A stretch of DNA of 64,000 nt, taken from the NCBI RefSeq assembly GCF_040807025.1, contig NC_090954.1, forward strand, positions 13,285,501 to 13,349,500. Direction: 5' to 3'. The notes under the pieces are model-generated. The model did no database searches. It saw only the letters and a program-made list of their open reading frames with translations, and was not told the DNA's origin. Both the position numbers and the translations under genes were made by a program. This stretch comes from Struthio camelus (lineage: Eukaryota; Chordata; Aves; Struthioniformes; Struthionidae). Position 1 is the first letter of the stretch. Each line of letters starts with the position of its first letter. Shown here one piece after another: positions 1 to 64,000 of this stretch.

Positions 1-3000
1 CAGGGGCCTCCTGGTGCCTCCGGCCCGGCTCCCGCCAGCGCTGCGGCGGCGAGGGCGCGCGCTGCCTCCCTGCCCCGGCGAGCTCAGCCCCGCTGCGCCT
101 GCTCCAGACTTCCCTCGTGACCTTCCTCCTTCCCTCGGCCGCAGGAGGTGTCCCTGGGCGCCCACCGCCGGCTCGCTGCCCCAGCTTCAAAGGGACGCGC
201 CAAGAGGAAGGCGTCGGGAACCAGGGGGACCGGAGAGACCAGGAGACGCAGCTAACGAGCAGCATCTGCTGGCTGCCCCGGGCAGGGACAACCCTCCGCC
301 AAAGAGCCTTGGGACTTGGCACCTGCCTCCAGGCTCCTCTGGGATGTCACCACGCAGGCTGCCACCTCCCTGGCCCCCGCCCCATCTTTTCCTTCCCCCA
401 CCGCTGCCGACGGAGACCTGGCCCCCGGCCAGGCAGCAGCGAGGGCAGCGAAACGCCGCTACCGCCACGGGGCTCATTTCCTGCCAGGCAGCTCCGCGCT
501 CCCCGCCAGTCACGCCAGCGCTGGTGCAACGCGCAGCCGACAGGACGCGGGGGCAGCAACCCCGAGAGGGACCGGCGCTAGCCGCCGCGGAGCCGCAGCC
601 CTCTGGGCCGGCTCGTCCGTCCGCCCCCAGCACCCTCCTTGCCTCGGATCCAACCCCTGCTTGAGCAGCAGCTTCCCAGACCGGTCCGACGACGACGGCC
701 GTGCACCCAACACCACACTGATTTATCTCAGAGCAACGGGAGTCTACATCTGCCCGACTCCAAACAGCGGCAACGGCGTGGCCCTGCCCAGGGGGACCTG
801 CACGTTTGCTAGCGTGGGGTAAGTTCGGTGCAGGGCCCTCCTGACCTGCTCCGTGCCCCAGCCCTGGCCACCCGCAGGCAGAGCGGGACCCGCTCCTCCC
901 ACACCACCGCTCCGACAACCCGGACGCTACATGCAACGAAGCAAATAGCCGCAGCAGTTGCCCAGGTCCAGCCTGGCTACCAGAGCTAAGCGGGGAGCAA
1001 CAGAGTTTGCTCAGTCCAGACCTGACGCCTGCTCCAGATGCCGGCCAGCCAGGAAGCCGTGCTGCTCCGCAGCGGTTAGAAACGGGCCGTAGCAACACCC
1101 AGCAATGCCGCTTTATTTCCTGCGGCAACGGCTAACCCCCGAAGGAGAAAGCCAGACAGGGATTGCGCTACGCAGCAACAGCCGACGGAGAGGCAGCGAG
1201 CGGGACGGGCGGCCAGCAGGGATGCTCGAGCGCATGTCAGCACGTGACTCACTCCAGCATAACCTGGGGGCTCGCAGCCTGGCCGCGCGGTCACGCTCTG
1301 AACCAGCTCGGCTGCGCTCGAGGAGATCCAGCCACGCAGGGACCTGGAAGAGCCACGGCTTTAGTTTACACAAGGCGGCTTCAGAAGCTATTCACCACGA
1401 GCGACGGGCTGGGCCAGCCGGCGGACGGGGCGGCACCCGGAGGCCTCGCAGGCACCAAGCGCTAGCAGCAGGCAGGCACACAGGAAGGGTTTTTGAGGTG
1501 ACAATTTGGGGCAGACTTGGAGACCCCCTACCCAAATAACTTCACCTAATCCCTCTGGGGCAGGGAGAGGCTTCTCCCAGGGCAAGCTGAGCAGGTCAGG
1601 CGTCGCGCCCGGCTGCAGCCCAGCCACCGAGACAGGGTCGCGCCGGCGCTACGGGCAGGGCTCGCCCTGCCCCTCCCCGCTTGTCTTCCCAAAAAATCTT
1701 CCCTCCATCACACAGCATGCAGCCATATTCACATAAGCCACTGATTCCTTCCAGGGCAGAATAATTTAAGTGCTCCTTTTGCCAGGAAATTGGCAGCGCC
1801 TCTCTCATTAATAATAAAACCAGCCATCAGCCCAGGGAACAGAGCAACTCAAAGCGCTCTGACAGCAAGTGATTGCACAGTGGCAGCTGTACCACCTCCT
1901 CCCCGCTCGACCCACGGTGGGGCTGGACACTCGGCATGTTATTTGAAGTACTCGACAGCAATATTCTCTAGATAAAACACAATGCCGTTACATCAGTCTG
2001 CTTGATCATTCCTCTTAATTTTTTTTCCCCCTCTCTCTCCAAGCAGGTCTAGCTGCTTTTTGCTTTGAAGACCCAGGGAAATTTGATCATCATGACTTGC
2101 CTGCTTTGTTTCTGGATTAAAGGTTGCATAGCAGCAGGGAGCAAGCACTCAGTTCCCCCGCAACCAACAAGAAGCTGCAAAACTTGTCTCCTCCACGCAG
2201 TGAATATTTCAAATCAAAGCAAAACCCACTAAATAATGTCCTCATAATTTACGAAGAGCAAAGACAGGAGTATCCACATTCGGTTTCCATTGTAACCCTG
2301 ACTCTATGGCCACTTTCATGTGTAATTTTTTCCTGTGCACATGAGCAATTTCACTGCGGCAAGCGAAATGCCTAGGGAAGCAGAAGTGTAAACGCTTACA
2401 ACAATTTGTCCTTTAGAGTCACAGCGCCATCCCAGAAATCAAAAGCATGATGCAACTTGTCGAGCGCCCTGAGAGCTCTCTCCGGCTGGCTGGGGGCCAC
2501 GTGCAGAATAGATAACAGTCCTCTGGAAGAGCCTTTGCTAAAGGAAACGCACAAGAAATTTGTCACCGCTTGCCGTCAGGCGCATCTGAATCTTAGACCT
2601 CAAGCAGCGCTTTAAAAATAATCTCAGCCTAACGCAGAGGGCCCTGCCCGCTGCTCTCCCTCCTGTCCCCTGGCATTTGCCAAACTGCCCTCCTGACCCC
2701 TCTCCTCCTCCCCTCTCCAAGGAGGCTGCTGGCAGATTGCCCGCGTTTCCCAGGCGGCTCTGGCCAGGCTCACGCACATCCGCGCCCGACGCCTCGCAGC
2801 GCTCCCGCGGACGCGCGGCGGCTCGCTGCTACCCGGCTGCGGTCCTGCGCTGACCCCGCGCCCGGGGAGCGCCGGCTCCCTCGCCCGCCCCGCTCCCCTG
2901 GCGCCAGCCTCCGCAGCGGCCCTCTCCTCCTTGCCGTACCGGGGCTCCTGCGGCCCGCGCCACCCATGGACTCGCACCTCTCCACCACTCTGCGGCACGG

Positions 3001-3289
3001 CCTGGTCCTCCGCTCCTGCCTCTCCCTGCAGGTGGGCTGCTCGGCACAAGCCTCCCGGAGCATCCCGCGCCCTCCTCTCTGACACGCGTTGCTCCGCAGC
3101 ACCTCGCGCCATGTGTCCCATGCCCCGCACGGCGACACAGCCCCGGCACCCTCCATCTCGTGTGCCCCCGCCGCACTGCACGCTGTGGTGCTCCCGCAGC
3201 ACCCTGCGCACAGGCTGCGCCCTCGCAAGGCTCCTCACACCCCCGCGCGCACCAAGGCAGGCTGCACCCTCACACGCTGCACAGCACCC
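1..3289. other. No gene recognised; GC-rich then AT-richer non-coding DNA
   Basis: The first 1.7 kb is CpG-rich and open in several frames, but I found no conserved domain and no exon bounded by convincing splice sites on either strand. About 1.7-2.6 kb is AT-richer. E-boxes occur at about 1,240 (GCACGTGAC, overlapping an AP-1-like TGACTCA) and about 2,496 (CCACGTG). If the CpG island near 4.1 kb is a promoter firing leftwards, this stretch could be the first intron of that gene. That is inference from recalled synteny only. Confidence 0.4.
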
Positions 3290-4020
3290 AGGGACACCCC
3301 AATGCACCCACGCTGACTGCCCTGCGCCCATGTGGGCTGCCAGCACTGCCACGCGCCCCTGGGCATCCATCCAGCCTGCCAGCACCTCTACATGCCCCTG
3401 CACCCATGCAGACTACCAGCACTCCTACGTGCCCCTCAGCACCCACTATGCCCATGTGGCTCTAGGCACTCCCTTGCACCCATAAGCATCCCAGGGCACC
3501 CACGCAAGCTGCCAGCACACCCCTGCACCCATCCAGGCCCTGGGCATCCCTCCGCACCCCTAGGCACCAGATGAGCTGCCAGAAACACCTGCACCCACAT
3601 GGGCTGCCAACACCCCCTCGTGCTCCTGGACATCCGCATGGGCTGACAGTGTCACCCTCCACCCACATGGGCTGCCAGCACAGCCCTGCTCCTCCCCAGC
3701 ACCCTCCTGCACCCCTGGGCACCCATATAGCATGCCAGCATCCCCTATGGGCTCCCTCCACCCATGCAGACTGAGAGCACCCCCTGGGCACCCACACAGG
3801 TTACCAGCAACCTCTTCACCTAGGTGCACTGCGAGCACCCCTATGCGCTCCTGGGCACCCATGCAGGCTGCCCGGGCACCCCGACACCCATGAGCTCTGC
3901 CGGCATCCCCGGGCACTCGGGCACCCATGCACACTGCCAGCACTCCCATGCGCTCCTGGGCACCCATGCAGGCTGCCCGGGCACCCCGGCACCCATGCGC
4001 CCTGCCAACACCCGCAGCCC
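3290..4020. repeat. Degenerate GC-rich minisatellite, unit roughly 30-33 bp
   Basis: Imperfect copies of a core resembling CTGGGCACCCATGCAGGCTG recur across the interval. The clearest are at about 3,850-3,875 and 3,957-3,980, where the same block is repeated almost exactly. Unit length and sequence drift strongly, so this is an old, degenerate tandem array. The open frames across it come from low stop-codon content and are not evidence of coding. Confidence 0.7.
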
Positions 4021-4084
4021 CACAAGCCGCCCAGCCCGGGGCTCCCCGCGCACCTCGGCCGCCTCCGCCGCCCCGCGGCCCGCG

Positions 4085-4300
4085 CTCCTCGGCCGCGCCG
4101 TCACGTGACAGCGCGCTCAGCTGACCGCGCTGCCCGGCCGCCGGGCGCCCGCGCCTGCGCACACGGGGAAGTGAAGGCGAGGGGCGGGGCGGGGCGGGCG
4201 GCCGGCGCCGCCTGGCGGCCGGCGCGGAGGCTGCGGGCCGGGGGCGGCGCCGGGCGGGCTCGCGTCGCAGCGCTCGCGGGTGACTTTTGCCCAGCCTGGC
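4085..4300. promoter_or_regulatory. CpG island with CLEAR-type palindrome, candidate promoter
   Basis: The interval is very CpG-dense, with GGGGCGGGGCGGGGC boxes at about 4,180-4,195. A perfect palindrome GTCACGTGAC lies at 4,100-4,109. This is the consensus of CLEAR elements bound by TFEB/TFE3 at lysosomal genes (established knowledge). No TATA box is visible. The gene it serves is not visible. By recalled human synteny SLC36A1, encoding a lysosomal amino-acid transporter, would lie to the left on the minus strand with its 5' end facing GM2A, so this could be its promoter. Confidence 0.45.
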
Positions 4301-5008
4301 GCCCCGTGCTGCAGAGCCGGGGGCCGCTTTTGCAAAGCCGGGCTGTTACTCTTGCAAAGCCTGGGGCGCGCTTTGCAGCGCCTCGGGAGGCAGGGAGCCG
4401 ATGCGATGGGCCCCGCAGCCCTGCCTCTGCCCCGCGCAAGGCCAGCGCCTGCTGCAGCGAGCAGCCCCAGCCCACGCTTCCCCCTCACGCACCGGGCGAC
4501 GCTCAGGGTCACGGTGCCGCTGGCAGGGCATGCTTTGCCCATGCACGTTGCGCCGAGGCTCGGAGCACCCTGCGTCCCTCCGCGTATGGGGCGGCAAGGA
4601 GAGCCCCCACGGCAGGGCAGTTCCTGGGCAAGGCCTGCCACCATGCGTGCCACGCCAGGACCTGCAGAGCAGCAAGGGTCAGCATGTGTCGGGGAGGTGG
4701 CTGGCGGGACAAATGATCAAGATAGACCACAAGGAGGGAGGGGAAAACCACTGCAAGGGTTGTGCCTTTTGGCTGCACGGTGCTGTATTAGAAGGGGAGC
4801 GTTTGCAGATCTCCACTGCAACCCTGGCACAGGGAGCCAGCTCGGGGCTGCTTGGCATCAGCTCTTCTGGCTGCAGTGGCTGATACCACCACCCACTTTT
4901 GTTTCCACCAGCCCAACACTGCATCACCACCATCTCAAGGAAAGCAGTCTGGCTGCCCAGTTCACCCCAAGTGCCAAGAGGCATCAGCTCCACTTTCAGG
5001 TAAAAAGA

Positions 5009-5014
5009 TTTATT
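5009..5014 (-). other. Candidate poly(A) signal for GM2A
   Basis: The minus strand reads AATAAA here, about 2.2 kb downstream of the GM2A stop codon. I saw no closer canonical hexamer on that strand. A long 3' UTR is plausible for this gene, but without transcript evidence this is only a candidate. Confidence 0.25.
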
Positions 5015-7187
5015 AAGAACCTGCAGTGCCTGCCCGAAAGGTGGGTGCCTCTTGGCGTGTGCACTGAGCAGCAAAGCAGCGGGAAGCGGGGTGAGTTGGT
5101 TAGCAGTACTCCAGGCAAAACAAATCCGTGCCAAAGACAGTGACCATATGAAACGGAGTGAGCTCGGGGGGCAGAAAGGTGTTGGGAGCAAGTCTGCCTT
5201 GCAGAGCACCTAGAGCCTGGGCTCTGCTCTCTGCCGGGGCAGCAATTAAGGCATAGAAAGTGCTCAGAGGAAGACCAGCCCTATGGAAATGCTAAATAAT
5301 GTGATCGCAGGCTCAGCGGCCGGGCAGGAGGAGCTAGGCTGTGGCTGAAGGCCACCCAAGCAGGCTGCTGTTCTTCAAGGTCAACTCCCAGTTCACAGCG
5401 GACCCCTCCGAGTGCTGAGATGGGACCAGCCCGGGAGGGAAACGTGCCCCACGTGCAGCCTGCGCCGGCCGCCCTTCCCTGTCGTGTCCACAGGCCCAGG
5501 ATGGTGCTGCCCGTTTGCTGCGATGAATGCGTGTGGCAGCAGCTTGTGGCAGTCACAGAGGGCACTGCTGTGCCCCATGCCGTTGTTTGGTGTGCTCTGC
5601 AGCGGCATGGACCAGCGACCTGTGCTTGGTGCTTAGAGAAAGCCCTGCATAGCCCCGCACGAGGACTGGCTGGAAGCATGGAGAGATCCCATGCCCACAC
5701 ATGCCTGCCACGTCACCACACACACCTTTGTCATGATGGATGCCGGTGTTTTGGCCATCTGATGGACATCCACCTGGTCACACGAGGGGATGGAGGTGGG
5801 AGTTGGCCTTCCCCAGCCGAGAGACTGGGTGCCACGGGAAACGAGAGTTTTGCTCACGGTGTCAAGGGAGTGCAATAAATAAACCGTTCAGAACGACCCC
5901 CACACGCCTGCTGGGGCAGATCTGGGCAGCCTCCCCGGCAAAGCTCTCAGGGTAGGTCCTAAACTGTTTTGCAGCACCCCAACCTCCAGCCTGCAGAAAA
6001 CACTCGTTTCAGCCCATTTCCAAGAGCAACCAGTGCTTGCTGCGGTATCAGACAGGCTGCTCACCTTGCCCGCTGCAAGCACGTGTGTTGGAGTGTGCAA
6101 GCGTGTTCGAGAAGCAGCTCTTTAAAGGCTGTGATTAAAATGTTCACCCTTGCCTGAGTTGTGGTTTGAAAATGAGATGATGAGGAACTGTCCCCGGTGA
6201 GGCCGTGCCCCAGCCGCTTGTCGTATCCGTGCCCTCCGCGGCACAGGAGCCGGCGAGCGTTAGGACTCCTCCCCAGCAAGAGCAGCCTGAGTCATGTGGT
6301 CCCCTGCGAGCGAGAACATCTGTTTGGGGGTTGTGTGCTTTCAGCTCTTTCTCCCTTGTGATTTTTTTTGCAGATGTACCAAGAGGGGTGTTCTCACGGG
6401 TGGCAGCTGCTCTCAGCATCAGCGTCTCCGGAGCCGGCCCCGTGCACGGGAGGGTGATTTGCCAAGAGGACCTGGAGCTGCCATAGTGGGGACGGGTCTC
6501 CTGCAGACAGTTTAGGGGCACTTCTGCAAGACAGCCCCATCGTGGCCAAGAAGGAGGAGGTGGGGGTGCGCGGGGGACACCCTCATAGCACCTCCTAATC
6601 CGGCACCCTCCAGCCTGCCCGGTGGCCAGGGCACAAGACAGCCCCCTGACAAATCCTCGCGCTCCCTTTCCAAACGCTCCCTCCTTTCTTATTTGAAGAA
6701 GTACAGATTGCTTTTCCCTGGAATGCTTTTGTCTAAAATTCCCTTGATGGGATTAAGAAAAAAATGGACAACAGGTAAAAAATAACTATTCCCCTGCCCC
6801 AGTCCCCTCTGAAAGGCTGGGGGTGTGCTTGAAGATAACTCTGTCCCGGGCAGGGGATGCTGGTGATGGGATCTGGGGAAGAGTGGGACATCTGGGGGCC
6901 TTTCTCTTGTCACCGGGAGATGGGGGGACATAAAGCAGTAGGAACTGGGGATACGTCCCAGGACTGGCACCTCGCCAGCCCACCAAAAGCCCTCTCTCTC
7001 CTCTCACCCCAGACATCAGCGTTTTGTGTCGGGAGCAAGAGGAGGGCCAAAGCAAGGGGGGCTGAGCGGAAACAGCAGCGGGGCGAGTGGAGGAGGGGTC
7101 GGCCGCAGCGGGTACCGGGGCGTGCGCCTCGGGGGGACGGGAACGGGGAAGAGGGGTGCCGGGGACAGGCGAGACCCCCCCGGCCCC

Positions 7188-10100
7188 TCACTGCGCCTGG
7201 AGGGAGAAGGCCAGCTTGATGCAGGCGAGCTCTTCCCCTTTGTTGCTGATGGCCGCCCGGACGCGGTAGTTGCCGTTGGTCATCCAGGAGGGCAGCTCGA
7301 TGTCGGGCAGCAGGAAATCACTGGCCGGCAGAGAGTAGGAGCCCTGCAGAGAGAGAGGAGACGTAGGGCAAGACGTCAGCAGTGGCCTGGGCCAAAATCC
7401 CCCGCCACCCCGCGCCGCCTCCATCCCCCTCAGCCTTCGCCGAGACGACGGCACCGAAGGGCGTTTCAGTGCCCAGCGTCGCGGGCAAGGCTGCAGCTCC
7501 GGCTGGAGAAACGCCGCTGCCGGGGGAGCACCCATGCGACGGCCAAGTGGAGGTGGGAGGTGACGGACCGTGCTCCCACACAGCCGCCCACCGAGTAGCC
7601 GGGGCAGGCGTCCCCGGCGTCCCCGGCGTCCCCGGCGTCCCCGGCGTGGGGCATGGCCGAGGCAGCTCGGCGCTGAGCGTACCGCTTTGAAGGGGCAGTG
7701 GCAAGGGATGCCGTAGGTGAGGAGGGGCTCCGGGCAGGTCGTCCCCGGAGGGATGAGGTTGTCCAGGATGGTGCAGACGTCGCTGTAGGTGCAGCTGCCC
7801 AGCTGGTCGACGCAGGGCAGCTGGATCCAGAGCTCGCCCAGCGCCTTCTCCACAACCAGCACCGCCTGCAAGAAAGGGGGTCTGACACCAGTGCAGCCCG
7901 GAGGCGCCGGCGTCCTGCAGCTCCTCCGCTGCATCCCACCCCGTCCCCACTCTGCTTGCACTCAGCCATCTGCCCTCCTCCGTTTTCGGGCTTAGACTGC
8001 AGATTGTCCAGCACGGGGCCTGCATCTTGGGTAACTGCAGGGAGCGGGGTGAGTAGAGATTTGCACCAGCCCATCTGAGCTCAGAACCAGCCTGCTTGCA
8101 AGCTGACGGGCCAGTTCACAGCAGGAGGGGTAAAACGCAGGAAGAAGCAACATGGGAGAGCTCCCTGAGGGCTGGAAGTGTCTCATCCAGCACGGCTCAG
8201 CGGAGATTAAACTTCCCCTCCCCTGTTCTCAAAAATTACGTGGTTTCCTCCAGACTCTTTACAGCACCGAGCACCAAAGGTGCCGGCAGGGCGACCTCCC
8301 GCGGCACTGCAAGAGACACCAGCTCGTATATCCGGTCCCACTGCAGCACCCAGCGCCGGGCTGCAACGTGCCAGCCCTGACTGGCCGGCAGAGCCCAGCG
8401 CTGTCCCAACCCTCTACAAGCCCTGCAAGGGCAGACGAGGGGGACGGTCGCGACGGCCCTGACACCATCCAGCTCAGCGCCCTGCGGCACACGGGGATAG
8501 GATGGGAGATGATCCCAGCCCTTGTGGGGAACCTTGTGATGCGAGGGGAGAGCTGCGCTCCCATTGCCCCGGGATGTTTGTGGGGCCATCACATGCCTCC
8601 ACCTCCTGGCCACCTCCTTCCCCTTCCCGTTTTTGGTTCCTCGCTTCCCACAGGTTTCTCTTCCCTTTTTCCAGCCTTGGCTTGACCACTGACCAAAGCT
8701 TTGTGCTTGCACTGCCTCCAAGCCCCCTGCACGCCCTCTCCTCCCCTTCTCCCATGGTGCCCCTTCCCAAAATCGCCCAGCCCAGAGATGATCCCTCGCA
8801 CTGCCAGGCCGGCCCCGCTCCGGCAGCACCCTTCCCGCGCCCACCGACGGCTCGCGCCTGCTGCAGCTCTCCGCTCCGCAGCCAGCGCCGGGCGTTTTCT
8901 GCCTGGCCGCGTTCCCGCCGGGACGCTCCCCATGGCCCCGGCCCCAAACAGGCGCCGCGGCGTTGCTCAAGTCGCCCGGCGCAGCTCGGCCCCAGGGCGC
9001 TGCGAGGGGGGCAGAGCGCCGCACGGGACGTGTTGGGTCTCATCCGACCCGCGCACACAGAGCAGGGCTGGGATGAGCCCCGGGGGCCGGGGGTCGGTTA
9101 ACACTCGCGGTCCAGCCGGGCTCCAAGTGCCCCGTTCCCTCCAAGGGCTGCTCATTCCCGCGCCCGCTGGCTGGGCACGTGGCAGCTCCCGGCACTTTGG
9201 GGGGGTGCTCTGCCGCCCGGAGGCAGCGCCTCGGCCCTGCGTGTCCCTGGCACGTACCTTCAGCGGGGAGGTCAGGGCCTTGGTACCGGTCACGGCGGCA
9301 CTGATCCGCAGGTTCCCCGGGATGGTGATGGGGTCTGGCGCCACGGAGAGGCTCTGGAGCACAACGGGATCCTTCCCCGCACCGCAGTTCTCCCAGGAAA
9401 AGCCCCCGACCTGCGGCGTCGAGGGACAGGACTCAGACCCCGGGCAGGCTGTGCCCCGAGCCCGCAGGGTGCCCCCAGGGCACTGGCCCCGTGTCCCCAA
9501 GGCCCTGTGACCGGGATGGACCTCAGACGCTGCTCAGCGGCCGGAGGAGACCCCGAACCCACGCTCCCACTGCCCCACACAGCTGCTCCCAAACTCAGCG
9601 CAAAGGAGCCTCAGCCCCCACCAAATGCAAAGAAACGCTTCACCTGCTCATTAGACTTCCAACTCTACAAGTCAAAAGGCAGTTTAGAAACTCTTTTCTT
9701 CAGAAAATAATTATAATAAAACTCCTTTCTATCCTTTTTATTGAGTGTCCCTTGGCTACAATTTCCAAACCATCTATTTAGGCCATACTTAAACCACTGC
9801 ATGCGCACAAGGTACAAATTAATTTTCATGCCGACTTAAATGAAATGGAGCCATGCCTGTGAAACCGGAGGCACGAGAGCACCAGGGGAAACAGAGCAGG
9901 GACAGCAGCGGCCGTGCTGGATGGGGAAGCTGCTAGTCTCCTCGGGGAGGATGCCTGTACTCATGTGGCCTCCGAACTGAGCCCCAACCAGCCTAAAGTG
10001 AAAAGCTCACTGCAGGGAGAAATAACTAGCCCGGCTTGTTTGCTCAGCGCCCTGGTCCTGCCATGTGATCCTGTGCGGGAGTGGGAACCACGCTTGTGCT

Positions 10101-11334
10101 TTACACTTCAAAGCCTGCTCGACATTTCCATACTGTCTGCTGCTGGGCGAGGGCAGATGAGCCTGACTCACTCGCATGGTCAATACCTCCATCCCCCAGA
10201 TACCTCCAAGGTCTGCAGCTCAACCAGCTTAATGACTGTCTGGATGAGCCTGAAAAGCAGTTTTGTCCTATGGGATAATGAAAATCCACATGCAGGGGCT
10301 GTCACACGCACACAGGGGCTGTCACACGCATGGGAACCATTGCTCGTGTCCTGCTGAGCGGCACTGCTCAGCCGAGATGCTCCCAGGGGAGCTGTTGGCA
10401 TGGGAAGGAGGTGGCTGGTGTTTCCTCCGAGTCCCACCAGTGCCCACTGCAATCATAGCCAACGTCAAGGGCCGGCAGCAGGAGTCAGAGCCGTCTGCTC
10501 CCAAACCACGAGGCCAGAGGGGAAAACGCAGGGGAGCCATCCGCCCCGAGGTCCACGACTGCCTGACCCCGGGCGGCTGCAGTGTCCAAAGCAACGCACC
10601 GAGCAGACAGGTCTCGGCGGCACCTCAGCAGCACCTCTCCACCACCCCAGCTCCCACGGGGCTCCAGCACCAGGGCCCAGCTCTCCTGGAAAGAGGCAAG
10701 GGGCTGCCAGCTTTGGGCTGGTCGCTAGGCTTTGGAGAAGTCTGTGCTTTGAGAACCTCATTGCCAGGTGGAAGCAGCTAAAGCAGAAGTGATACTTAAA
10801 GAACCTAAAGAAGAGAAGTGTGGAGCTGAGCACCAAGACAGTCATCCCTGAACCCACAGTGAGCTGGCACGTCTCGGGGTGAGAGTTGAGCTCCTGCTCC
10901 TCCATAACCAGCCACCCGCCTAATTGCAGGTATTTCCCCAGCGGCGGTGAAGGGCTGAGCCAAGAGGAAGCTCTGGGGCTGCCCACCCCGAGCAGGTTTG
11001 GCTGGAGCAGCCCTGCTATCCTTGGGGGGGATGCAGCCCGCGGCACAGGCTGGGCCAGCGGAGGCTGTATTCCCTGGTGCCAGCACCGAAACCCAGTGGG
11101 CAGCACTGCCCACACAGCCCGGCCCAGCCCGCTCACCCACCCTCGCCCCGCCGCCGAGGACATCCCACGGCGCAGGGCAGCCCCGTGGCGCGCAGGCTCT
11201 TTGTAAGCCCTGGCAAGGGGCAGGCTGGGGCCCCAAGTTTCGCAAGCGGCAGGTGAGCCTGGCCGGAGCCCCCGCTCCCCCCTGCACGCTGATCTGCCGG
11301 CGGAGAGGCTCCAGCGGGAGGGAGCTCAGTGCTG

Positions 11335-11374
<40 letters not shown>

Positions 11375-12251
11375 TTGTGCCGAGCTGTGGGGTAGCACCG
11401 ACCCTCCTACTGCCTTGCAGAGCCACCCTCAGCCTCCCTAAACATGCTCCCCTTCCCCGGCAATATCAGCTTTCCCAGAAAAAAAAAATGAATACTCCAT
11501 GCTAGCTGAAAGTCAAGCAGAGATCCCTGTGTTCACCAAAGCTGTAAGGATATTTTCTGTGTGTCTCCTAATCAGTGCATGTTGATTCATGTGACCCAAT
11601 ACCACACGTGGGAACAAGGCGGCGGTGTGAGCTGCTGATCTGGAAAACGCAATTGAACTGAAGGAATAAAATCAGACCTGCTGAGACGCTGTACTTCAAG
11701 CTCAGCTAAATGCAAAGAGGTCGGCTGGGCATTTCAGTGCAAAAACTTCCTTTCTGCCTGGAAAGGAGGCAAGGCTGAGCGGCAAGCGAACCTCTAGCCA
11801 TGACCCCGGCAACACGTTGCAAACAGTCATCCTCGCTCCCTCGCCGCCCCGGCGCGGATCAGACGCTGCGAGCCCTTTTGTCCCAGGCTGGCCAGGAAAC
11901 ACTTTTGATCTCTTGCTAAACCCAGCGGGATGGGGAAAGCTTTCCCTGCAGGGCTGCGCCGCTCGGCCGCTGCCGGCTCTCTCCGGAAAGCGCCCCGGTC
12001 CCCTCCGCACAGGCTATCAGACCCGCACCGGCGTCCCTGCAAACCGCCCCCCCCCCGCCGCCTTTGGGGCCGTCAGCCCCCTTCGTGCTGCTCCCTGCGG
12101 AGACCGAAGCGGGGCGAAAGGGTCTGCCACCTCTTACCTTCCTCAGCTTCCTAGCCCCGCTCCGCTCCACCAGGACCTGCGGGCGGCCCGGCCCGCCGAG
12201 CGCAGCTGGGCACAGCTGCAGGGCGCAGAGCGCCAGCAGCGCCGCTCGCAT
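7188..12251 (-). CDS. GM2A: GM2 ganglioside activator, four coding exons, intact
   Basis: Coding exons on the minus strand are 12251-12138, 9410-9258, 7865-7683 and 7343-7188 (stop TGA). All introns are GT-AG in phase 0, giving 201 residues against 193 in human. The product is the small lysosomal lipid-transfer protein that lifts GM2 ganglioside out of membranes and presents it to beta-hexosaminidase A. Exon 1 encodes a signal peptide (MRAALLALCALQLCPAALG) and a basic linker. Exon 2 carries FSWENCGAGKDP and DPITIPGN. Exon 3 has six cysteines including GSCTYSDVC and GIPCHCPFK, and exon 4 has IELPSWMTNGNYR and ACIK. All eight mature cysteines of the family are present. No N-X-S/T sequon exists: the human NVT position reads NLR. 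The start is the only ATG before the signal peptide and lies in a CpG island. Confidence 0.97.
7609..7647. repeat. 9-bp tandem repeat in GM2A intron
   Basis: About four perfect copies of GTCCCCGGC occur in tandem in the intron between GM2A exons 3 and 4. This is a short GC-rich microsatellite-like tract that is likely length-variable. Confidence 0.8.
11337..11369. repeat. (GT)n microsatellite
   Basis: An uninterrupted GT dinucleotide run of about 33 bases, followed by GCGCGC, lies in GM2A intron 1. Alternating purine-pyrimidine runs of this kind can adopt Z-form DNA and are usually polymorphic. Confidence 0.95.
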
Positions 12252-12480
12252 GTCGGCGGCGGCTGGCGAGCGCGGCCTGGGCGGCGCGGCGCGGCCGCAG
12301 CGAAAGCGGCAGGAGCGCGCAGGGGAGAGGCGAAGCGAGGCCCGGGACCGGCGGGGCGGCGGGGCGGCGGGGCGGCGGCTCGCGTCCCGAGCAGGGGCTG
12401 CCTGCGGCTGCGGCGCCTCTGCACTCGCCTCTGCACTCGCCGCCGCGCAGACGGCAGGGGAGGCCGCGACGCCGGGTGGA
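12140..12480 (-). promoter_or_regulatory. GM2A CpG-island promoter and 5' UTR region
   Basis: Dense CpG sequence surrounds the GM2A start codon and continues about 230 bp upstream of it (plus-strand side 12,252-12,480), including GGCGGGGCGGCGGGGCGG boxes at about 12,350-12,380. No TATA box is visible. The likely transcription start lies between the ATG and this GC-box cluster. It cannot be fixed from sequence alone. Confidence 0.6.
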
Positions 12481-12562
12481 CCCTGCTAGCTCCTTGCCCA
12501 GCCCACCCGCGATTCCCCTCCCTCCGCTTGCATTGCTCAGAGATTTTCCCTCCCTCCTCTTC

Positions 12563-12589
12563 TTTTTTTTTTTTTTTTTTTTTTTTTTT
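12563..12589. repeat. Poly(T) tract, 27 bases
   Basis: An uninterrupted T27 run lies upstream of GM2A in a pyrimidine-rich context. I saw no retroposon body attached to it on either side. Confidence 0.95.
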
Positions 12590-12871
12590 GCCAATCGCAG
12601 GACTGGAGTTGCAGGGATGCCGGGACGGGAAGCGCCGTCTTCCCAGCCGCCGCGGGGCCTGCCCTCTGCCGGCACAGCAGCGCCGCCGGGGAAGAGAGGC
12701 CGGCCCGGGTTGCCCAGCCGGGATGCATCCTGCTGCCCAGCCTCGCTCAGGCCCTCTACCCCTGCGCCAGCCCTTCGGCCCGGCCAGCGGGGCCAGCAGC
12801 CCAACTCCCGCTCCTGCAGCTGCCTGTCCCACACAGGCCGGCCGTAGCAGCCGCAGCACACGCAAGGTCTT

Positions 12872-14128
12872 CCAAAGGGCAAGAAAGAAGACCCAGGGAA
12901 CTACAGACCAATCAGCCTCCCCTCAATCCCTGGAAAGGTGATGGAGCAGCTCATCCTGCATGCCTTCTCCATGCATGTGAAGGATAAGAAGGTGATCAGG
13001 AGGAATCAGCATGAATTCACCAAGAGGAAATCATGCTTAACCAACCTGATAGCCTTCTATGATGGAAGCCAGGATGACTGGCTGGGTAGATGAGGGGAGA
13101 GCAGTAGCTGTTGTCTACCTTGACTTTACTGAGGCTTTTGACACTGCCTCCCATAACATCTTCGTAGGCAAGCTCAGGAAGCACGGGCTGGATGAGTGGA
13201 CGGTGAGGTGGATTGAGAACTGGCTGGATGGCAGAGCTCCGAGGGTTGTGGTCAGTGGCAAAGAGTCTAGTTGGAGGGCTGTAGCTAGCGGTGTCCTCTG
13301 GGGTCAATACTGGGTCCGATCTTGTTTAACTTATTCATCAGTGACCTGGGTGAAGGGACAGAGTGCCTCCTCAGCAAGTCTGCTGATGATACAAAACTGG
13401 GCAGGGGGCTGTGCTGCCATTCAGAGGGACCTGGACTGGCTGGAGAGCTGGGTGGAGAGGAACCTCCTGAAGTTCCACAAAGGCAAGGGCAGGGTCCTGC
13501 ACCTGGGGAAGAACAGCCCTATGCACTAGGACAGGCTGGGTGCTGACCTGCTGGAGGAGCTGGGAATCCTGGGGGACCACTAGTTGACCGTGAGCCAGCA
13601 ACGTGCCCTTGTGGCCAAGATAGTCAATGGTATCCTGGGCTACATTAGGAAGAGCATGGCCAGCAGGTCGAGGGAGGTGATCCTCTCCAGCAACTGGAGT
13701 ACTGGGTCCAGTTCTGGGCTCCCCAATACAAGAAAGACATGGAGCTACTGGAGCAAGTCCAGTGAAGGGCTAGTGAGATGATGAAGGGACTGGAGCACCT
13801 CTCAGATGAGGAAAGGCTGAGAGCACTGCTGTTCAGCCTGGAGAAGACTGAGGGTGGATCTGATCAGTGTGTATAAGCATCTGAAGGGAGGCTATGAAGA
13901 GGATGGGGCCATACCCTTTTCAGTGGGGCCCAGTGACAGGACAAGAGGGTGACAGAGCACTGGAACAGGTTGCCCAGAGAGGTTGTGGAGTCTCCATCCT
14001 TGGAGATACCCAAAAGCCGTCCGGACACAATCCTGGGCAACGTGCCCTTGGTGACCCTGCTTGAGCAGGGTTGCACTACATGATCTCCAGAGGTCCCTGC
14101 CAACCTCAACCATTCTGTGATTCTGTGA
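12872..14128 (+). mobile_element. 5'-truncated, degenerate CR1 LINE
   Basis: The plus strand carries the C-terminal part of a CR1 reverse transcriptase, broken across frames. It begins near [10 protein letters not shown] and continues with [40 protein letters not shown] (the ADD catalytic motif block), [16 protein letters not shown] and HWNRL-like 3' sequence. The element ends at 14,111-14,128 with the CR1-typical short 3' repeat ATTCTGTGATTCTGTGA. The start inside the RT domain is the usual 5' truncation of CR1. Several frame changes and an internal deletion show it is a dead copy. It sits about 0.6 kb upstream of the GM2A start, between the head-to-head genes GM2A and CCDC69. Confidence 0.95.
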
Positions 14129-17100
14129 AGGGCTTGGCACCCACCGTGGACTTGTACCGGCCCCCTCCGGCCCCAGTGCAGCCCCTCAGCACAAAACAGG
14201 TGGCATCTAGAAAGGAAAAGGAGATACATGAGAAACCAGATAAGATGGCATGTGTGCCGTGGGAGCGTGGAAGTACCCAGACACCAGGCAGTGGTTTGCT
14301 GCAATGATGAAGAGATATCCTGCTACATGCTGCCCCTCTCTCTGCTGCTTTGGCATTTAATGCCCCCCTCTTTCATCCTTGCCCAGCTGATACCATGCAG
14401 CTGCTTTAAGTCACAGATGACACAGGAATATGCATTTTCCCTCAGATTCTGGTGAATGGGTATTTTTTTCTGTTGAAAGCCTGAGCCCCCTCCTGCCACC
14501 TCTGCGAGAAGAGAGGAATGATCATCTGGCACAATGGCGCGAGGCGATGGGGGGCAGAAGGGAAACGTCCCCGGCTTCCCAGCCCGGCAGGCTGCTGGCC
14601 CCTGGCAGACGCCCACGAGTGCCCCTGCAGCAGAAGGACCCTCCTGACTCAGCGCTCGTTTTCCAAGGGGCCGTGGCCGAGCCCTCCATGCATCTCACAG
14701 TCACCGAGCATCTCACAGGCACTGGGTGGGGGGCAGGCTGGAAGGGGCTGAGCTGACTGACCACACAGGACATGAGTGTGGCAGGTCTTAACTCTTTCTT
14801 CTCTTGAGGTGTGGTTAGGACCTCCGAGTGGGACCCCTCCTGGCAACAGCTCGGCTTTTGCCTCGCACATGGACCCTGGCTGGCCCCCCCAGGCAGGGAA
14901 CTTGGTGCAAGGCAAGGTTGCCATCCAAAACAGCACGGCAGGGCTCAGCTTTCTGCTCCGCCGGTCCCCCGTCACCCAAATGAGCCACAGAGCCACCTCA
15001 TGACACTGAACAGATGAAGAGCAAACAGATCCCAGCCAAAACCTGGCCATGCTACCCTTCTCCGCACCACACGTGGGGGCGAGCGCGGGCCCCCATCCCC
15101 TCGGACACGGCAGGATACTGGAGCCCAGCTGACAGATGCCCGAGAGGCGCCTCTTGAGTGTCCAGCACTGCCACCCCAGCGGGAGGATGGCTGCAGCCCC
15201 GTAATGCTCCCAGGCCCTGGACGGGTCGTACGGCTCATCCGGACCCCCGGCTCAGCTCTATTTTTATCCACTTGTCCTTATTTAGTAGTGAGGCCGGCCG
15301 GGAGCATGCACGCAGGGCGCGGGAGCGTGGCGGGGTTACCCAGCCCCGCAGCGACAACTGCTTCGCTACCAGCCCTCAGAGGCTTAAGGGCGAGGAATAA
15401 ATAGCCCCGTTCCCGCGAGCCCCGTCCTCCTGCCCGCCGCCTGCTGCGGCTGTGCTCTTCTTGGGAGCGAGAGTGTAAGTTATCCTCCAGCACTGGTATC
15501 TGCAAAAAAGAGTAAAGAACTATTATGACATGTTAACCCACATCTTTTCGAAAAACACAAAGGCAGGAATGATTTGAAATCACTGCTCCTCCTAAAAGCA
15601 GAAGCATATGTGACCTCGAGCCGGCGCTCCCGAGAGCCAGGGGACTCCCCCAGGTACAACCAAAGGAGTCTTGAGACTTTTTTATTGGGCTCCAACACAT
15701 GCAAGATCCTCTCCAGTGCAAACAATTTGCTGAGTTATCTTGCGCCATGCAAAGCCTGAGTCATGAGGTCTTGCAGATCTGGCCTTTGATTTGCATTGAA
15801 GAGAGCCAGCAAAGATTAGCAACAATGTTAAGGACTTCTTTATGTCTCATTTACAGAAGCGAATGACTGCAAATGATGCACGTGTCCAAAGAGCGCAACC
15901 ACAGACCACCCTCTCCCCACAGGTCTGGGCTGCCAGCCTCGCTGAGCAGGTCCAGCCTGACCCCACGCAGAGACCCGTGGGGCCTCCTTGGCCTGGGGAA
16001 GCGTCCCCGCAGACTGGCTCCTCACCCACATGTCGGGCTGGCCAAAAATCTTCCAGCAAAATCTTTTTTCCTCCCTTTTTTCTTCTTTTTTTTTTTTGGC
16101 TGGAAGACTAGGTTTTGAAAAAAGAAATATATAAGAAAGAATGACCGCATCAAGTATCTGCTTCCTGCAGCAAATCTTATTTTCACCTAGCAAATGCACA
16201 TCCTGCAAATCGTTGCAGGTACAAACTTTAAACTCTCACAGTGGGGAGTGAGCACCCCAGGCGCCCCTGGAGCAGCACGAGGGCCGGCGGGCCCCTCGGG
16301 GGAAGCCTCTGCTGAGAGCGGAGACTCAGTTCTCCCACCCCGAGCAGAGCGTGGCCGAACGTCCCGCTGGTACAGAGCAGGCGGTGGAGAGCAGGGAGCC
16401 TCCGCAGACTCATGCGGTTCGGTCCCAGCACGGAGCTGCGCTGACCACGACCGGCCCGTCTGCGCACAGACAACCCCTCCAGGAGCCGGTGGGCATCCTA
16501 CGAGCTCGTACCGACGCCGGATTGCACCCACTCCATCCTGACTAGTCCTCGCCAGCTAAAACCAGAGAGAGAGCTGAGACGCTTTAGCAGCTTGTGTAAA
16601 TAGTTCCCTTATCCATAAGCTTTGGCAAACACTTTAAGTTAACATTGGTACAGAATAGCTCCACGTCAGGTCGGCTGTTATCCCATTTACGGTAATGCAG
16701 CTGAGGATGAGATAAACCTTCCCCGGATCACTTTTCCAGGCAAAACCCTTGAGATATCTCCAGCCACTATCATTACTGGAGACCCAGAGAAACTGTGATA
16801 ACACTGTCCTGCGCTCGCTAAGCGTCTCGCCGGCCCCAGGCTGCCGGGCACGAAAGCCCCGACCAGCCCACGTTATCGGCCCCAAGGCTAGGACCGAGCC
16901 GGCGGCTGGTGGGGCAGAGGCAGCTCCGCTCCTCCTGGCAGAGCCTCCCCCGACGCCCGTGTCCTTCTCGCTGTCTCCCAGTTACTGACGGGGAAAGGAG
17001 GATCGAGGAGGACGGCCCCAGCCCGGGATGGAGCTGCTGCCCCCAGGGAGAGCTGGCCATGGCCGCCAGCTCAGAGCTGCTTCGCAGGAGTCCCAAAGAT

Positions 17101-19559
17101 GCAGTCCATCCTCAGCGGTGAGAAGGCGTTAAGGGCAAACTTCAAAACCCGCCGGGGCCGCCCCGGGGGGGTCTGCCATGCGCGCAGGCTCCCGCCGGCG
17201 CAGAGTGAAACGTGGGGCCCGCGCGCCGCCTCCGCTTTCCTGCACGCGCGGTCAGAAATCCCCTCCCTGCCGCGGCCCCGGCGCTCAGCCAAGAGCAGCC
17301 GGAACGGCTGCCACCAGCCCAGGCCCCGCGTGCCCTGGGCCCCGCGATGGTGGTACCGCAGGGCTTTACAGCTGTCGCAATTTCCCCGCTTCCCACCACC
17401 ATCCCCCCCAGCACCAGCACCGCCACGACGTGCAAGAAACGAGGGGTCGGCATTTTCCCACCCGTGAGAAAGCGCTCCCTGCTCCCAAGGGGGACAAGGA
17501 TGGGCCGTCAAGGCCGTTCGTCCCCTTCCTGCGCCCCGTGGAGCGCCGCTGCTTTGCTCTGCAGCACCTGGGCACAAAAGCTGCCGGCTGGTTGAACCGC
17601 TGCCCTCCAAGGGGAGTAAATTATCAACGTACTGGGGCAGGGGAAAGAAACGGATGAAGCAGGGCTGACAGGTGAAATCTCTCCAGCGAGGATATATCCT
17701 ACGCAGCCCACGCAGGAAAGACTTGAGAAATTGAGGAACTGATAAAATAAAGCTAAATTAAGAAACCTTTGCGGCAGCAGAGACTGACAGCTCTGGCAGG
17801 CAGCACCACGGATGAACCTGCAGCCTGAAGGAAGGATGTAACCTCATCTGGTGCCGCCTCTTCTACAAAAGTCGGTAGTTTATAGGAACAGATTTTGTTA
17901 TCTGACCAGGGCAAGCCGAGCCCAGCCCAGCCCAGGAGCCGGCGCAGCTAGGGAGAGGGGAGGCTCCTGCAGGGCTCACTGGGGCCCCACTGAAAGCAGA
18001 AGTTACCACAAGCACACATGCAAACACGCACAAGCAAGACATTATGCCAGGTGGACACACAGTTATTTGCTTCTGTTCACAGCTACAGCACCAACGGAGG
18101 CAAATTCAGCCCAGAAACATGCACGCGCGTTTGTGCTTCCACGTGCAGGCCTTGAGTCTTGGAAATCTGGACCAGGATTTTTAATTAACCCTGGAGAGGT
18201 GGAGAGCAGCCTTTTATCCATCAAAGGATGTCCTAAGCCTGACAAATACTCTCATTCCGGGAAGGACATTTGCCCCGTGTATGCAATATTTAGGGCGACA
18301 CGAACTGAGACGTTCTTAATAAGCTTCTAAACCAGCAGCGCTGTGGGAGCTCAGTGCCGGAAGCAGATGTGACTCACAAAACTTTGCCCAGGTTATGCAG
18401 CACCTACCCGAAAGGATGCAGGCAACTGGTCCCGCCAGTCCCTGGGAGACTCCCCACAAACCTGGGGCTCCTCCTTGGCTTTCGCCGCCCTCGCACCAAA
18501 TCAGCGTTTCACAATTTCCCTGGGGAGCGGGGGTATCCCATCACAGGTGTGACACGGCCAGCCTCAGCCGGGAAAAACGCCTCGGAGCCGCACGCGAGGC
18601 CGCGGGAACACCCTGGTGGGCCGGGAGCCGCGCGGCCAGGGCTGCGCCGCAGGAGCTGAGCCCAGCGACGGCGGCACGTTGGCAGCCCCACAGCAGCAGG
18701 CTGCTTGGACATCTCCCAAGGGATATTTGGAAAATGTCAAAATAGAAAGTTGTTGAGAAAAACTGGCAATGTTTCCATTAGGGCAAAGCCTTGTGACCAG
18801 GTTGAAACGTTCTTACTTCAGCAGTGCTGGATGGGAAAGTTTGATTTTTCAGGTCAAAATGTATTTTCATTTAGAAGTGTCAATTATTTCATATTGTCAG
18901 GAAGACACCATCAGAACTGAAACATTTAGAGGAACCTGCCTCCCCTCCTCCTAATTTTTAGACAGAACATTCTCAATTCCCGTGTTTCACTCCCCTTTGA
19001 GGACCCATTTCCAAACCACAGGATTTCCTCCTGGAAATGGGCACCCCAGCTCCAGGCCCAGCAATTGGGGTGTTTGGGGTACTCTGGGGGGGAGGAGGGG
19101 TGTTGACAGGGTGCAGCCCCCCAAGCAGCATGGGCAATGCCGAAAGCACTCTCCAGCCAGCACAGCTACCCCTGGAGCCCGGCTTCTGCTAGGAGAAAAA
19201 CAGAGTAAACCCACCACCAGCAACAGTTTCAGAAGGAATTTCATGGGCCGAAGGCAGAAGCCAGGCTGGGCCCTGCCTTTGCCCCTCACATCCCTTCTCC
19301 CACTCACACCGTGGAGCTGCGATGGGTTCATCAGCGCACCCCCCCCACCCGGGGCAGCCCTGCTCTGGCTGGACCCCAGCCCCAGTGCGGGGGCCCTGCT
19401 CCCCCAGCCCAGGCTGGAGCATCCCCAGCGTGAGGGTCCCACTCCCCCTGCCTGGCACAGAGCAGTCCCGGTACAGGGGGCCCAGGGTCGAGGCACCCAT
19501 GGTATGGGGGGGCCAGGGAAGGAGCACAGCCGGGGTAGGGGAGTTCTCACTCCTGTTGC
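14129..19559. other. Non-coding interval between GM2A and CCDC69
   Basis: I found no exon with both conserved protein content and splice sites. The stretch mixes GC-rich segments with AT-richer islands at about 15.48-15.86 kb, 16.56-16.80 kb and 18.72-18.96 kb. These contain recognisable transcription-factor core motifs and may be regulatory. No RNA gene or second transposable element was recognised. Confidence 0.5.
15720..15810. promoter_or_regulatory. Candidate distal regulatory cluster (AP-1, octamer)
   Basis: Within 50 bp lie a perfect AP-1 site TGAGTCA (15,757-15,763), an ATGCAAA half-octamer (15,748-15,754) and a perfect octamer ATTTGCAT (15,789-15,796). A TTATCT GATA-type core sits just upstream. 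The cluster is in an AT-richer island between two divergent promoters. Enhancer function is inference from motif density only. Confidence 0.25.
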
Positions 19560-20310
19560 CCAGGACGGATCACCCCTGGTGCAGGGGGCCCTGGGTCTGT
19601 GCACCCCAGTGCAGGGAACTCATGGTCAGTGCACCCCCGGTGTGGGGGGGCCCAGGTCAGTGCACTCTGGCTGCAGGGGACTCACGGTGGGTGCACCCTG
19701 GCTGCAGGGGACTCACAGTCGGTGCACCCTCGGGGCAGGGAGTCCCGGGTCGGTGCACCCCGGGTGCAGGGGACTCACAGTGGGTGCACCCCGGGTGCAG
19801 GGGACTCACGGTGGGTGCACCCCCGGGGCAGGGAGTCCCGGGTTGGTGCACCCCGGGTGCAGGAGACTCACGGTGGGTGCACCCCCAGGGCAGGGAGTCT
19901 CGGGTCGGTGCACCCTGGCTGCAGGGGACTCACGGTGGGTGCACCCCCGGGGCAAGGAGTCCCAGGTCGGTGCACCCCCATTGTGTGGGGGACTCACGGT
20001 GGGTGCACCCTCGGGGCAGGGAGTCCCAGGATGGTGTACCCCGGGTGCAGGGGACTCACAGTCGGTGCACCCTGGCTGCAGGGGACTCACAGTGGGTGCA
20101 CCCCCGGGGCAGGGAGTCCCGGGTCGGTGCACCCCGGGTGCAGGGGACTCACAGTCGGTGCACCCTGGCTGCAGGGGACTCACGGTGGGTGCACCCCCGG
20201 GGCAGGGAGTCCCGGGTCGGTGCACCCCGGGTGCAGGGAACTCACAGTCGGTGCACCCCGGGTGCAGGGGACTCACGGTGGGTGCACCCCCGGGGCAGGG
20301 AGTCCCGGGC
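19560..20310. repeat. GC-rich minisatellite, about two dozen 30-32 bp units
   Basis: Units of two related types are interleaved in tandem. One is built on GGTGCACCCCGGGTGCAGGGGACTCAC-like sequence, the other on GGTGCACCCCCGGGGCAGGGAGTCCCGGGTC-like sequence. They are highly similar to each other, so the array is young or homogenised. The array ends where the CpG island of CCDC69 begins, about 260 bp before the start codon. G-runs on the plus strand could form G-quadruplexes. The long open frames on both strands across it are by-products of the repeat. Confidence 0.93.
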
Positions 20311-20568
20311 CGGTGCGGAGAGCCCCCGGCCGGCCCCGCGGGGGCGGGCAGGCTGCAGCCGGGGGCGCTGCCCGGCGGCGGCTCGGGGGTGCAGAGCACC
20401 CTCTCCCGGCACCGCCTGCGAGCAGCCGCGGGGACTTTTTTTTTTTTCTTTCCCCTCCCTGCCTGCCAGCCCCGGCCGGGGCGGCTCGTCCCTGGCGCGC
20501 AGCGGAAGCGGCGGCGGGGGGATGCGGAGCCCCGCGGCCCGCCGCTGAGCGCCGCGCGCCCGCGGGCC
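20310..20568 (+). promoter_or_regulatory. CCDC69 CpG-island promoter and 5' UTR
   Basis: CpG-dense sequence lies directly between the minisatellite and the CCDC69 ATG, with an 11-base T run at about 20,436-20,446 and several GC boxes. No TATA box is visible. The ATG has a favourable context (GGGCCATGG). Confidence 0.6.
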
Positions 20569-23500
20569 ATGGGCTGCCGCGGCAGCTCCCTGCGCTGCTG
20601 CCCCGCCGGCGCCGGGGCGCGGGCGGCCGCCAGCCGGGTAGGGGCCGCGTGCGCGTGGGGTCCGCCTCGCGGGCGCCTAGGGCTTGCGTGGGGTGGGCTT
20701 TGCGTGGCGTGAGTTGCGGTCCGCGTGGAGCTGCGGTTTGCGTGGTGTCGTGGGTCGCGTGAGGTCCGGTCCGCGTGGGGTCGCGGGTCGCGTGGGATCC
20801 GCTCCGCGTGGGGTCGGGGTTTGTGTGGGGTCGGGTTTGCCTGAGGAAGAGTTTCGGAGGGGTCGGAGTCTGCGTGGGATCGGGGTTTGTGTGGGGTGGG
20901 GGTTTGCACAGAGCGCCGCTCGCATCGCTGCGGAGTCGGGCCCTGGCCGTGTGCTGGCGGCACCCCGCGTGGGCCCCCCTGCCCAGCGCAGGGCAGCGGC
21001 CAGGCTGGACGGCACGGCTGCCCTGGGTGGCGTGTGGCCCTGCGGGCGTCGCAGCTCGGGCAGCGGGCACGGCGGGAGTCAGCAGCCACCTGCCCTCCTG
21101 CACCCCTCCGTGCAAAGGGGGAGAGCCCCCACAGCTGGGAAGGCCAAACAGCGACGGGGTGCAGACCTCAGGGATGGTGATTCGTGCCTGAAAAGCTGGT
21201 ACTGCTTAGAATAGGGATGGGGTCCCCAAACCTAGACCTTTGCTATACCCCCCCCCAAGACCCCCCTTGTGCCATGTCCCCCCTCATGCTGAAGGTGACA
21301 CTGAGGCAGGGGAACGCTTTGAGGCCAGCAGATCTCCATGTGTTGGTCTGCACCAAAGAAGTCTTCTGTAAGTTAAGCCTTTTTTTAGCTCCAGAAATGA
21401 TCCGCTGCTAATTGTTATTACTTTTTGACATGTTCGTGACTCGAGGGCTGCCTGAGCGCTCTGCCGTTGGCCTCGGAGTTGTTTGTGAAGTCGGATGTGC
21501 TGTGCTTACTTGCTGTCTGGTATCAGTGGGTTGTGACCGGTCGCTGGAGGGTGACAAGAGCAGGAGGAAAGTCAAAAAGGGCCCGAGGTGCGAGCGTGGC
21601 CCTTTGCACGAGCGGCCCTTTGCACGGGGAGGGACTGAGAGCTCGGCCCCTGGGCGCACGCGGCCCCCGCACAAGCCGCTGCCGGGGGGTGCGGGGGGAG
21701 CAGGCTCGGAGGAGGCTCCTCCGGTCCCAGAGCCAGCAAGTGTCTTTATTTACAGCACTTGCGAGCTTGGCTGCTTCTCTGTATCATGGAAAATATACAG
21801 TGTTCGCTGTGTCATTTAAGATCAGACGCTTCCGAGCGCCCTCTGAGAGCCCACGAGAAGGGGGCATGGGACGGGGGAAACGGCAGGCGAGAGGCCCCAG
21901 GTGTTGAGAGTGGCGCGTTTGCTGAAATGAGGAAATTTAAGTCAATCATCCGGGGACGCCTCCCTTCCTGCGCTCACCCACACCCTGGCCGTTTCGCCCC
22001 AGCGCGTGGGGCTGCTTAGCAGGGTTTGTACCCCCTAAAACTTCCCTGGCGCTATGGCGACGTTGCAAGCTAATCCGGAAAGCGCCACCGAAAATCCCCT
22101 TTTTGCCATAAACAGGTACAGAAGGCCGTTGAGCCGCGGCTGTCCGTGTCCTCGCGGCCCGGCTGGGTGGGCCCAGATCCCAAAAGCGCAGGGTGAACTC
22201 CATCACCCTGCCGTGCCCTGATGGACAGGGTGACCCGGGGGAGCCGGTCCCTTTCGGGTTGCTGCGGGTTGGGGGAGCCCCAAAACCCGAGGGGTGGCAG
22301 AGCCGAGAGGGCAGGGTCGTCTCGGCCGCCCGGGCGCGGAGGTCCGGCGCGGGGCTGCTCGGGCGCTGCGGGGGCTGCACCGCGTCGGAGGTGACCTTGG
22401 GGAGCCTCGCGGGCCGGGTGGGCGGGCTGCATACCAGGCGCTCCTCGCGCGCCGGGCCGGGCAGCCTCCGTCCTTCCTGCCGGCGGCCGCTCGCTCTGCG
22501 CGGAGCCGGGAGATAAGGATGCACCGGGGCAGGTGCCGCGCGCGAGAGCCCCGCCGTCCGCCCCCGACTCCCTCGGCTGCTCGCCGCTCTGGGACGCGCT
22601 GCTGGTCTTTGGTCCGCGTTCCCGTCCCGAGAGATGCCGAGATGCCTTCCTGAGAGATCAGGGCTTGGAAACCTGCCAGCGCTGGGATAAATTTATTTTG
22701 GAGATATAGGAACTATATGTAGCATCAGGAGCCAGGGAAAGGTCAGAATGCAAACCTCAAGACTTCTCAACGGCGTTAACAGCTTGCAAGCCTGTGCTAC
22801 AGATTTAACTGCACAGGAGGTGATACGTGTTTTGTATTACAGCGTTGTAGGAGAAAAACCAGGAGCAGACGGCAGGAGACAGGCCCAGCAGAGCCGTGCC
22901 AGCGGTGAGCAGCTGCTGCAGGTCCCTTGGTGATACTGGGGTTACTGGCCAAATCCCGTCCCCTTTCTCCCCAGCCGCAAAGCAAAACTTCTCACCTAGG
23001 AGCAGGGTCGGGATTGAATTGCTCGTTTCCCGTCTCTTGATGATTTCATTCTCTGATGATAATGTTGCATAGTTTAATTGCCTAATGTAGCTGTAAAACA
23101 AGAAAAGAGGAAGAAAAATACGGTAAAAACAACCTCATGCTAAAAGCTAAAGCAGGGGCTGCAGCTGACAGCAGTGCATCTGCCCTTACGCATGCCTGCT
23201 GGCTCGGCGCGCGGACCAGCTCTCGCAGCCGCTCACAGGTTTTGAGGTGGCTCAGGCTCTGCTGGAAATCCTGGCCAATTGATCCATACATAGATTTGCT
23301 CCAAACCTTTAGAAATATTTGAGTCTAAGAATTTGGATACTTTTTAAAAAAAGCTTTTAAAATTGGAAGATAACTTTTGTCACAAGGAGCCTCTTCAAAC
23401 CTGAATCCGGAAGTTTTCATGCTGAAGCATTTAAAAAAAAAAGTACTGCTGCCAATAGTCTGCGCCCACAGGACGTTTCAATTTGGACCAATTGGTTCTT

Positions 23501-26500
23501 CCCAAAGCCGCTCTGGAGGCACCAGCTTAAGGCGCCTTTGTAGTTCAGATAATTTGCAGCCACGTTTTGTGTGCGTTCCTCCCGTCGGGTCCTCTTTGGC
23601 GATGGAGCTCTCATCCAAGAGGACAACGGAGCGCTCGGGAATCAAAGTAGCTCCAGACACCGTTTTAGTTGCTCCTAGAGGTAGGAAGGGTGCAGTCGCT
23701 TTTAGCCTTGGGGAAAGTATTTAAGATTTGTTTGTTTGTGCCTACACAGGTTCTCCCTCCCTTTAGTCATTTCTGAGTTAGATCCAGTTATCAGAAATAA
23801 CCTTCCTTGGCCCGGGGCCGGCTCCAAGGCCCCTTCCCGCTCCCAGCAAGCCCCATAGTGTCCAAAAGCCTTCAGGGCTGTGTGACCCCAGCGTGCCAGA
23901 ACGGACACCCTCACGCTTTAGTCGATCGCAGGAAAAGCTCCGAGGGGGTTTCTGAGCTTCCCCAGCTGCTCCGAGGTTTGCAGGCCCCTTCCTCTCCGTC
24001 TCGCCCATGCGCCGCCCCACCAGACCCCAGAGCGCAGTAAATGCCCACGTCTAGTGACTGCTTCTTGTTCCCGGATGTCTCCCCATCACCGCCCAGCTCA
24101 CCCCGCGGAGACGCAGGAGCAGGCGCCAGGGCTCGGAGCGCGCCCCGGACCCCGGTCCGCACCGCGGGCCCCAGGGGTGTGGGGGAAAATGGCTTTTCCC
24201 CACCGCAAATGGGATGCAGATCCTTTTTGGGGCAGTTTTCCTGTCCTCCACCGGCTGCTGTGCGGGGACTGGATCTGTCACGTTGGGCCAGATCTCCCCG
24301 TTCCTGTGTTTTGGACTTTGGGGGCATTACTGGCCAGCACGTGAGCCCCTGGGGCGCCCTGTGCGACTCTGCTGCTGGCGCCATCCTCCAGCCCCTGGGG
24401 TTTTGGCCTCGAAGCCTCCAGGGACTGCTGCACCGGCGGAGGAGCCGTTTCACACGGGGCTCTGTGCCATCCCTTTGCTTTCTGGGGTGGTGGAAGGAGC
24501 CGGTGGCTGGGGCGATGGGGTCAACGCGGATCCCAGCAAACCTGCTCGTTACGTGGGGTCAATTAAACAGGAGGAGGGATGCAAATCAGCAGGGCAAAAC
24601 CAGGGGGAGCCCTGGGCAGGGGCAGCGGGGAGGTTACCCGGTGTGATGAGCAACTTGGTCTCTGATGAGAAACTTTCTCTCTGCAGTAAGGGGGGTGACT
24701 GAGGCCCACGGGGTCCCAAAGGGGCCTGCCTCGGCCCCGGGGGCCGGCCGTGCCCGCACCCTTGCATCCCGCGCTTCTTCCGCGGACCGGGCTCTGCGGC
24801 CACAGGCAAGTCCTTGGCAGCAGCTCCTTCATGTGTGCTGCTTCTCGTTACGTTCCCGTTTCCTTTTCTTAACGCCTGGGAAGGGCTGCAGCTATGCGGT
24901 TCAGGTGAGACGCACCGCGGGCGGGCGGGCAGGTGGGTGGCCGGGGACCCGCGAACGGCCCTCCCTCGCGCTGCTCTCGGGCAGAGCTGCCGAGGCCGTG
25001 GCGTGATCCCGGGACGTGCCGTGGTTTGCTCGGCAAGCCGTGCCGGCAGCAAGAGCAGACCTGGCGCGTCCCGGCCGCCTCGCTCTGCCTGTCGGGGCCG
25101 AATTCAGCGCCGAGTCCGCTAAAGCCATAGAAGGGAAGATAACGCTGTGCTTTCCCAGAGGCTCCAAGTCTTCCTGCTCTCCCTGGCAGCTCCTCTTCCC
25201 GCCAGCTGGAAAAGGGGGGCCGCGAGGCTGGCGGGAGCAGGGGGGCAGGACTGTCTGCCTTGCGTTGCTTTTTTCCCCAGCCAAGCTCCCTAACCCGGTT
25301 CGCGTTTGGCCAGGCGTCGCGCTGGCCCGAGGGAGGCTCAGCGCCACGGCGGGGCGCAGCCGGCGCGACGTGGCCCCCGGCCCCGGCGGAGCGGCGGCAG
25401 CCTGGCAGCCCCGGGCGTCCCGGCGTGGTTTGCCGCGGGCCGGAGCGTGGTGCCGTGCCCGCAGGTGCACCCCGTCGCCCGCGGCACGGCCGCCCCCCTG
25501 CCCGGAGCCCCGAGCCCTGGTGGGCGGCGAGGGCTGGATTTGCCCCCGCGCCGGGGAGACAGCGCTGCAGGAGCAAGCGAGCTTGGCTTTCATCCTCCAA
25601 CAGCAGATAAAAATACATCTCTCTCTCTCTCTCTTTTTTTCTCTCCCTCCTCCTCCCCCCGCCGTAACTAAATTAAGCCCATCCAGGGGCTGGAACAAGG
25701 CCCGCCGAGCCGGGCTGCTAAAGCCAGCGCTGGGTTGTATCCCGCCCCCCCGCCCCGCGGCCGCGATGGAAAGTGTGAGACGGCGGCGGCGGGCTCCCGC
25801 GCCGCGTGCCTGCCCCCCTCACGTCACCGCTCGCCCTGCGCCCGCCGCCGGCCCCAGCCTTTGAGGAGTCGTGAGGCTGCGCTTCGGCTGGGATCGCCGC
25901 TGATTTATTGTGGTTTTTCATTCCTCGGTCCTGCCTGGCCTCTGGGCTCCGGCACGGGCTGTCTCGAGGGCGGGCTGTGTAAAGCGCCGGCACGTTGGTG
26001 CGTTTGTGGGTGTTGCAAAGCGCCCGGGGCCTGGCCGGCCCTGAGCATCCCGCGACAGTGGGAGCGGGGCGGAAGGGGCGCGCTGGAGCCGGAGCCCTGG
26101 AAATGCTCCCCGCTCGCCACCGCCAGCGGTTCAACTGCCTGAGCCCGTCTCGCGCCGGCGTCTTGTCCGCTGGGTTTGCGAGCATCCTCCGTGTTTCTCA
26201 GGCCTCCCAGAGGCCAGCAGAGGAGGCTGGTACTGCTGCATGGGCCAAGTGTCCTGCCTGCACCCTGCAGCAGCGGGGGCTAGGGGCGGTGAGAAGCGGC
26301 GGGGTGCAAGCTTCCGGCTTGCGTGCGTCCATCCGTGCATCCACCCGGCTGCGACTCTCGGCAGTTGTTTTTCCATCTCGGCGTGGCGCGGGACCAGGCC
26401 TCCTCTCTCTTCCAGAGACAGCTGAAACCCCAGCAGCCGAAGGGAACAGCTTCCAAGGAGCTGACAGCCTTGAAGACAGAGAATGGTGAGAAGCAAGTTT

Positions 26501-29500
26501 GTGGCTCCCCCTCCCACCCCATGCTTTCTTGGCTCTTTTGCATCTTTAAAAGCAGTAAAATTGACCCAACAAGACAGCAGTTAGTACCAGTAGCCAGGAG
26601 GCCACTGGGATGATGACTCAAACTTCAACCTGGCTGTGGCACGGGGAAGCAGACGGTTGCACGCAGTCATCCTGGGTAGATGGGTTATCCTCAAGGCAGG
26701 AGGCCTAACGAGGTGCTGGGCTACGTCCTCTTTGAGCCTGCCAACGCCGTCCCAATTAGCACTAATTTGGGCTTGCAATGGGTGGGGAGAGGGGTGATAT
26801 TTCTCCAGTAGGGACAGGACAGAGAGGGCTTGAACCTGGGCCACCAAGCTGCCGGCAGGTCGGCTGCCGGGTTCGCGGGATCTGGCCGTGTTTCAGCAGC
26901 GTTTGATTGCAGCCCATGCCACCCCATGGCCTGGAGACGGGAAGGAGAAAGCCATATGGCTGGAGGAGCAGAGGACGGAGATTGCAAAAATCCTTCAAGG
27001 ACACGAGGAGGAAAAGGAGAGGCTGAGACAGGTCCACCAGGCAGAGACCCAGAGACTTGCCCAAGACGTTAAAATCCAGGTAGGAACAAATCGCAGGGCC
27101 GAGGCTCTCGGGAACAGCAGGCAAGCAGGGTGTCAGTCGTCCGGTCGGGACTTTCCAGGCAGCTCTCACGGACCTGGCACAAACCAAGCGTGGCATAAGT
27201 GTACCCTGCCTTATCCCGCTTAGCTGCGCTGGCCTGCCAGCGGCGGCTGAGGCTGGGACGCGGCGAGGCGGCTGTGCCTGTTCCTGGTGCCCGGGTGCGA
27301 TTTCCCCTGCGTGTTGGGGCGGGCAGGGCACAGATGCGTGCCGTGCCTCAGCTGTGGCTCCGCGTGCCGTGGGATGCACCGCCGCGGACCATGCTGGCTC
27401 TGGTCTCCGTTTGTCAGGCCCTGGCTGCTGTGCCGAGAGCATGAGAAAGCCCCAAACGCTGCCGGGCTGCACCGTGTGTGAGAGCACTCGTCCATCCGTT
27501 GTATCCCCACGTCAGCCTCTGGCTCGCATAAGCAGAGAAATGAAACGTGTTGCTAAAAATAGCAACCCAGCCTGTCCCCCGGGGGAGAGGAGAGATGGAG
27601 CATCCCTTGCACTGGATCAGACACTTAGGGTTTATCCTGTCTGCGGCTTCCAGGTGGAAAAGGGGAAAGACTTGGAGCTGAAGGAGCAACTCTCTGAGCT
27701 GTTCAATGCCTTGAAGAGAGAGCACGAAGGGACCCTGCAAGGTGCGTGCGGTCTCTTCAGGGGACTGCTTTCCGCCTCCCCCAGCCTGCGTGTTGGTGTC
27801 TCTGCCCGTTCTCCACCCCGGCCGCCCTGCGGGTGCCCTCAGTGTGTTGGGGCTTGGCATCACTCCGCGGGGACTGCAGGCAGCGGGATGCGGTGCCTGC
27901 GTTGCTCTGTGGTGTCACGGGTGCGGGCCAGGCTGGCTCCTCTGGTGTCCTTGCGCCCATGACACTCTGTTCATGTGTCCCCGCAGAGCTCCGGAGAGCA
28001 CACGACCAGGAGAAGTTGCTGCTGACAGAGTCCCACCAAAGGTCCCAGGAGGCCTTACAGGTACCAACAGGGAAATCCCCTGGGGGGATGCTGGTGGAGG
28101 GCTTGAGGGACTGTCTCCTGGCTCTGCCACAGTACCCACCCCCATCTATGTAGCTGTTTCAGTCTCTGGGGTGCCCCAGGGACCTGGCCTCCAGCTCTGG
28201 GGGTTATTGGGGCATCGTCTTCCTGTAACTAAGCAGCAACCTGCTTGAGAGGAAATCCAAGCCCAGACACCTCCTTTCCCACTTTTTCCCCTCCTTGGCT
28301 GCCCTAGGAGACAATAGATGCCTTGAATTCCCAGCTGAAGTCCTTCCAGGAGAAGATGAAGCGGGTGGAGGAGTCGCTCTTGAGCAGAGACTACAAGAAA
28401 CACATCGAGGTGCAGGGAAACACGGGACTGGGCACCCCTTCGGGTTTGGTGTTAGCAGGGTCTCTCACCTCCATCAGTTTGGCCCGAAGTGAGGGGTGCT
28501 GCTCTGAAGGACCCCAGCACCTGGGTGGAGGAGCTGGGGCCAGGGGGGCTAAAACCCCATGTCTGGGAGTCACATGGGCTGTTCAGGTCCCTTGCACACG
28601 AGTGGCTGCAGTGAGTGGCGAAAGGTGGTAGGTTGCGGGTACAAAGGGATGCTGGGAGGAGAATGGAGCTGGCTGTGAGCACTGGCCCACAGCAGTCATC
28701 TCGCCACCGTGCAGGGGATGACCGGAGGCAGAGCCGTGCATGACTGGCCTCGAGTACCCCGGCCAGCCGCAGGCTGCTGCATCTCTCCTCTGCCCCGCAG
28801 GAGCACGGGAGTCCCAGCCCGTTCTGGGAGCAGGAACTGGAGAGCCTGCACTTCGTCATTGAGATGAAAAATGAGCACATCCATGGCTTGGACAAGAAGC
28901 TGCTGAACCTGGAGACTGTGGTGCGTTCAAGGGGCGGGGAGGGTGGTCACAGATGGGCTTTCCTGCCTTTCCAGCTCTTCTTCCCACTTGAATCCTCTGA
29001 AGAAATTGCAGCCAGAGCGGAGGTGGAAGGAGTTTGGTTCCTCCCTCCAGCCGCTGGCTCCTTGGAGCAGGAGCGTGGTGGGGCTACGGGCTCAGGGCAC
29101 AGCCCCAGCGCCCCCAGCGAGCTGGTGTGCATCGCTACGGGGAGCTGGGGGCGCATGGAGCCGGTGACAGGCGCCCCAGGACTCCCCCTGACCCTCGCGC
29201 TCTCCTGGCCTCACCAGGTGGAGCAGAACTTGCTGCTGGAGGAGAAGGTGAAAACCCTGCAGCAGGAGAACGAGGACCTGCACGTTCGCACCCAGAACCA
29301 CTTGATCATGACGAGGTAATTCCCCAGCTCTGGCTGGTCCCTCAGGCCTCAGCACGCTGGCTGGGGGTGGCAGAAGGATGCCGGCGCAGGTGGCATCTCC
29401 CGTGGGAGAAGGGGCCGCGGTGGGGGGGGGGGACACACAGGTGCTCTGGGGGCTGGTAGGAGCAGCTCCATCTGGGGCGCTTTGCAGGGCGCGGGGCGTC

Positions 29501-29709
29501 CCTTCGTGCTCCCTTCGCAGCATGTGCCGTTTGCCTGCAGGCAGCTGTCCGAGGAGCTGCTGGCTGCCCGCGGGGCCCTGGAGAAGGAGTCCCAGCTGCG
29601 GGAGCAGGCACGCCGCGAGAAGGAGGAGCTGCTGTACCGCGTGCTGAACGGGGGCGATGACTCCTCCTTCCCCATCCCTTCTGCCGAGGTGCCCCTCGTC
29701 GCCACGTAG
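20569..29709 (+). CDS. CCDC69: Coiled-coil domain-containing protein 69, nine exons, intact
   Basis: Exons: 20569-20637, 26416-26485, 26913-27079, 27654-27741, 27987-28060, 28308-28409, 28801-28920, 29218-29315 and 29541-29709 (stop TAG). All introns are GT-AG and all phases join, giving 318 residues against 296 in human. The family is described as a cytoskeletal coiled-coil protein that influences central-spindle assembly. Exon 1 encodes MGCRGSSLRCC, a probable N-myristoylation signal with adjacent cysteines that could be palmitoylated. From about residue 60 to 300 the protein is almost continuous heptad coiled coil. Best-conserved blocks are KILQGHEEEKERL, EKMKRVEESLLSRDYKKHI, FWEQELESLHFVIEMKNE, LQQENEDLHVR and EKEELLYRVL. 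Exon 2 and the start of exon 3 are poorly conserved, so those junctions are the least certain. Intron 1 is 5.8 kb and CpG-rich. Confidence 0.95.
20690..20905. repeat. TGGGGT-rich tandem repeat in CCDC69 intron 1
   Basis: Short irregular units of about 20-25 bp built on GCGTGGGGTCGGG and GGTTTGTGTGGGGTCGG recur immediately after exon 1. The strand asymmetry (G-rich on the coding strand just downstream of a CpG promoter) is typical of sequence that forms R-loops or G-quadruplexes, which is inference. Confidence 0.7.
25280..25880. promoter_or_regulatory. Internal CpG island in CCDC69 intron 1
   Basis: A second CpG-dense block, with a (CT)n run at 25,619-25,633, lies about 0.5 kb upstream of CCDC69 exon 2. 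It could be an alternative promoter or simply GC-rich avian intron sequence. A short open frame starting MESVRRRRR lies in it, but nothing supports it as a protein. Confidence 0.3.
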
Positions 29710-31290
29710 CACCCCGTGCCCCGGCCCACTGGAGGGGCTGCCGGGGCCTTCCTCCGGGCACACAGACCTGGAGCCGCTCTCGCACGCGCCTCTGCTCCCA
29801 GGACAGTGCCTCGGATGTGGCGATGGAGCATTTTGCAGGGCACCTCCAGCCTGCTTCCCACCTTGCTCGTGCCCTCCCTCCGCCGCAGGGCTGCAGGCTG
29901 CTCCAGCTGCCCCGTGCATCCCTGCCTCCAGCACTGATCCCCCGCGCACGTGCACTGGAAACCATCTGGGCTGGCAAGGGGGTACATCTGAACCAGTGCT
30001 CGCTCTGGGCAGGAGCAGCGTCAGCGTTCTCCAGGAGGTGATCAGACAAGTTGGTTGCCCATGGGGCAGACAGGACAAGGATGAGCACTGGGTGGGTGAG
30101 GACAGCCCTGAGGCCAGGAAGGAGCTGAGAGGGAGCAGGTGCCAAGCAGGGGGACCCAATGTTAAGGGTAGGTGGCAAAAGGTGGTAGCTGTGCTGGTCC
30201 CCGGCCAAGAAGCCTGCTGGAGATGGAAGGTAATAGTGGGGAGAGGTGCCCTGGCTCTCTGCTCCTTGGTAGCAGAAGAGACCAGCCACCCTTGCTTTGC
30301 AGTTAGGGGCCTTGCCCTGCTCTGGGGTTCAGGGCCTCCAGCGCTCCCTGGGGAACCTCATCCTGGAAGCAGTGGGACAATGGTCAGGGACAAAGCATGG
30401 AGGCTTTTACCAGTGAGTGGGAAAAGGGAGGGTTGATGGATACAGCTGGGGAAACGTGCCACCTCCAGCGCTGCCCATGCCGTGGAGCGCAGGAGCCTGC
30501 CCTCTTTTGGGGCCTGGCCCCTTGCTCCGGCCACCCTGAGCTGACAACACCTGAGTTGGCTCCGGTCATTGCTCAGAAAAGTGCTGCTCCTGCCCTTTTC
30601 ACAGTGAAACCAAGAGTTTCCCCTGCCTGGGACCTCCCATGGTCCTTGGGGAAGATGGGGAGCAGGCAAAACTTGCACTGCTTCCCTCCACCCTCTTCTT
30701 CCTACCCTAACTTTCCCCCACAGCCGGGGATGCGTCTGCTCAGGGACATGCAGAAGCCAAACCCTTCTGATTCTTGCCAACCCCCCAGCTGGCCCTGCCA
30801 GCCCCATCTTCTCCTGCAGAGCTGGGCAGGGGCTACACACTGAGAAACGTACTCAGGGTGCAGAGCATCCTCCCGTGGGGGAGCAGGCCTTGACGGTGAC
30901 CACCAGTGCCTCTCTCCCTGCCTGTAGCATCCCCATCGCCGGGAGACACTGCCAGCATGGACAGAGGGAACCAGAGAGCTGCGGGACGGGGGTGGATGCA
31001 CACAAGCACTTTCCCCTGGGCACACGAGTGTGGTGGGACAGCAACTGCTCCAGCAGCTGTCGCTGGTCTGTCCCCCCACCCCAGGTGGGTTTAGCTGGGG
31101 TGGGGAGGTGTATGTGTGTGCGTGCATGTGTGCACGCACCAGGCCAATGTGCTACAGGCTGAACCAATTACAACTCTGTAAAAACAGCAGCCTAAGGAAT
31201 CCTGTGTCAGCACTTTTAGGGGGACCAATGCTCAGAGGAGACTGGGCTGGGAAAGCAGGGAGTCACCAAATAAACCACTTATTTCACTGC
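29710..31290 (+). other. CCDC69 3' UTR with poly(A) signal
   Basis: No other exon is seen here. AATAAA at 31,269-31,274 is followed within about 20 bases by CACTGCATGAAAA, a good cleavage context. This predicts a 3' UTR of about 1.6 kb that ends roughly 130 bp before the stop codon of the convergent PDGFRL-like remnant. Confidence 0.6.
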
Positions 31291-31420
31291 ATGAAAAAAA
31301 AAAAGCAGGGGAAATGCAAAAGGCAGCAAAGGAACAATTTTGCCCCCCATCCAAAGGCTGGACCGTGCATCCCAGCTTCTGCTTGCAGGACAGAGTAGGG
31401 TGGGGAGGCTGCACCCCAGG

Positions 31421-34400
31421 CTAGGCACCAGGCAGGAGGACAGGGACATGGGTGGACACGGTGCCCTGCAGGGTCTGGGCCCAGCCAATGTAAAGCCCAT
31501 GGGCACTGTGATGGGCCTTGTCCAGGTAGAGGGTGCTCTCGGCCTCCTGGCACACCTGCCACCCAGGTGCTCCCATACCTGGTGTGGGTACCCCAGCTGC
31601 AGGAAGGTGAAGGGGAGGGTTGAGAGTATGCAAGGGCATATGGGCACCCCAGTGGGTAACACTGTCACCTCCACAGCACAGGTCGGGCACAAGCAAGCCC
31701 CAGAGAAGGCCTCACTGGTGCATTTTGCGGAGCCCAGGGTCTGCCCCCTTCCGCCTTTCCCATCACATGCATGTGTCTCAGTGGGCTCCCCTCCTAGCGC
31801 GGGGCAGACCCCAGCACTGTCGAGTTCTGCCCTGCCAAGCTACCAGGGCCAATGCTGCAGTCATTTCCGTCCTTTGTGCTGATGCTTATCGGGAAAGTGC
31901 CTCCATCAGCTGCAAAAAGGCAGCCAAGGAAGCAAAGCTCAGCAAGGGCAGGGCTCGCTCTCCTCCCAGTGCCCTCTGCTAGGGCTGGGTGAGCACAGCC
32001 AGGAGCTGGGTTGCTCTTCTGCCCCAGGTTCTCCCCAGCCAGCCCTCTGCAGTTGGGCCTTACTAACCCCCTGCCCCGATTAAAGCAGAGCACGGAGAGG
32101 CTGACCCAGCCACTCTTACCTGCTGCCTGGGGTTTACCCGTGTGAACATGATGCTTGCCTCGGCTCTCTGAGGGTGGTGCAAGTCACATTGAAGCTCTCC
32201 ACCAGCCACAGAGCAGTGGCTGAGGCTCTCACCATAGGTTTAGGGGTAGAGGAGGGCTCTGCAAGGCCAGAGAGAGGCGGAAAGGAAGGGGGCAACACGT
32301 ATGAAATAGTATAATTTCAGCATATTCAACGTCAAGAGATAGCAGCCAAGGTGAGCATGGTGGCCTCACCACCTGCCTAGGTGGCACAGGCTGGCCTAGC
32401 CCCTGCCACTGGACAGCCCTGCTCCATGAGAGGCTCTCTGCCAGCAAAGCCAGACAAGGTGTTGCCAGAGGAGTCCAAGAGGCAGCAATGGGCATTTCCA
32501 GGTGTTTGGCCCTCCCCATCTGTCCCACAATCAGTGCTGTGTGAGTCAGGTTAGACACACTCTTTCTCAAAGCACAAGCCCATGCCATGGCTGACTGCAT
32601 GAGGAGCGCTATGTCTTACCCAGGAGCTAGATGCAGCTTATCTCCCACCTCACGTCCCCATGGCTGTTGAGCAAAACCCAGAAAGTCTTGTTAATAAGGG
32701 ACAACCTAGGCCAGACATACAGCTGGCAGGGGCAGATGCCTGAAGCCCTCCAGCTGGACCCCTGAGCAGCGACCTCCCACTTAGCCAGACCACTCACGTA
32801 GATGAGCATGTACTTTGTGGAGATCTGCCTCACTCCGTCCAGCCTGGCTATGCAGAAGAGTGAGCTCGCATATGAGGGCCGCATATGAGTGGTGGATCAT
32901 GAAGCACTTTATCAGGAGGAAACTTGCAGTGCAACATCACCCAGACCAGCAGGCTGGTCACCTGGCATGGCAGCAGCATGGGGCGGTCAGCATGCAGCTG
33001 GAGCACCTCGTAGTAATCCTCCATGGGAATAAAGAGCTCCTGGGGGTCTAGAGAGAGTTCCCCAAGACTGGAAGCCTTCCTCAGGGTGGTGAGTCCTTCC
33101 AGTACCCCTTGCTCACCAACCTGCTGCCCCCAGGTAGCCCCAAAGCCCTCAGTGAGGGCATGAGTTCCCAGCCAAGCTCCCCGTGCTCCTCCCAGTCCCA
33201 GTGCTGCCTGCCTTGGTCCTGCCCCGCCATGCCCACCTCCAAAAGAGCGTGCATGCTCTCAGTGCGCCGCAGAGCTATATAAGGGCACAGGGTCTCTCCT
33301 TGACACCTCCCAGGTTGGAGGAGCTCTGCAAGGAGCCAGTAAAACCTCCTACAACCCACCAAGACAGCAAAGCACTAGTTCCCCCACTCTCCAGCGGCAA
33401 GGTACCCAGAGCCAGCAGCTCCGCAGCTTGTCAGGCTAACGAGAGGGCAGAGCAGCTCCCACACAGCTGGTTGGGCTTCTCGGGCCATGTGCCCCACCTC
33501 CCAGATGGAGGTGAACACCAGCTGAGCTGGCAGGGAGCCCAAGGCAGGTGTCCAACCTGTGAAGAAGATGAAAGTTTTGCCCATCCTGTCTTCTCGATCT
33601 CAGCTCCAGGTGTCGAGGCACTGGAAGGACCAGCATGTGTACTGGCCTGTGTCCATGGACCGGCTTGGCCAGGGTGCCCGAAGCAAGGGGCCTTGTTGCA
33701 GCTGGGCAGGCAGCAATTCACCCAGGGTGGGAAACACCTGGTAACTGTGGGACAGTTCTCATTCACAGGCCAGGGATGGAGTTATTCCCCAAAATTTGGA
33801 TATTTGTGAGCCCCCTTTAATGCAGGCAAAGCCAGAGGGGTGATGGATGGAGTATACAGCTCTGCTCGAATGAGGGGCCATGCAGGGGGCCTGTTATATC
33901 AAATTGAGCTCAAAGTCACCCCAGGATGCAATCTCAGGGCTCTGGGGACAGTGGGGGTTAGACAGGGGACCTCCACCTCTGGGCTGGGTGGGGCCACCCC
34001 AGGAAGCTGGGTACGCCAGGCCAGTCCCTGCCAGCCCTGCTCACCTCAGTCACGGCTGCTCCTCGTCCTCCAGGTGGGCGGGGTAGCTCCAACACATAGG
34101 CCTCTCACAGCACCGCAGCTCCAGCACGTCACCCACCTGCAGTGCCAAGGCCTCAGCCACCTCCTGAAAGCACCCTGGCCCCGCTATGCGGAGCAGCATG
34201 GGATGTCCTGCCACCTTCACCAAGGGCTGCGCCTTCAGCTGGCACCAGGACATCACCTGCACGATCCAGCAGCCTGCTGCCTGCAGAGGCTTCAGTTCAC
34301 CACCTTTGGGCTCCTTCATGGCCTTCTTTCCTGTGGATTTGGGGGGCTTTCCCCTCTTGTGACGCTCAGCTGGGGATGGAGAGGAGAAGAGTTACCCCAG

Positions 34401-35503
34401 CTCAAATAGTTGCACTGCTCTGAGGGTGACCGAGGAGACAACAGCTCCTGCTGAGTCTGCAAAATTTGTGCTCGCTCGTGAAACAGAAGGGTGAGATGAT
34501 ACATGGATTTGGGGGGGACTGAGAAGGAGGCAGCCGTGGCCCCTGCAGAAGCACCCAGCCACTTGTCCCACCTCCAGCCCCACAGCCGCACCAAGGAGCT
34601 AAGGCCGAGGCAGCCTCCTGCGCTGCACCGCAGCCATGCGTGCGCTGGGGATGCACATTGCAAGTTGCACACCATGGGTGGCATGCCGTGGGCTGCACGC
34701 CACAGGCTGCGCGCCCCAGGCTCGTGGGCTAGAGCAAGAGCCTAGAAGGGTTGAGGCTGCTCCTGGCTCTCCTGCGGAGGAGCTACTCATCCCTGGCCAA
34801 GGGCCAAACACACACACCAAGCACTGTAGCACAAAATCAGAGGTCACAGGGTGAGGATCTAGTGCTGTTGTTGTCCCTGTAAATTCCTGTGCAGTCGTGG
34901 TTAAAGGGGGCAGCAGGCAGAATCCCTGGGCAAAGGGAGACAAAAGCAGCAGGGTGTGTCACCTGGCTCTGAGCGCTGACGCAGGAGAGCACGGGGTCCC
35001 ACTTTCCGTGCTGCATCTCTGGGATGCACTTGCACAGCAAGTGGGTTCAGTTTCCTTGTCCCCATGCCATGCAGCTGCTGGGAGTTGGAGAGCAGGAGAA
35101 AAGCCTCTGATTTGGCCAAGCGAGCAGCTGGGTCAGTGCAGGGAAGGACACTGTCCTTTCCTGACCCAGCTCCCTCCATCCCAACTCGCATTGCCAGCCC
35201 CCTCTGCTCTTCCTTGCCATACAAGTGCCAACCAAGGAGTCCAATGGTAGAACATGGCCAAAGGCATGGAGCAACCACCTGCACAGCAGCAGTTCCCATC
35301 ACAGCAGGGTTAAGCAGACAGCATGATGTCCTGCCACCCTGCGAAGGCATGACTTGCGCAGTACCAGAGAATTGCGCCCAGCCCCAGGAAAGGGGAGAGC
35401 AGGGACAGGCTAGGGATCGAGGAGGAACGAGGGTGCGGGAAGGAGAACTTACCCATGATAAGGAGGAGAAGGCAACAGCTCAGCACAGCCCGGGCCTCAG
35501 CAT
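31421..35503 (-). pseudogene. PDGFRL-like Ig-domain gene remnant, six exons, disabled
   Basis: Minus-strand exon remnants: 35503-35453 (signal), 34369-34045, 33744-33557, 33047-32798, 32258-32120 and 31596-31421 (stop TAG). All have GT-AG borders. Order and content follow PDGFRL, a secreted two-Ig-domain relative of the PDGF receptors. Exon 1 has a hydrophobic LSCCLLLLIM core. Exon 2 has DVLELRC and CWSYPAHL, exon 3 has DTGQYTCW and TFIFFT, exon 4 has QELFIPMEDYYEV, DRPMLLPCQVT and ISTKYMLIY, exon 5 has FNVTC, and exon 6 has GLYIGWAQTLQG. Lesions are a frame break between ATG and signal core, TGA at 34,050-34,052, TGA at 33,600-33,602, frame changes in exons 4 and 5, and a lost Ig cysteine in exon 6 (YIG for YIC). 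It is an unprocessed pseudogene of a PDGFRL paralogue; PDGFRL itself would be expected elsewhere in the genome. Confidence 0.85.
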
Positions 35504-36728
35504 TCGTGGCAGAACAGGCTGGTTAACTCCACTTACCCCTCTAAAGCAAAGTTGGGCTGCAGAGATGGTGCAGCAAGGACAGCTAAGGGCCCAGTGCCTG
35601 CAGCTTCACAGCACAAGAGAAGGGTCCGCTCAGCTCTGCCATGAGCAGCTAGCTAAGGGGGCTGGAGGGAAGAGGAGAGCCCAGTGCCAAGGATGAAGCA
35701 GCAGATGCGGGAAGAGAGGTTTCAAAGGAGAAAAAAAATTATATATATAGCATATAAAAATAAGTGCTCGACTCTTCCTCTCCAAATAAAATTCCCTTCT
35801 CACAGGCTCACCATGAGGGTTCAGGTTCCTCCAAGGGAGGTGAATGGGGCCATTCAGGTCTAAGTGCAAAAGAAAACAGCCCCCACCAGTTTACTTCAGG
35901 CTGTGGCCTGCTCTCCAGGCAAGGAAGTGGCCGACAGCATCCTTCAGCCCAAGGAACCTCTCCACCCCCAGCTGAGGGTCTCCCTCTGCAGCAAGGTGGA
36001 GGTCCGTGGCATGGCAAGCATGGCCCCATGCCACGGGTGAAGGGAGCTGGGCCCGTGGGCACCAGCCCACCTCCCTACTGCCCGTCACAGGGCCCGTGGG
36101 GTTACATGGCAGGGGAACGTGAAGGGAACCACCACCACTCCCATGGCACCTCCATCAGCCCATCCTTCCCATCCACCCAAAAACCCACTAGGTCTGTCTG
36201 TTCTGCAGGGACACGGGGCACTTGTGACCTCTGTGTTACCCCTCCAGCACACTCCAGGATTTTTCCCACAAGAAGGATAATACTATCCAGGTTTTCTTCT
36301 TTTCCTTCTCTTCTCCTCTGGGACAGCTGTGACACTGCTGATGTAACACAAGGGGAGCTGGGCAGGGGGCACCTATGGGGGCCCTTCAGGCTGGCATCTC
36401 TCAGTCCTGTGGCAGATCCCATAGCCAAAGTAAATTAGGAAACCTGAGAACAAACAGAACAGCGTGCAGAGATTTTTCTTCCCTCTCCTCTGTACTATGT
36501 AACACCACAGCTCACCTCCTTCCTGCTCCTTTGGTGAGGATAATCAGCACCACATGTTGGAGCATGCGGTGGTCCCACCACCCTCTTACAATAAGACTGA
36601 GCATCTCTTCCTCCACCCATCCACTACCACTCCATAGCAAGCACTGATATCGTGGGCTTTCAAAATACTCACACTTTGCCCAAAGAGGCTCCCAGCAGCT
36701 CTGGGACCTCCAGCGCCGCGGGGCTCAC

Positions 36729-39700
36729 CAAGAACCATGCAGAGCAGGTACCACAGCCAGGCAGCCGTGCTAAGCTGGGCCATCAGGTGGCTGTTGATGG
36801 TGATGCTGAGCAGCAGCAGAACTGGTAGGCAAGGTACCTGGAGCGAGCAGGCACAAAGGTCAAGCCTTCAACTAGAAACACCAGCTGACCGGCAGGGTTC
36901 TTACACCCTCCTCTCAGCTCTCCACTACTGGGGCTACTTGGCAGCCAGTGAGAGAAGGGCCAGCCCAGCCACGGGGCTGTGAGGTGCAGAGATCTGAGCT
37001 GTGATTCCCAGTCCCAGCTGTGGAGACTGATGCTCATGAGAAGGATGGTTCAGCTGACATGTCCTGCACCTGGGAGGAAGGTGCTGTAGGATTTCAGAGG
37101 GAGGGTAGTAAACCACTAATGAAGCCTACCCAGAGCACTGAGACCAGATACTTCTTTACCAAAGAGCTGCTCCAGTTTGTGCATCAGGCAATGGGCTCTG
37201 TGCAGGGCTCAGGAGACGTTCCTTTGGCCTGTGACACAGCAGAGGAAGAACTAAACAGTCCTAACTGTCCCTTTGGAAAACCTAGTAAGCTGCCAGACTC
37301 ATCCAATATCACTGTTTAATGTCGACACAAAAAAGGTCTGGCTGCCCTAGCAGGAGGAAGCACCTCCCTGATGCCATGCAGTATAACCCTTTTCCCACAG
37401 GAATATGGTACTTGTTTCTGTCCCCCAGGTCATTCTCCTCTGGAAAGCCCCCCCCCCCCCCCCCCCCCCGCATGTGAGGCTTCTTGCTCACCATGAAGTA
37501 TGCCTTCTCCTGGCTCTGCAGCTGCCTCCGGATGAGCAGGGTGGCCCCCAGAATCCCCAGAAGAGGGAGAGCCAGGTCAGCAATGCACCAGGCACCCATG
37601 GCCCACAGGCGCAGCAGCCCAGTGGTGCTCACAACACGGACCAGCACACCTGGAGATGGACCACAGGTAGTGTGTGAGGGGATCGGCCGCTCCTGGACTG
37701 AGCCTCCTCCATTCCTCCGCACAGTCAAGGCCACTGTTGCACGTGGGAGTGACAGCAGGAAAAGCAGGGGCCAGGACTGGAGCTAAATGGTTTGTCACAG
37801 AGAATTTAACTCTTTCTACCCAGTGTTAGATGTGGACCGAGTGAGAGGTGTAGAGGCCCATACCAGTGCGATCAGTTGTGTGGCTGTCAGGAGGGGGCAG
37901 GAGGGAGCTAGGCAGGCCCTGCCTGCTGTTCATTTTCAGGAAGCATGAGCCTGCCAAGCCATGCCACCACAAGACCTGACCACACCAGAGACGTTCCCCA
38001 TGGGTTCCCCGTGGGTCGGCTGCCAGCTCCGCTTGAGGTACATTGCTCACAGGCATACCTCTAACTGCCAGAGCATAGACTGCCACGGGAAAGAACAAGG
38101 AGTTGGATATATGGGTGGGTGGACGAGACAGTCTCACCAGAGCTGCACAGCTGGAACCTTTCCATCAGAAGTGTCCTGAGTGCCAGGTTCAGGCCGATAT
38201 CTGAGGAAAAGGTATTTGACATCAAGCTGTGTGAAAGACCCCACTCTGCTTAGTGCCTGGGAGCTGCATCCCTCCTGTCTTCCCAACAGCCCTTAAAGCA
38301 TTTTCTGCAAAGGGATCCTGGGAGACAACTCACCCCTCTGGCGCTGAACATGCACCAAGACCAGTGCCTTGCTCCTGATGTGGCCAGCACCAGCGCTCAC
38401 TAACCCCCATCCCCTGGCCTCCTCAGGCCTGCCTAGCAACTTACCTGAGGAGAAGAGCACAGACAGCCACTGGTGAGTAGGCCAGCAGTGTAGCAATGGA
38501 CATAATGTCAACCAGGGCTTTCAGGTTGAAGAGGAGGGCCAGGATAGCTGTGGACACAAGAAACCCCTTTGGTCTCCTGGCACAGCTGGTGGCCCTCTGC
38601 TGCTTTCTGCCCATCACCCTTGCTCTGTCCCTACACCCCCAGGTCCCTCTGCAGCACCAGCAGCAACGGGACTCCAACAACTTTCAGCTGGCAATGCTTC
38701 AGCCATTCACGCAAAGCATCCTGCCACCTCCTCCCCAAAGAGCTGAGACTACTGAGTGTCCAGTCCTACCAATGAGGCTAAAGGGTCTCCCACTCACAGC
38801 CCTGTCTCTGCATGGGCACATTTCTACCCTGCCATGTCCTAGGTCTCTGCCTCTCTCTTCTTTAAGGAAGTTTCCAGCATCTTAACTCAGGATTCTCCAG
38901 TCCTGCTTGGTTTCCCTTGCAGGTTTTACATTCAGAAGTATTTTATACTCAGATATATTGCTCAAACAGCTATTGGCAAAAGCATTGGCAAGGGATACAA
39001 GAATCTCTGCTGATTTAGCAGCAAGGCAGGCTATCCCTTAGGGGGTCAGCATTGTCCTGCTGAAAGAGGACATTCGCCGAGCTCTACTCAAAGCTAATGG
39101 CTAGTACAATAGCTCATCTACCTGCCACTCCTCCAGACACCAATGTTGCCACCACTGGGGACTGACTGCCACTAACTTTGGCCAGAGGTCTGAAAAGGAG
39201 CCATAGCATATAGGATCAGTGGCACGGGGAACACGGAGCCCAGAAGGCTGCAAAGGAGGGAGGAGACAGGTGAGAAAAAGGGTAGGAGTCTAGAAGATGC
39301 ATCCTGCCTTTTGCTCTTCCTCAGGTGCCAAGGGAGCTCCTTTTCATCTCTGCCAAGTGTGACCTTCCCAAGGCCATGTAGACATGGCCTTCAGCTCCCT
39401 CCCCATGGGAGGGGAAACAGCACCTGGGAAGCTATGTCTGCGTGACACCAGGAGCCCAGCCTGCTCCTGGCAGCCCCTCAGCTGTGTTCATGGTGCCAAC
39501 AACTGCCTGACCACTTCCCAAGACTTCAGGCTAAAAGCAGCATGCCAAGTGGGTCCAGTTGCTATCCTTGTTCAGGAAGGGGCCAGGATGAAAGCAACAG
39601 AAATTTGCAGGGACAGAATCAAGGAATTTTGGTGAGGAATTTGCAGATGAGGAAGGAGATGACAATCCCCATGGGAATGGAGCTCTGGGGGTTGGTTCTT

Positions 39701-40680
39701 CACTTCTTCCCCTGGGGAGGACAAGTTTGGTTGCAGAAACATGCTTATTTAAAGTCCATGCCATGCTAAGAGCCCAGCTCCGGTGTGAGAACGTATCCTA
39801 CACCCCCTGGCTAGAGCAGACAGACTTTCTAGCAAGGACCGTTAGACCTCCTGGCCTTGAGGGCTCATGGGAACAGGGACAGTCTTTGCTTTAGGATTAG
39901 CCCAGTCCTGCCCATGCAGGCTCACACCGTTCCTCCTCCAAGTATGGAGGCTGAGGAGACAGCAATGGCAGCACAGCCAGCAGCATGCTGATTCCCAGCT
40001 TGGCTTCATACCAGCTTCTGTGGCTACGGGGAGAATCACTACCACGTTTTCCCAGGCTGCAGAGGAGGCGCACACTGACATCTCTTCCCTCCTCGCTTAC
40101 CCATCGTAGCGATGCAGTCAAATCCGACAAAAGCATAGAAACAGGCAACAGCTCCTGCCAAGGTCCCAGTGAAACTGTAGGGCATGAAGCCTCCCACCCT
40201 AAAGCCACTGGTCCTATTGGTAGCCGTAGACTAGTTCCTGAAAGGAGGAGGAGGAGGAGGAGGAAGAGGACATTGGTCAGTACAAAAGACGGGTCAGTGC
40301 AAAGGGGTCTTGAAATGGGGCCAGGCTGACCAGCCCCATCTAACCTGTTTGCCCTTCTGGGATCAGGACTTGGACTCTTTGGTGCCTTGTCAACAAGGCA
40401 TGGAGAGATAAGGAAGAAACAGGGTTTTTCTGGTATAAAGCATTAGGGGAATCACCCAGTCATCCCCTGTCCTCCTCTGAAAGCACAAGAAAGGTGGTTC
40501 CCCCCTTATACTCAGCCCCATGGGAGGCTGCCCATTATCAGGTCATCCTTGCTGAGCTTCCAGTTCCTCAGGTCACCTTTAATGAAGCCGCTCAGTGATG
40601 AAGAGCGGAACAAGCATGTTGAGAGCAATGAAGGCTTTGCTGAACTGCAGTTGACTCTTCCACTCCAAAGGAAAGCAGCC
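36729..40680 (-). pseudogene. Cationic amino-acid transporter (SLC7A1/2/3-type) remnant, disabled
   Basis: Minus-strand exon remnants with GT-AG borders are about 40680-40512, 40237-40101, 39711-39620, 39247-39122, 38547-38445, 38200-38138, ~37950-37864, 37649-37492 and 36837-36729. Motifs, in CAT order, are [107 protein letters not shown] and VPCLPVLLLLS. CATs are plasma-membrane arginine/lysine transporters. Lesions are two frame changes in the first exon, TAG at 40,231-40,233, a frame change after EEVKN with loss of the rest of that exon, and an apparent 11-bp deletion after LYAMA. The exons at 38.5, 37.6 and 36.8 kb are still open and join in phase locally. The N-terminal third and a clear terminal exon were not found. 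Nearest relative is probably SLC7A2 or SLC7A3. Confidence 0.85.
37448..37469. repeat. Poly(C) tract, 22 bases
   Basis: An uninterrupted C22 run lies just downstream of a CAT-like exon. It is a candidate G-quadruplex on the minus strand and a likely site of length error in sequencing. Confidence 0.95.
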
Positions 40681-40689
40681 CTGGGGAGC

Positions 40690-43600
40690 AATGGCACAAA
40701 ACTGGTCATTTTCCTGGGACGGTGCCAGGCCCAGGGTAGACGTTACTGGGCATTGGAAATGGAGGGACAGTGGTGGGGTCAGAAGGGTTTGCGCAAAATA
40801 AAAGAGCAAGAAAGGTAGGGACAAATCACAAGGCCTCCCTTGGTGAAGAATTCCCTGTAATAATTCCCAAAGCCCCTTGCATTGCCCTTTCCTTGCTCAG
40901 GGCAGGCACAGCAAAGCCTCAGGGGTGATCAGTGCCATCCCACTGGCAGTACCTGAGGAGAGGAGGGTGGCTATGGAAGGTGCCAGTGGCTGGGGGCAAA
41001 AGGCCCACAAGGATGCACGTGGTGGAGTTGGCCACCCTCCCTAGGTCGCTCTCCTCTGCGGTTCTCAGAGCATCTGTCTGGCTCTTCCCCGGTCAGGCAT
41101 TCACATCTGCTGCTCTGTCAGAGATAGTCAAAATACCTGGGCAAGCAACCTCCCCAGAAATGGCAGCATTTGTTTGGCTTACCAGAATTTTCTTTATTTA
41201 AGAACAACTTTCCATTCCCCTTTTCCATTCTCCCCCTCACAGTCCTCCCTCCTCCTTCCCTCTCAAAAGCAGCTGAAACTTTCCAGCAAGAGAAAACCAA
41301 GCATGCGGGATATAAACTAGAGGTTTCCAAAGAAACACTTGCCAAAAAGCTAGGGGAAAAGCCCAGGCTCTGAGCTGGTGGGCACCCACTTTCTGCGGGA
41401 AATCTTCAAAACAGAGAACACAAACCTAGACCGACATCTATAAGAGAGGAAAACAGTAGGTGCAGTGATGCTGTTGCCCCATGGCAGAGCTGTGCTGATG
41501 TCCCCACCAAGCTCAGGCTGAAGGTTTTCCATGCAACATTCACTCTCCAACACCCACTGGGTCATTCCAGCAGCATCCCCAGCATGAACACAGGGCCAGG
41601 GCTGTCCCAAATTTGACATTTAAATTATTTGAAGTTGTAGAAACTGCAGGACCGACAAACAGCTGAGTTTTGACCCCACACCAGGCCTGAGGAGGTGAGG
41701 TGAGTGATATTCTGCTCTGGAGCACCCCCGAGCCTCAACATGCATCAAGAAGGACCCAGCTGCTCAGATGAAGACACTCCCACTGCAGCAGTAGCACAGC
41801 TCAGGTCAGAGGCCAGGTATCCCGGGCCATCAGCCCATGCAGTAGGGCTCCCTCGGTCTTATTCATGGCAGTTGCCTATGGGGACCCCAGCCTGGCAGAA
41901 ACACCATGGAATTTGTGCTGGTGCATGGAGTAACAGAGGTACTCAGCCGGGCACGGCTGGGACCTGTGTGCCTTGCCCCATTGCTGCCCCAGTTCTTCCT
42001 CATCTGAGCTCCTAGGACTCTGGAAATAGGTACTGCAGTCCTTTGCATCCACATGGGGCTTTTAGGACAGCTGTGTTACCACGTAGCAGAGCAAAGTCAA
42101 CTCTGCATGCTTCAAATCGCATAATCTGCTGCCTATGGGGCCCAGATTAGGTGCACCTAGGTGCCAAGGACCTGGCAGTCAGCTGGAAACCCAGCACACC
42201 ACTGCAGAGCCACAAGACTCCTGAGGTCCCTACTGCAGCTTGGAGCCCGGACAGGACAGGGACAGCTGCTGCAGCTCCCTGCAGCCCTGGCCCATGGTAG
42301 TGGGGTGCTACAAGCCGTAGCGGAGCAGGAGGAAGCTCAGCCCCTCATGTGGAGGCAGCCTGGGGTTACCCAAAGCCAAACCATCCTCTGGGGAACAGAG
42401 ACTGGGATGTCAGTCCCGGGAGTCAGGCAGATGAGGAGTTTGCAGCTCCTTTGCATGGGGCTTGTGGCCACCCGGGCACATGGAGGAGCTGGTCCCCCTG
42501 GGGACAACAGCTCTGCTGCTTTGGGTGCTGGAGAGCTGCTGTCTGTGGCCAGGACTACTCAGGCCACTCTGCCTTCCTTCTGCGCACTGCAGAAGCGCCC
42601 TGGGACCTGCATCCCTCAGTCCTGCCACCCACCCCAGCAGCACCTACCCTTCACACACTGCACATCCCACTCAGAGCATTTTGCTCAGATGATTTTCCCT
42701 TCTTTTAGCAAAATAAACTACTTACTTCACCACCCCTTTGGAAAACGTCAGCCAGGCTCGAAGCTGAGGGTGAGGGAGGGGAAGGCAAGCACTGCTCAGC
42801 CTCATCAGCAGTGTTTATTCCCTCCCCTTTGGCTTAAATCCCTTTCTGGAGCATCCTGGCCCTTACCTCTGCTCCTAGCTCACCTTCCACTGTCCTCCAC
42901 TGACCATCGTGCTGCACCACACAATGGGAAATCTATGCAGAAATGTTTTTCCCCCAACACCTTCCAAATCATACACACATGCCTGCAATTCTAATAGGCT
43001 CAGGGGCATTATCAATGAATGTTAACATTTCAAAATTGCCTCTGCTGCTGAAATAGGAGAACCCATTCCCCATCTTCTTACATGCTCTCCTCCTTTCCCT
43101 GCTGCCTCTCTCACTCCCTCATATCAGGAACCCCAACTCCAACACATGCAGCAGGTTTCAGAGGAAAGAGGAGTAGAAACATGGGTAGGTTTGGGTGCCG
43201 GGGGCTGCAGTGGTGCATGCACCCACATCATCCTCCCTAGGGAAGGCAAAGGGAGGTGACCAGATCCCAGGGCTGAATGCAGCCAAGAGGCAAAGGGGTG
43301 CAACACAGACATTAGGGTGTGCAGGTGCTGCCAAGACGCAGCTGTAGGTCCTATGACCAAAACATTGAGGCTACCTGGTTGCCTGCCCTTCCCCAGCACT
43401 TGAACATCCCAGGTGCTCCCCAAAGCAGTACCTGATCACAGTCCCATCATGTGAGGGCAGCAGCTTTAGAGGAAGAAGAAGAAAGATAAGAGACTAGCTT
43501 GAGCTTAGCTTGTGGCAGAGCAGACAGCAGCAAGGCCATCCAGCCCCATCCCAGAAGCAGGGCTGCCCCAGAAACTCTCATACAGAGCTGAGACTACAGC

Positions 43601-45270
43601 TCTCAGCACAGCAATACGTGCCCACTTTAGCCTGCTGAGCCTCAGGCTGCTGATGAGCAAGGATCACCTGCTCTATAAGAACAGGTGAGAGGGAACCTGT
43701 AGGCAGCCCTGGTGGAAGCAGAGCCCTCCCCAGTGAGATAGAGGACCCCCCCCCCCCCCCCCCCCAAGCCTAAGCAGGGAAGAAGCACAAGCAAGTGCCC
43801 CCACAGAGCAGCTCAAATAGGAGCTGAGCACCCAGGCTGAGCTTAAATAGAGCCCCAGCCCATAGGCAGGGTGCAGGTGTGGGTCCCAGGTGAGGCTGTT
43901 TAGGGCCACAAAGGCTTCATAGGTCCTGCACCTCCCTATGCATTACCCAAACTGTCTTTGTCATGATGTTTAGGGCCACAAATCCCTTTGGCTATGGAGG
44001 AGCTGCAATATAGAGCAGAGTGCAAGGTCTAGCACTCTTCAATCTTCAGTTGCTATGAAATTTTGCAAGGAGCAAGAGGAAGGGGGATATCAGCAATGAG
44101 GAAATAGCTGATTACAGGCAGGGAAGGACCTAGAGCACCTGGGCTGTGGGTGCTTGCTCTAACCACGGGACTGTCCTGCCCCAGTTGCAAGGTGTAGCAG
44201 CTACCTAGGGCCCCACTGGAGCCGGGCAGCCCTGTGTTTCCCATGTCCCTGCACACCCACCTGGCTAGTACATCCTGGGTGCCCTGCGGCAGCCAGCACT
44301 AGTACATCTTGTGCTCTGCAGCAGCCAGAAGGAGAGCGGGGCTGTTGTCCTGCACCGCAGCATGCGGAGGGGAGCAGCACAGGGTGAACAAAGAGGTGCT
44401 TGTTGCCCACACCATCTCACATGAGTGAGGCCTCTGGGTGCCCCCGCCAATGCCAGCCAGTGGGAACATCACCCCGCTGCTTTGAGGGGAACAACAGCAG
44501 CAGAAAGTACCAGCTTGTGCTGGTGGCCAGGGCGGCTGGGGGAAGAGATGCATTGGGGTAGTCGGCTATAAACTTGCAGTTGCCTGCGATGGAGACATCT
44601 CCACCACTTACCAGTCTCCTTCCCACTGGCTGCTTTGCAGCCCTGGAGAGATGCTCCAGTCAGTGGGTGCCACCTGGGCTTGGATAGCTGAAGGGTTTTA
44701 TTTCAGCATCTGCTCCCTCCCTAACCACCTCAAGGAGGGCCCTTGGTTTCATCTGCTCCTGTGGGTGTAGATGAGGTCATGGGCACCATTGCCTGTGCTT
44801 TCCACTGCAGCGTTTACATTAGCTGGGGAAAACACATGTGGGAAAGAGCACGCAGGGTTAACCTGGATGAGGTGACAGAGGAAATGGCTGCTGGGCACTG
44901 GGGCCCTACAGCCTGCCCCAAAACACCCCAGCATCTTGGGGAGACTAAAGCTGCGTCTCCGCTCCTGGCTTTGCTGCAAGATTTTCTCATCTTTCCGTCT
45001 GCTACCGAGGGAGGGGAAGGTCTCGGGGCAACTGCAGGCTGCAGTGCTGAGAGGATGCACCTCGCTGCCCTTCCCCGCTTCGCGCGCCCCGTGCCAACTC
45101 GGCGCCTGCCCTGCGGGTGCTCCTTGCCGAGCGCCCCCGGCGCCTGCAGCGGGCGTCGGGGCGGCCGGTGCCCCGATGCCCGGGGAAGGGGCCGGGCTGG
45201 GGGGCAGCGGGGCACCGAACGCCCCGGCGTTGGCCAGGAAGCCGCGGGGAGGGGCGAGGGCTGAATTTCC
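40690..45270. other. No gene recognised between the CAT-like remnant and ANXA6
   Basis: I looked here for the missing N-terminal CAT exons (GVGSTLGAGVYVLAGE-type and CYAEFGARVP-type motifs) on the minus strand and did not find them. A C20 run lies at 43,746-43,765. The rest is ordinary non-coding sequence. Confidence 0.5.
43746..43765. repeat. Poly(C) tract, 20 bases
   Basis: An uninterrupted C20 run in non-coding sequence. It is a second tract of the same kind as the one at 37.45 kb. Confidence 0.95.
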
Positions 45271-45279
45271 GCAGCTGAA

Positions 45280-45970
45280 GTTCAATGCCCGTTAGCTCCT
45301 TGCGTCGCGCCCGCTGGCACAGCAGCTCGTGCACGCACCGGCGGCGCTTTTCGGTCAGACCCCCCTACCCCCCCCCCCGCTTCCGCAGCCCCCCAAACCC
45401 CCGCGGCGGCACGGCGCCTCCGCGCTTCCCGGGGCGGCAGCGGGGTCCTTCCCCCCCCGGGCGCGGGCGGGGATCCGCGGGGCCGGGCCGGGCCGGGCTG
45501 GGCTGGGCGGGGGGGGGCGCGGCGCTGACCCCCGGCGGGCGGCGGGGATTGGAGGGCTGCGGAGCCGTGACGCGCCCACCGGCGGCGGCGCAGGGCAGGG
45601 CTCGGCGAGGACGGGCGCACACGGCGGAGGGACGGGCGGCGAGCGGCGCGGCCGGCTGGTCCCGCTAGTGCCAGCACAGGCCTCGGGCTGCGCGTGAGTG
45701 CGACGGGACGGGACGGGTGGGCGAGGGCACCGCGCCGGCGGCTGCGGGCCGCAGGGGGAGAAGGAGGAAGGCTCCGCCTGGGTAGCGAGCAAAGCTAACG
45801 GAGGCTGCCGCAGAGGGGCGGCGGCCCCGGCGGCGGGGGAGGGCCGCAGCTTAGCCCCGTGTCCTGGAAAAAAATCATTCCTGTTTCACGAAAGGGTCGG
45901 CAAGCTTGGCCGCGGGGTGCGGGGCGCGGGGTGCGGAGCGGGGCGCGGGGTGCGGAGCGGCTCCGGCCGT
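45280..45970 (+). promoter_or_regulatory. ANXA6 CpG-island promoter and probable non-coding exon 1
   Basis: CpG-dense sequence with GGCCGGGCCGGGCCGGGCTGGG at about 45,480-45,500 and a GCGCGGGGTGCGGAGCGG tandem motif at about 45,930-45,965. A strong splice donor, GCGC|GTGAGTGCG, lies at 45,691/45,692, and the first coding exon begins with an acceptor at 48,976/48,977. A non-coding exon 1 ending at 45,691 is therefore the simplest model. No TATA box is visible. The transcription start is not defined by sequence. Confidence 0.6.
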
Positions 45971-48105
45971 GCCGCGGCGGCGCCCCTCGCCTCGATGAAG
46001 CGCTCAGAGCTGCGCTCCCCGAGGAGAGAAGTCCCTCTCTGTCACCCAGGAAATTTTGCCCGGGGAAACGTACTGCGCCGTGTTATAAACGCGCATGGGT
46101 CTAAATGGGGCAGGGGGACTTTTTTTGCTGCTTGGGGAGGGGGAAAGGGTTTTTTTTTTGGAGACGTCCATTGCTTCGGTTGGGGGAGCCCTTTCCTCCC
46201 TGTTTTTAAGGATGCTTTTCTGGGCTGCGAGCAGGATGTAGGCAGGCTGCTGGGTGTGTCCAGTCCTCCATGGCGCTTGAGGGGACCCGGCTCCCTCCGC
46301 GCCACGGGCTCTGCTTGCCACCCACAAAGGAGCCTGCCAAAGCCTGCAAAAAATAGCTCCTGGGTGCAGGGACGAGGCCTTTGAAAGTAACGGCAGCCCA
46401 AAGCCATACCGGGCTGGGGCTTTGGAGAGGCTGGCGGGCTGCAGCAGGACGCAGGCGGGGTACAAGCTGTGGGCACAAAACATGCTTTTTGGAAAGGTTC
46501 CTTCTGCAAAGCTTATTCGTTCTGGAAAGGGCTGAGAGGGCTGGGGGACGATGCCCGGGACTGGCTCTGTAAATCCTTTGGGGGTTCCTGCAGCTGCCCA
46601 CACCTCTCTGTCCGCCCCAGATCACGAGGTGCATGGAGCTGGGGATAACCCGCTGCCCGGGGTCCAGGAGCCGGATGGCCTATGGGTGTCGTCACCTGTC
46701 CCATCGGTGGCCTGCGTTTGTCCGCCAGAGCCCAGGCGGCTCCGGGATGTCCTTCCCAAGCTGGCCGCGGGTTCACCTGCTTTCAAGGGCAGAGCTGGGC
46801 CTCTGCAAAGGTCTCGCCACGGTCAGGAGCAATCAGCCACATGGCTGGCCTCAAAAGCAGCCTCTCATGGAGGCAGGGGACAGAGGGGCAGGCTGGATCC
46901 GGTTTAGGGTGTAGGGGATTTTCGGCCACTGCTGAGATGAGTTGGGTGGTCTCAGCCCCATTGTTGCATGCAGAACGAGAGGGAAGGAGGCAGGGAAGCT
47001 GTGCTGGACTCAGCTTTCTGCATTTCCTGGAAGGCACGGGGCTGCTGGTCTGCAGCAGCGTACAGGCTCCCTGGGCCTCCTGACGCAGCAGGGTGGGACC
47101 GGGGCTCAGCAAGCGCATCGAAAGGCTCTCTTGGTATGTGGAGGCCCAGCAGGTGCTGGCCCTGGGCAGCTGCGTCCCTCTGCAGCTGCCCAGACCTCCA
47201 CGCTCCTCTTGACTTTGCCCTGCCACTTCCTCATCTGGGCAGAAAAGGGTGTAGTATAGCAGGCCAGGAGCTCCCTGGGGGGGTTGCAGCCTCTGAGAGC
47301 AGCATTTTGTTCCCCAGCCCACTGCAAGTGGCTCAGCCTGGGGGGACCGTGTGGGCTCGATGCCCAGCAGCCCGCTCCTGGGGGCTGCGGGATCCTTCTG
47401 CGCCTGGCACGCGCCCAGCAGCCGGTCCGCAGTGCAGCCCCAGGCTGTGCACGGGGGACGCCGAGGCTCTCCGGCCGCCCTCGGGTGCTCGCAGCCTGTG
47501 CTGAGCCGGGAGCTGAGGCTTGCAGCCTCCCCAGCTAAAAAAGGAAGGGCAACGGGGAAGCAAATGCTGCTCTGGTTCCCAGGAAAACTTCCTCCTGTCA
47601 GCAAGGGTGCCCGCGTGGTGCTCAGGGCCAGAAATCTACCTTCCCTGAGCAGAGGCGCTTGTCTGGTGCTGACCTCCCCGGCGGCGCCTCTCCTTGGCTG
47701 CTCGCAGCCTCCCCGTTGCAGCGATATGGAGCGATGCCAGGGAGGTTCCTGTGCTATATATATTTTCCCCGCTGCAGTCGTTCGCTGGCACGAAGTTCAG
47801 CTCTGCTTGGGGCAGAAACCCCCTCACCCCTTTTTGGTGCAGAACACCCGCTGCGCCTTGTGTTTCCTTGCAACGTGTCGAGGACGGCGGCCGAGCCTGG
47901 CTCGCAGCGGGAGTGGGGGATGTGACTCCTAGCTGGAGAAGCCGAGCGGCTCGGATGACGCTTAGGAGATTCATTCGTGGCTGCGCTCCATTTTCCAGCT
48001 GTTTCTCTCCTTCCGCCAGCTCTGAGCTCTCGGCGCAAACCATCCTCTTTGGGGACTTTCTCCGTTGGGGGGCAGGGCCGGCCCACGCCGCGGTACATTA
48101 TTAGC

Positions 48106-48112
48106 TATAAAT
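48106..48112 (+). promoter_or_regulatory. TATA-like element in ANXA6 intron 1
   Basis: CTATAAATGG lies in a CpG-containing part of intron 1, about 0.9 kb before the first coding exon. It could be an alternative promoter or a chance match. There is no further support. Confidence 0.2.
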
Positions 48113-49019
48113 GGTGCTTGATGTTAGAAAACAATCTGCGAGTTGTCCTGGAAACCGAGCCGTGTTTCCTGGGCTCTGCTCTGCTATCAGAGCTCGAGTC
48201 GGCGCACTGAAACTCAGATAAAGCCAGCAGGACCTTGCAGGGAGCCGCCTGGGGCTGCCGGTCCCGGTGCAGCGGGATTTTCCCCAGCAGCCGCTGAAGC
48301 CGGGGCAGCCCCGAGGGCTGGGGAGCTCCCGCGCGCTGCCGCCCCCGCCGGGACCCCGGGGTGCAGCGCGGAGGGTCAGCAGCGCGCTGCCGGCCCTGTT
48401 CCTGCGGAGGATACTCAGCCCATTTCCACATATTCAGCACTTTCTTCCCCTCGTGATTTCTCTCGGTGCCGGCTGCCTAGCGTTGCGCTGCCAGGAAGCT
48501 GCGCGGGGGCCGACCTCCGCTCGCGTTTCTGCTGCTGCTGCTCCCGGGATCCCTGAACCGGCGCCAGCAGCGAAGGGCCTCCGCTCTGCAGAGCATCCGG
48601 CCCCCCCAGCCATCCCAGCGCTCCTTGCCGCAGCGCTGGCTAGATTTGCGCTCCCCGTGTATTGCTTGCGAGGGGCCCTCGGTAGACCCGCTGGAGCGGA
48701 GCGGGACGCGGGACGCAAGTGCTGGGGAAACTGCTGTGTGTCAGCGCAGCAGACGCCGGGGCCGCTCGGAGCCAAGCCCCACAGCCAGCCCCGAGAGCCC
48801 CGTCCCCGCTCTGACGCGTGGCCCTCGGAGAGGGGACCGAGGAGTCCTCAGCTCTCCCGGGCTCGGGAGACGGCCGAGGGAGGGAGCTGCGCGGCGCCTG
48901 GCCACCCGCCGTCAGCGCGACCGCGCGCGCGAAGATGCTGCAGCTCACGTCTGCCTGTTTGTTTTTCCTCCCGCAGCTCCTTCTCCCCTTGGCGCCGGTG
49001 ATTTCCAGCTGCAGAAGCC

Positions 49020-52000
49020 ATGGCACCCAAAGGAAAGGTACGGCGCAGCCTGCCCTATAGGCGCTGGGGCAGGGCCAGCTCCCGGGGCTGCCTCCGCTTC
49101 CGCCGGGACGCCCTACCCGGCTCGGAGGCCCCTGCTGCAGGGCAGGCCGTGGCTCGGGGCCGGGACAGCGGCTCCGGCTCGCGGCGGTGACGGGTGCGGG
49201 GTGAGATCCTGCCCCGGACGGAGCATGTTTACGTTGCTCCCTCTCCAGCCGGCTCCGTAGGGACGCGGAGCGGACGGGGGGACGTGCTAGCGCGCCGGGG
49301 CCGAGGGAGCTGGGAAGAGGCGGGGAAGGAGGCGCGAAAGTCCCTTTGGGAACAAAGCAGGACGGGAGAGAGAAGTGGGGCTCTGGGAAGGGGAGGAAAG
49401 CGGGCGTTGCACCAGGGATTTGGGGTGTAGGAGGGCAGAGATGGCTCGAGAGCCCCGTGCGCGGGCCTGCAGTAAGCAGTGCAGCCCCGTTTGGATTGCA
49501 GTTGCCCACGCGTGAACTGATGCGGTGACGGTCTCAGGGGAACGGGGCCTGCGCTGGCCCAGGCCGTGCGTGGGGCAGGGGGTTCCCGGCTCCTGCAAAG
49601 CCCTCGCCCAGGGCAGCCCCTGCTGGGACGGGGCAGGAGCCGGGGCGAGGGGGCGCGCGTGCCGGGGGCAGCCCTGGCCGTGGCGGAGGTCGGCCCCGTG
49701 CGTGGGCCCGCTCGGGTTAGGAGGAGAGCCCCGACTCCTGCCCTCCCAGCCCTGCGGAGAGGCCCGAGGCCGTTCCCTCTCCCCTCCCAGCCTGGCTTTT
49801 CTCTGTGAGGGGCCCCAAATTTCGCTTCCCTCCAGGCGCGGGTGCCTGTGCAACCTGCCATCTGGCAGCTCGGGAAGCGCGTGCCCCCTCGCAGCCAGGA
49901 AGACGTCTCGGCGTGGCTGGAAAACCCGCGGCTGCGGCGGGCAGCTGCGCGGGAGCGCGCCCTGCCCGCGGGTACCGGCTGGCTCGGCCGCGGGCAGGGG
50001 CGTCCCAGCCGTCCCCAACGCCGACCCCTTCTCTGCCCCTTGGGCCAGGCTCCGTTTCCCGTTCCCTCAGGAGAGCGGGCAGTAACCGCTCAGCTCGGAT
50101 ACCCACAGCTTGTGCTTCCCGCCCGCCCGAGGGGCCGGTCCCCTCTGGGTGGGGAAACTGAGGCACGGCACGGCTGGGCATCCCGCTGGCAGCAGTGCTG
50201 GCAGAGAGCCGAGGCTTTGCCTGCCCGGCACGCAGGGCTGCGCGCAGGAGGGTCGGCGTCGCCCCCGTCCGTCGCGGGGACGCCCGGCACCCCTCGGGGG
50301 CCCCCCGCGCAGGAGGGGAGCCGGCTGAGGGCCGCAGGGCTGGGGAAGAAGTGCGGGGGCCCCAGCGGCTGCGCTGCGGGCGGAGAGGAGACAGCGAAGC
50401 CTCGCAGGGAATTTTGCCTCCGCCCTCCCGCCCCCCCCCCCCCCCCAGCCTGGCCTATTTTTAGTTCCCGGCCCCCGGCGGGCTGTCGCGGCGCGGAGGC
50501 TGGAGGAGGGGAGGGCAGAGGGCTCGCAGACAGCCCTGCTGAAGTCTGAGAGCTGCAAGGGGGGTGGGGGCGGGAGGAGGGCGCAGCGGCCGCAGGACGT
50601 TTCTGCGCCGCCCTGGGGCTTGTTCCCCCCTCCCCGCGCGCGGGGCGCGCTGCGTGAGGCCCAGTGTTGAGCTCCTGCCTCAGTTTCCCCTACCCAGCGG
50701 CAGCTCGTGCTCCGAGGGGAGGCTGCTCGGCCAGCGGCGCTGGCAGGGGGCTTGGTGGGAGCCCGGCCCTGCTCCTCGTCCCTGTTTAACCAGGGCGCAG
50801 ACCTGCCTGCCAGCCCCCTCTGGCGGCGCCCTCCGGCCCCCCCTCGTCCCCTCCGGCTGCTGGAGCCTCTGAGCGACTCGCACGCCCGGCAGCTCTGGGA
50901 GCTTACGGGAAGCGGGGCTAAATCCAGCCTCCCGCTGAATCACCTGCAATACGATCCCGGCCTCCGCAGGCCCCCGCCTGGCCCCCTCCGCACCTCGGAG
51001 GCCAGGGTCTCCTGGTGCCGGACCGTGCCGCCGCCGCCGCGCGGCGCAGCAGTGCTGGCAGCACCTCCAGAGAGGGCCCGTGGGGCGTGCCAACGCCGGA
51101 GGTTGTCTCGTGGAGGAAGGAGAGCCTTTCCCCGTCTCCTGCTTGCCCCGTTGCGCTGCAGCGCGGGCGGCTCTTCGCCCCCGGGGCTCTGCTCCCGGCC
51201 GCGCTGCAGCGCCCGGGGTGCTCCCGCGGGCCGACCCCTCTGCCCCGCCGCCGTGCCACGGGGGCCGAGCGCCCGGAGGGAACGGCAGAGCTGATCTTGG
51301 GCGGCCAGCAGGCCCCTATCCGGGAGCGGGACTCCCCCCTTGCCCGTCTCCTCGGCTTCATTGCTGGGTGCTCTCGCCCTGCCTGGGATTTGGCGCTGCA
51401 GGTTCCCGCCCTTTTTTGGGACAAGCTGCCTTTAAATGCCAGTGCTGACAATAGTCCTGTGCAGCTCCCGGGGATTTTAACCAATCCCAGCAGCTCCTCC
51501 TGAGTGAGCGAGCCCTGGGAGATGTGCATTCCTTCTTGGCACGTGAGAAAAATTGACTTGGGTGATGGACGTTCAGAGTTTCCCGAAGCAGCTCAGTGAA
51601 GCTGCTTGCTCTGGCTCGCAGCCTGCTGCTCCCTTTGCTGCTCCCCAGCAAAGCGGCTAAGGAAATTCTGCTGTTCAGCGCTTTCCAATGTCTGTCTCAG
51701 ATCCTTACCGCAAACGATGGCACCGGGGTATGGAGCCGAGCTGGTTTCAGATCTGCTTCCACCCCAGGCTCGTGTTACTTCCAGTCAGAGCTCCTGCCCT
51801 GGGTGTGCGTGGGCAAATTCCCTGGGTGAGCTGCTTCAGAGCTAACGCGCAAGGAGGGAAGTCAGAGATGCTGGGGGAACCCCAGCCCCTTTTTCCCTTA
51901 TGTCTTCATTTGCACAATCTTGTTCCTGGCATATCCGTTGTGCAGAGGCTTGACAGCCCCAAAGGTGCAGAGGAGCAGCCAGAGTGAACTGGGTGATGCC

Positions 52001-55000
52001 AACCCAGGGGATTTCGTAGGCTCCTGGGAAAGTCTCTCCCCGCAGTCTCTCTCTTCCCAGCTAGGAACCAAAAGTGTTCAAGAAATCTTCTTCCAAAACT
52101 CAGCTCTTGCTGACGTGGATGAGGAGGATTGTGTTTAACTTTTAAACGCATGGTACAATGGGCAAATAAAGAACAATGCCACTGAGATAAGAGAGGGAAG
52201 GTCATGTACTACAATGACCTGGAATGCAAACAATTTACACTGGATAACAAATGAGAGAGGAAGTAATTGAAGAGAGGAACAAATGTTTGTTTCAAGCTAA
52301 GTTTTGCCTTCAGAGAGCCTGAAACGGGAGCTGATCTCACCCCGCTCCTGCTCGCCATCTTTTGGCTCCACCTTTTGGCTTCTCTTTTACCACTTTTTTC
52401 TGTCCTGTTGTCCAAGCTGGACCCAGCTGGGAGAGGGGGATGGAGCTATGGGAATATCTTTTTCTCCTTTCATTTTCTTATCTCCTTTCTCCTAGGTCTA
52501 CAGGGGGTCAGTGAAGGATTTCCCAGGCTTTGATGCCAACCAGGACGCAGAGGCCTTGTACAATGCCATGAAGGGATTTGGTATGGATGCTCCTCCCAAT
52601 CATCACCCCAGGGTTACCCTGATGTCCCCTAGTCCTTTGGGCTGACCCCTTGCGTGGCTGAGCATCCTGCGTTGCCACCTTTTCAGCTGTCTATTTCAGC
52701 AGCACGCCAGGACTTTTCCTGGTTCCCCTTTGCTCCCCACCAGCACCAGAGCCCAGCAGGCATTGCCCCTTGGCTCTGCCCCTCGTGTTTCTCCTCCCAC
52801 CCCAGAGTCGGACACATCTTTGGGCACAGCAGAATCTTTAAGACGAGCCCAGATGCGGGGGGCAAGACCAAATGTGACTGTCAGGCTCTCTCCTGCAGGC
52901 AGTGACAAGGAGGCCATCCTGGACCTCATCACGTCCAGAAGCAATAAGCAGCGAGTGGAGATCTGCCAAGCCTACAAGTCTCTCTACGGGAAGGTAACAG
53001 CAGAAACACCCGCCAGTCCGCACCGCCACCACCACTGCAGGCTGGCAGCAGCTCTCCCGACAAGCCCACGCTGGGGTCCTGTAGCTCCCCAGCCCCGAGC
53101 CACACAACCTGTGACGGAGGAAAGGCTTCGCAGCCCCGGTCCTCCCAGAGCCCTGCAGAGCCGAGATGCCCTCCCAGGCCAGCAACAGGATCTGCTACTC
53201 CCTGCAGGTGGGAGCTGGCTTGTCTCAGTCCTTTTCTCCCTCTCTCCACCAGGATCTTATCGCAGACCTCAAGTATGAGCTGACGGGGAAGTTTGAGCGG
53301 CTGATTGTGAGCCTGATGCGGCCCCCCGCCTACAGTGACGCCAAGGAGATCAAAGATGCCATCGCGGTAAGGGGTGGGGGCAGCGCCGGCGGAGCCCTCT
53401 CCATGGCCGCCCTGGCTTGCCCTGCGGCTCACAGGGCCTCATCTCTTCCCGCAGGGCATCGGCACTGACGAGAAGTGTTTGATTGAGATCCTCGCCTCCC
53501 GCACCAACCAGGAGATCCATGACCTGGTGGCTGCCTACAAAGATGGTGAGAGCTGGGGATAGGCAGGGTGTACACTGTGTCCCCTCAGGCCAGGGCAAGG
53601 GGCAGAGTTAAGGGGATCTGGCTCCATGCCCTGACCTCTCCTCCTCCCACCAGCCTATGAGAGGGACCTGGAGGCTGACATCGTTGGAGATACATCGGGC
53701 CACTTCAAGAAGATGCTTGTTGTTCTGCTTCAGGTAGGTCCAGCCGGGCTCCCCTGTCCTGCACAGCTTGGTGGTGGCCAAGGGGGCCAAGCAGGGCTGA
53801 GCCAGTGTCTGTCCCACAGGGCACCAGGGAGGAGGACGACGTGGTGAGCGAGGACCTGGTGGAGCAGGATGCCAGGGTGAGGCCTGGTGGGTCACTGGGA
53901 TGGGGTGGCATCCAGGCAGGAGTGGGATGGAGGCACTGGTCGTGCTGGGACAGTCCAGCCCCGAGGCTGTGAGACGTGGTGGATGCCGAGGGCACCTGTG
54001 CTCTTGCAGAGCCCAGTGCGAACAGCACCATGACTTGGTCTCTCTCTGCCATCTTCCCCATCCCACAAGGACCTCCTGGAAGCTGGCGAGATGAAATGGG
54101 GCACTGACGAGGCCCAGTTCATCTACATCCTGGGCCGGCGAAGCAAGCAACACCTCCGCTTGGGTGAGTATCTACTATGAGTTCAGGGCTGGGGTGAGGG
54201 TAGCTGCAGGGTTTGGGCAGCTCCTCCTGTCGAGCCCACCTGGCTGGACACCTGGGTGCCCGGGGCTTCGTCATCTGCCAGCCAAGTGCCATGTTTTTGT
54301 CTGTAGTGGTGAGGACATCCTTGCTGTCAGCTGAGCCCCAGGTGGGTGCCCTGCAAGTCCCCAAGTGGCTCACTTGGCTGGACAGGCACCCAAAGCGGGA
54401 GAGCAGGCACCCTGCTTCACCCTGCAGCCGTGGCATGCCCGGGGCCACCTTTGCCATGTGCACGTGCAGTGCTGGGACACCTAAGTCCCCAGGACGCCCT
54501 GCTGCAGAGGGCCTCGAGTCCCCCAAGGGGGCTGCCCGGCTCTTGCCAGCATGCGTGGGCCATTTCGGGAGGGCTCAGCCAGGGCCTTGTCCCACTTGTG
54601 CTCTGCAGTCTTTGACGAGTACCTGAAGATTTCGGGGAAGCCGATTGAGAGGAGCATCCGGGGAGAGCTGTCTGGTGACTTTGAAAAGTTGATGCTGGCA
54701 GTGGGTAAGTCAGCCCCAGTGGTCAGGGGTGCTACGAAAGCGCATTATTTGCCTTGCTGGGGATGTGAGGTCTTAAAGAAAGAGTCGGTGGGGCCGATTC
54801 CGCTGTTTCAACTGTGCCTGGTTTTAGGTAGCTCAAATCTGGGCGTGCACTCTTGGGAGGGATGTGTGTGAAGAGCAGCCTGAACTCTCAGAGTAGAGTA
54901 TGAAGATGTAGAGATGCCTATCCTGGGGACTGGTTCAGACAGCATTCATGATAAATAGTCGTTCACACCTAAAACTGGTCGTTCTGTGCCGTTCCCACCA

Positions 55001-58000
55001 CGTGCCATGAGCGTTTAAAGGTAGTCGCCCCATGAGCCTCCCAGCGAACCCGCAGATATTCTTGCCATTCCCTGCTGTTGCTGGGCTGTCAGTGCTCCCA
55101 CTGCGTGAGTTGAGGGCCAGGAACCAGCAAACGCTCATATGTCCGTATTGTCATTGGTGTAAAGGCTGCAAATGGACAAGAGATGAAAAGCTCCTCCTGC
55201 AGGGAAGGTCCCCCTTGGACCAGCCCACGGCAGTGCCCGATGCCACGCTGATTTATAGCTAATGGTAGCAACCGATAAATGCAGAGTCTGAGGCACAGCG
55301 AAGCACACGGCTGCGTAGGGAACACCTCAGGATGGTGGGTAGATACAGTCGTTCAGGGGAGGCACCGAGGGCTGCTCCAGGAAAGCCAGTGGAAGCAGAC
55401 AGCTAGGAGGAGGATGGGTGGTGATGGTAAACGTGGTGACCGAGAGGCTCGGGCCAGGAGAAGGGAACGGGAGCTCGGAGGCGCGGAGCGCTGCCTGATG
55501 TCCCCGGATCAGGGGCCAGGGCACGAGCAGTCTGACAGCTTCTCAGCCTCTCACCTTGCCTCCGTTTCCTTCCCCCCCACCCCCGCAGTGAAGTGCATCA
55601 GAAGCACAGCAGAGTATTTTGCTGAAAGGCTGCACAAGGCCATGAAGGTGAGTGGATTGCCCCCTTTCAGAGCCGCGAGGCTCCTTCGCAGCTCTGGGGG
55701 AGCAGAGCAGAGGAAAGCTCTGCCCACGAAGTGCAAGCCCTGTTCCTTAGAGCCCACGAGGAGCCCTGCAGGTCTCTCTTCCCTGCCCCACACCGCGGCG
55801 TGCCAGCAGTGGGGTGGATGCTATAGGGCAGGCGGATAGCCTGTCTGTGAAGACAGGACCTATATGACTCTGGGGTCCTCCGCTCGCCTGCACTGCAGGG
55901 TAGACACAAAGTCATCTCCAGCAGAGGAAACCTCCAAAGCACTTCTTCATTCACCTGGGACTGGGTGGAAATCTGATAAAGGGCCCTAGATCTGATGGGC
56001 CGAGCGACCTCCTCGGGTTAGTCCCCTGGGGCCAGGCCCGTGGCAGGGCCAAGTGGGCTGCCCAGCCCTCACCATTTGCTATTCCAAGGCTTGATCCTGG
56101 GACTCATCCACTGCAGGGGCTGGGCACAAGGGACAACACGCTGATCCGCATCATGGTCTCTCGCAGCGAGATTGACATGCTGGACATCCGGGAGGTGTTC
56201 AGGACCAAGTACGAGAAATCTCTCTACAACATGATAAAGGTAAACGTTAGGGCGTTCCTCACCATCATCCACGAAACTCCTGCTAGCGCTGTTCTCCTCC
56301 TGACACTAGCGCACCCAGGAGGGCTGAACACCCTGCCCAGCCCTGCTGTGCGTGAGTCTCCATCCTTGACTGTCTTTCTAGGAAGACACATCTGGCGAGT
56401 ACAAGAAGGCCCTGCTGAAGCTGTGTGGAGGAGATGATGAGTAAGAGTGCCTGTCGCTGCCTTTCTTTCCTTTGGACTGTCCCTCTGGGTCCCCTTGGGG
56501 CTGCCCTGGGTGCTGGGCGCAAATCTGGCCTCCTGCGGAGCCTGGTGGAGCACCACGCTGGCAGGTTTCGCTCCAGACCGGGAGCCGGGCAGGACCGCCA
56601 GCGCTTGCAATGGGAGCAGCTCAGTGTGGAGGGCTGTGTGGCCCCTCTGCGTGGCAAACCACAGCACCGTATCCCTCCCTGGCACATGGGGGCAGCCCCG
56701 CAGAGGTGGGGGGGCCGGGGCAGGTGGTGAGAGGGGCTGCGCACCTTCCTGTCCCTGAGGCTGAGAGGTCGCGAAAGGGAAGCTTGGAGGGAGGATGCTC
56801 CAGAGGGGCAGCAGGGGCAGTTTAATGCCTGCTTCCCCCTTGTTCCCAGGGCTCCCTCCACAGGCTGCCTGCTTCCCCTAGCACAGATGACGGGTGTGCG
56901 ATGCCCCTTGCACCATTGCCAGCCCCTCTGCCACTGGCACCGCGAGCGGTGGAGCAGGATGGGTTGCAAGGCTGCTCTGTGGCGGGGCCAGAGCCAGCGG
57001 CTCGGCCCCAGGCTGGGGCAGCAGGCAGCGGCGCCCGCGGGCTGGCTGGCAGCGCGGGCTGGCTGGCAGCACTGGCTGCCCCGTGCTGTGTGCGCCCGCC
57101 CCGTCGCTCACTGTCCTTGTGTCCTTGCCCTCCCATTGCAGTGCTGCAGGTGAGTTCTTCCCCGAAGCGGCGCAGGTGGCCTACCGGATGTGGGAGCTTA
57201 GTGCAGTGGCTAAAGTAGAGGTCAGCACCCCCTCCTCTCCTGCCTCCGTCCCTGGCTCCGCTCCCCGCCAGCTTGGAAATCACTGCTTCTCCTCTCCGCG
57301 TGCCCGGGGCCTGCCAAGGGGCCTCCCCTCTGCCTCTTGCTCTCTGGCTTTTCTTGAGACCTTTAGCTCTTCTCTGGTGCTGGGCATGAGGTTGGTGTGA
57401 CGTAACCGCAGCAGTGCCGTGGTCTCCACTAACCAGACCTTCCCGTTTCTAAAGCCTGATCTTGCTGAGACAGCAGGCACTGCATGTCTGTGCAATGCAT
57501 CACGAACAGCCTAGGCTTCGGCACGCAGCAGAGACATCACCCTTCCACGGCTGAGCTCCTCGTGGGCAGCCCGCACCGAAGCCAGGGCCAGAGGCATGGC
57601 TGGTGGGAGCCCTGCCAGCCCTTGTGCCCCAGGAGCGTGCACTGAGCATGCAGCAGGGAGGCATATGGAAGGGTGTTTGTCTGGCTGCAGGCGATAGGAA
57701 GAGATGGGTAGAAAAGCCCCCTGGGTGCAGTGTGCAAGGCAAAGCTCCCTGTTAACCTTGCTAGAAGTTGTGCGACGACCTAGGAGGGCAGAATTACACC
57801 TGACTGGAGGAAGGACCAGGAATCCTTTCAGTGACTCCCTTTTTGGCTCTAAAACAATGCAATCAAACCCAGCAGAAGCATGTCAGCAGTTGGGGAGAAG
57901 GGTATTGCACCGAGCACCACACTGAGATGCTAGTGTCCGCTGCCATCTCCTCTCCAGCCTCCGCTGGCCTGGCTATGGAAGGGTGGCAGTGAGGGCACAT

Positions 58001-61000
58001 CCGCATTGAGCCCTGGCGCATGCACTAACTCACCACCTGCTTTGGCCTCGGCTTGCCAGTTGGCACCTTCCCTCCTTGCCTCCCTCGCCTGCCTCGGGAG
58101 CAAACCTAAAACCCCTCTGTGCCTCCACAGCTGCAAGGAACCGTGCACCCCGTGGGAAACTTCAACGACGACGGTGACGCGCAGGTGCTCAGGAAGGCGA
58201 TGAAGGGGCTGGGTAAGTGGGTGTCGCGTGCGCAGCGCTGGCGAGCCCGCGTCCCCTGGCCCCCTGGGGGAGACGCTCTGTGGTGGACCAGGGAGCTGAA
58301 AACCCCTCCTGGCCCAAGCAGGGCTGCAAAAAGGCACATGGCTCTGTGTGCCCTCCTGGCCAGCCTGGCACAGAGCCCTGGGGGCTGTGGCTTGCGGCTC
58401 TCTGTGGCATCGCTGCTGTCGTTGCAGGCACAGACGAAGGGGCCGTCATTGACGTCCTCACCCAGAGGAGCAACGCCCAGAGGCAGCAGATCATAAAGGC
58501 GTACAAGGCTCACTACGGCAGGGTAATGCTGCCCCTCTCTCACCACACTTGCTTCCTTCTGCCGGTGTCCTCTCGCTCTGATACCTGCCCTTTGCTGAAA
58601 AAATCCTGCCTGAGGAAGGAGAGGGGAGTCCAGGAGCCTTGCTTTGTCCCGTAATGTCTCTTCCCTGAGGAAGACTGAGTTTTCAAAGTGGCCTCCCATT
58701 TTGGGTGCACTGCCAACCCAAGGCGAGTGCATCCATCCCCCTTTGCTTATAAGGTCCTGGGTCCTGCATGGAGGACTCCAGAGCTAGGCTGTCCCCAGAG
58801 CCACCCCCCAAAACGTAATTTGCAACAGTCCTGAGGGGCTGCCCAGGTGTGTCTCACCTCCAAGCAAGAGGGTCTCTTTGCTGCGGTCAGGGACATGTGG
58901 GTTGCATCCGGCATGAGGAATAGTACTCCTGTTCTATAGGAGGAAACACGAGGGTTTCGGGGATTCCAGCTCTAAGGAGCTGGTCAAATGCACTTCTCCG
59001 TTCTCCCCTCCACTCTTCCTCTGTATGACTACCTGCTGGCAGAGGGGATTGGGAATAGCTCTTATTTCTCCTTGCATTGCTCATGGGTGGGTATCCCATG
59101 CTGTTTTCCCCTGTTTCCTCCCTGTCGTTGCCTCAGCCGACCCATCCCTGCCAAAGGAGCAGGGGACAGGCTGAGCCTAATGCCTGAACGCTTTTCCAGG
59201 ACCTGATGGCAGATCTGAAATCAGAGCTGTCGGGCAGTTTGGCAAAGCTGATCCTTGGACTCATGCTGACCCCGGCTCAGTACGACGCCAAGCAGCTGAG
59301 GAAGGCTGTGGAGGTAATTGCAGCACCTGTAGGACCAGCTTCAACACATGGGGATGACACAGTATTTCGGGTTTGTGTTCATCCTGCCTGTGGGCCAGGG
59401 CAGGTGCTGGAAGATGGCATACTTGTCCCCTCTCTTATGGACCGTGCCAAGCCGGGGCTGTGAGTTGGCCCGGGCTTCACACGCCACCAGCCTCTTCATG
59501 TCCCACCCGAAAGGAAAGCAGAGCAGAAAGCACCAAGACAAAGGCCTGATTTGTGCTTGAGACCTGCTAGGGGCCCAGTTTGGCTTGTTTGCAGCCAGCG
59601 TGCTCTCACCAGCTTTTATACAAAACTTTTCAGCAGGTCGTGAGCTGCTTTGCGCAGTATCCCCATTTTGCAGCAGGAGGCAGTGCCCTGCCAACCAGCC
59701 CAGGCAGTGGGGGCAGAGCCAGCGTGGATGCAAACCAGCTACGCGCAGCAGCGCTATGCACTGAGCTAGGCTAGCAGGACCTGCACTGGTGTCAAGGCTG
59801 AACACCCTTCATCTCCCTGCCAGAGACCCTCCCTGACAGCAGCACTCTTGGAAACTTTGGTGCTGGCTCCCCCCAGCCTATGGGTCGCTAGAAAGTTTCT
59901 GTGGCAGCCACAGACCTTCCCCTTCAAAAATCCCTAGAGCTTCTGCTCAAGCTGGAGAGCAAAGGGACTCATCCCTGAGCTGGTTTGCCATCTTGAGGCT
60001 CAACTGTGGCCCAGGTTGCAGGACACAGCCTGGGGTCTTGCAGATCTGCAGAGCCAAGCAGGCTGCAGATGCTAATTCTTGCAACCGTGACAACTGTGTC
60101 CTGCTATGCAAAGAGGGGAAACAGAGCCTGCAACATGCAGGTAATAGACACCACCTGGCTCAGAGCAAATCTGGTCTTCATGGCCACCCCTCCCCCCTTT
60201 TTGTGTAACCTGGGGGGGGGGGGGTCACTTGCACACCCTAGAAGTGACCAAATAAATCCCAAGGCGTTCCTGCATGGCAGCCACACTGCAGCAGTTGCAA
60301 ATGGAGATGGGAGGGATCGTGTGACCTAGAGATGTTCAGAGCAATGCAGCACTGGGCTCAGAGCAGCTCCTCCTTGCTTTGCACTAGTGGGGTGATGCAG
60401 GAGAACCAGGGCGTCCCTGACCTGTGCTGAGCCCCACAGCACCCTCCACACCACGCCACTCTCTTCCAGGGGGCCGGCACAGACGAGAGCATCCTCATCG
60501 AAATCATGACCACGAGGAACAACCAGGAGATCAAGGCTATCAATGAGGCGTATCAGCAAGGTACGGCAGCAGGAGGCAGTGCGGGGAGTGTGCAGGGCAC
60601 ACTGAGGGTCCTGGGGACTGGCAAAGAGAAGAGAGTATGTTTAATGCTCTACTGCTGTACGAGACACTTTGCCGGGACTCAGGGTACCGTTGCTATCTCT
60701 GGACTGGATCCGTGACTTGATGCTGCGAAGGTGCCTTAGTCCTTCCAGGCAAAACCCAGGCCCAAACCTTCACTAAAGAGCAGTGGAAATGTGGGACGAG
60801 GCTGGCCGGAGTCCACACATCTCTGTCCTATCATTTTTCACATCTCTAGACCGCACGCTTTTCTCTTCCTCTTCTGTCCATGACCCCTTCTCCCTAGGGA
60901 ACGAGAGGAGCTGCAAGATCAAAGTTAAATTCTCAGCTTCGTCTCCCCAAGAGCCCCTCTGTTTTAAATAGACATCTCTGTGGCTGGTAACCCTCAGAAG

Positions 61001-63587
61001 CGCACTGGTCCAGGGTCTCTCCAAGTCACGGTGAAATGCTCAGCCACCCAGCTCTGCCACCGCAGTTTTCTCCCCGGAGATCTCTTTCGCATCCTTCCCG
61101 AGCACCCAGAATAGGAGACTGTGCTCTAGTCCAGGGAATTAGAGCTGTCGAGCTTATCCCCATTTCCCTGGGCCTGAAAAAATCCGGTGGAGGCATCTGC
61201 TTTGGAGATGCAAAGGATAGAGGATGGCCGCCACCCTCTGCAGGTGCAAGCAGTTCCCATGGCATTGCTGGCACAAAACGCGCTGGCGGGTGGGAAGCGG
61301 AGCCAGACCCTGGGTGCAGGGCTCAGCAATCCCCTTTCTCCCCAGCCTACCACAAGCGCCTGGAAGACGACCTGAGCTCTGACACATCTGGGCATTTCAA
61401 GAGGATTCTCGTCTCCCTGGCTCTGGTGAGGGCAGCTCTCGCGATTGGCGCACTCCCTAGGGGTGGTGTCCCTGCTATGCCGCGTGGGAGAGGGTCGCCG
61501 TGGGGCAGGCGGGGGCGTGTGAGGATGCCGTTTAGGCGAGGACAGTCAGAGCATCGCTGAGCAGCTGGGCAGGGCTGCTGGACCCTGTTTGCCTTCCCAT
61601 CGTTGGGGCTCTCCTGGAGCTGTTCGCTCCCTAGCTCCATGATTTTTGTTTTGAAACGCAGGGCAACCGTGACGAAGGACCAGCGAACCTCACGCAAGCT
61701 CAGGAAGATGCCAAGGTAAGGACTGTATTGGAGCTTACTGTGCAAATGGGCCCGGATTTGGGAACACCTGAGGGCTTCCTAGCTTCAGTGGGAGCTAGAC
61801 AACCTGGCCATGCTGTGTTACTGGTTGTCTGTAAAAGACCAACAACGTTACATCCCCTGGTCTGGAAATAGCATCCTGAGGAACCTAATGGTCCTGAGGC
61901 AGTGTCTCTATAAAGCTCCAAGGAGAAATGCCAGGTGAAGTGAAACCTTTGGCCATGAATCTGCCAGGTCTGATTGCCACAGCCTGGTTGATGCCCTGGG
62001 CTCCTCTGCTGCTAGCAGAGGTTGGTCCCTGCACGTGGAGGCTGAAAACCGTGAGAGCAGGCTGGGGTCCAGCCCGGGGAGCTCCCAGCCCTGGTCCCCA
62101 GAGCCTTCCTGGTGCTGCACCACTAGCTATGCAGAGCTGCCGTTTTGGGGTCTGGCAGCACACAGCAACACGAAAATTTGGCACTTTAGCTTCAAAGGCT
62201 GCTTTGGGCAGGCCTGCAGGAGTCACCCACCTTGTTGTTGTGCGTGGGGCAGCCCTGAAACCTAAGCGATGCTCTTCATGTCACCAGCACCCAGGATGGC
62301 AGCCCCAGCCCCCAAACCACCTCCCTCATCTTTACTGGGCCGCAGCGAGCAAGGACTGGAAGGGGAAAGCCAGGCAAGCAGAAACGGTGGAGTGGGGTGT
62401 TGGGCCCCGCTGGCCGGCTCGTTGCCTCCGGAGCAACCGGAGAGAACCGTGCCTCTCAGGCCCAGGAGAACCGTGGCCCTCGGCACTGTGTGCTTTGGGC
62501 TCCCGTTCCTGTGCCTGCAGGCAAAGGCACCTCTGGGACCAGAAAGCTCAGCTTTGGGTGCGACCTGGGCAGCTGTGTGCTCCACAGTGTGGCCCACCAT
62601 CCTGCTCCCTGGGGCTGCCTGCCAGCGCCGTGGCAGGACGGGGCCTGGGTGCACCTTGTCCCCTCGCTTTCCTTTGATGTGCAGCAAGACGTGTGTCTGG
62701 GGGATGCTTGGTGTGGGCAAGGGGCCCGTTTCTGTGGTGAGCATCACTCCACAGTGCCTGAGACCGAGGGCCTGGCCCTGGGAACCCCCCTGTCGCCTCT
62801 CCGAGCTGGCTGCAGCGCCTGCGCTCCCGCCTGGCTGCTCTGCTTCAGCGCCGCTTGCACTAACGCCGCGAGCCGCCGCCGGCAGAGGGAGCGGATGCTG
62901 CTCTGGCTGCGTGCCGCCGCGCGCTGCTGCCGCGCTGCTGCTCGCCTCCCGCTTGCTGCAGAGAAAGAGAGAGCCAGGGATGAAAAACACAGGGATGTTT
63001 TCTAGCTGGATGGACTAGCTGTGCTGGCACCATTCCTGCATTTTGTCAGAAACTTGGCCCCTGCCCTCCTCCTGCCGCCGTCTGAGCCAGCATGCGCCGG
63101 CAGACAAAGCTGCTACCCCAGCCCTGAGCCCTTGGCTTTGGCCGGGTTCGCAGGCTCCTCTGCACCCCAGCACCCTCCCTCTCTTTTCCCTCAGTGCCCC
63201 TGCCTACGATTTCCATTCCATGATCCCAGGGACCAACCGGGGGTCTTTGACCTTCTAGCACCCCCATCCCCAGGGCTCGGCAGACTCTGCCCGGGAGCGT
63301 GGAGGCACCCTGCGGGGTCTGGAGGGGTTCACTTTACTTAGCCAACGTGCCCAGCAGCCAGTGGTGCCAGGGGCCAAATGGGAAAAGGACATGGGTGGCT
63401 CATAAGATCACAGCCACCCATGGGAAAGTGGGGGAGCAGGGGACACATCTTTTTTTTGTTTTTCTTTTTTTTTTTTGCAATGCTTCCCTCACTTTGTCAG
63501 GGAAGGATATAAGTTGTGCAGCACCTTCTGACCCTGTTGTCTTCCTGTCTCTCTCTTTCTTTCTGCCAGGTTGTTGCTGAGACCCTG
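49020..63587 (+). CDS. ANXA6: Annexin A6, partial (first 20 coding exons; 3' end outside window)
   Basis: Exons: 48977-49037 (ATG 49020), 52496-52580, 52899-52993, 53253-53366, 53455-53545, 53654-53733, 53820-53876, 54070-54163, 54609-54704, 55589-55647, 56117-56239, 56382-56440, 57142-57220, 58131-58212, 58428-58522, 59200-59313, 60470-60560, 61346-61425, 61662-61715 and 63570-63587. All junctions are GT-AG and in frame, encoding 528 residues of about 673. ANXA6 is the double-core annexin that binds acidic phospholipids when calcium rises and acts in endocytosis, cholesterol handling and membrane repair. Calcium loops are visible in repeats 1-6 (about residues 18-504): [48 protein letters not shown]. 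The N-terminus [18 protein letters not shown] matches the chicken form as I recall it. No lesion was seen. Confidence 0.98.
50431..50446. repeat. Poly(C) tract, 16 bases
   Basis: A C16 run in ANXA6 intron sequence between the first and second coding exons. Confidence 0.9.
60212..60224. repeat. Poly(G) tract, 13 bases
   Basis: A G13 run in the ANXA6 intron upstream of the exon at 60,470. Confidence 0.9.
63570..63587 (+). other. ANXA6: ANXA6 six-residue cassette exon (VVAETL)
   Basis: An 18-bp exon, preceded by TTTCTTTCTGCCAG and followed by GTGAGTGCC, encodes VVAETL. It sits exactly where human ANXA6 has its alternatively spliced VAAEIL exon in the linker of repeat 7. Including or skipping it leaves the frame unchanged. 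A long T-rich tract (63,451-63,477) lies about 100 bp upstream and could bind splicing regulators (inference). Confidence 0.9.
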
Positions 63588-64000
63588 GTGAGTGCCTGCC
63601 CTTTTGCTCCTCAACCTTGTGCATGTTGAAGGGGATGCTCCAGGCCTCGGGTGCCGGGCCGGGGCCAGAGGAGCATCCCTATGCTGGCGGCTCCTCCGGC
63701 TGTGGAGTACATGCCCCCTTGATCGGGGTCCTCACGACGGGATGGGGTGGTGACAGGCAGGGTGGCACGAGGGCTTGTCCCCGCAGCGCTGCCAGGCAGG
63801 CGGACGCAGCGCCGCAGAGGGCGGGGGGGAGAGCCAAGCTGCCGCCCGCCCTTGGCATGGCTGGGTGGGGACCAATCCTGCCCACCAGCTGCTGGTGAGG
63901 GTTCATGGTCCAGGCTTCCCTGCCTCATGGGGACCTGGGGAAGGGGCAACTTTCTGCTGCAGTAGCCCGGCGGGTGTAATGAGTACAGCGTCCCTGCTGA

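Follow-up and report, generated by a model that had tools for sequence, protein, structure and literature searches.

Probable remains of a missing CAT ohnologue and a second PDGFRL between CCDC69 and ANXA6

The locus between CCDC69 and ANXA6 on contig C13 raises the question of whether two broken genes lying there are a second copy of the SLC7A2-PDGFRL pair, left by the early vertebrate genome duplications. In the window, that is, the whole 64,000-nucleotide stretch of DNA that was analysed, the original prediction had seen two multi-exon remnants on the minus strand, one CAT-like and one PDGFRL-like, and both were indeed found at this place, with shuffles and genome-wide searches in agreement. 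SLC7A2-type exons lie at 36400-40678 (8 of 10 tested were recovered by frameshift-tolerant alignment and tblastx) and PDGFRL exons at 32120-34205 (4 of 5 tested), in both cases in gene order, interrupted by introns at homologous places and damaged by stops and frameshifts. The location given for the pair, 31421..40680, held, except that its limit at 31421 depends on a weak last PDGFRL-like exon. The neighbour on the CAT-like side is ANXA6, whose exons have Annexin VI as their best PDB match. The features are as follows.

26834..29706 (approximate span), plus strand: CCDC69 coiled-coil exons, with MTUS1 matches
31445..31543, minus strand: possible last PDGFRL-like exon, weak (5 of 200 shuffles as high)
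32120..32256, minus strand: PDGFRL-like exon 5, frameshift, acceptor and donor kept (alignment, splice comparison)
32795..33048, minus strand: PDGFRL-like exon 4, frameshift near 32890, acceptor kept (tblastx, alignment, shuffles, protein search)
33558..33665, minus strand: PDGFRL-like exon 3 (aligned part), in-frame TGA at 33600-33602, donor kept (tblastx, alignment)
34045..34369, minus strand: PDGFRL-like exon 2, lysine-rich start followed by an Ig-type stretch (tblastx, alignment; limits by eye)
36400..36444, minus strand: CAT-like exon 10 (GFLIYFGYGICHRTE), acceptor kept (tblastx, frameshift-tolerant alignment, splice comparison)
36727..36837, minus strand: CAT-like exon 9, open, acceptor and donor kept (tblastx, alignment, splice comparison)
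37489..37635, minus strand: CAT-like exon 8, poorly conserved, donor kept (tblastx, alignment, splice comparison)
38444..38548, minus strand: CAT-like exon 7, 35 codons open, both splice sites kept (tblastx, alignment)
39120..39249, minus strand: CAT-like exon 6, deletion and frameshift near 39200 (tblastx, alignment)
39643..39693, minus strand: CAT-like exon 5, first part only (17 of 74 residues), frameshift just ahead (alignment)
40101..40237, minus strand: CAT-like exon 4, in-frame TAG at 40231-40233, acceptor and donor kept (profile, tblastx, alignment; limits read from the sequence)
40536..40678, minus strand: CAT-like exon 3, two frameshifts, acceptor kept (alignment)
52871..61449 (span of the exons seen), plus strand: ANXA6 exons

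The CAT-like exons were located by tblastx comparison with the CAT genes of the same genome and by frameshift-tolerant alignment to ten SLC7A2 exons, with 6a and 6b counted as one, six shuffles per exon, and the SLC7A2 loop between exons 7 and 8 (in this numbering) outside the test set. Exons 3, 4, 5, 6, 7, 8, 9 and 10 follow one another in gene order from 40678 to 36400 and, with the stricter of two frameshift aligners, score 58 to 159 versus shuffle maxima of 36 to 45. The looser aligner, in which insertions were opened too cheaply, concurs for exons 3, 4, 6, 7 and 9; exon 5 lies above its shuffles with both, the looser one giving a longer, padded alignment. Support is least for exons 8 and 10, which exceed their controls only with the stricter aligner (with the looser one, 73 versus 76 for a plus-strand control and 72 versus 73 for a shuffle, respectively). 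Exon 1 scored within the shuffle range and exon 2 reached 32 versus a shuffle maximum of 31, falling into the range on a repeat search, in both cases with the search extended up to window position 53000; among the paralogues, these two missing exons show the highest conservation or lie next to the exons that do. Neither a second exon 6 nor the remainder of exon 5 was found when searched for, and with exons 1 and 2 missing, a stop and frameshifts, the remnant holds no complete 14-helix reading frame. In a genome-wide profile search, TIGR00906 matched window positions 40096-40236, at exon 4, with an E value of 2.7e-11, below the curated cut-off; taken one exon at a time, no locus attains it. The CAT-like remnant is single-copy: a DNA search of the genome returned the remnant itself and two exon-sized matches of 76%.

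Exons 2-5 of the PDGFRL-like remnant score 60-116 versus a shuffle maximum of 46 (10 shuffles each), and the far part of exon 4 scores higher than all of 200 shuffles; exon alignment did not recover the possible last exon at its place. In exon 2 an in-frame TGA (34050-34052) stands immediately ahead of the kept donor, and with its TGA codons and frameshifts the remnant contains no open reading frame with Ig domains; PF21339 matches it at E 0.011, under the cut-off. A genome-wide search with the PDGFRL protein of contig C4 gave, besides itself, three matches only, two of them in the window (32896-33057, E 4.7e-5; 34062-34205, E 0.013) and the third in one receptor-type exon of C4 (E 0.018). Together with the DNA search for the CAT part, this search revealed no intact copy elsewhere in the genome. 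Chance similarity as the source of either set of matches is excluded by the shuffles and the genome-wide searches. By eye, 17 splice dinucleotides were counted at places homologous to those of SLC7A2 and PDGFRL on C4, one comparable site, the donor of CAT exon 5, being gone. The remnant thus resembles PDGFRL in its ordered exons 2-5, its kept intron places and its position downstream of a CAT gene on the same strand, but differs from it in being only about 35-43% identical in the aligning stretches and in its lesions.

On C4, the genes SLC7A2, PDGFRL and MTUS1 have the same order and orientation as the CAT-like remnant, the PDGFRL-like remnant and CCDC69 on C13. According to the available text of PMC12311101, CCDC69 is a member of the MTUS family, and in the window its segments 28822-28923, 29215-29319 and 29536-29652 match three MTUS1 exons of C4 in the same order. 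CCDC69 pairs with MTUS1 as a further neighbour, a pairing that the original prediction had overlooked, so that the duplicated block is three genes long. On C1, SLC7A1 (plus strand) and MTUS2 (minus strand) converge as the CAT and MTUS-type genes do on C4 and C13, and the available text of PMC7584565 describes SLC7A1 as adjoining MTUS2 in species ranging from fish to mammals. The same text lists the zebrafish genes slc7a3a on Chr 21, slc7a3b on Chr 14 and zgc:175280 on Chr 5. The search for PDGFRL remnants beside SLC7A1 (C1, covering 6.2 kb out of about 14 kb) and beside the CAT gene of C11 (covering 22 kb) gave nothing convincing, and no MTUS or PDGFRL neighbour of the C11 gene was found. In the ten exon tests made on these two contigs, a single piece rose above its 6-10 shuffles, namely a frameshifted, exon-5-like one at C1:199859216-199859291, which was matched by 2 of 200 shuffles and was not counted.

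How old the CAT-like copy is can be read from its codon positions. At third positions the remnant and SLC7A2 differ at 0.61, compared with 0.56 and 0.66 between SLC7A2 and two other CATs; being as saturated as between SLC7A2 and those CATs, the third positions argue against a recent copy. Differences at positions 1 and 2 are far fewer, and the codon positions show long constraint on the CAT-like copy at the protein level. The remnant is 61% identical to SLC7A2; for comparison, SLC7A1 of the same genome and a PDB chain labelled CAT1 share 81% identity. A CAT tree was built from 226 columns, with that PDB chain and a plant CAT as the only outside sequences, and 18 topologies on three backbones were compared by the AU test. 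Placement beside SLC7A2 was best overall and on each of the three backbones (AU p 0.91, 0.15 and 0.25), with 54% bootstrap for the node, and placements inside the CAT1 clade (p 0.0017), with SLC7A4 (p 0.022) and with SLC7A14 (p 0.036) were rejected. Ten of the 18 topologies were not rejected, including one with the remnant at the base of CAT1, CAT2 and CAT3. The remnant is thereby placed among CAT1-3 and outside the CAT1 clade; in the best tree it stands nearest to SLC7A2, with several placements among CAT1-3 staying compatible. Its likeness to SLC7A2 (CAT-2), and with it to SLC7A1 and SLC7A3, extends to exon sequence, intron places and exon order, and its exon 6 has the same one-codon gap as the alternative exon 6b of SLC7A2. 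It differs from SLC7A2 in its place between CCDC69 and ANXA6, in being broken, and in having yielded one exon 6 only and neither exon 1 nor exon 2.

The wider setting is a four-contig one. CAT1-3-type loci lie on C1, C4, C11 and C13 (genome-wide profile search), CDX genes on C1, C11 and C13, and VEGFR/PDGFR-type Ig matches on C1, C4, C11 and C13, with none on the remaining contigs at E values up to 0.001. The fitting frame is the ParaHox/PDGFR-VEGFR paralogon on these four contigs. Compared with a 2R ohnologue set of the ParaHox paralogon, close shared neighbours are seen for C4, C13 and C1 and none is shown for C11, where the linkage of the CAT gene to CDX and the receptors is loose because of the distance of 18.6-18.8 Mb between them and because no MTUS or PDGFRL neighbour accompanies it. 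The original prediction had invoked a different paralogon, typified by EGR, ADRA1, DPYSL and EBF; EBF, the sole family tried, has members on C13, C27, C7 and at C4:87.16 Mb, all distant from SLC7A2 at C4:53.9 Mb, and the EBF-type frame was rejected.

Very probably, the two remnants are adjacent unitary pseudogenes, one of the missing fourth CAT ohnologue and one of a second PDGFRL, both lost late. Kept introns, saturated third positions and single-copy status sustain the earlier claim of a second, old copy of the pair. That SLC7A2 and PDGFRL were recently duplicated in this lineage, or retrocopied, draws on nothing besides the resemblance itself and is scarcely credible: retained introns rule out retrocopies, and a recent segmental copy, which had been named as what would refute the claim, is countered by third-position saturation and by the DNA search of the genome, with its two exon-sized matches at 76%. 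A segmental duplication that placed SLC7A2-PDGFRL beside CCDC69 after the genome doublings and decayed thereafter deserves more attention, since such a copy would likewise have introns, and both the closeness to SLC7A2 in the best tree and the exon 6b gap are in line with it. We nevertheless consider it unlikely. It would have had to land next to a gene of the MTUS family with order and orientation unchanged, and on the last contig left in the ParaHox paralogon, and its third positions are saturated. Moreover, exons 6a and 6b are reported for fish slc7a1a as well in the available text of PMC7584565, so that the 6b state may be ancestral.

A different doubt concerns the broken state rather than the origin, as the loci might still be expressed and yield a shortened protein or a non-coding RNA, with the lesions partly due to assembly errors or skipped exons. 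The open CAT-like exons 7 and 9 with their intact splice sites would fit this, but the searches failed to recover exons 1 and 2, exon 5 is truncated, exons 3 and 6 carry frameshifts and exon 4 a stop, and the PDGFRL-like remnant has two stops and two frameshifts, which makes continued expression very improbable.

For the pseudogene reading of lost ohnologues, we envisage that in the early vertebrate genome the ParaHox/class III-V receptor kinase region carried a triad of CAT and PDGFRL in one orientation and a converging MTUS gene. After two genome doublings, which presumably made the copies themselves, the C4 copy would have retained SLC7A2, PDGFRL and MTUS1, the C1 copy a CAT and an MTUS gene (SLC7A1 and MTUS2), and the C11 copy at least a CAT gene, probably SLC7A3. 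The C13 copy would have kept CCDC69, while its CAT and PDGFRL may have long remained protein-coding, with a carrier for cationic amino acids and a secreted Ig protein resembling PDGFRL as their presumed products, before decaying in this lineage. The lesion number and the small excess of second-position changes suggest a recent loss, some tens of millions of years ago at a very rough estimate.

No title or abstract start among the listed matches from the open-access literature describes a second PDGFRL or a CAT at CCDC69-ANXA6. According to the available part of PMC12954441, birds as a whole lack about 4% of the ohnologues surveyed, the losses falling chiefly on dot chromosomes; SLC7A, PDGFRL and CCDC69 do not occur in its main text. 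The remnants are like the unitary pseudogenes of such bird-lost ohnologues in being syntenic, intron-bearing relics of duplicate genes; as described there, the survey covers only ohnologues with human orthologues, and a gene missing in humans falls outside its scope. Surveys limited in this way can miss ohnologues lost in humans. If our reading is correct, the empty CAT place of the ParaHox/PDGFR paralogon would be filled, the vertebrate ancestor would gain a second PDGFRL, and a CAT, PDGFRL and MTUS block would have been kept in order on two of four duplicated chromosomes. The chances seem to us evenly balanced that jawed vertebrates began with a full CAT1-3-type quartet and a second PDGFRL, that both were long functional, including in the stem of this lineage, and that they are still intact at CCDC69-ANXA6 in some living vertebrates, perhaps named SLC7A2- or SLC7A3-like and PDGFRL-like. 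Should intact copies persist elsewhere, what the CAT-2 isoforms and PDGFRL do would have to be reinterpreted in the light of a lost partner.

Two decayed multi-exon genes, one CAT-like and one PDGFRL-like, lie on the minus strand between CCDC69 and ANXA6, as the original prediction had read from the sequence: exons 3 to 10 of the former and 2 to 5 of the latter align in order to SLC7A2 and PDGFRL on contig C4 of the same ostrich genome, from which the exon numbers are taken. In the window, C13:13285501-13349500, the order along the plus strand is:

7197-7340 (-), 3' exon, presumably GM2A-like, which agrees with the order GM2A, CCDC69, ANXA6
28822-28923, 29215-29319 and 29536-29652 (+), CCDC69 exons
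34199 to 32120 (-), PDGFRL-like exons 2 to 5
40678 to 36400 (-), CAT-like exons 3 to 10
ANXA6 (+)

In the comparison with ten exons of ostrich SLC7A2, counterparts of exons 1 and 2 were looked for by alignment and not found. CAT-like exon 3 carries two frameshifts, exon 4 a TAG (40231-40233) and exon 6 a deletion with frameshift, and exon 5 is cut after 17 aligned residues; exons 7 (35 codons) and 9 (37 codons) keep an open frame and the splice sites at both ends. The weakest matches are exons 8 and 10, which did not exceed the controls in a looser first aligner. A genome search with TIGR00906 (34 of 51 candidates scored) gave 39 exon-level matches, at five main CAT loci (C1, C4, C9, C11, C17) and at 40096-40236 of the window, with some weaker ones to permeases on C2 and C10. 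The remnant is single-copy in the genome, a DNA search with 36390-40690 returning itself and two exon-sized matches of 76% on C11 and C4.

The PDGFRL-like exon tests ran from exon 2 onward and found a TGA in each of exons 2 and 3 and a frameshift in each of exons 4 and 5; the last exon is doubtful. With C4 PDGFRL as query, eight matches appeared at E up to 0.1: five in PDGFRL itself, two in the window, and the eighth, a weaker one, in a receptor-type exon of C4. By homology, the two genes would once have encoded a plasma-membrane carrier of arginine, lysine and ornithine and a small secreted Ig protein; from the frames as read, neither protein could now be produced.

Side-by-side reading by eye placed 17 splice sites where the C4 genes have them (CAT acceptors of exons 3, 4, 5, 6, 7, 9 and 10 and donors of exons 4, 6, 7, 8 and 9; PDGFRL acceptors of exons 4 and 5 and donors of exons 2, 3 and 5), and the CAT-like exon 5 donor is lost; the comparison covers these 18 sites. 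Introns at these places rule out a retrocopy origin, and the remnants are thus duplicated genes with introns.

As to age, identity over 226 aligned columns is 61% between the CAT-like remnant and SLC7A2, and 55% when the remnant is compared with SLC7A1 or with the CAT locus on C11; ostrich SLC7A1 is 81% identical to a PDB chain labelled CAT1, which we take to be mammalian. In a tree of this one genome's CATs with that PDB chain and a plant CAT as outside sequences, omitting exon 6, placement beside SLC7A2 was best on each of three backbones and best overall among 18 topologies (AU p 0.91), with 54% bootstrap for that node. The test rejected a position within the CAT1 clade (p 0.0017) and a pairing with SLC7A4 (p 0.022) or SLC7A14 (p 0.036); 10 of the 18 stay unrejected, including one at the base of CAT1-3 (SLC7A1/SLC7A2/SLC7A3 type) and, on some backbones, those beside CAT1 or the C11 CAT. 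The tree accordingly places the remnant among CAT1-3 but not in CAT1, the finest placement that it supports, and a later copy of SLC7A2 is compatible with this single-genome tree taken by itself. A recent copy is ruled out by the saturated third codon positions:

Fraction of differences at codon positions 1, 2 and 3
CAT-like vs SLC7A2: 0.28, 0.22, 0.61 (249 codons)
PDGFRL-like vs PDGFRL: 0.46, 0.37, 0.68 (193 codons)
SLC7A2 vs SLC7A1: 0.23, 0.09, 0.56 (four exons, 128 codons)
SLC7A2 vs C11 CAT: 0.26, 0.12, 0.66 (four exons, 128 codons)

The contrast between codon positions shows long constraint. In those four exons the remnant differs at 22 of 129 second positions (~0.17), somewhat above the functional pairs, and this excess, with the handful of lesions, points to late decay; a rough neutral rate puts it at tens of millions of years. 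The PDGFRL-like gene evolved faster than the CAT-like one.

The collinear block comprises three genes, the third having been missed by the original prediction. The three CCDC69 exons match, in order, three exons of MTUS1 at C4:53883592-53886149 (+), and the discussion of PMC12311101 counts Ccdc69 in the MTUS family. C4 carries MTUS1 (+), PDGFRL (-) and SLC7A2 (-) in that order, and the window likewise CCDC69 (+), PDGFRL-like (-) and CAT-like (-); the C4 genes appear intact in the exons seen, short of end-to-end annotation. On C1, SLC7A1 (+) ends ~14 kb before MTUS2 (-) at 199867991-199868164, convergent as on C4 and in the window, and PMC7584565 mentions this neighbourhood from fish to mammals. 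Within the C1 gap, the place of any lost PDGFRL, 6.2 of about 14 kb were read; a frameshifted stretch resembling PDGFRL exon 5 (C1:199859216-199859291), equalled in score by 2 of 200 shuffles, was not counted.

Four contigs share a wider setting, with two more distant CATs on C17 and C9:

CDX-type, VEGFR-1-like Ig family and CAT matches (Mb), with CAT to CDX/receptor distance
C1: CDX 200.56; Ig 200.32; SLC7A1 199.83; 0.5-0.7 Mb
C4: Ig 56.68 and 56.94, besides PDGFRL 53.90; SLC7A2 53.92; 2.7-3 Mb
C11: CDX 6.90 (two); Ig 6.76; CAT 25.55; 18.6-18.8 Mb
C13 (with the window): CDX 7.35; Ig 7.17; CAT-like 13.32; 6 Mb

This set constitutes the ParaHox paralogon, including its class III and V receptor kinases; the distance on C11, whose CAT we infer to be SLC7A3, makes the link weakest there. 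PMC2020491 describes the paralogon, its main text containing, by word counts, no SLC7A, MTUS or PDGFRL. The proposal of an old second SLC7A2-PDGFRL pair, probably from the genome duplications, holds in its core and gains strength from the pairing of CCDC69 with MTUS1 and from the setting shared by four contigs. EBF, the supporting family that was tested, drops out: its members, on C13, C27 and C7 and far out on C4, form a different set. The proposed mechanism is ordinary, namely gene loss after genome doubling.

The CAT/PDGFRL-like pair is not known from human and may be present in other vertebrates. The interest of the find is that no fourth CAT1-3-type gene or second PDGFRL at CCDC69-ANXA6 is described in the titles and abstract starts of the literature matches listed. 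The bird ohnologue-loss survey PMC12954441 covers only ohnologues with human orthologues, and the pair would thus fall outside it.

CAT-like exon 6 (39120-39249) has the same one-codon gap as exon 6b of SLC7A2 and is identical to it at 28 of 43 residues, against 26 for exon 6a, 26 for SLC7A1 and 23 for the C11 CAT. Ostrich SLC7A2 has both 6a and 6b, the remnant retaining a 6b-like form, and zebrafish slc7a1a has 6a/6b according to PMC7584565, so the alternative pair may be older than the duplications.

On C11, a same-strand pair of Caudal_act (CDX-type) matches separated by 23 kb (6903882-6927540) suggests a tandem CDX4-type duplicate; the VEGFR-type Ig exon close by (6760160) perhaps belongs to a fourth, KDR-like VEGFR that is not known from placental mammals. 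The window also holds LINE reverse-transcriptase fragments (12884-14120), presumably CR1-type, with a related copy close to PDGFRL exon 2 on C4, and a tandem array (19571-20316) of eight 93-bp copies in which a 31-bp period is also readable.
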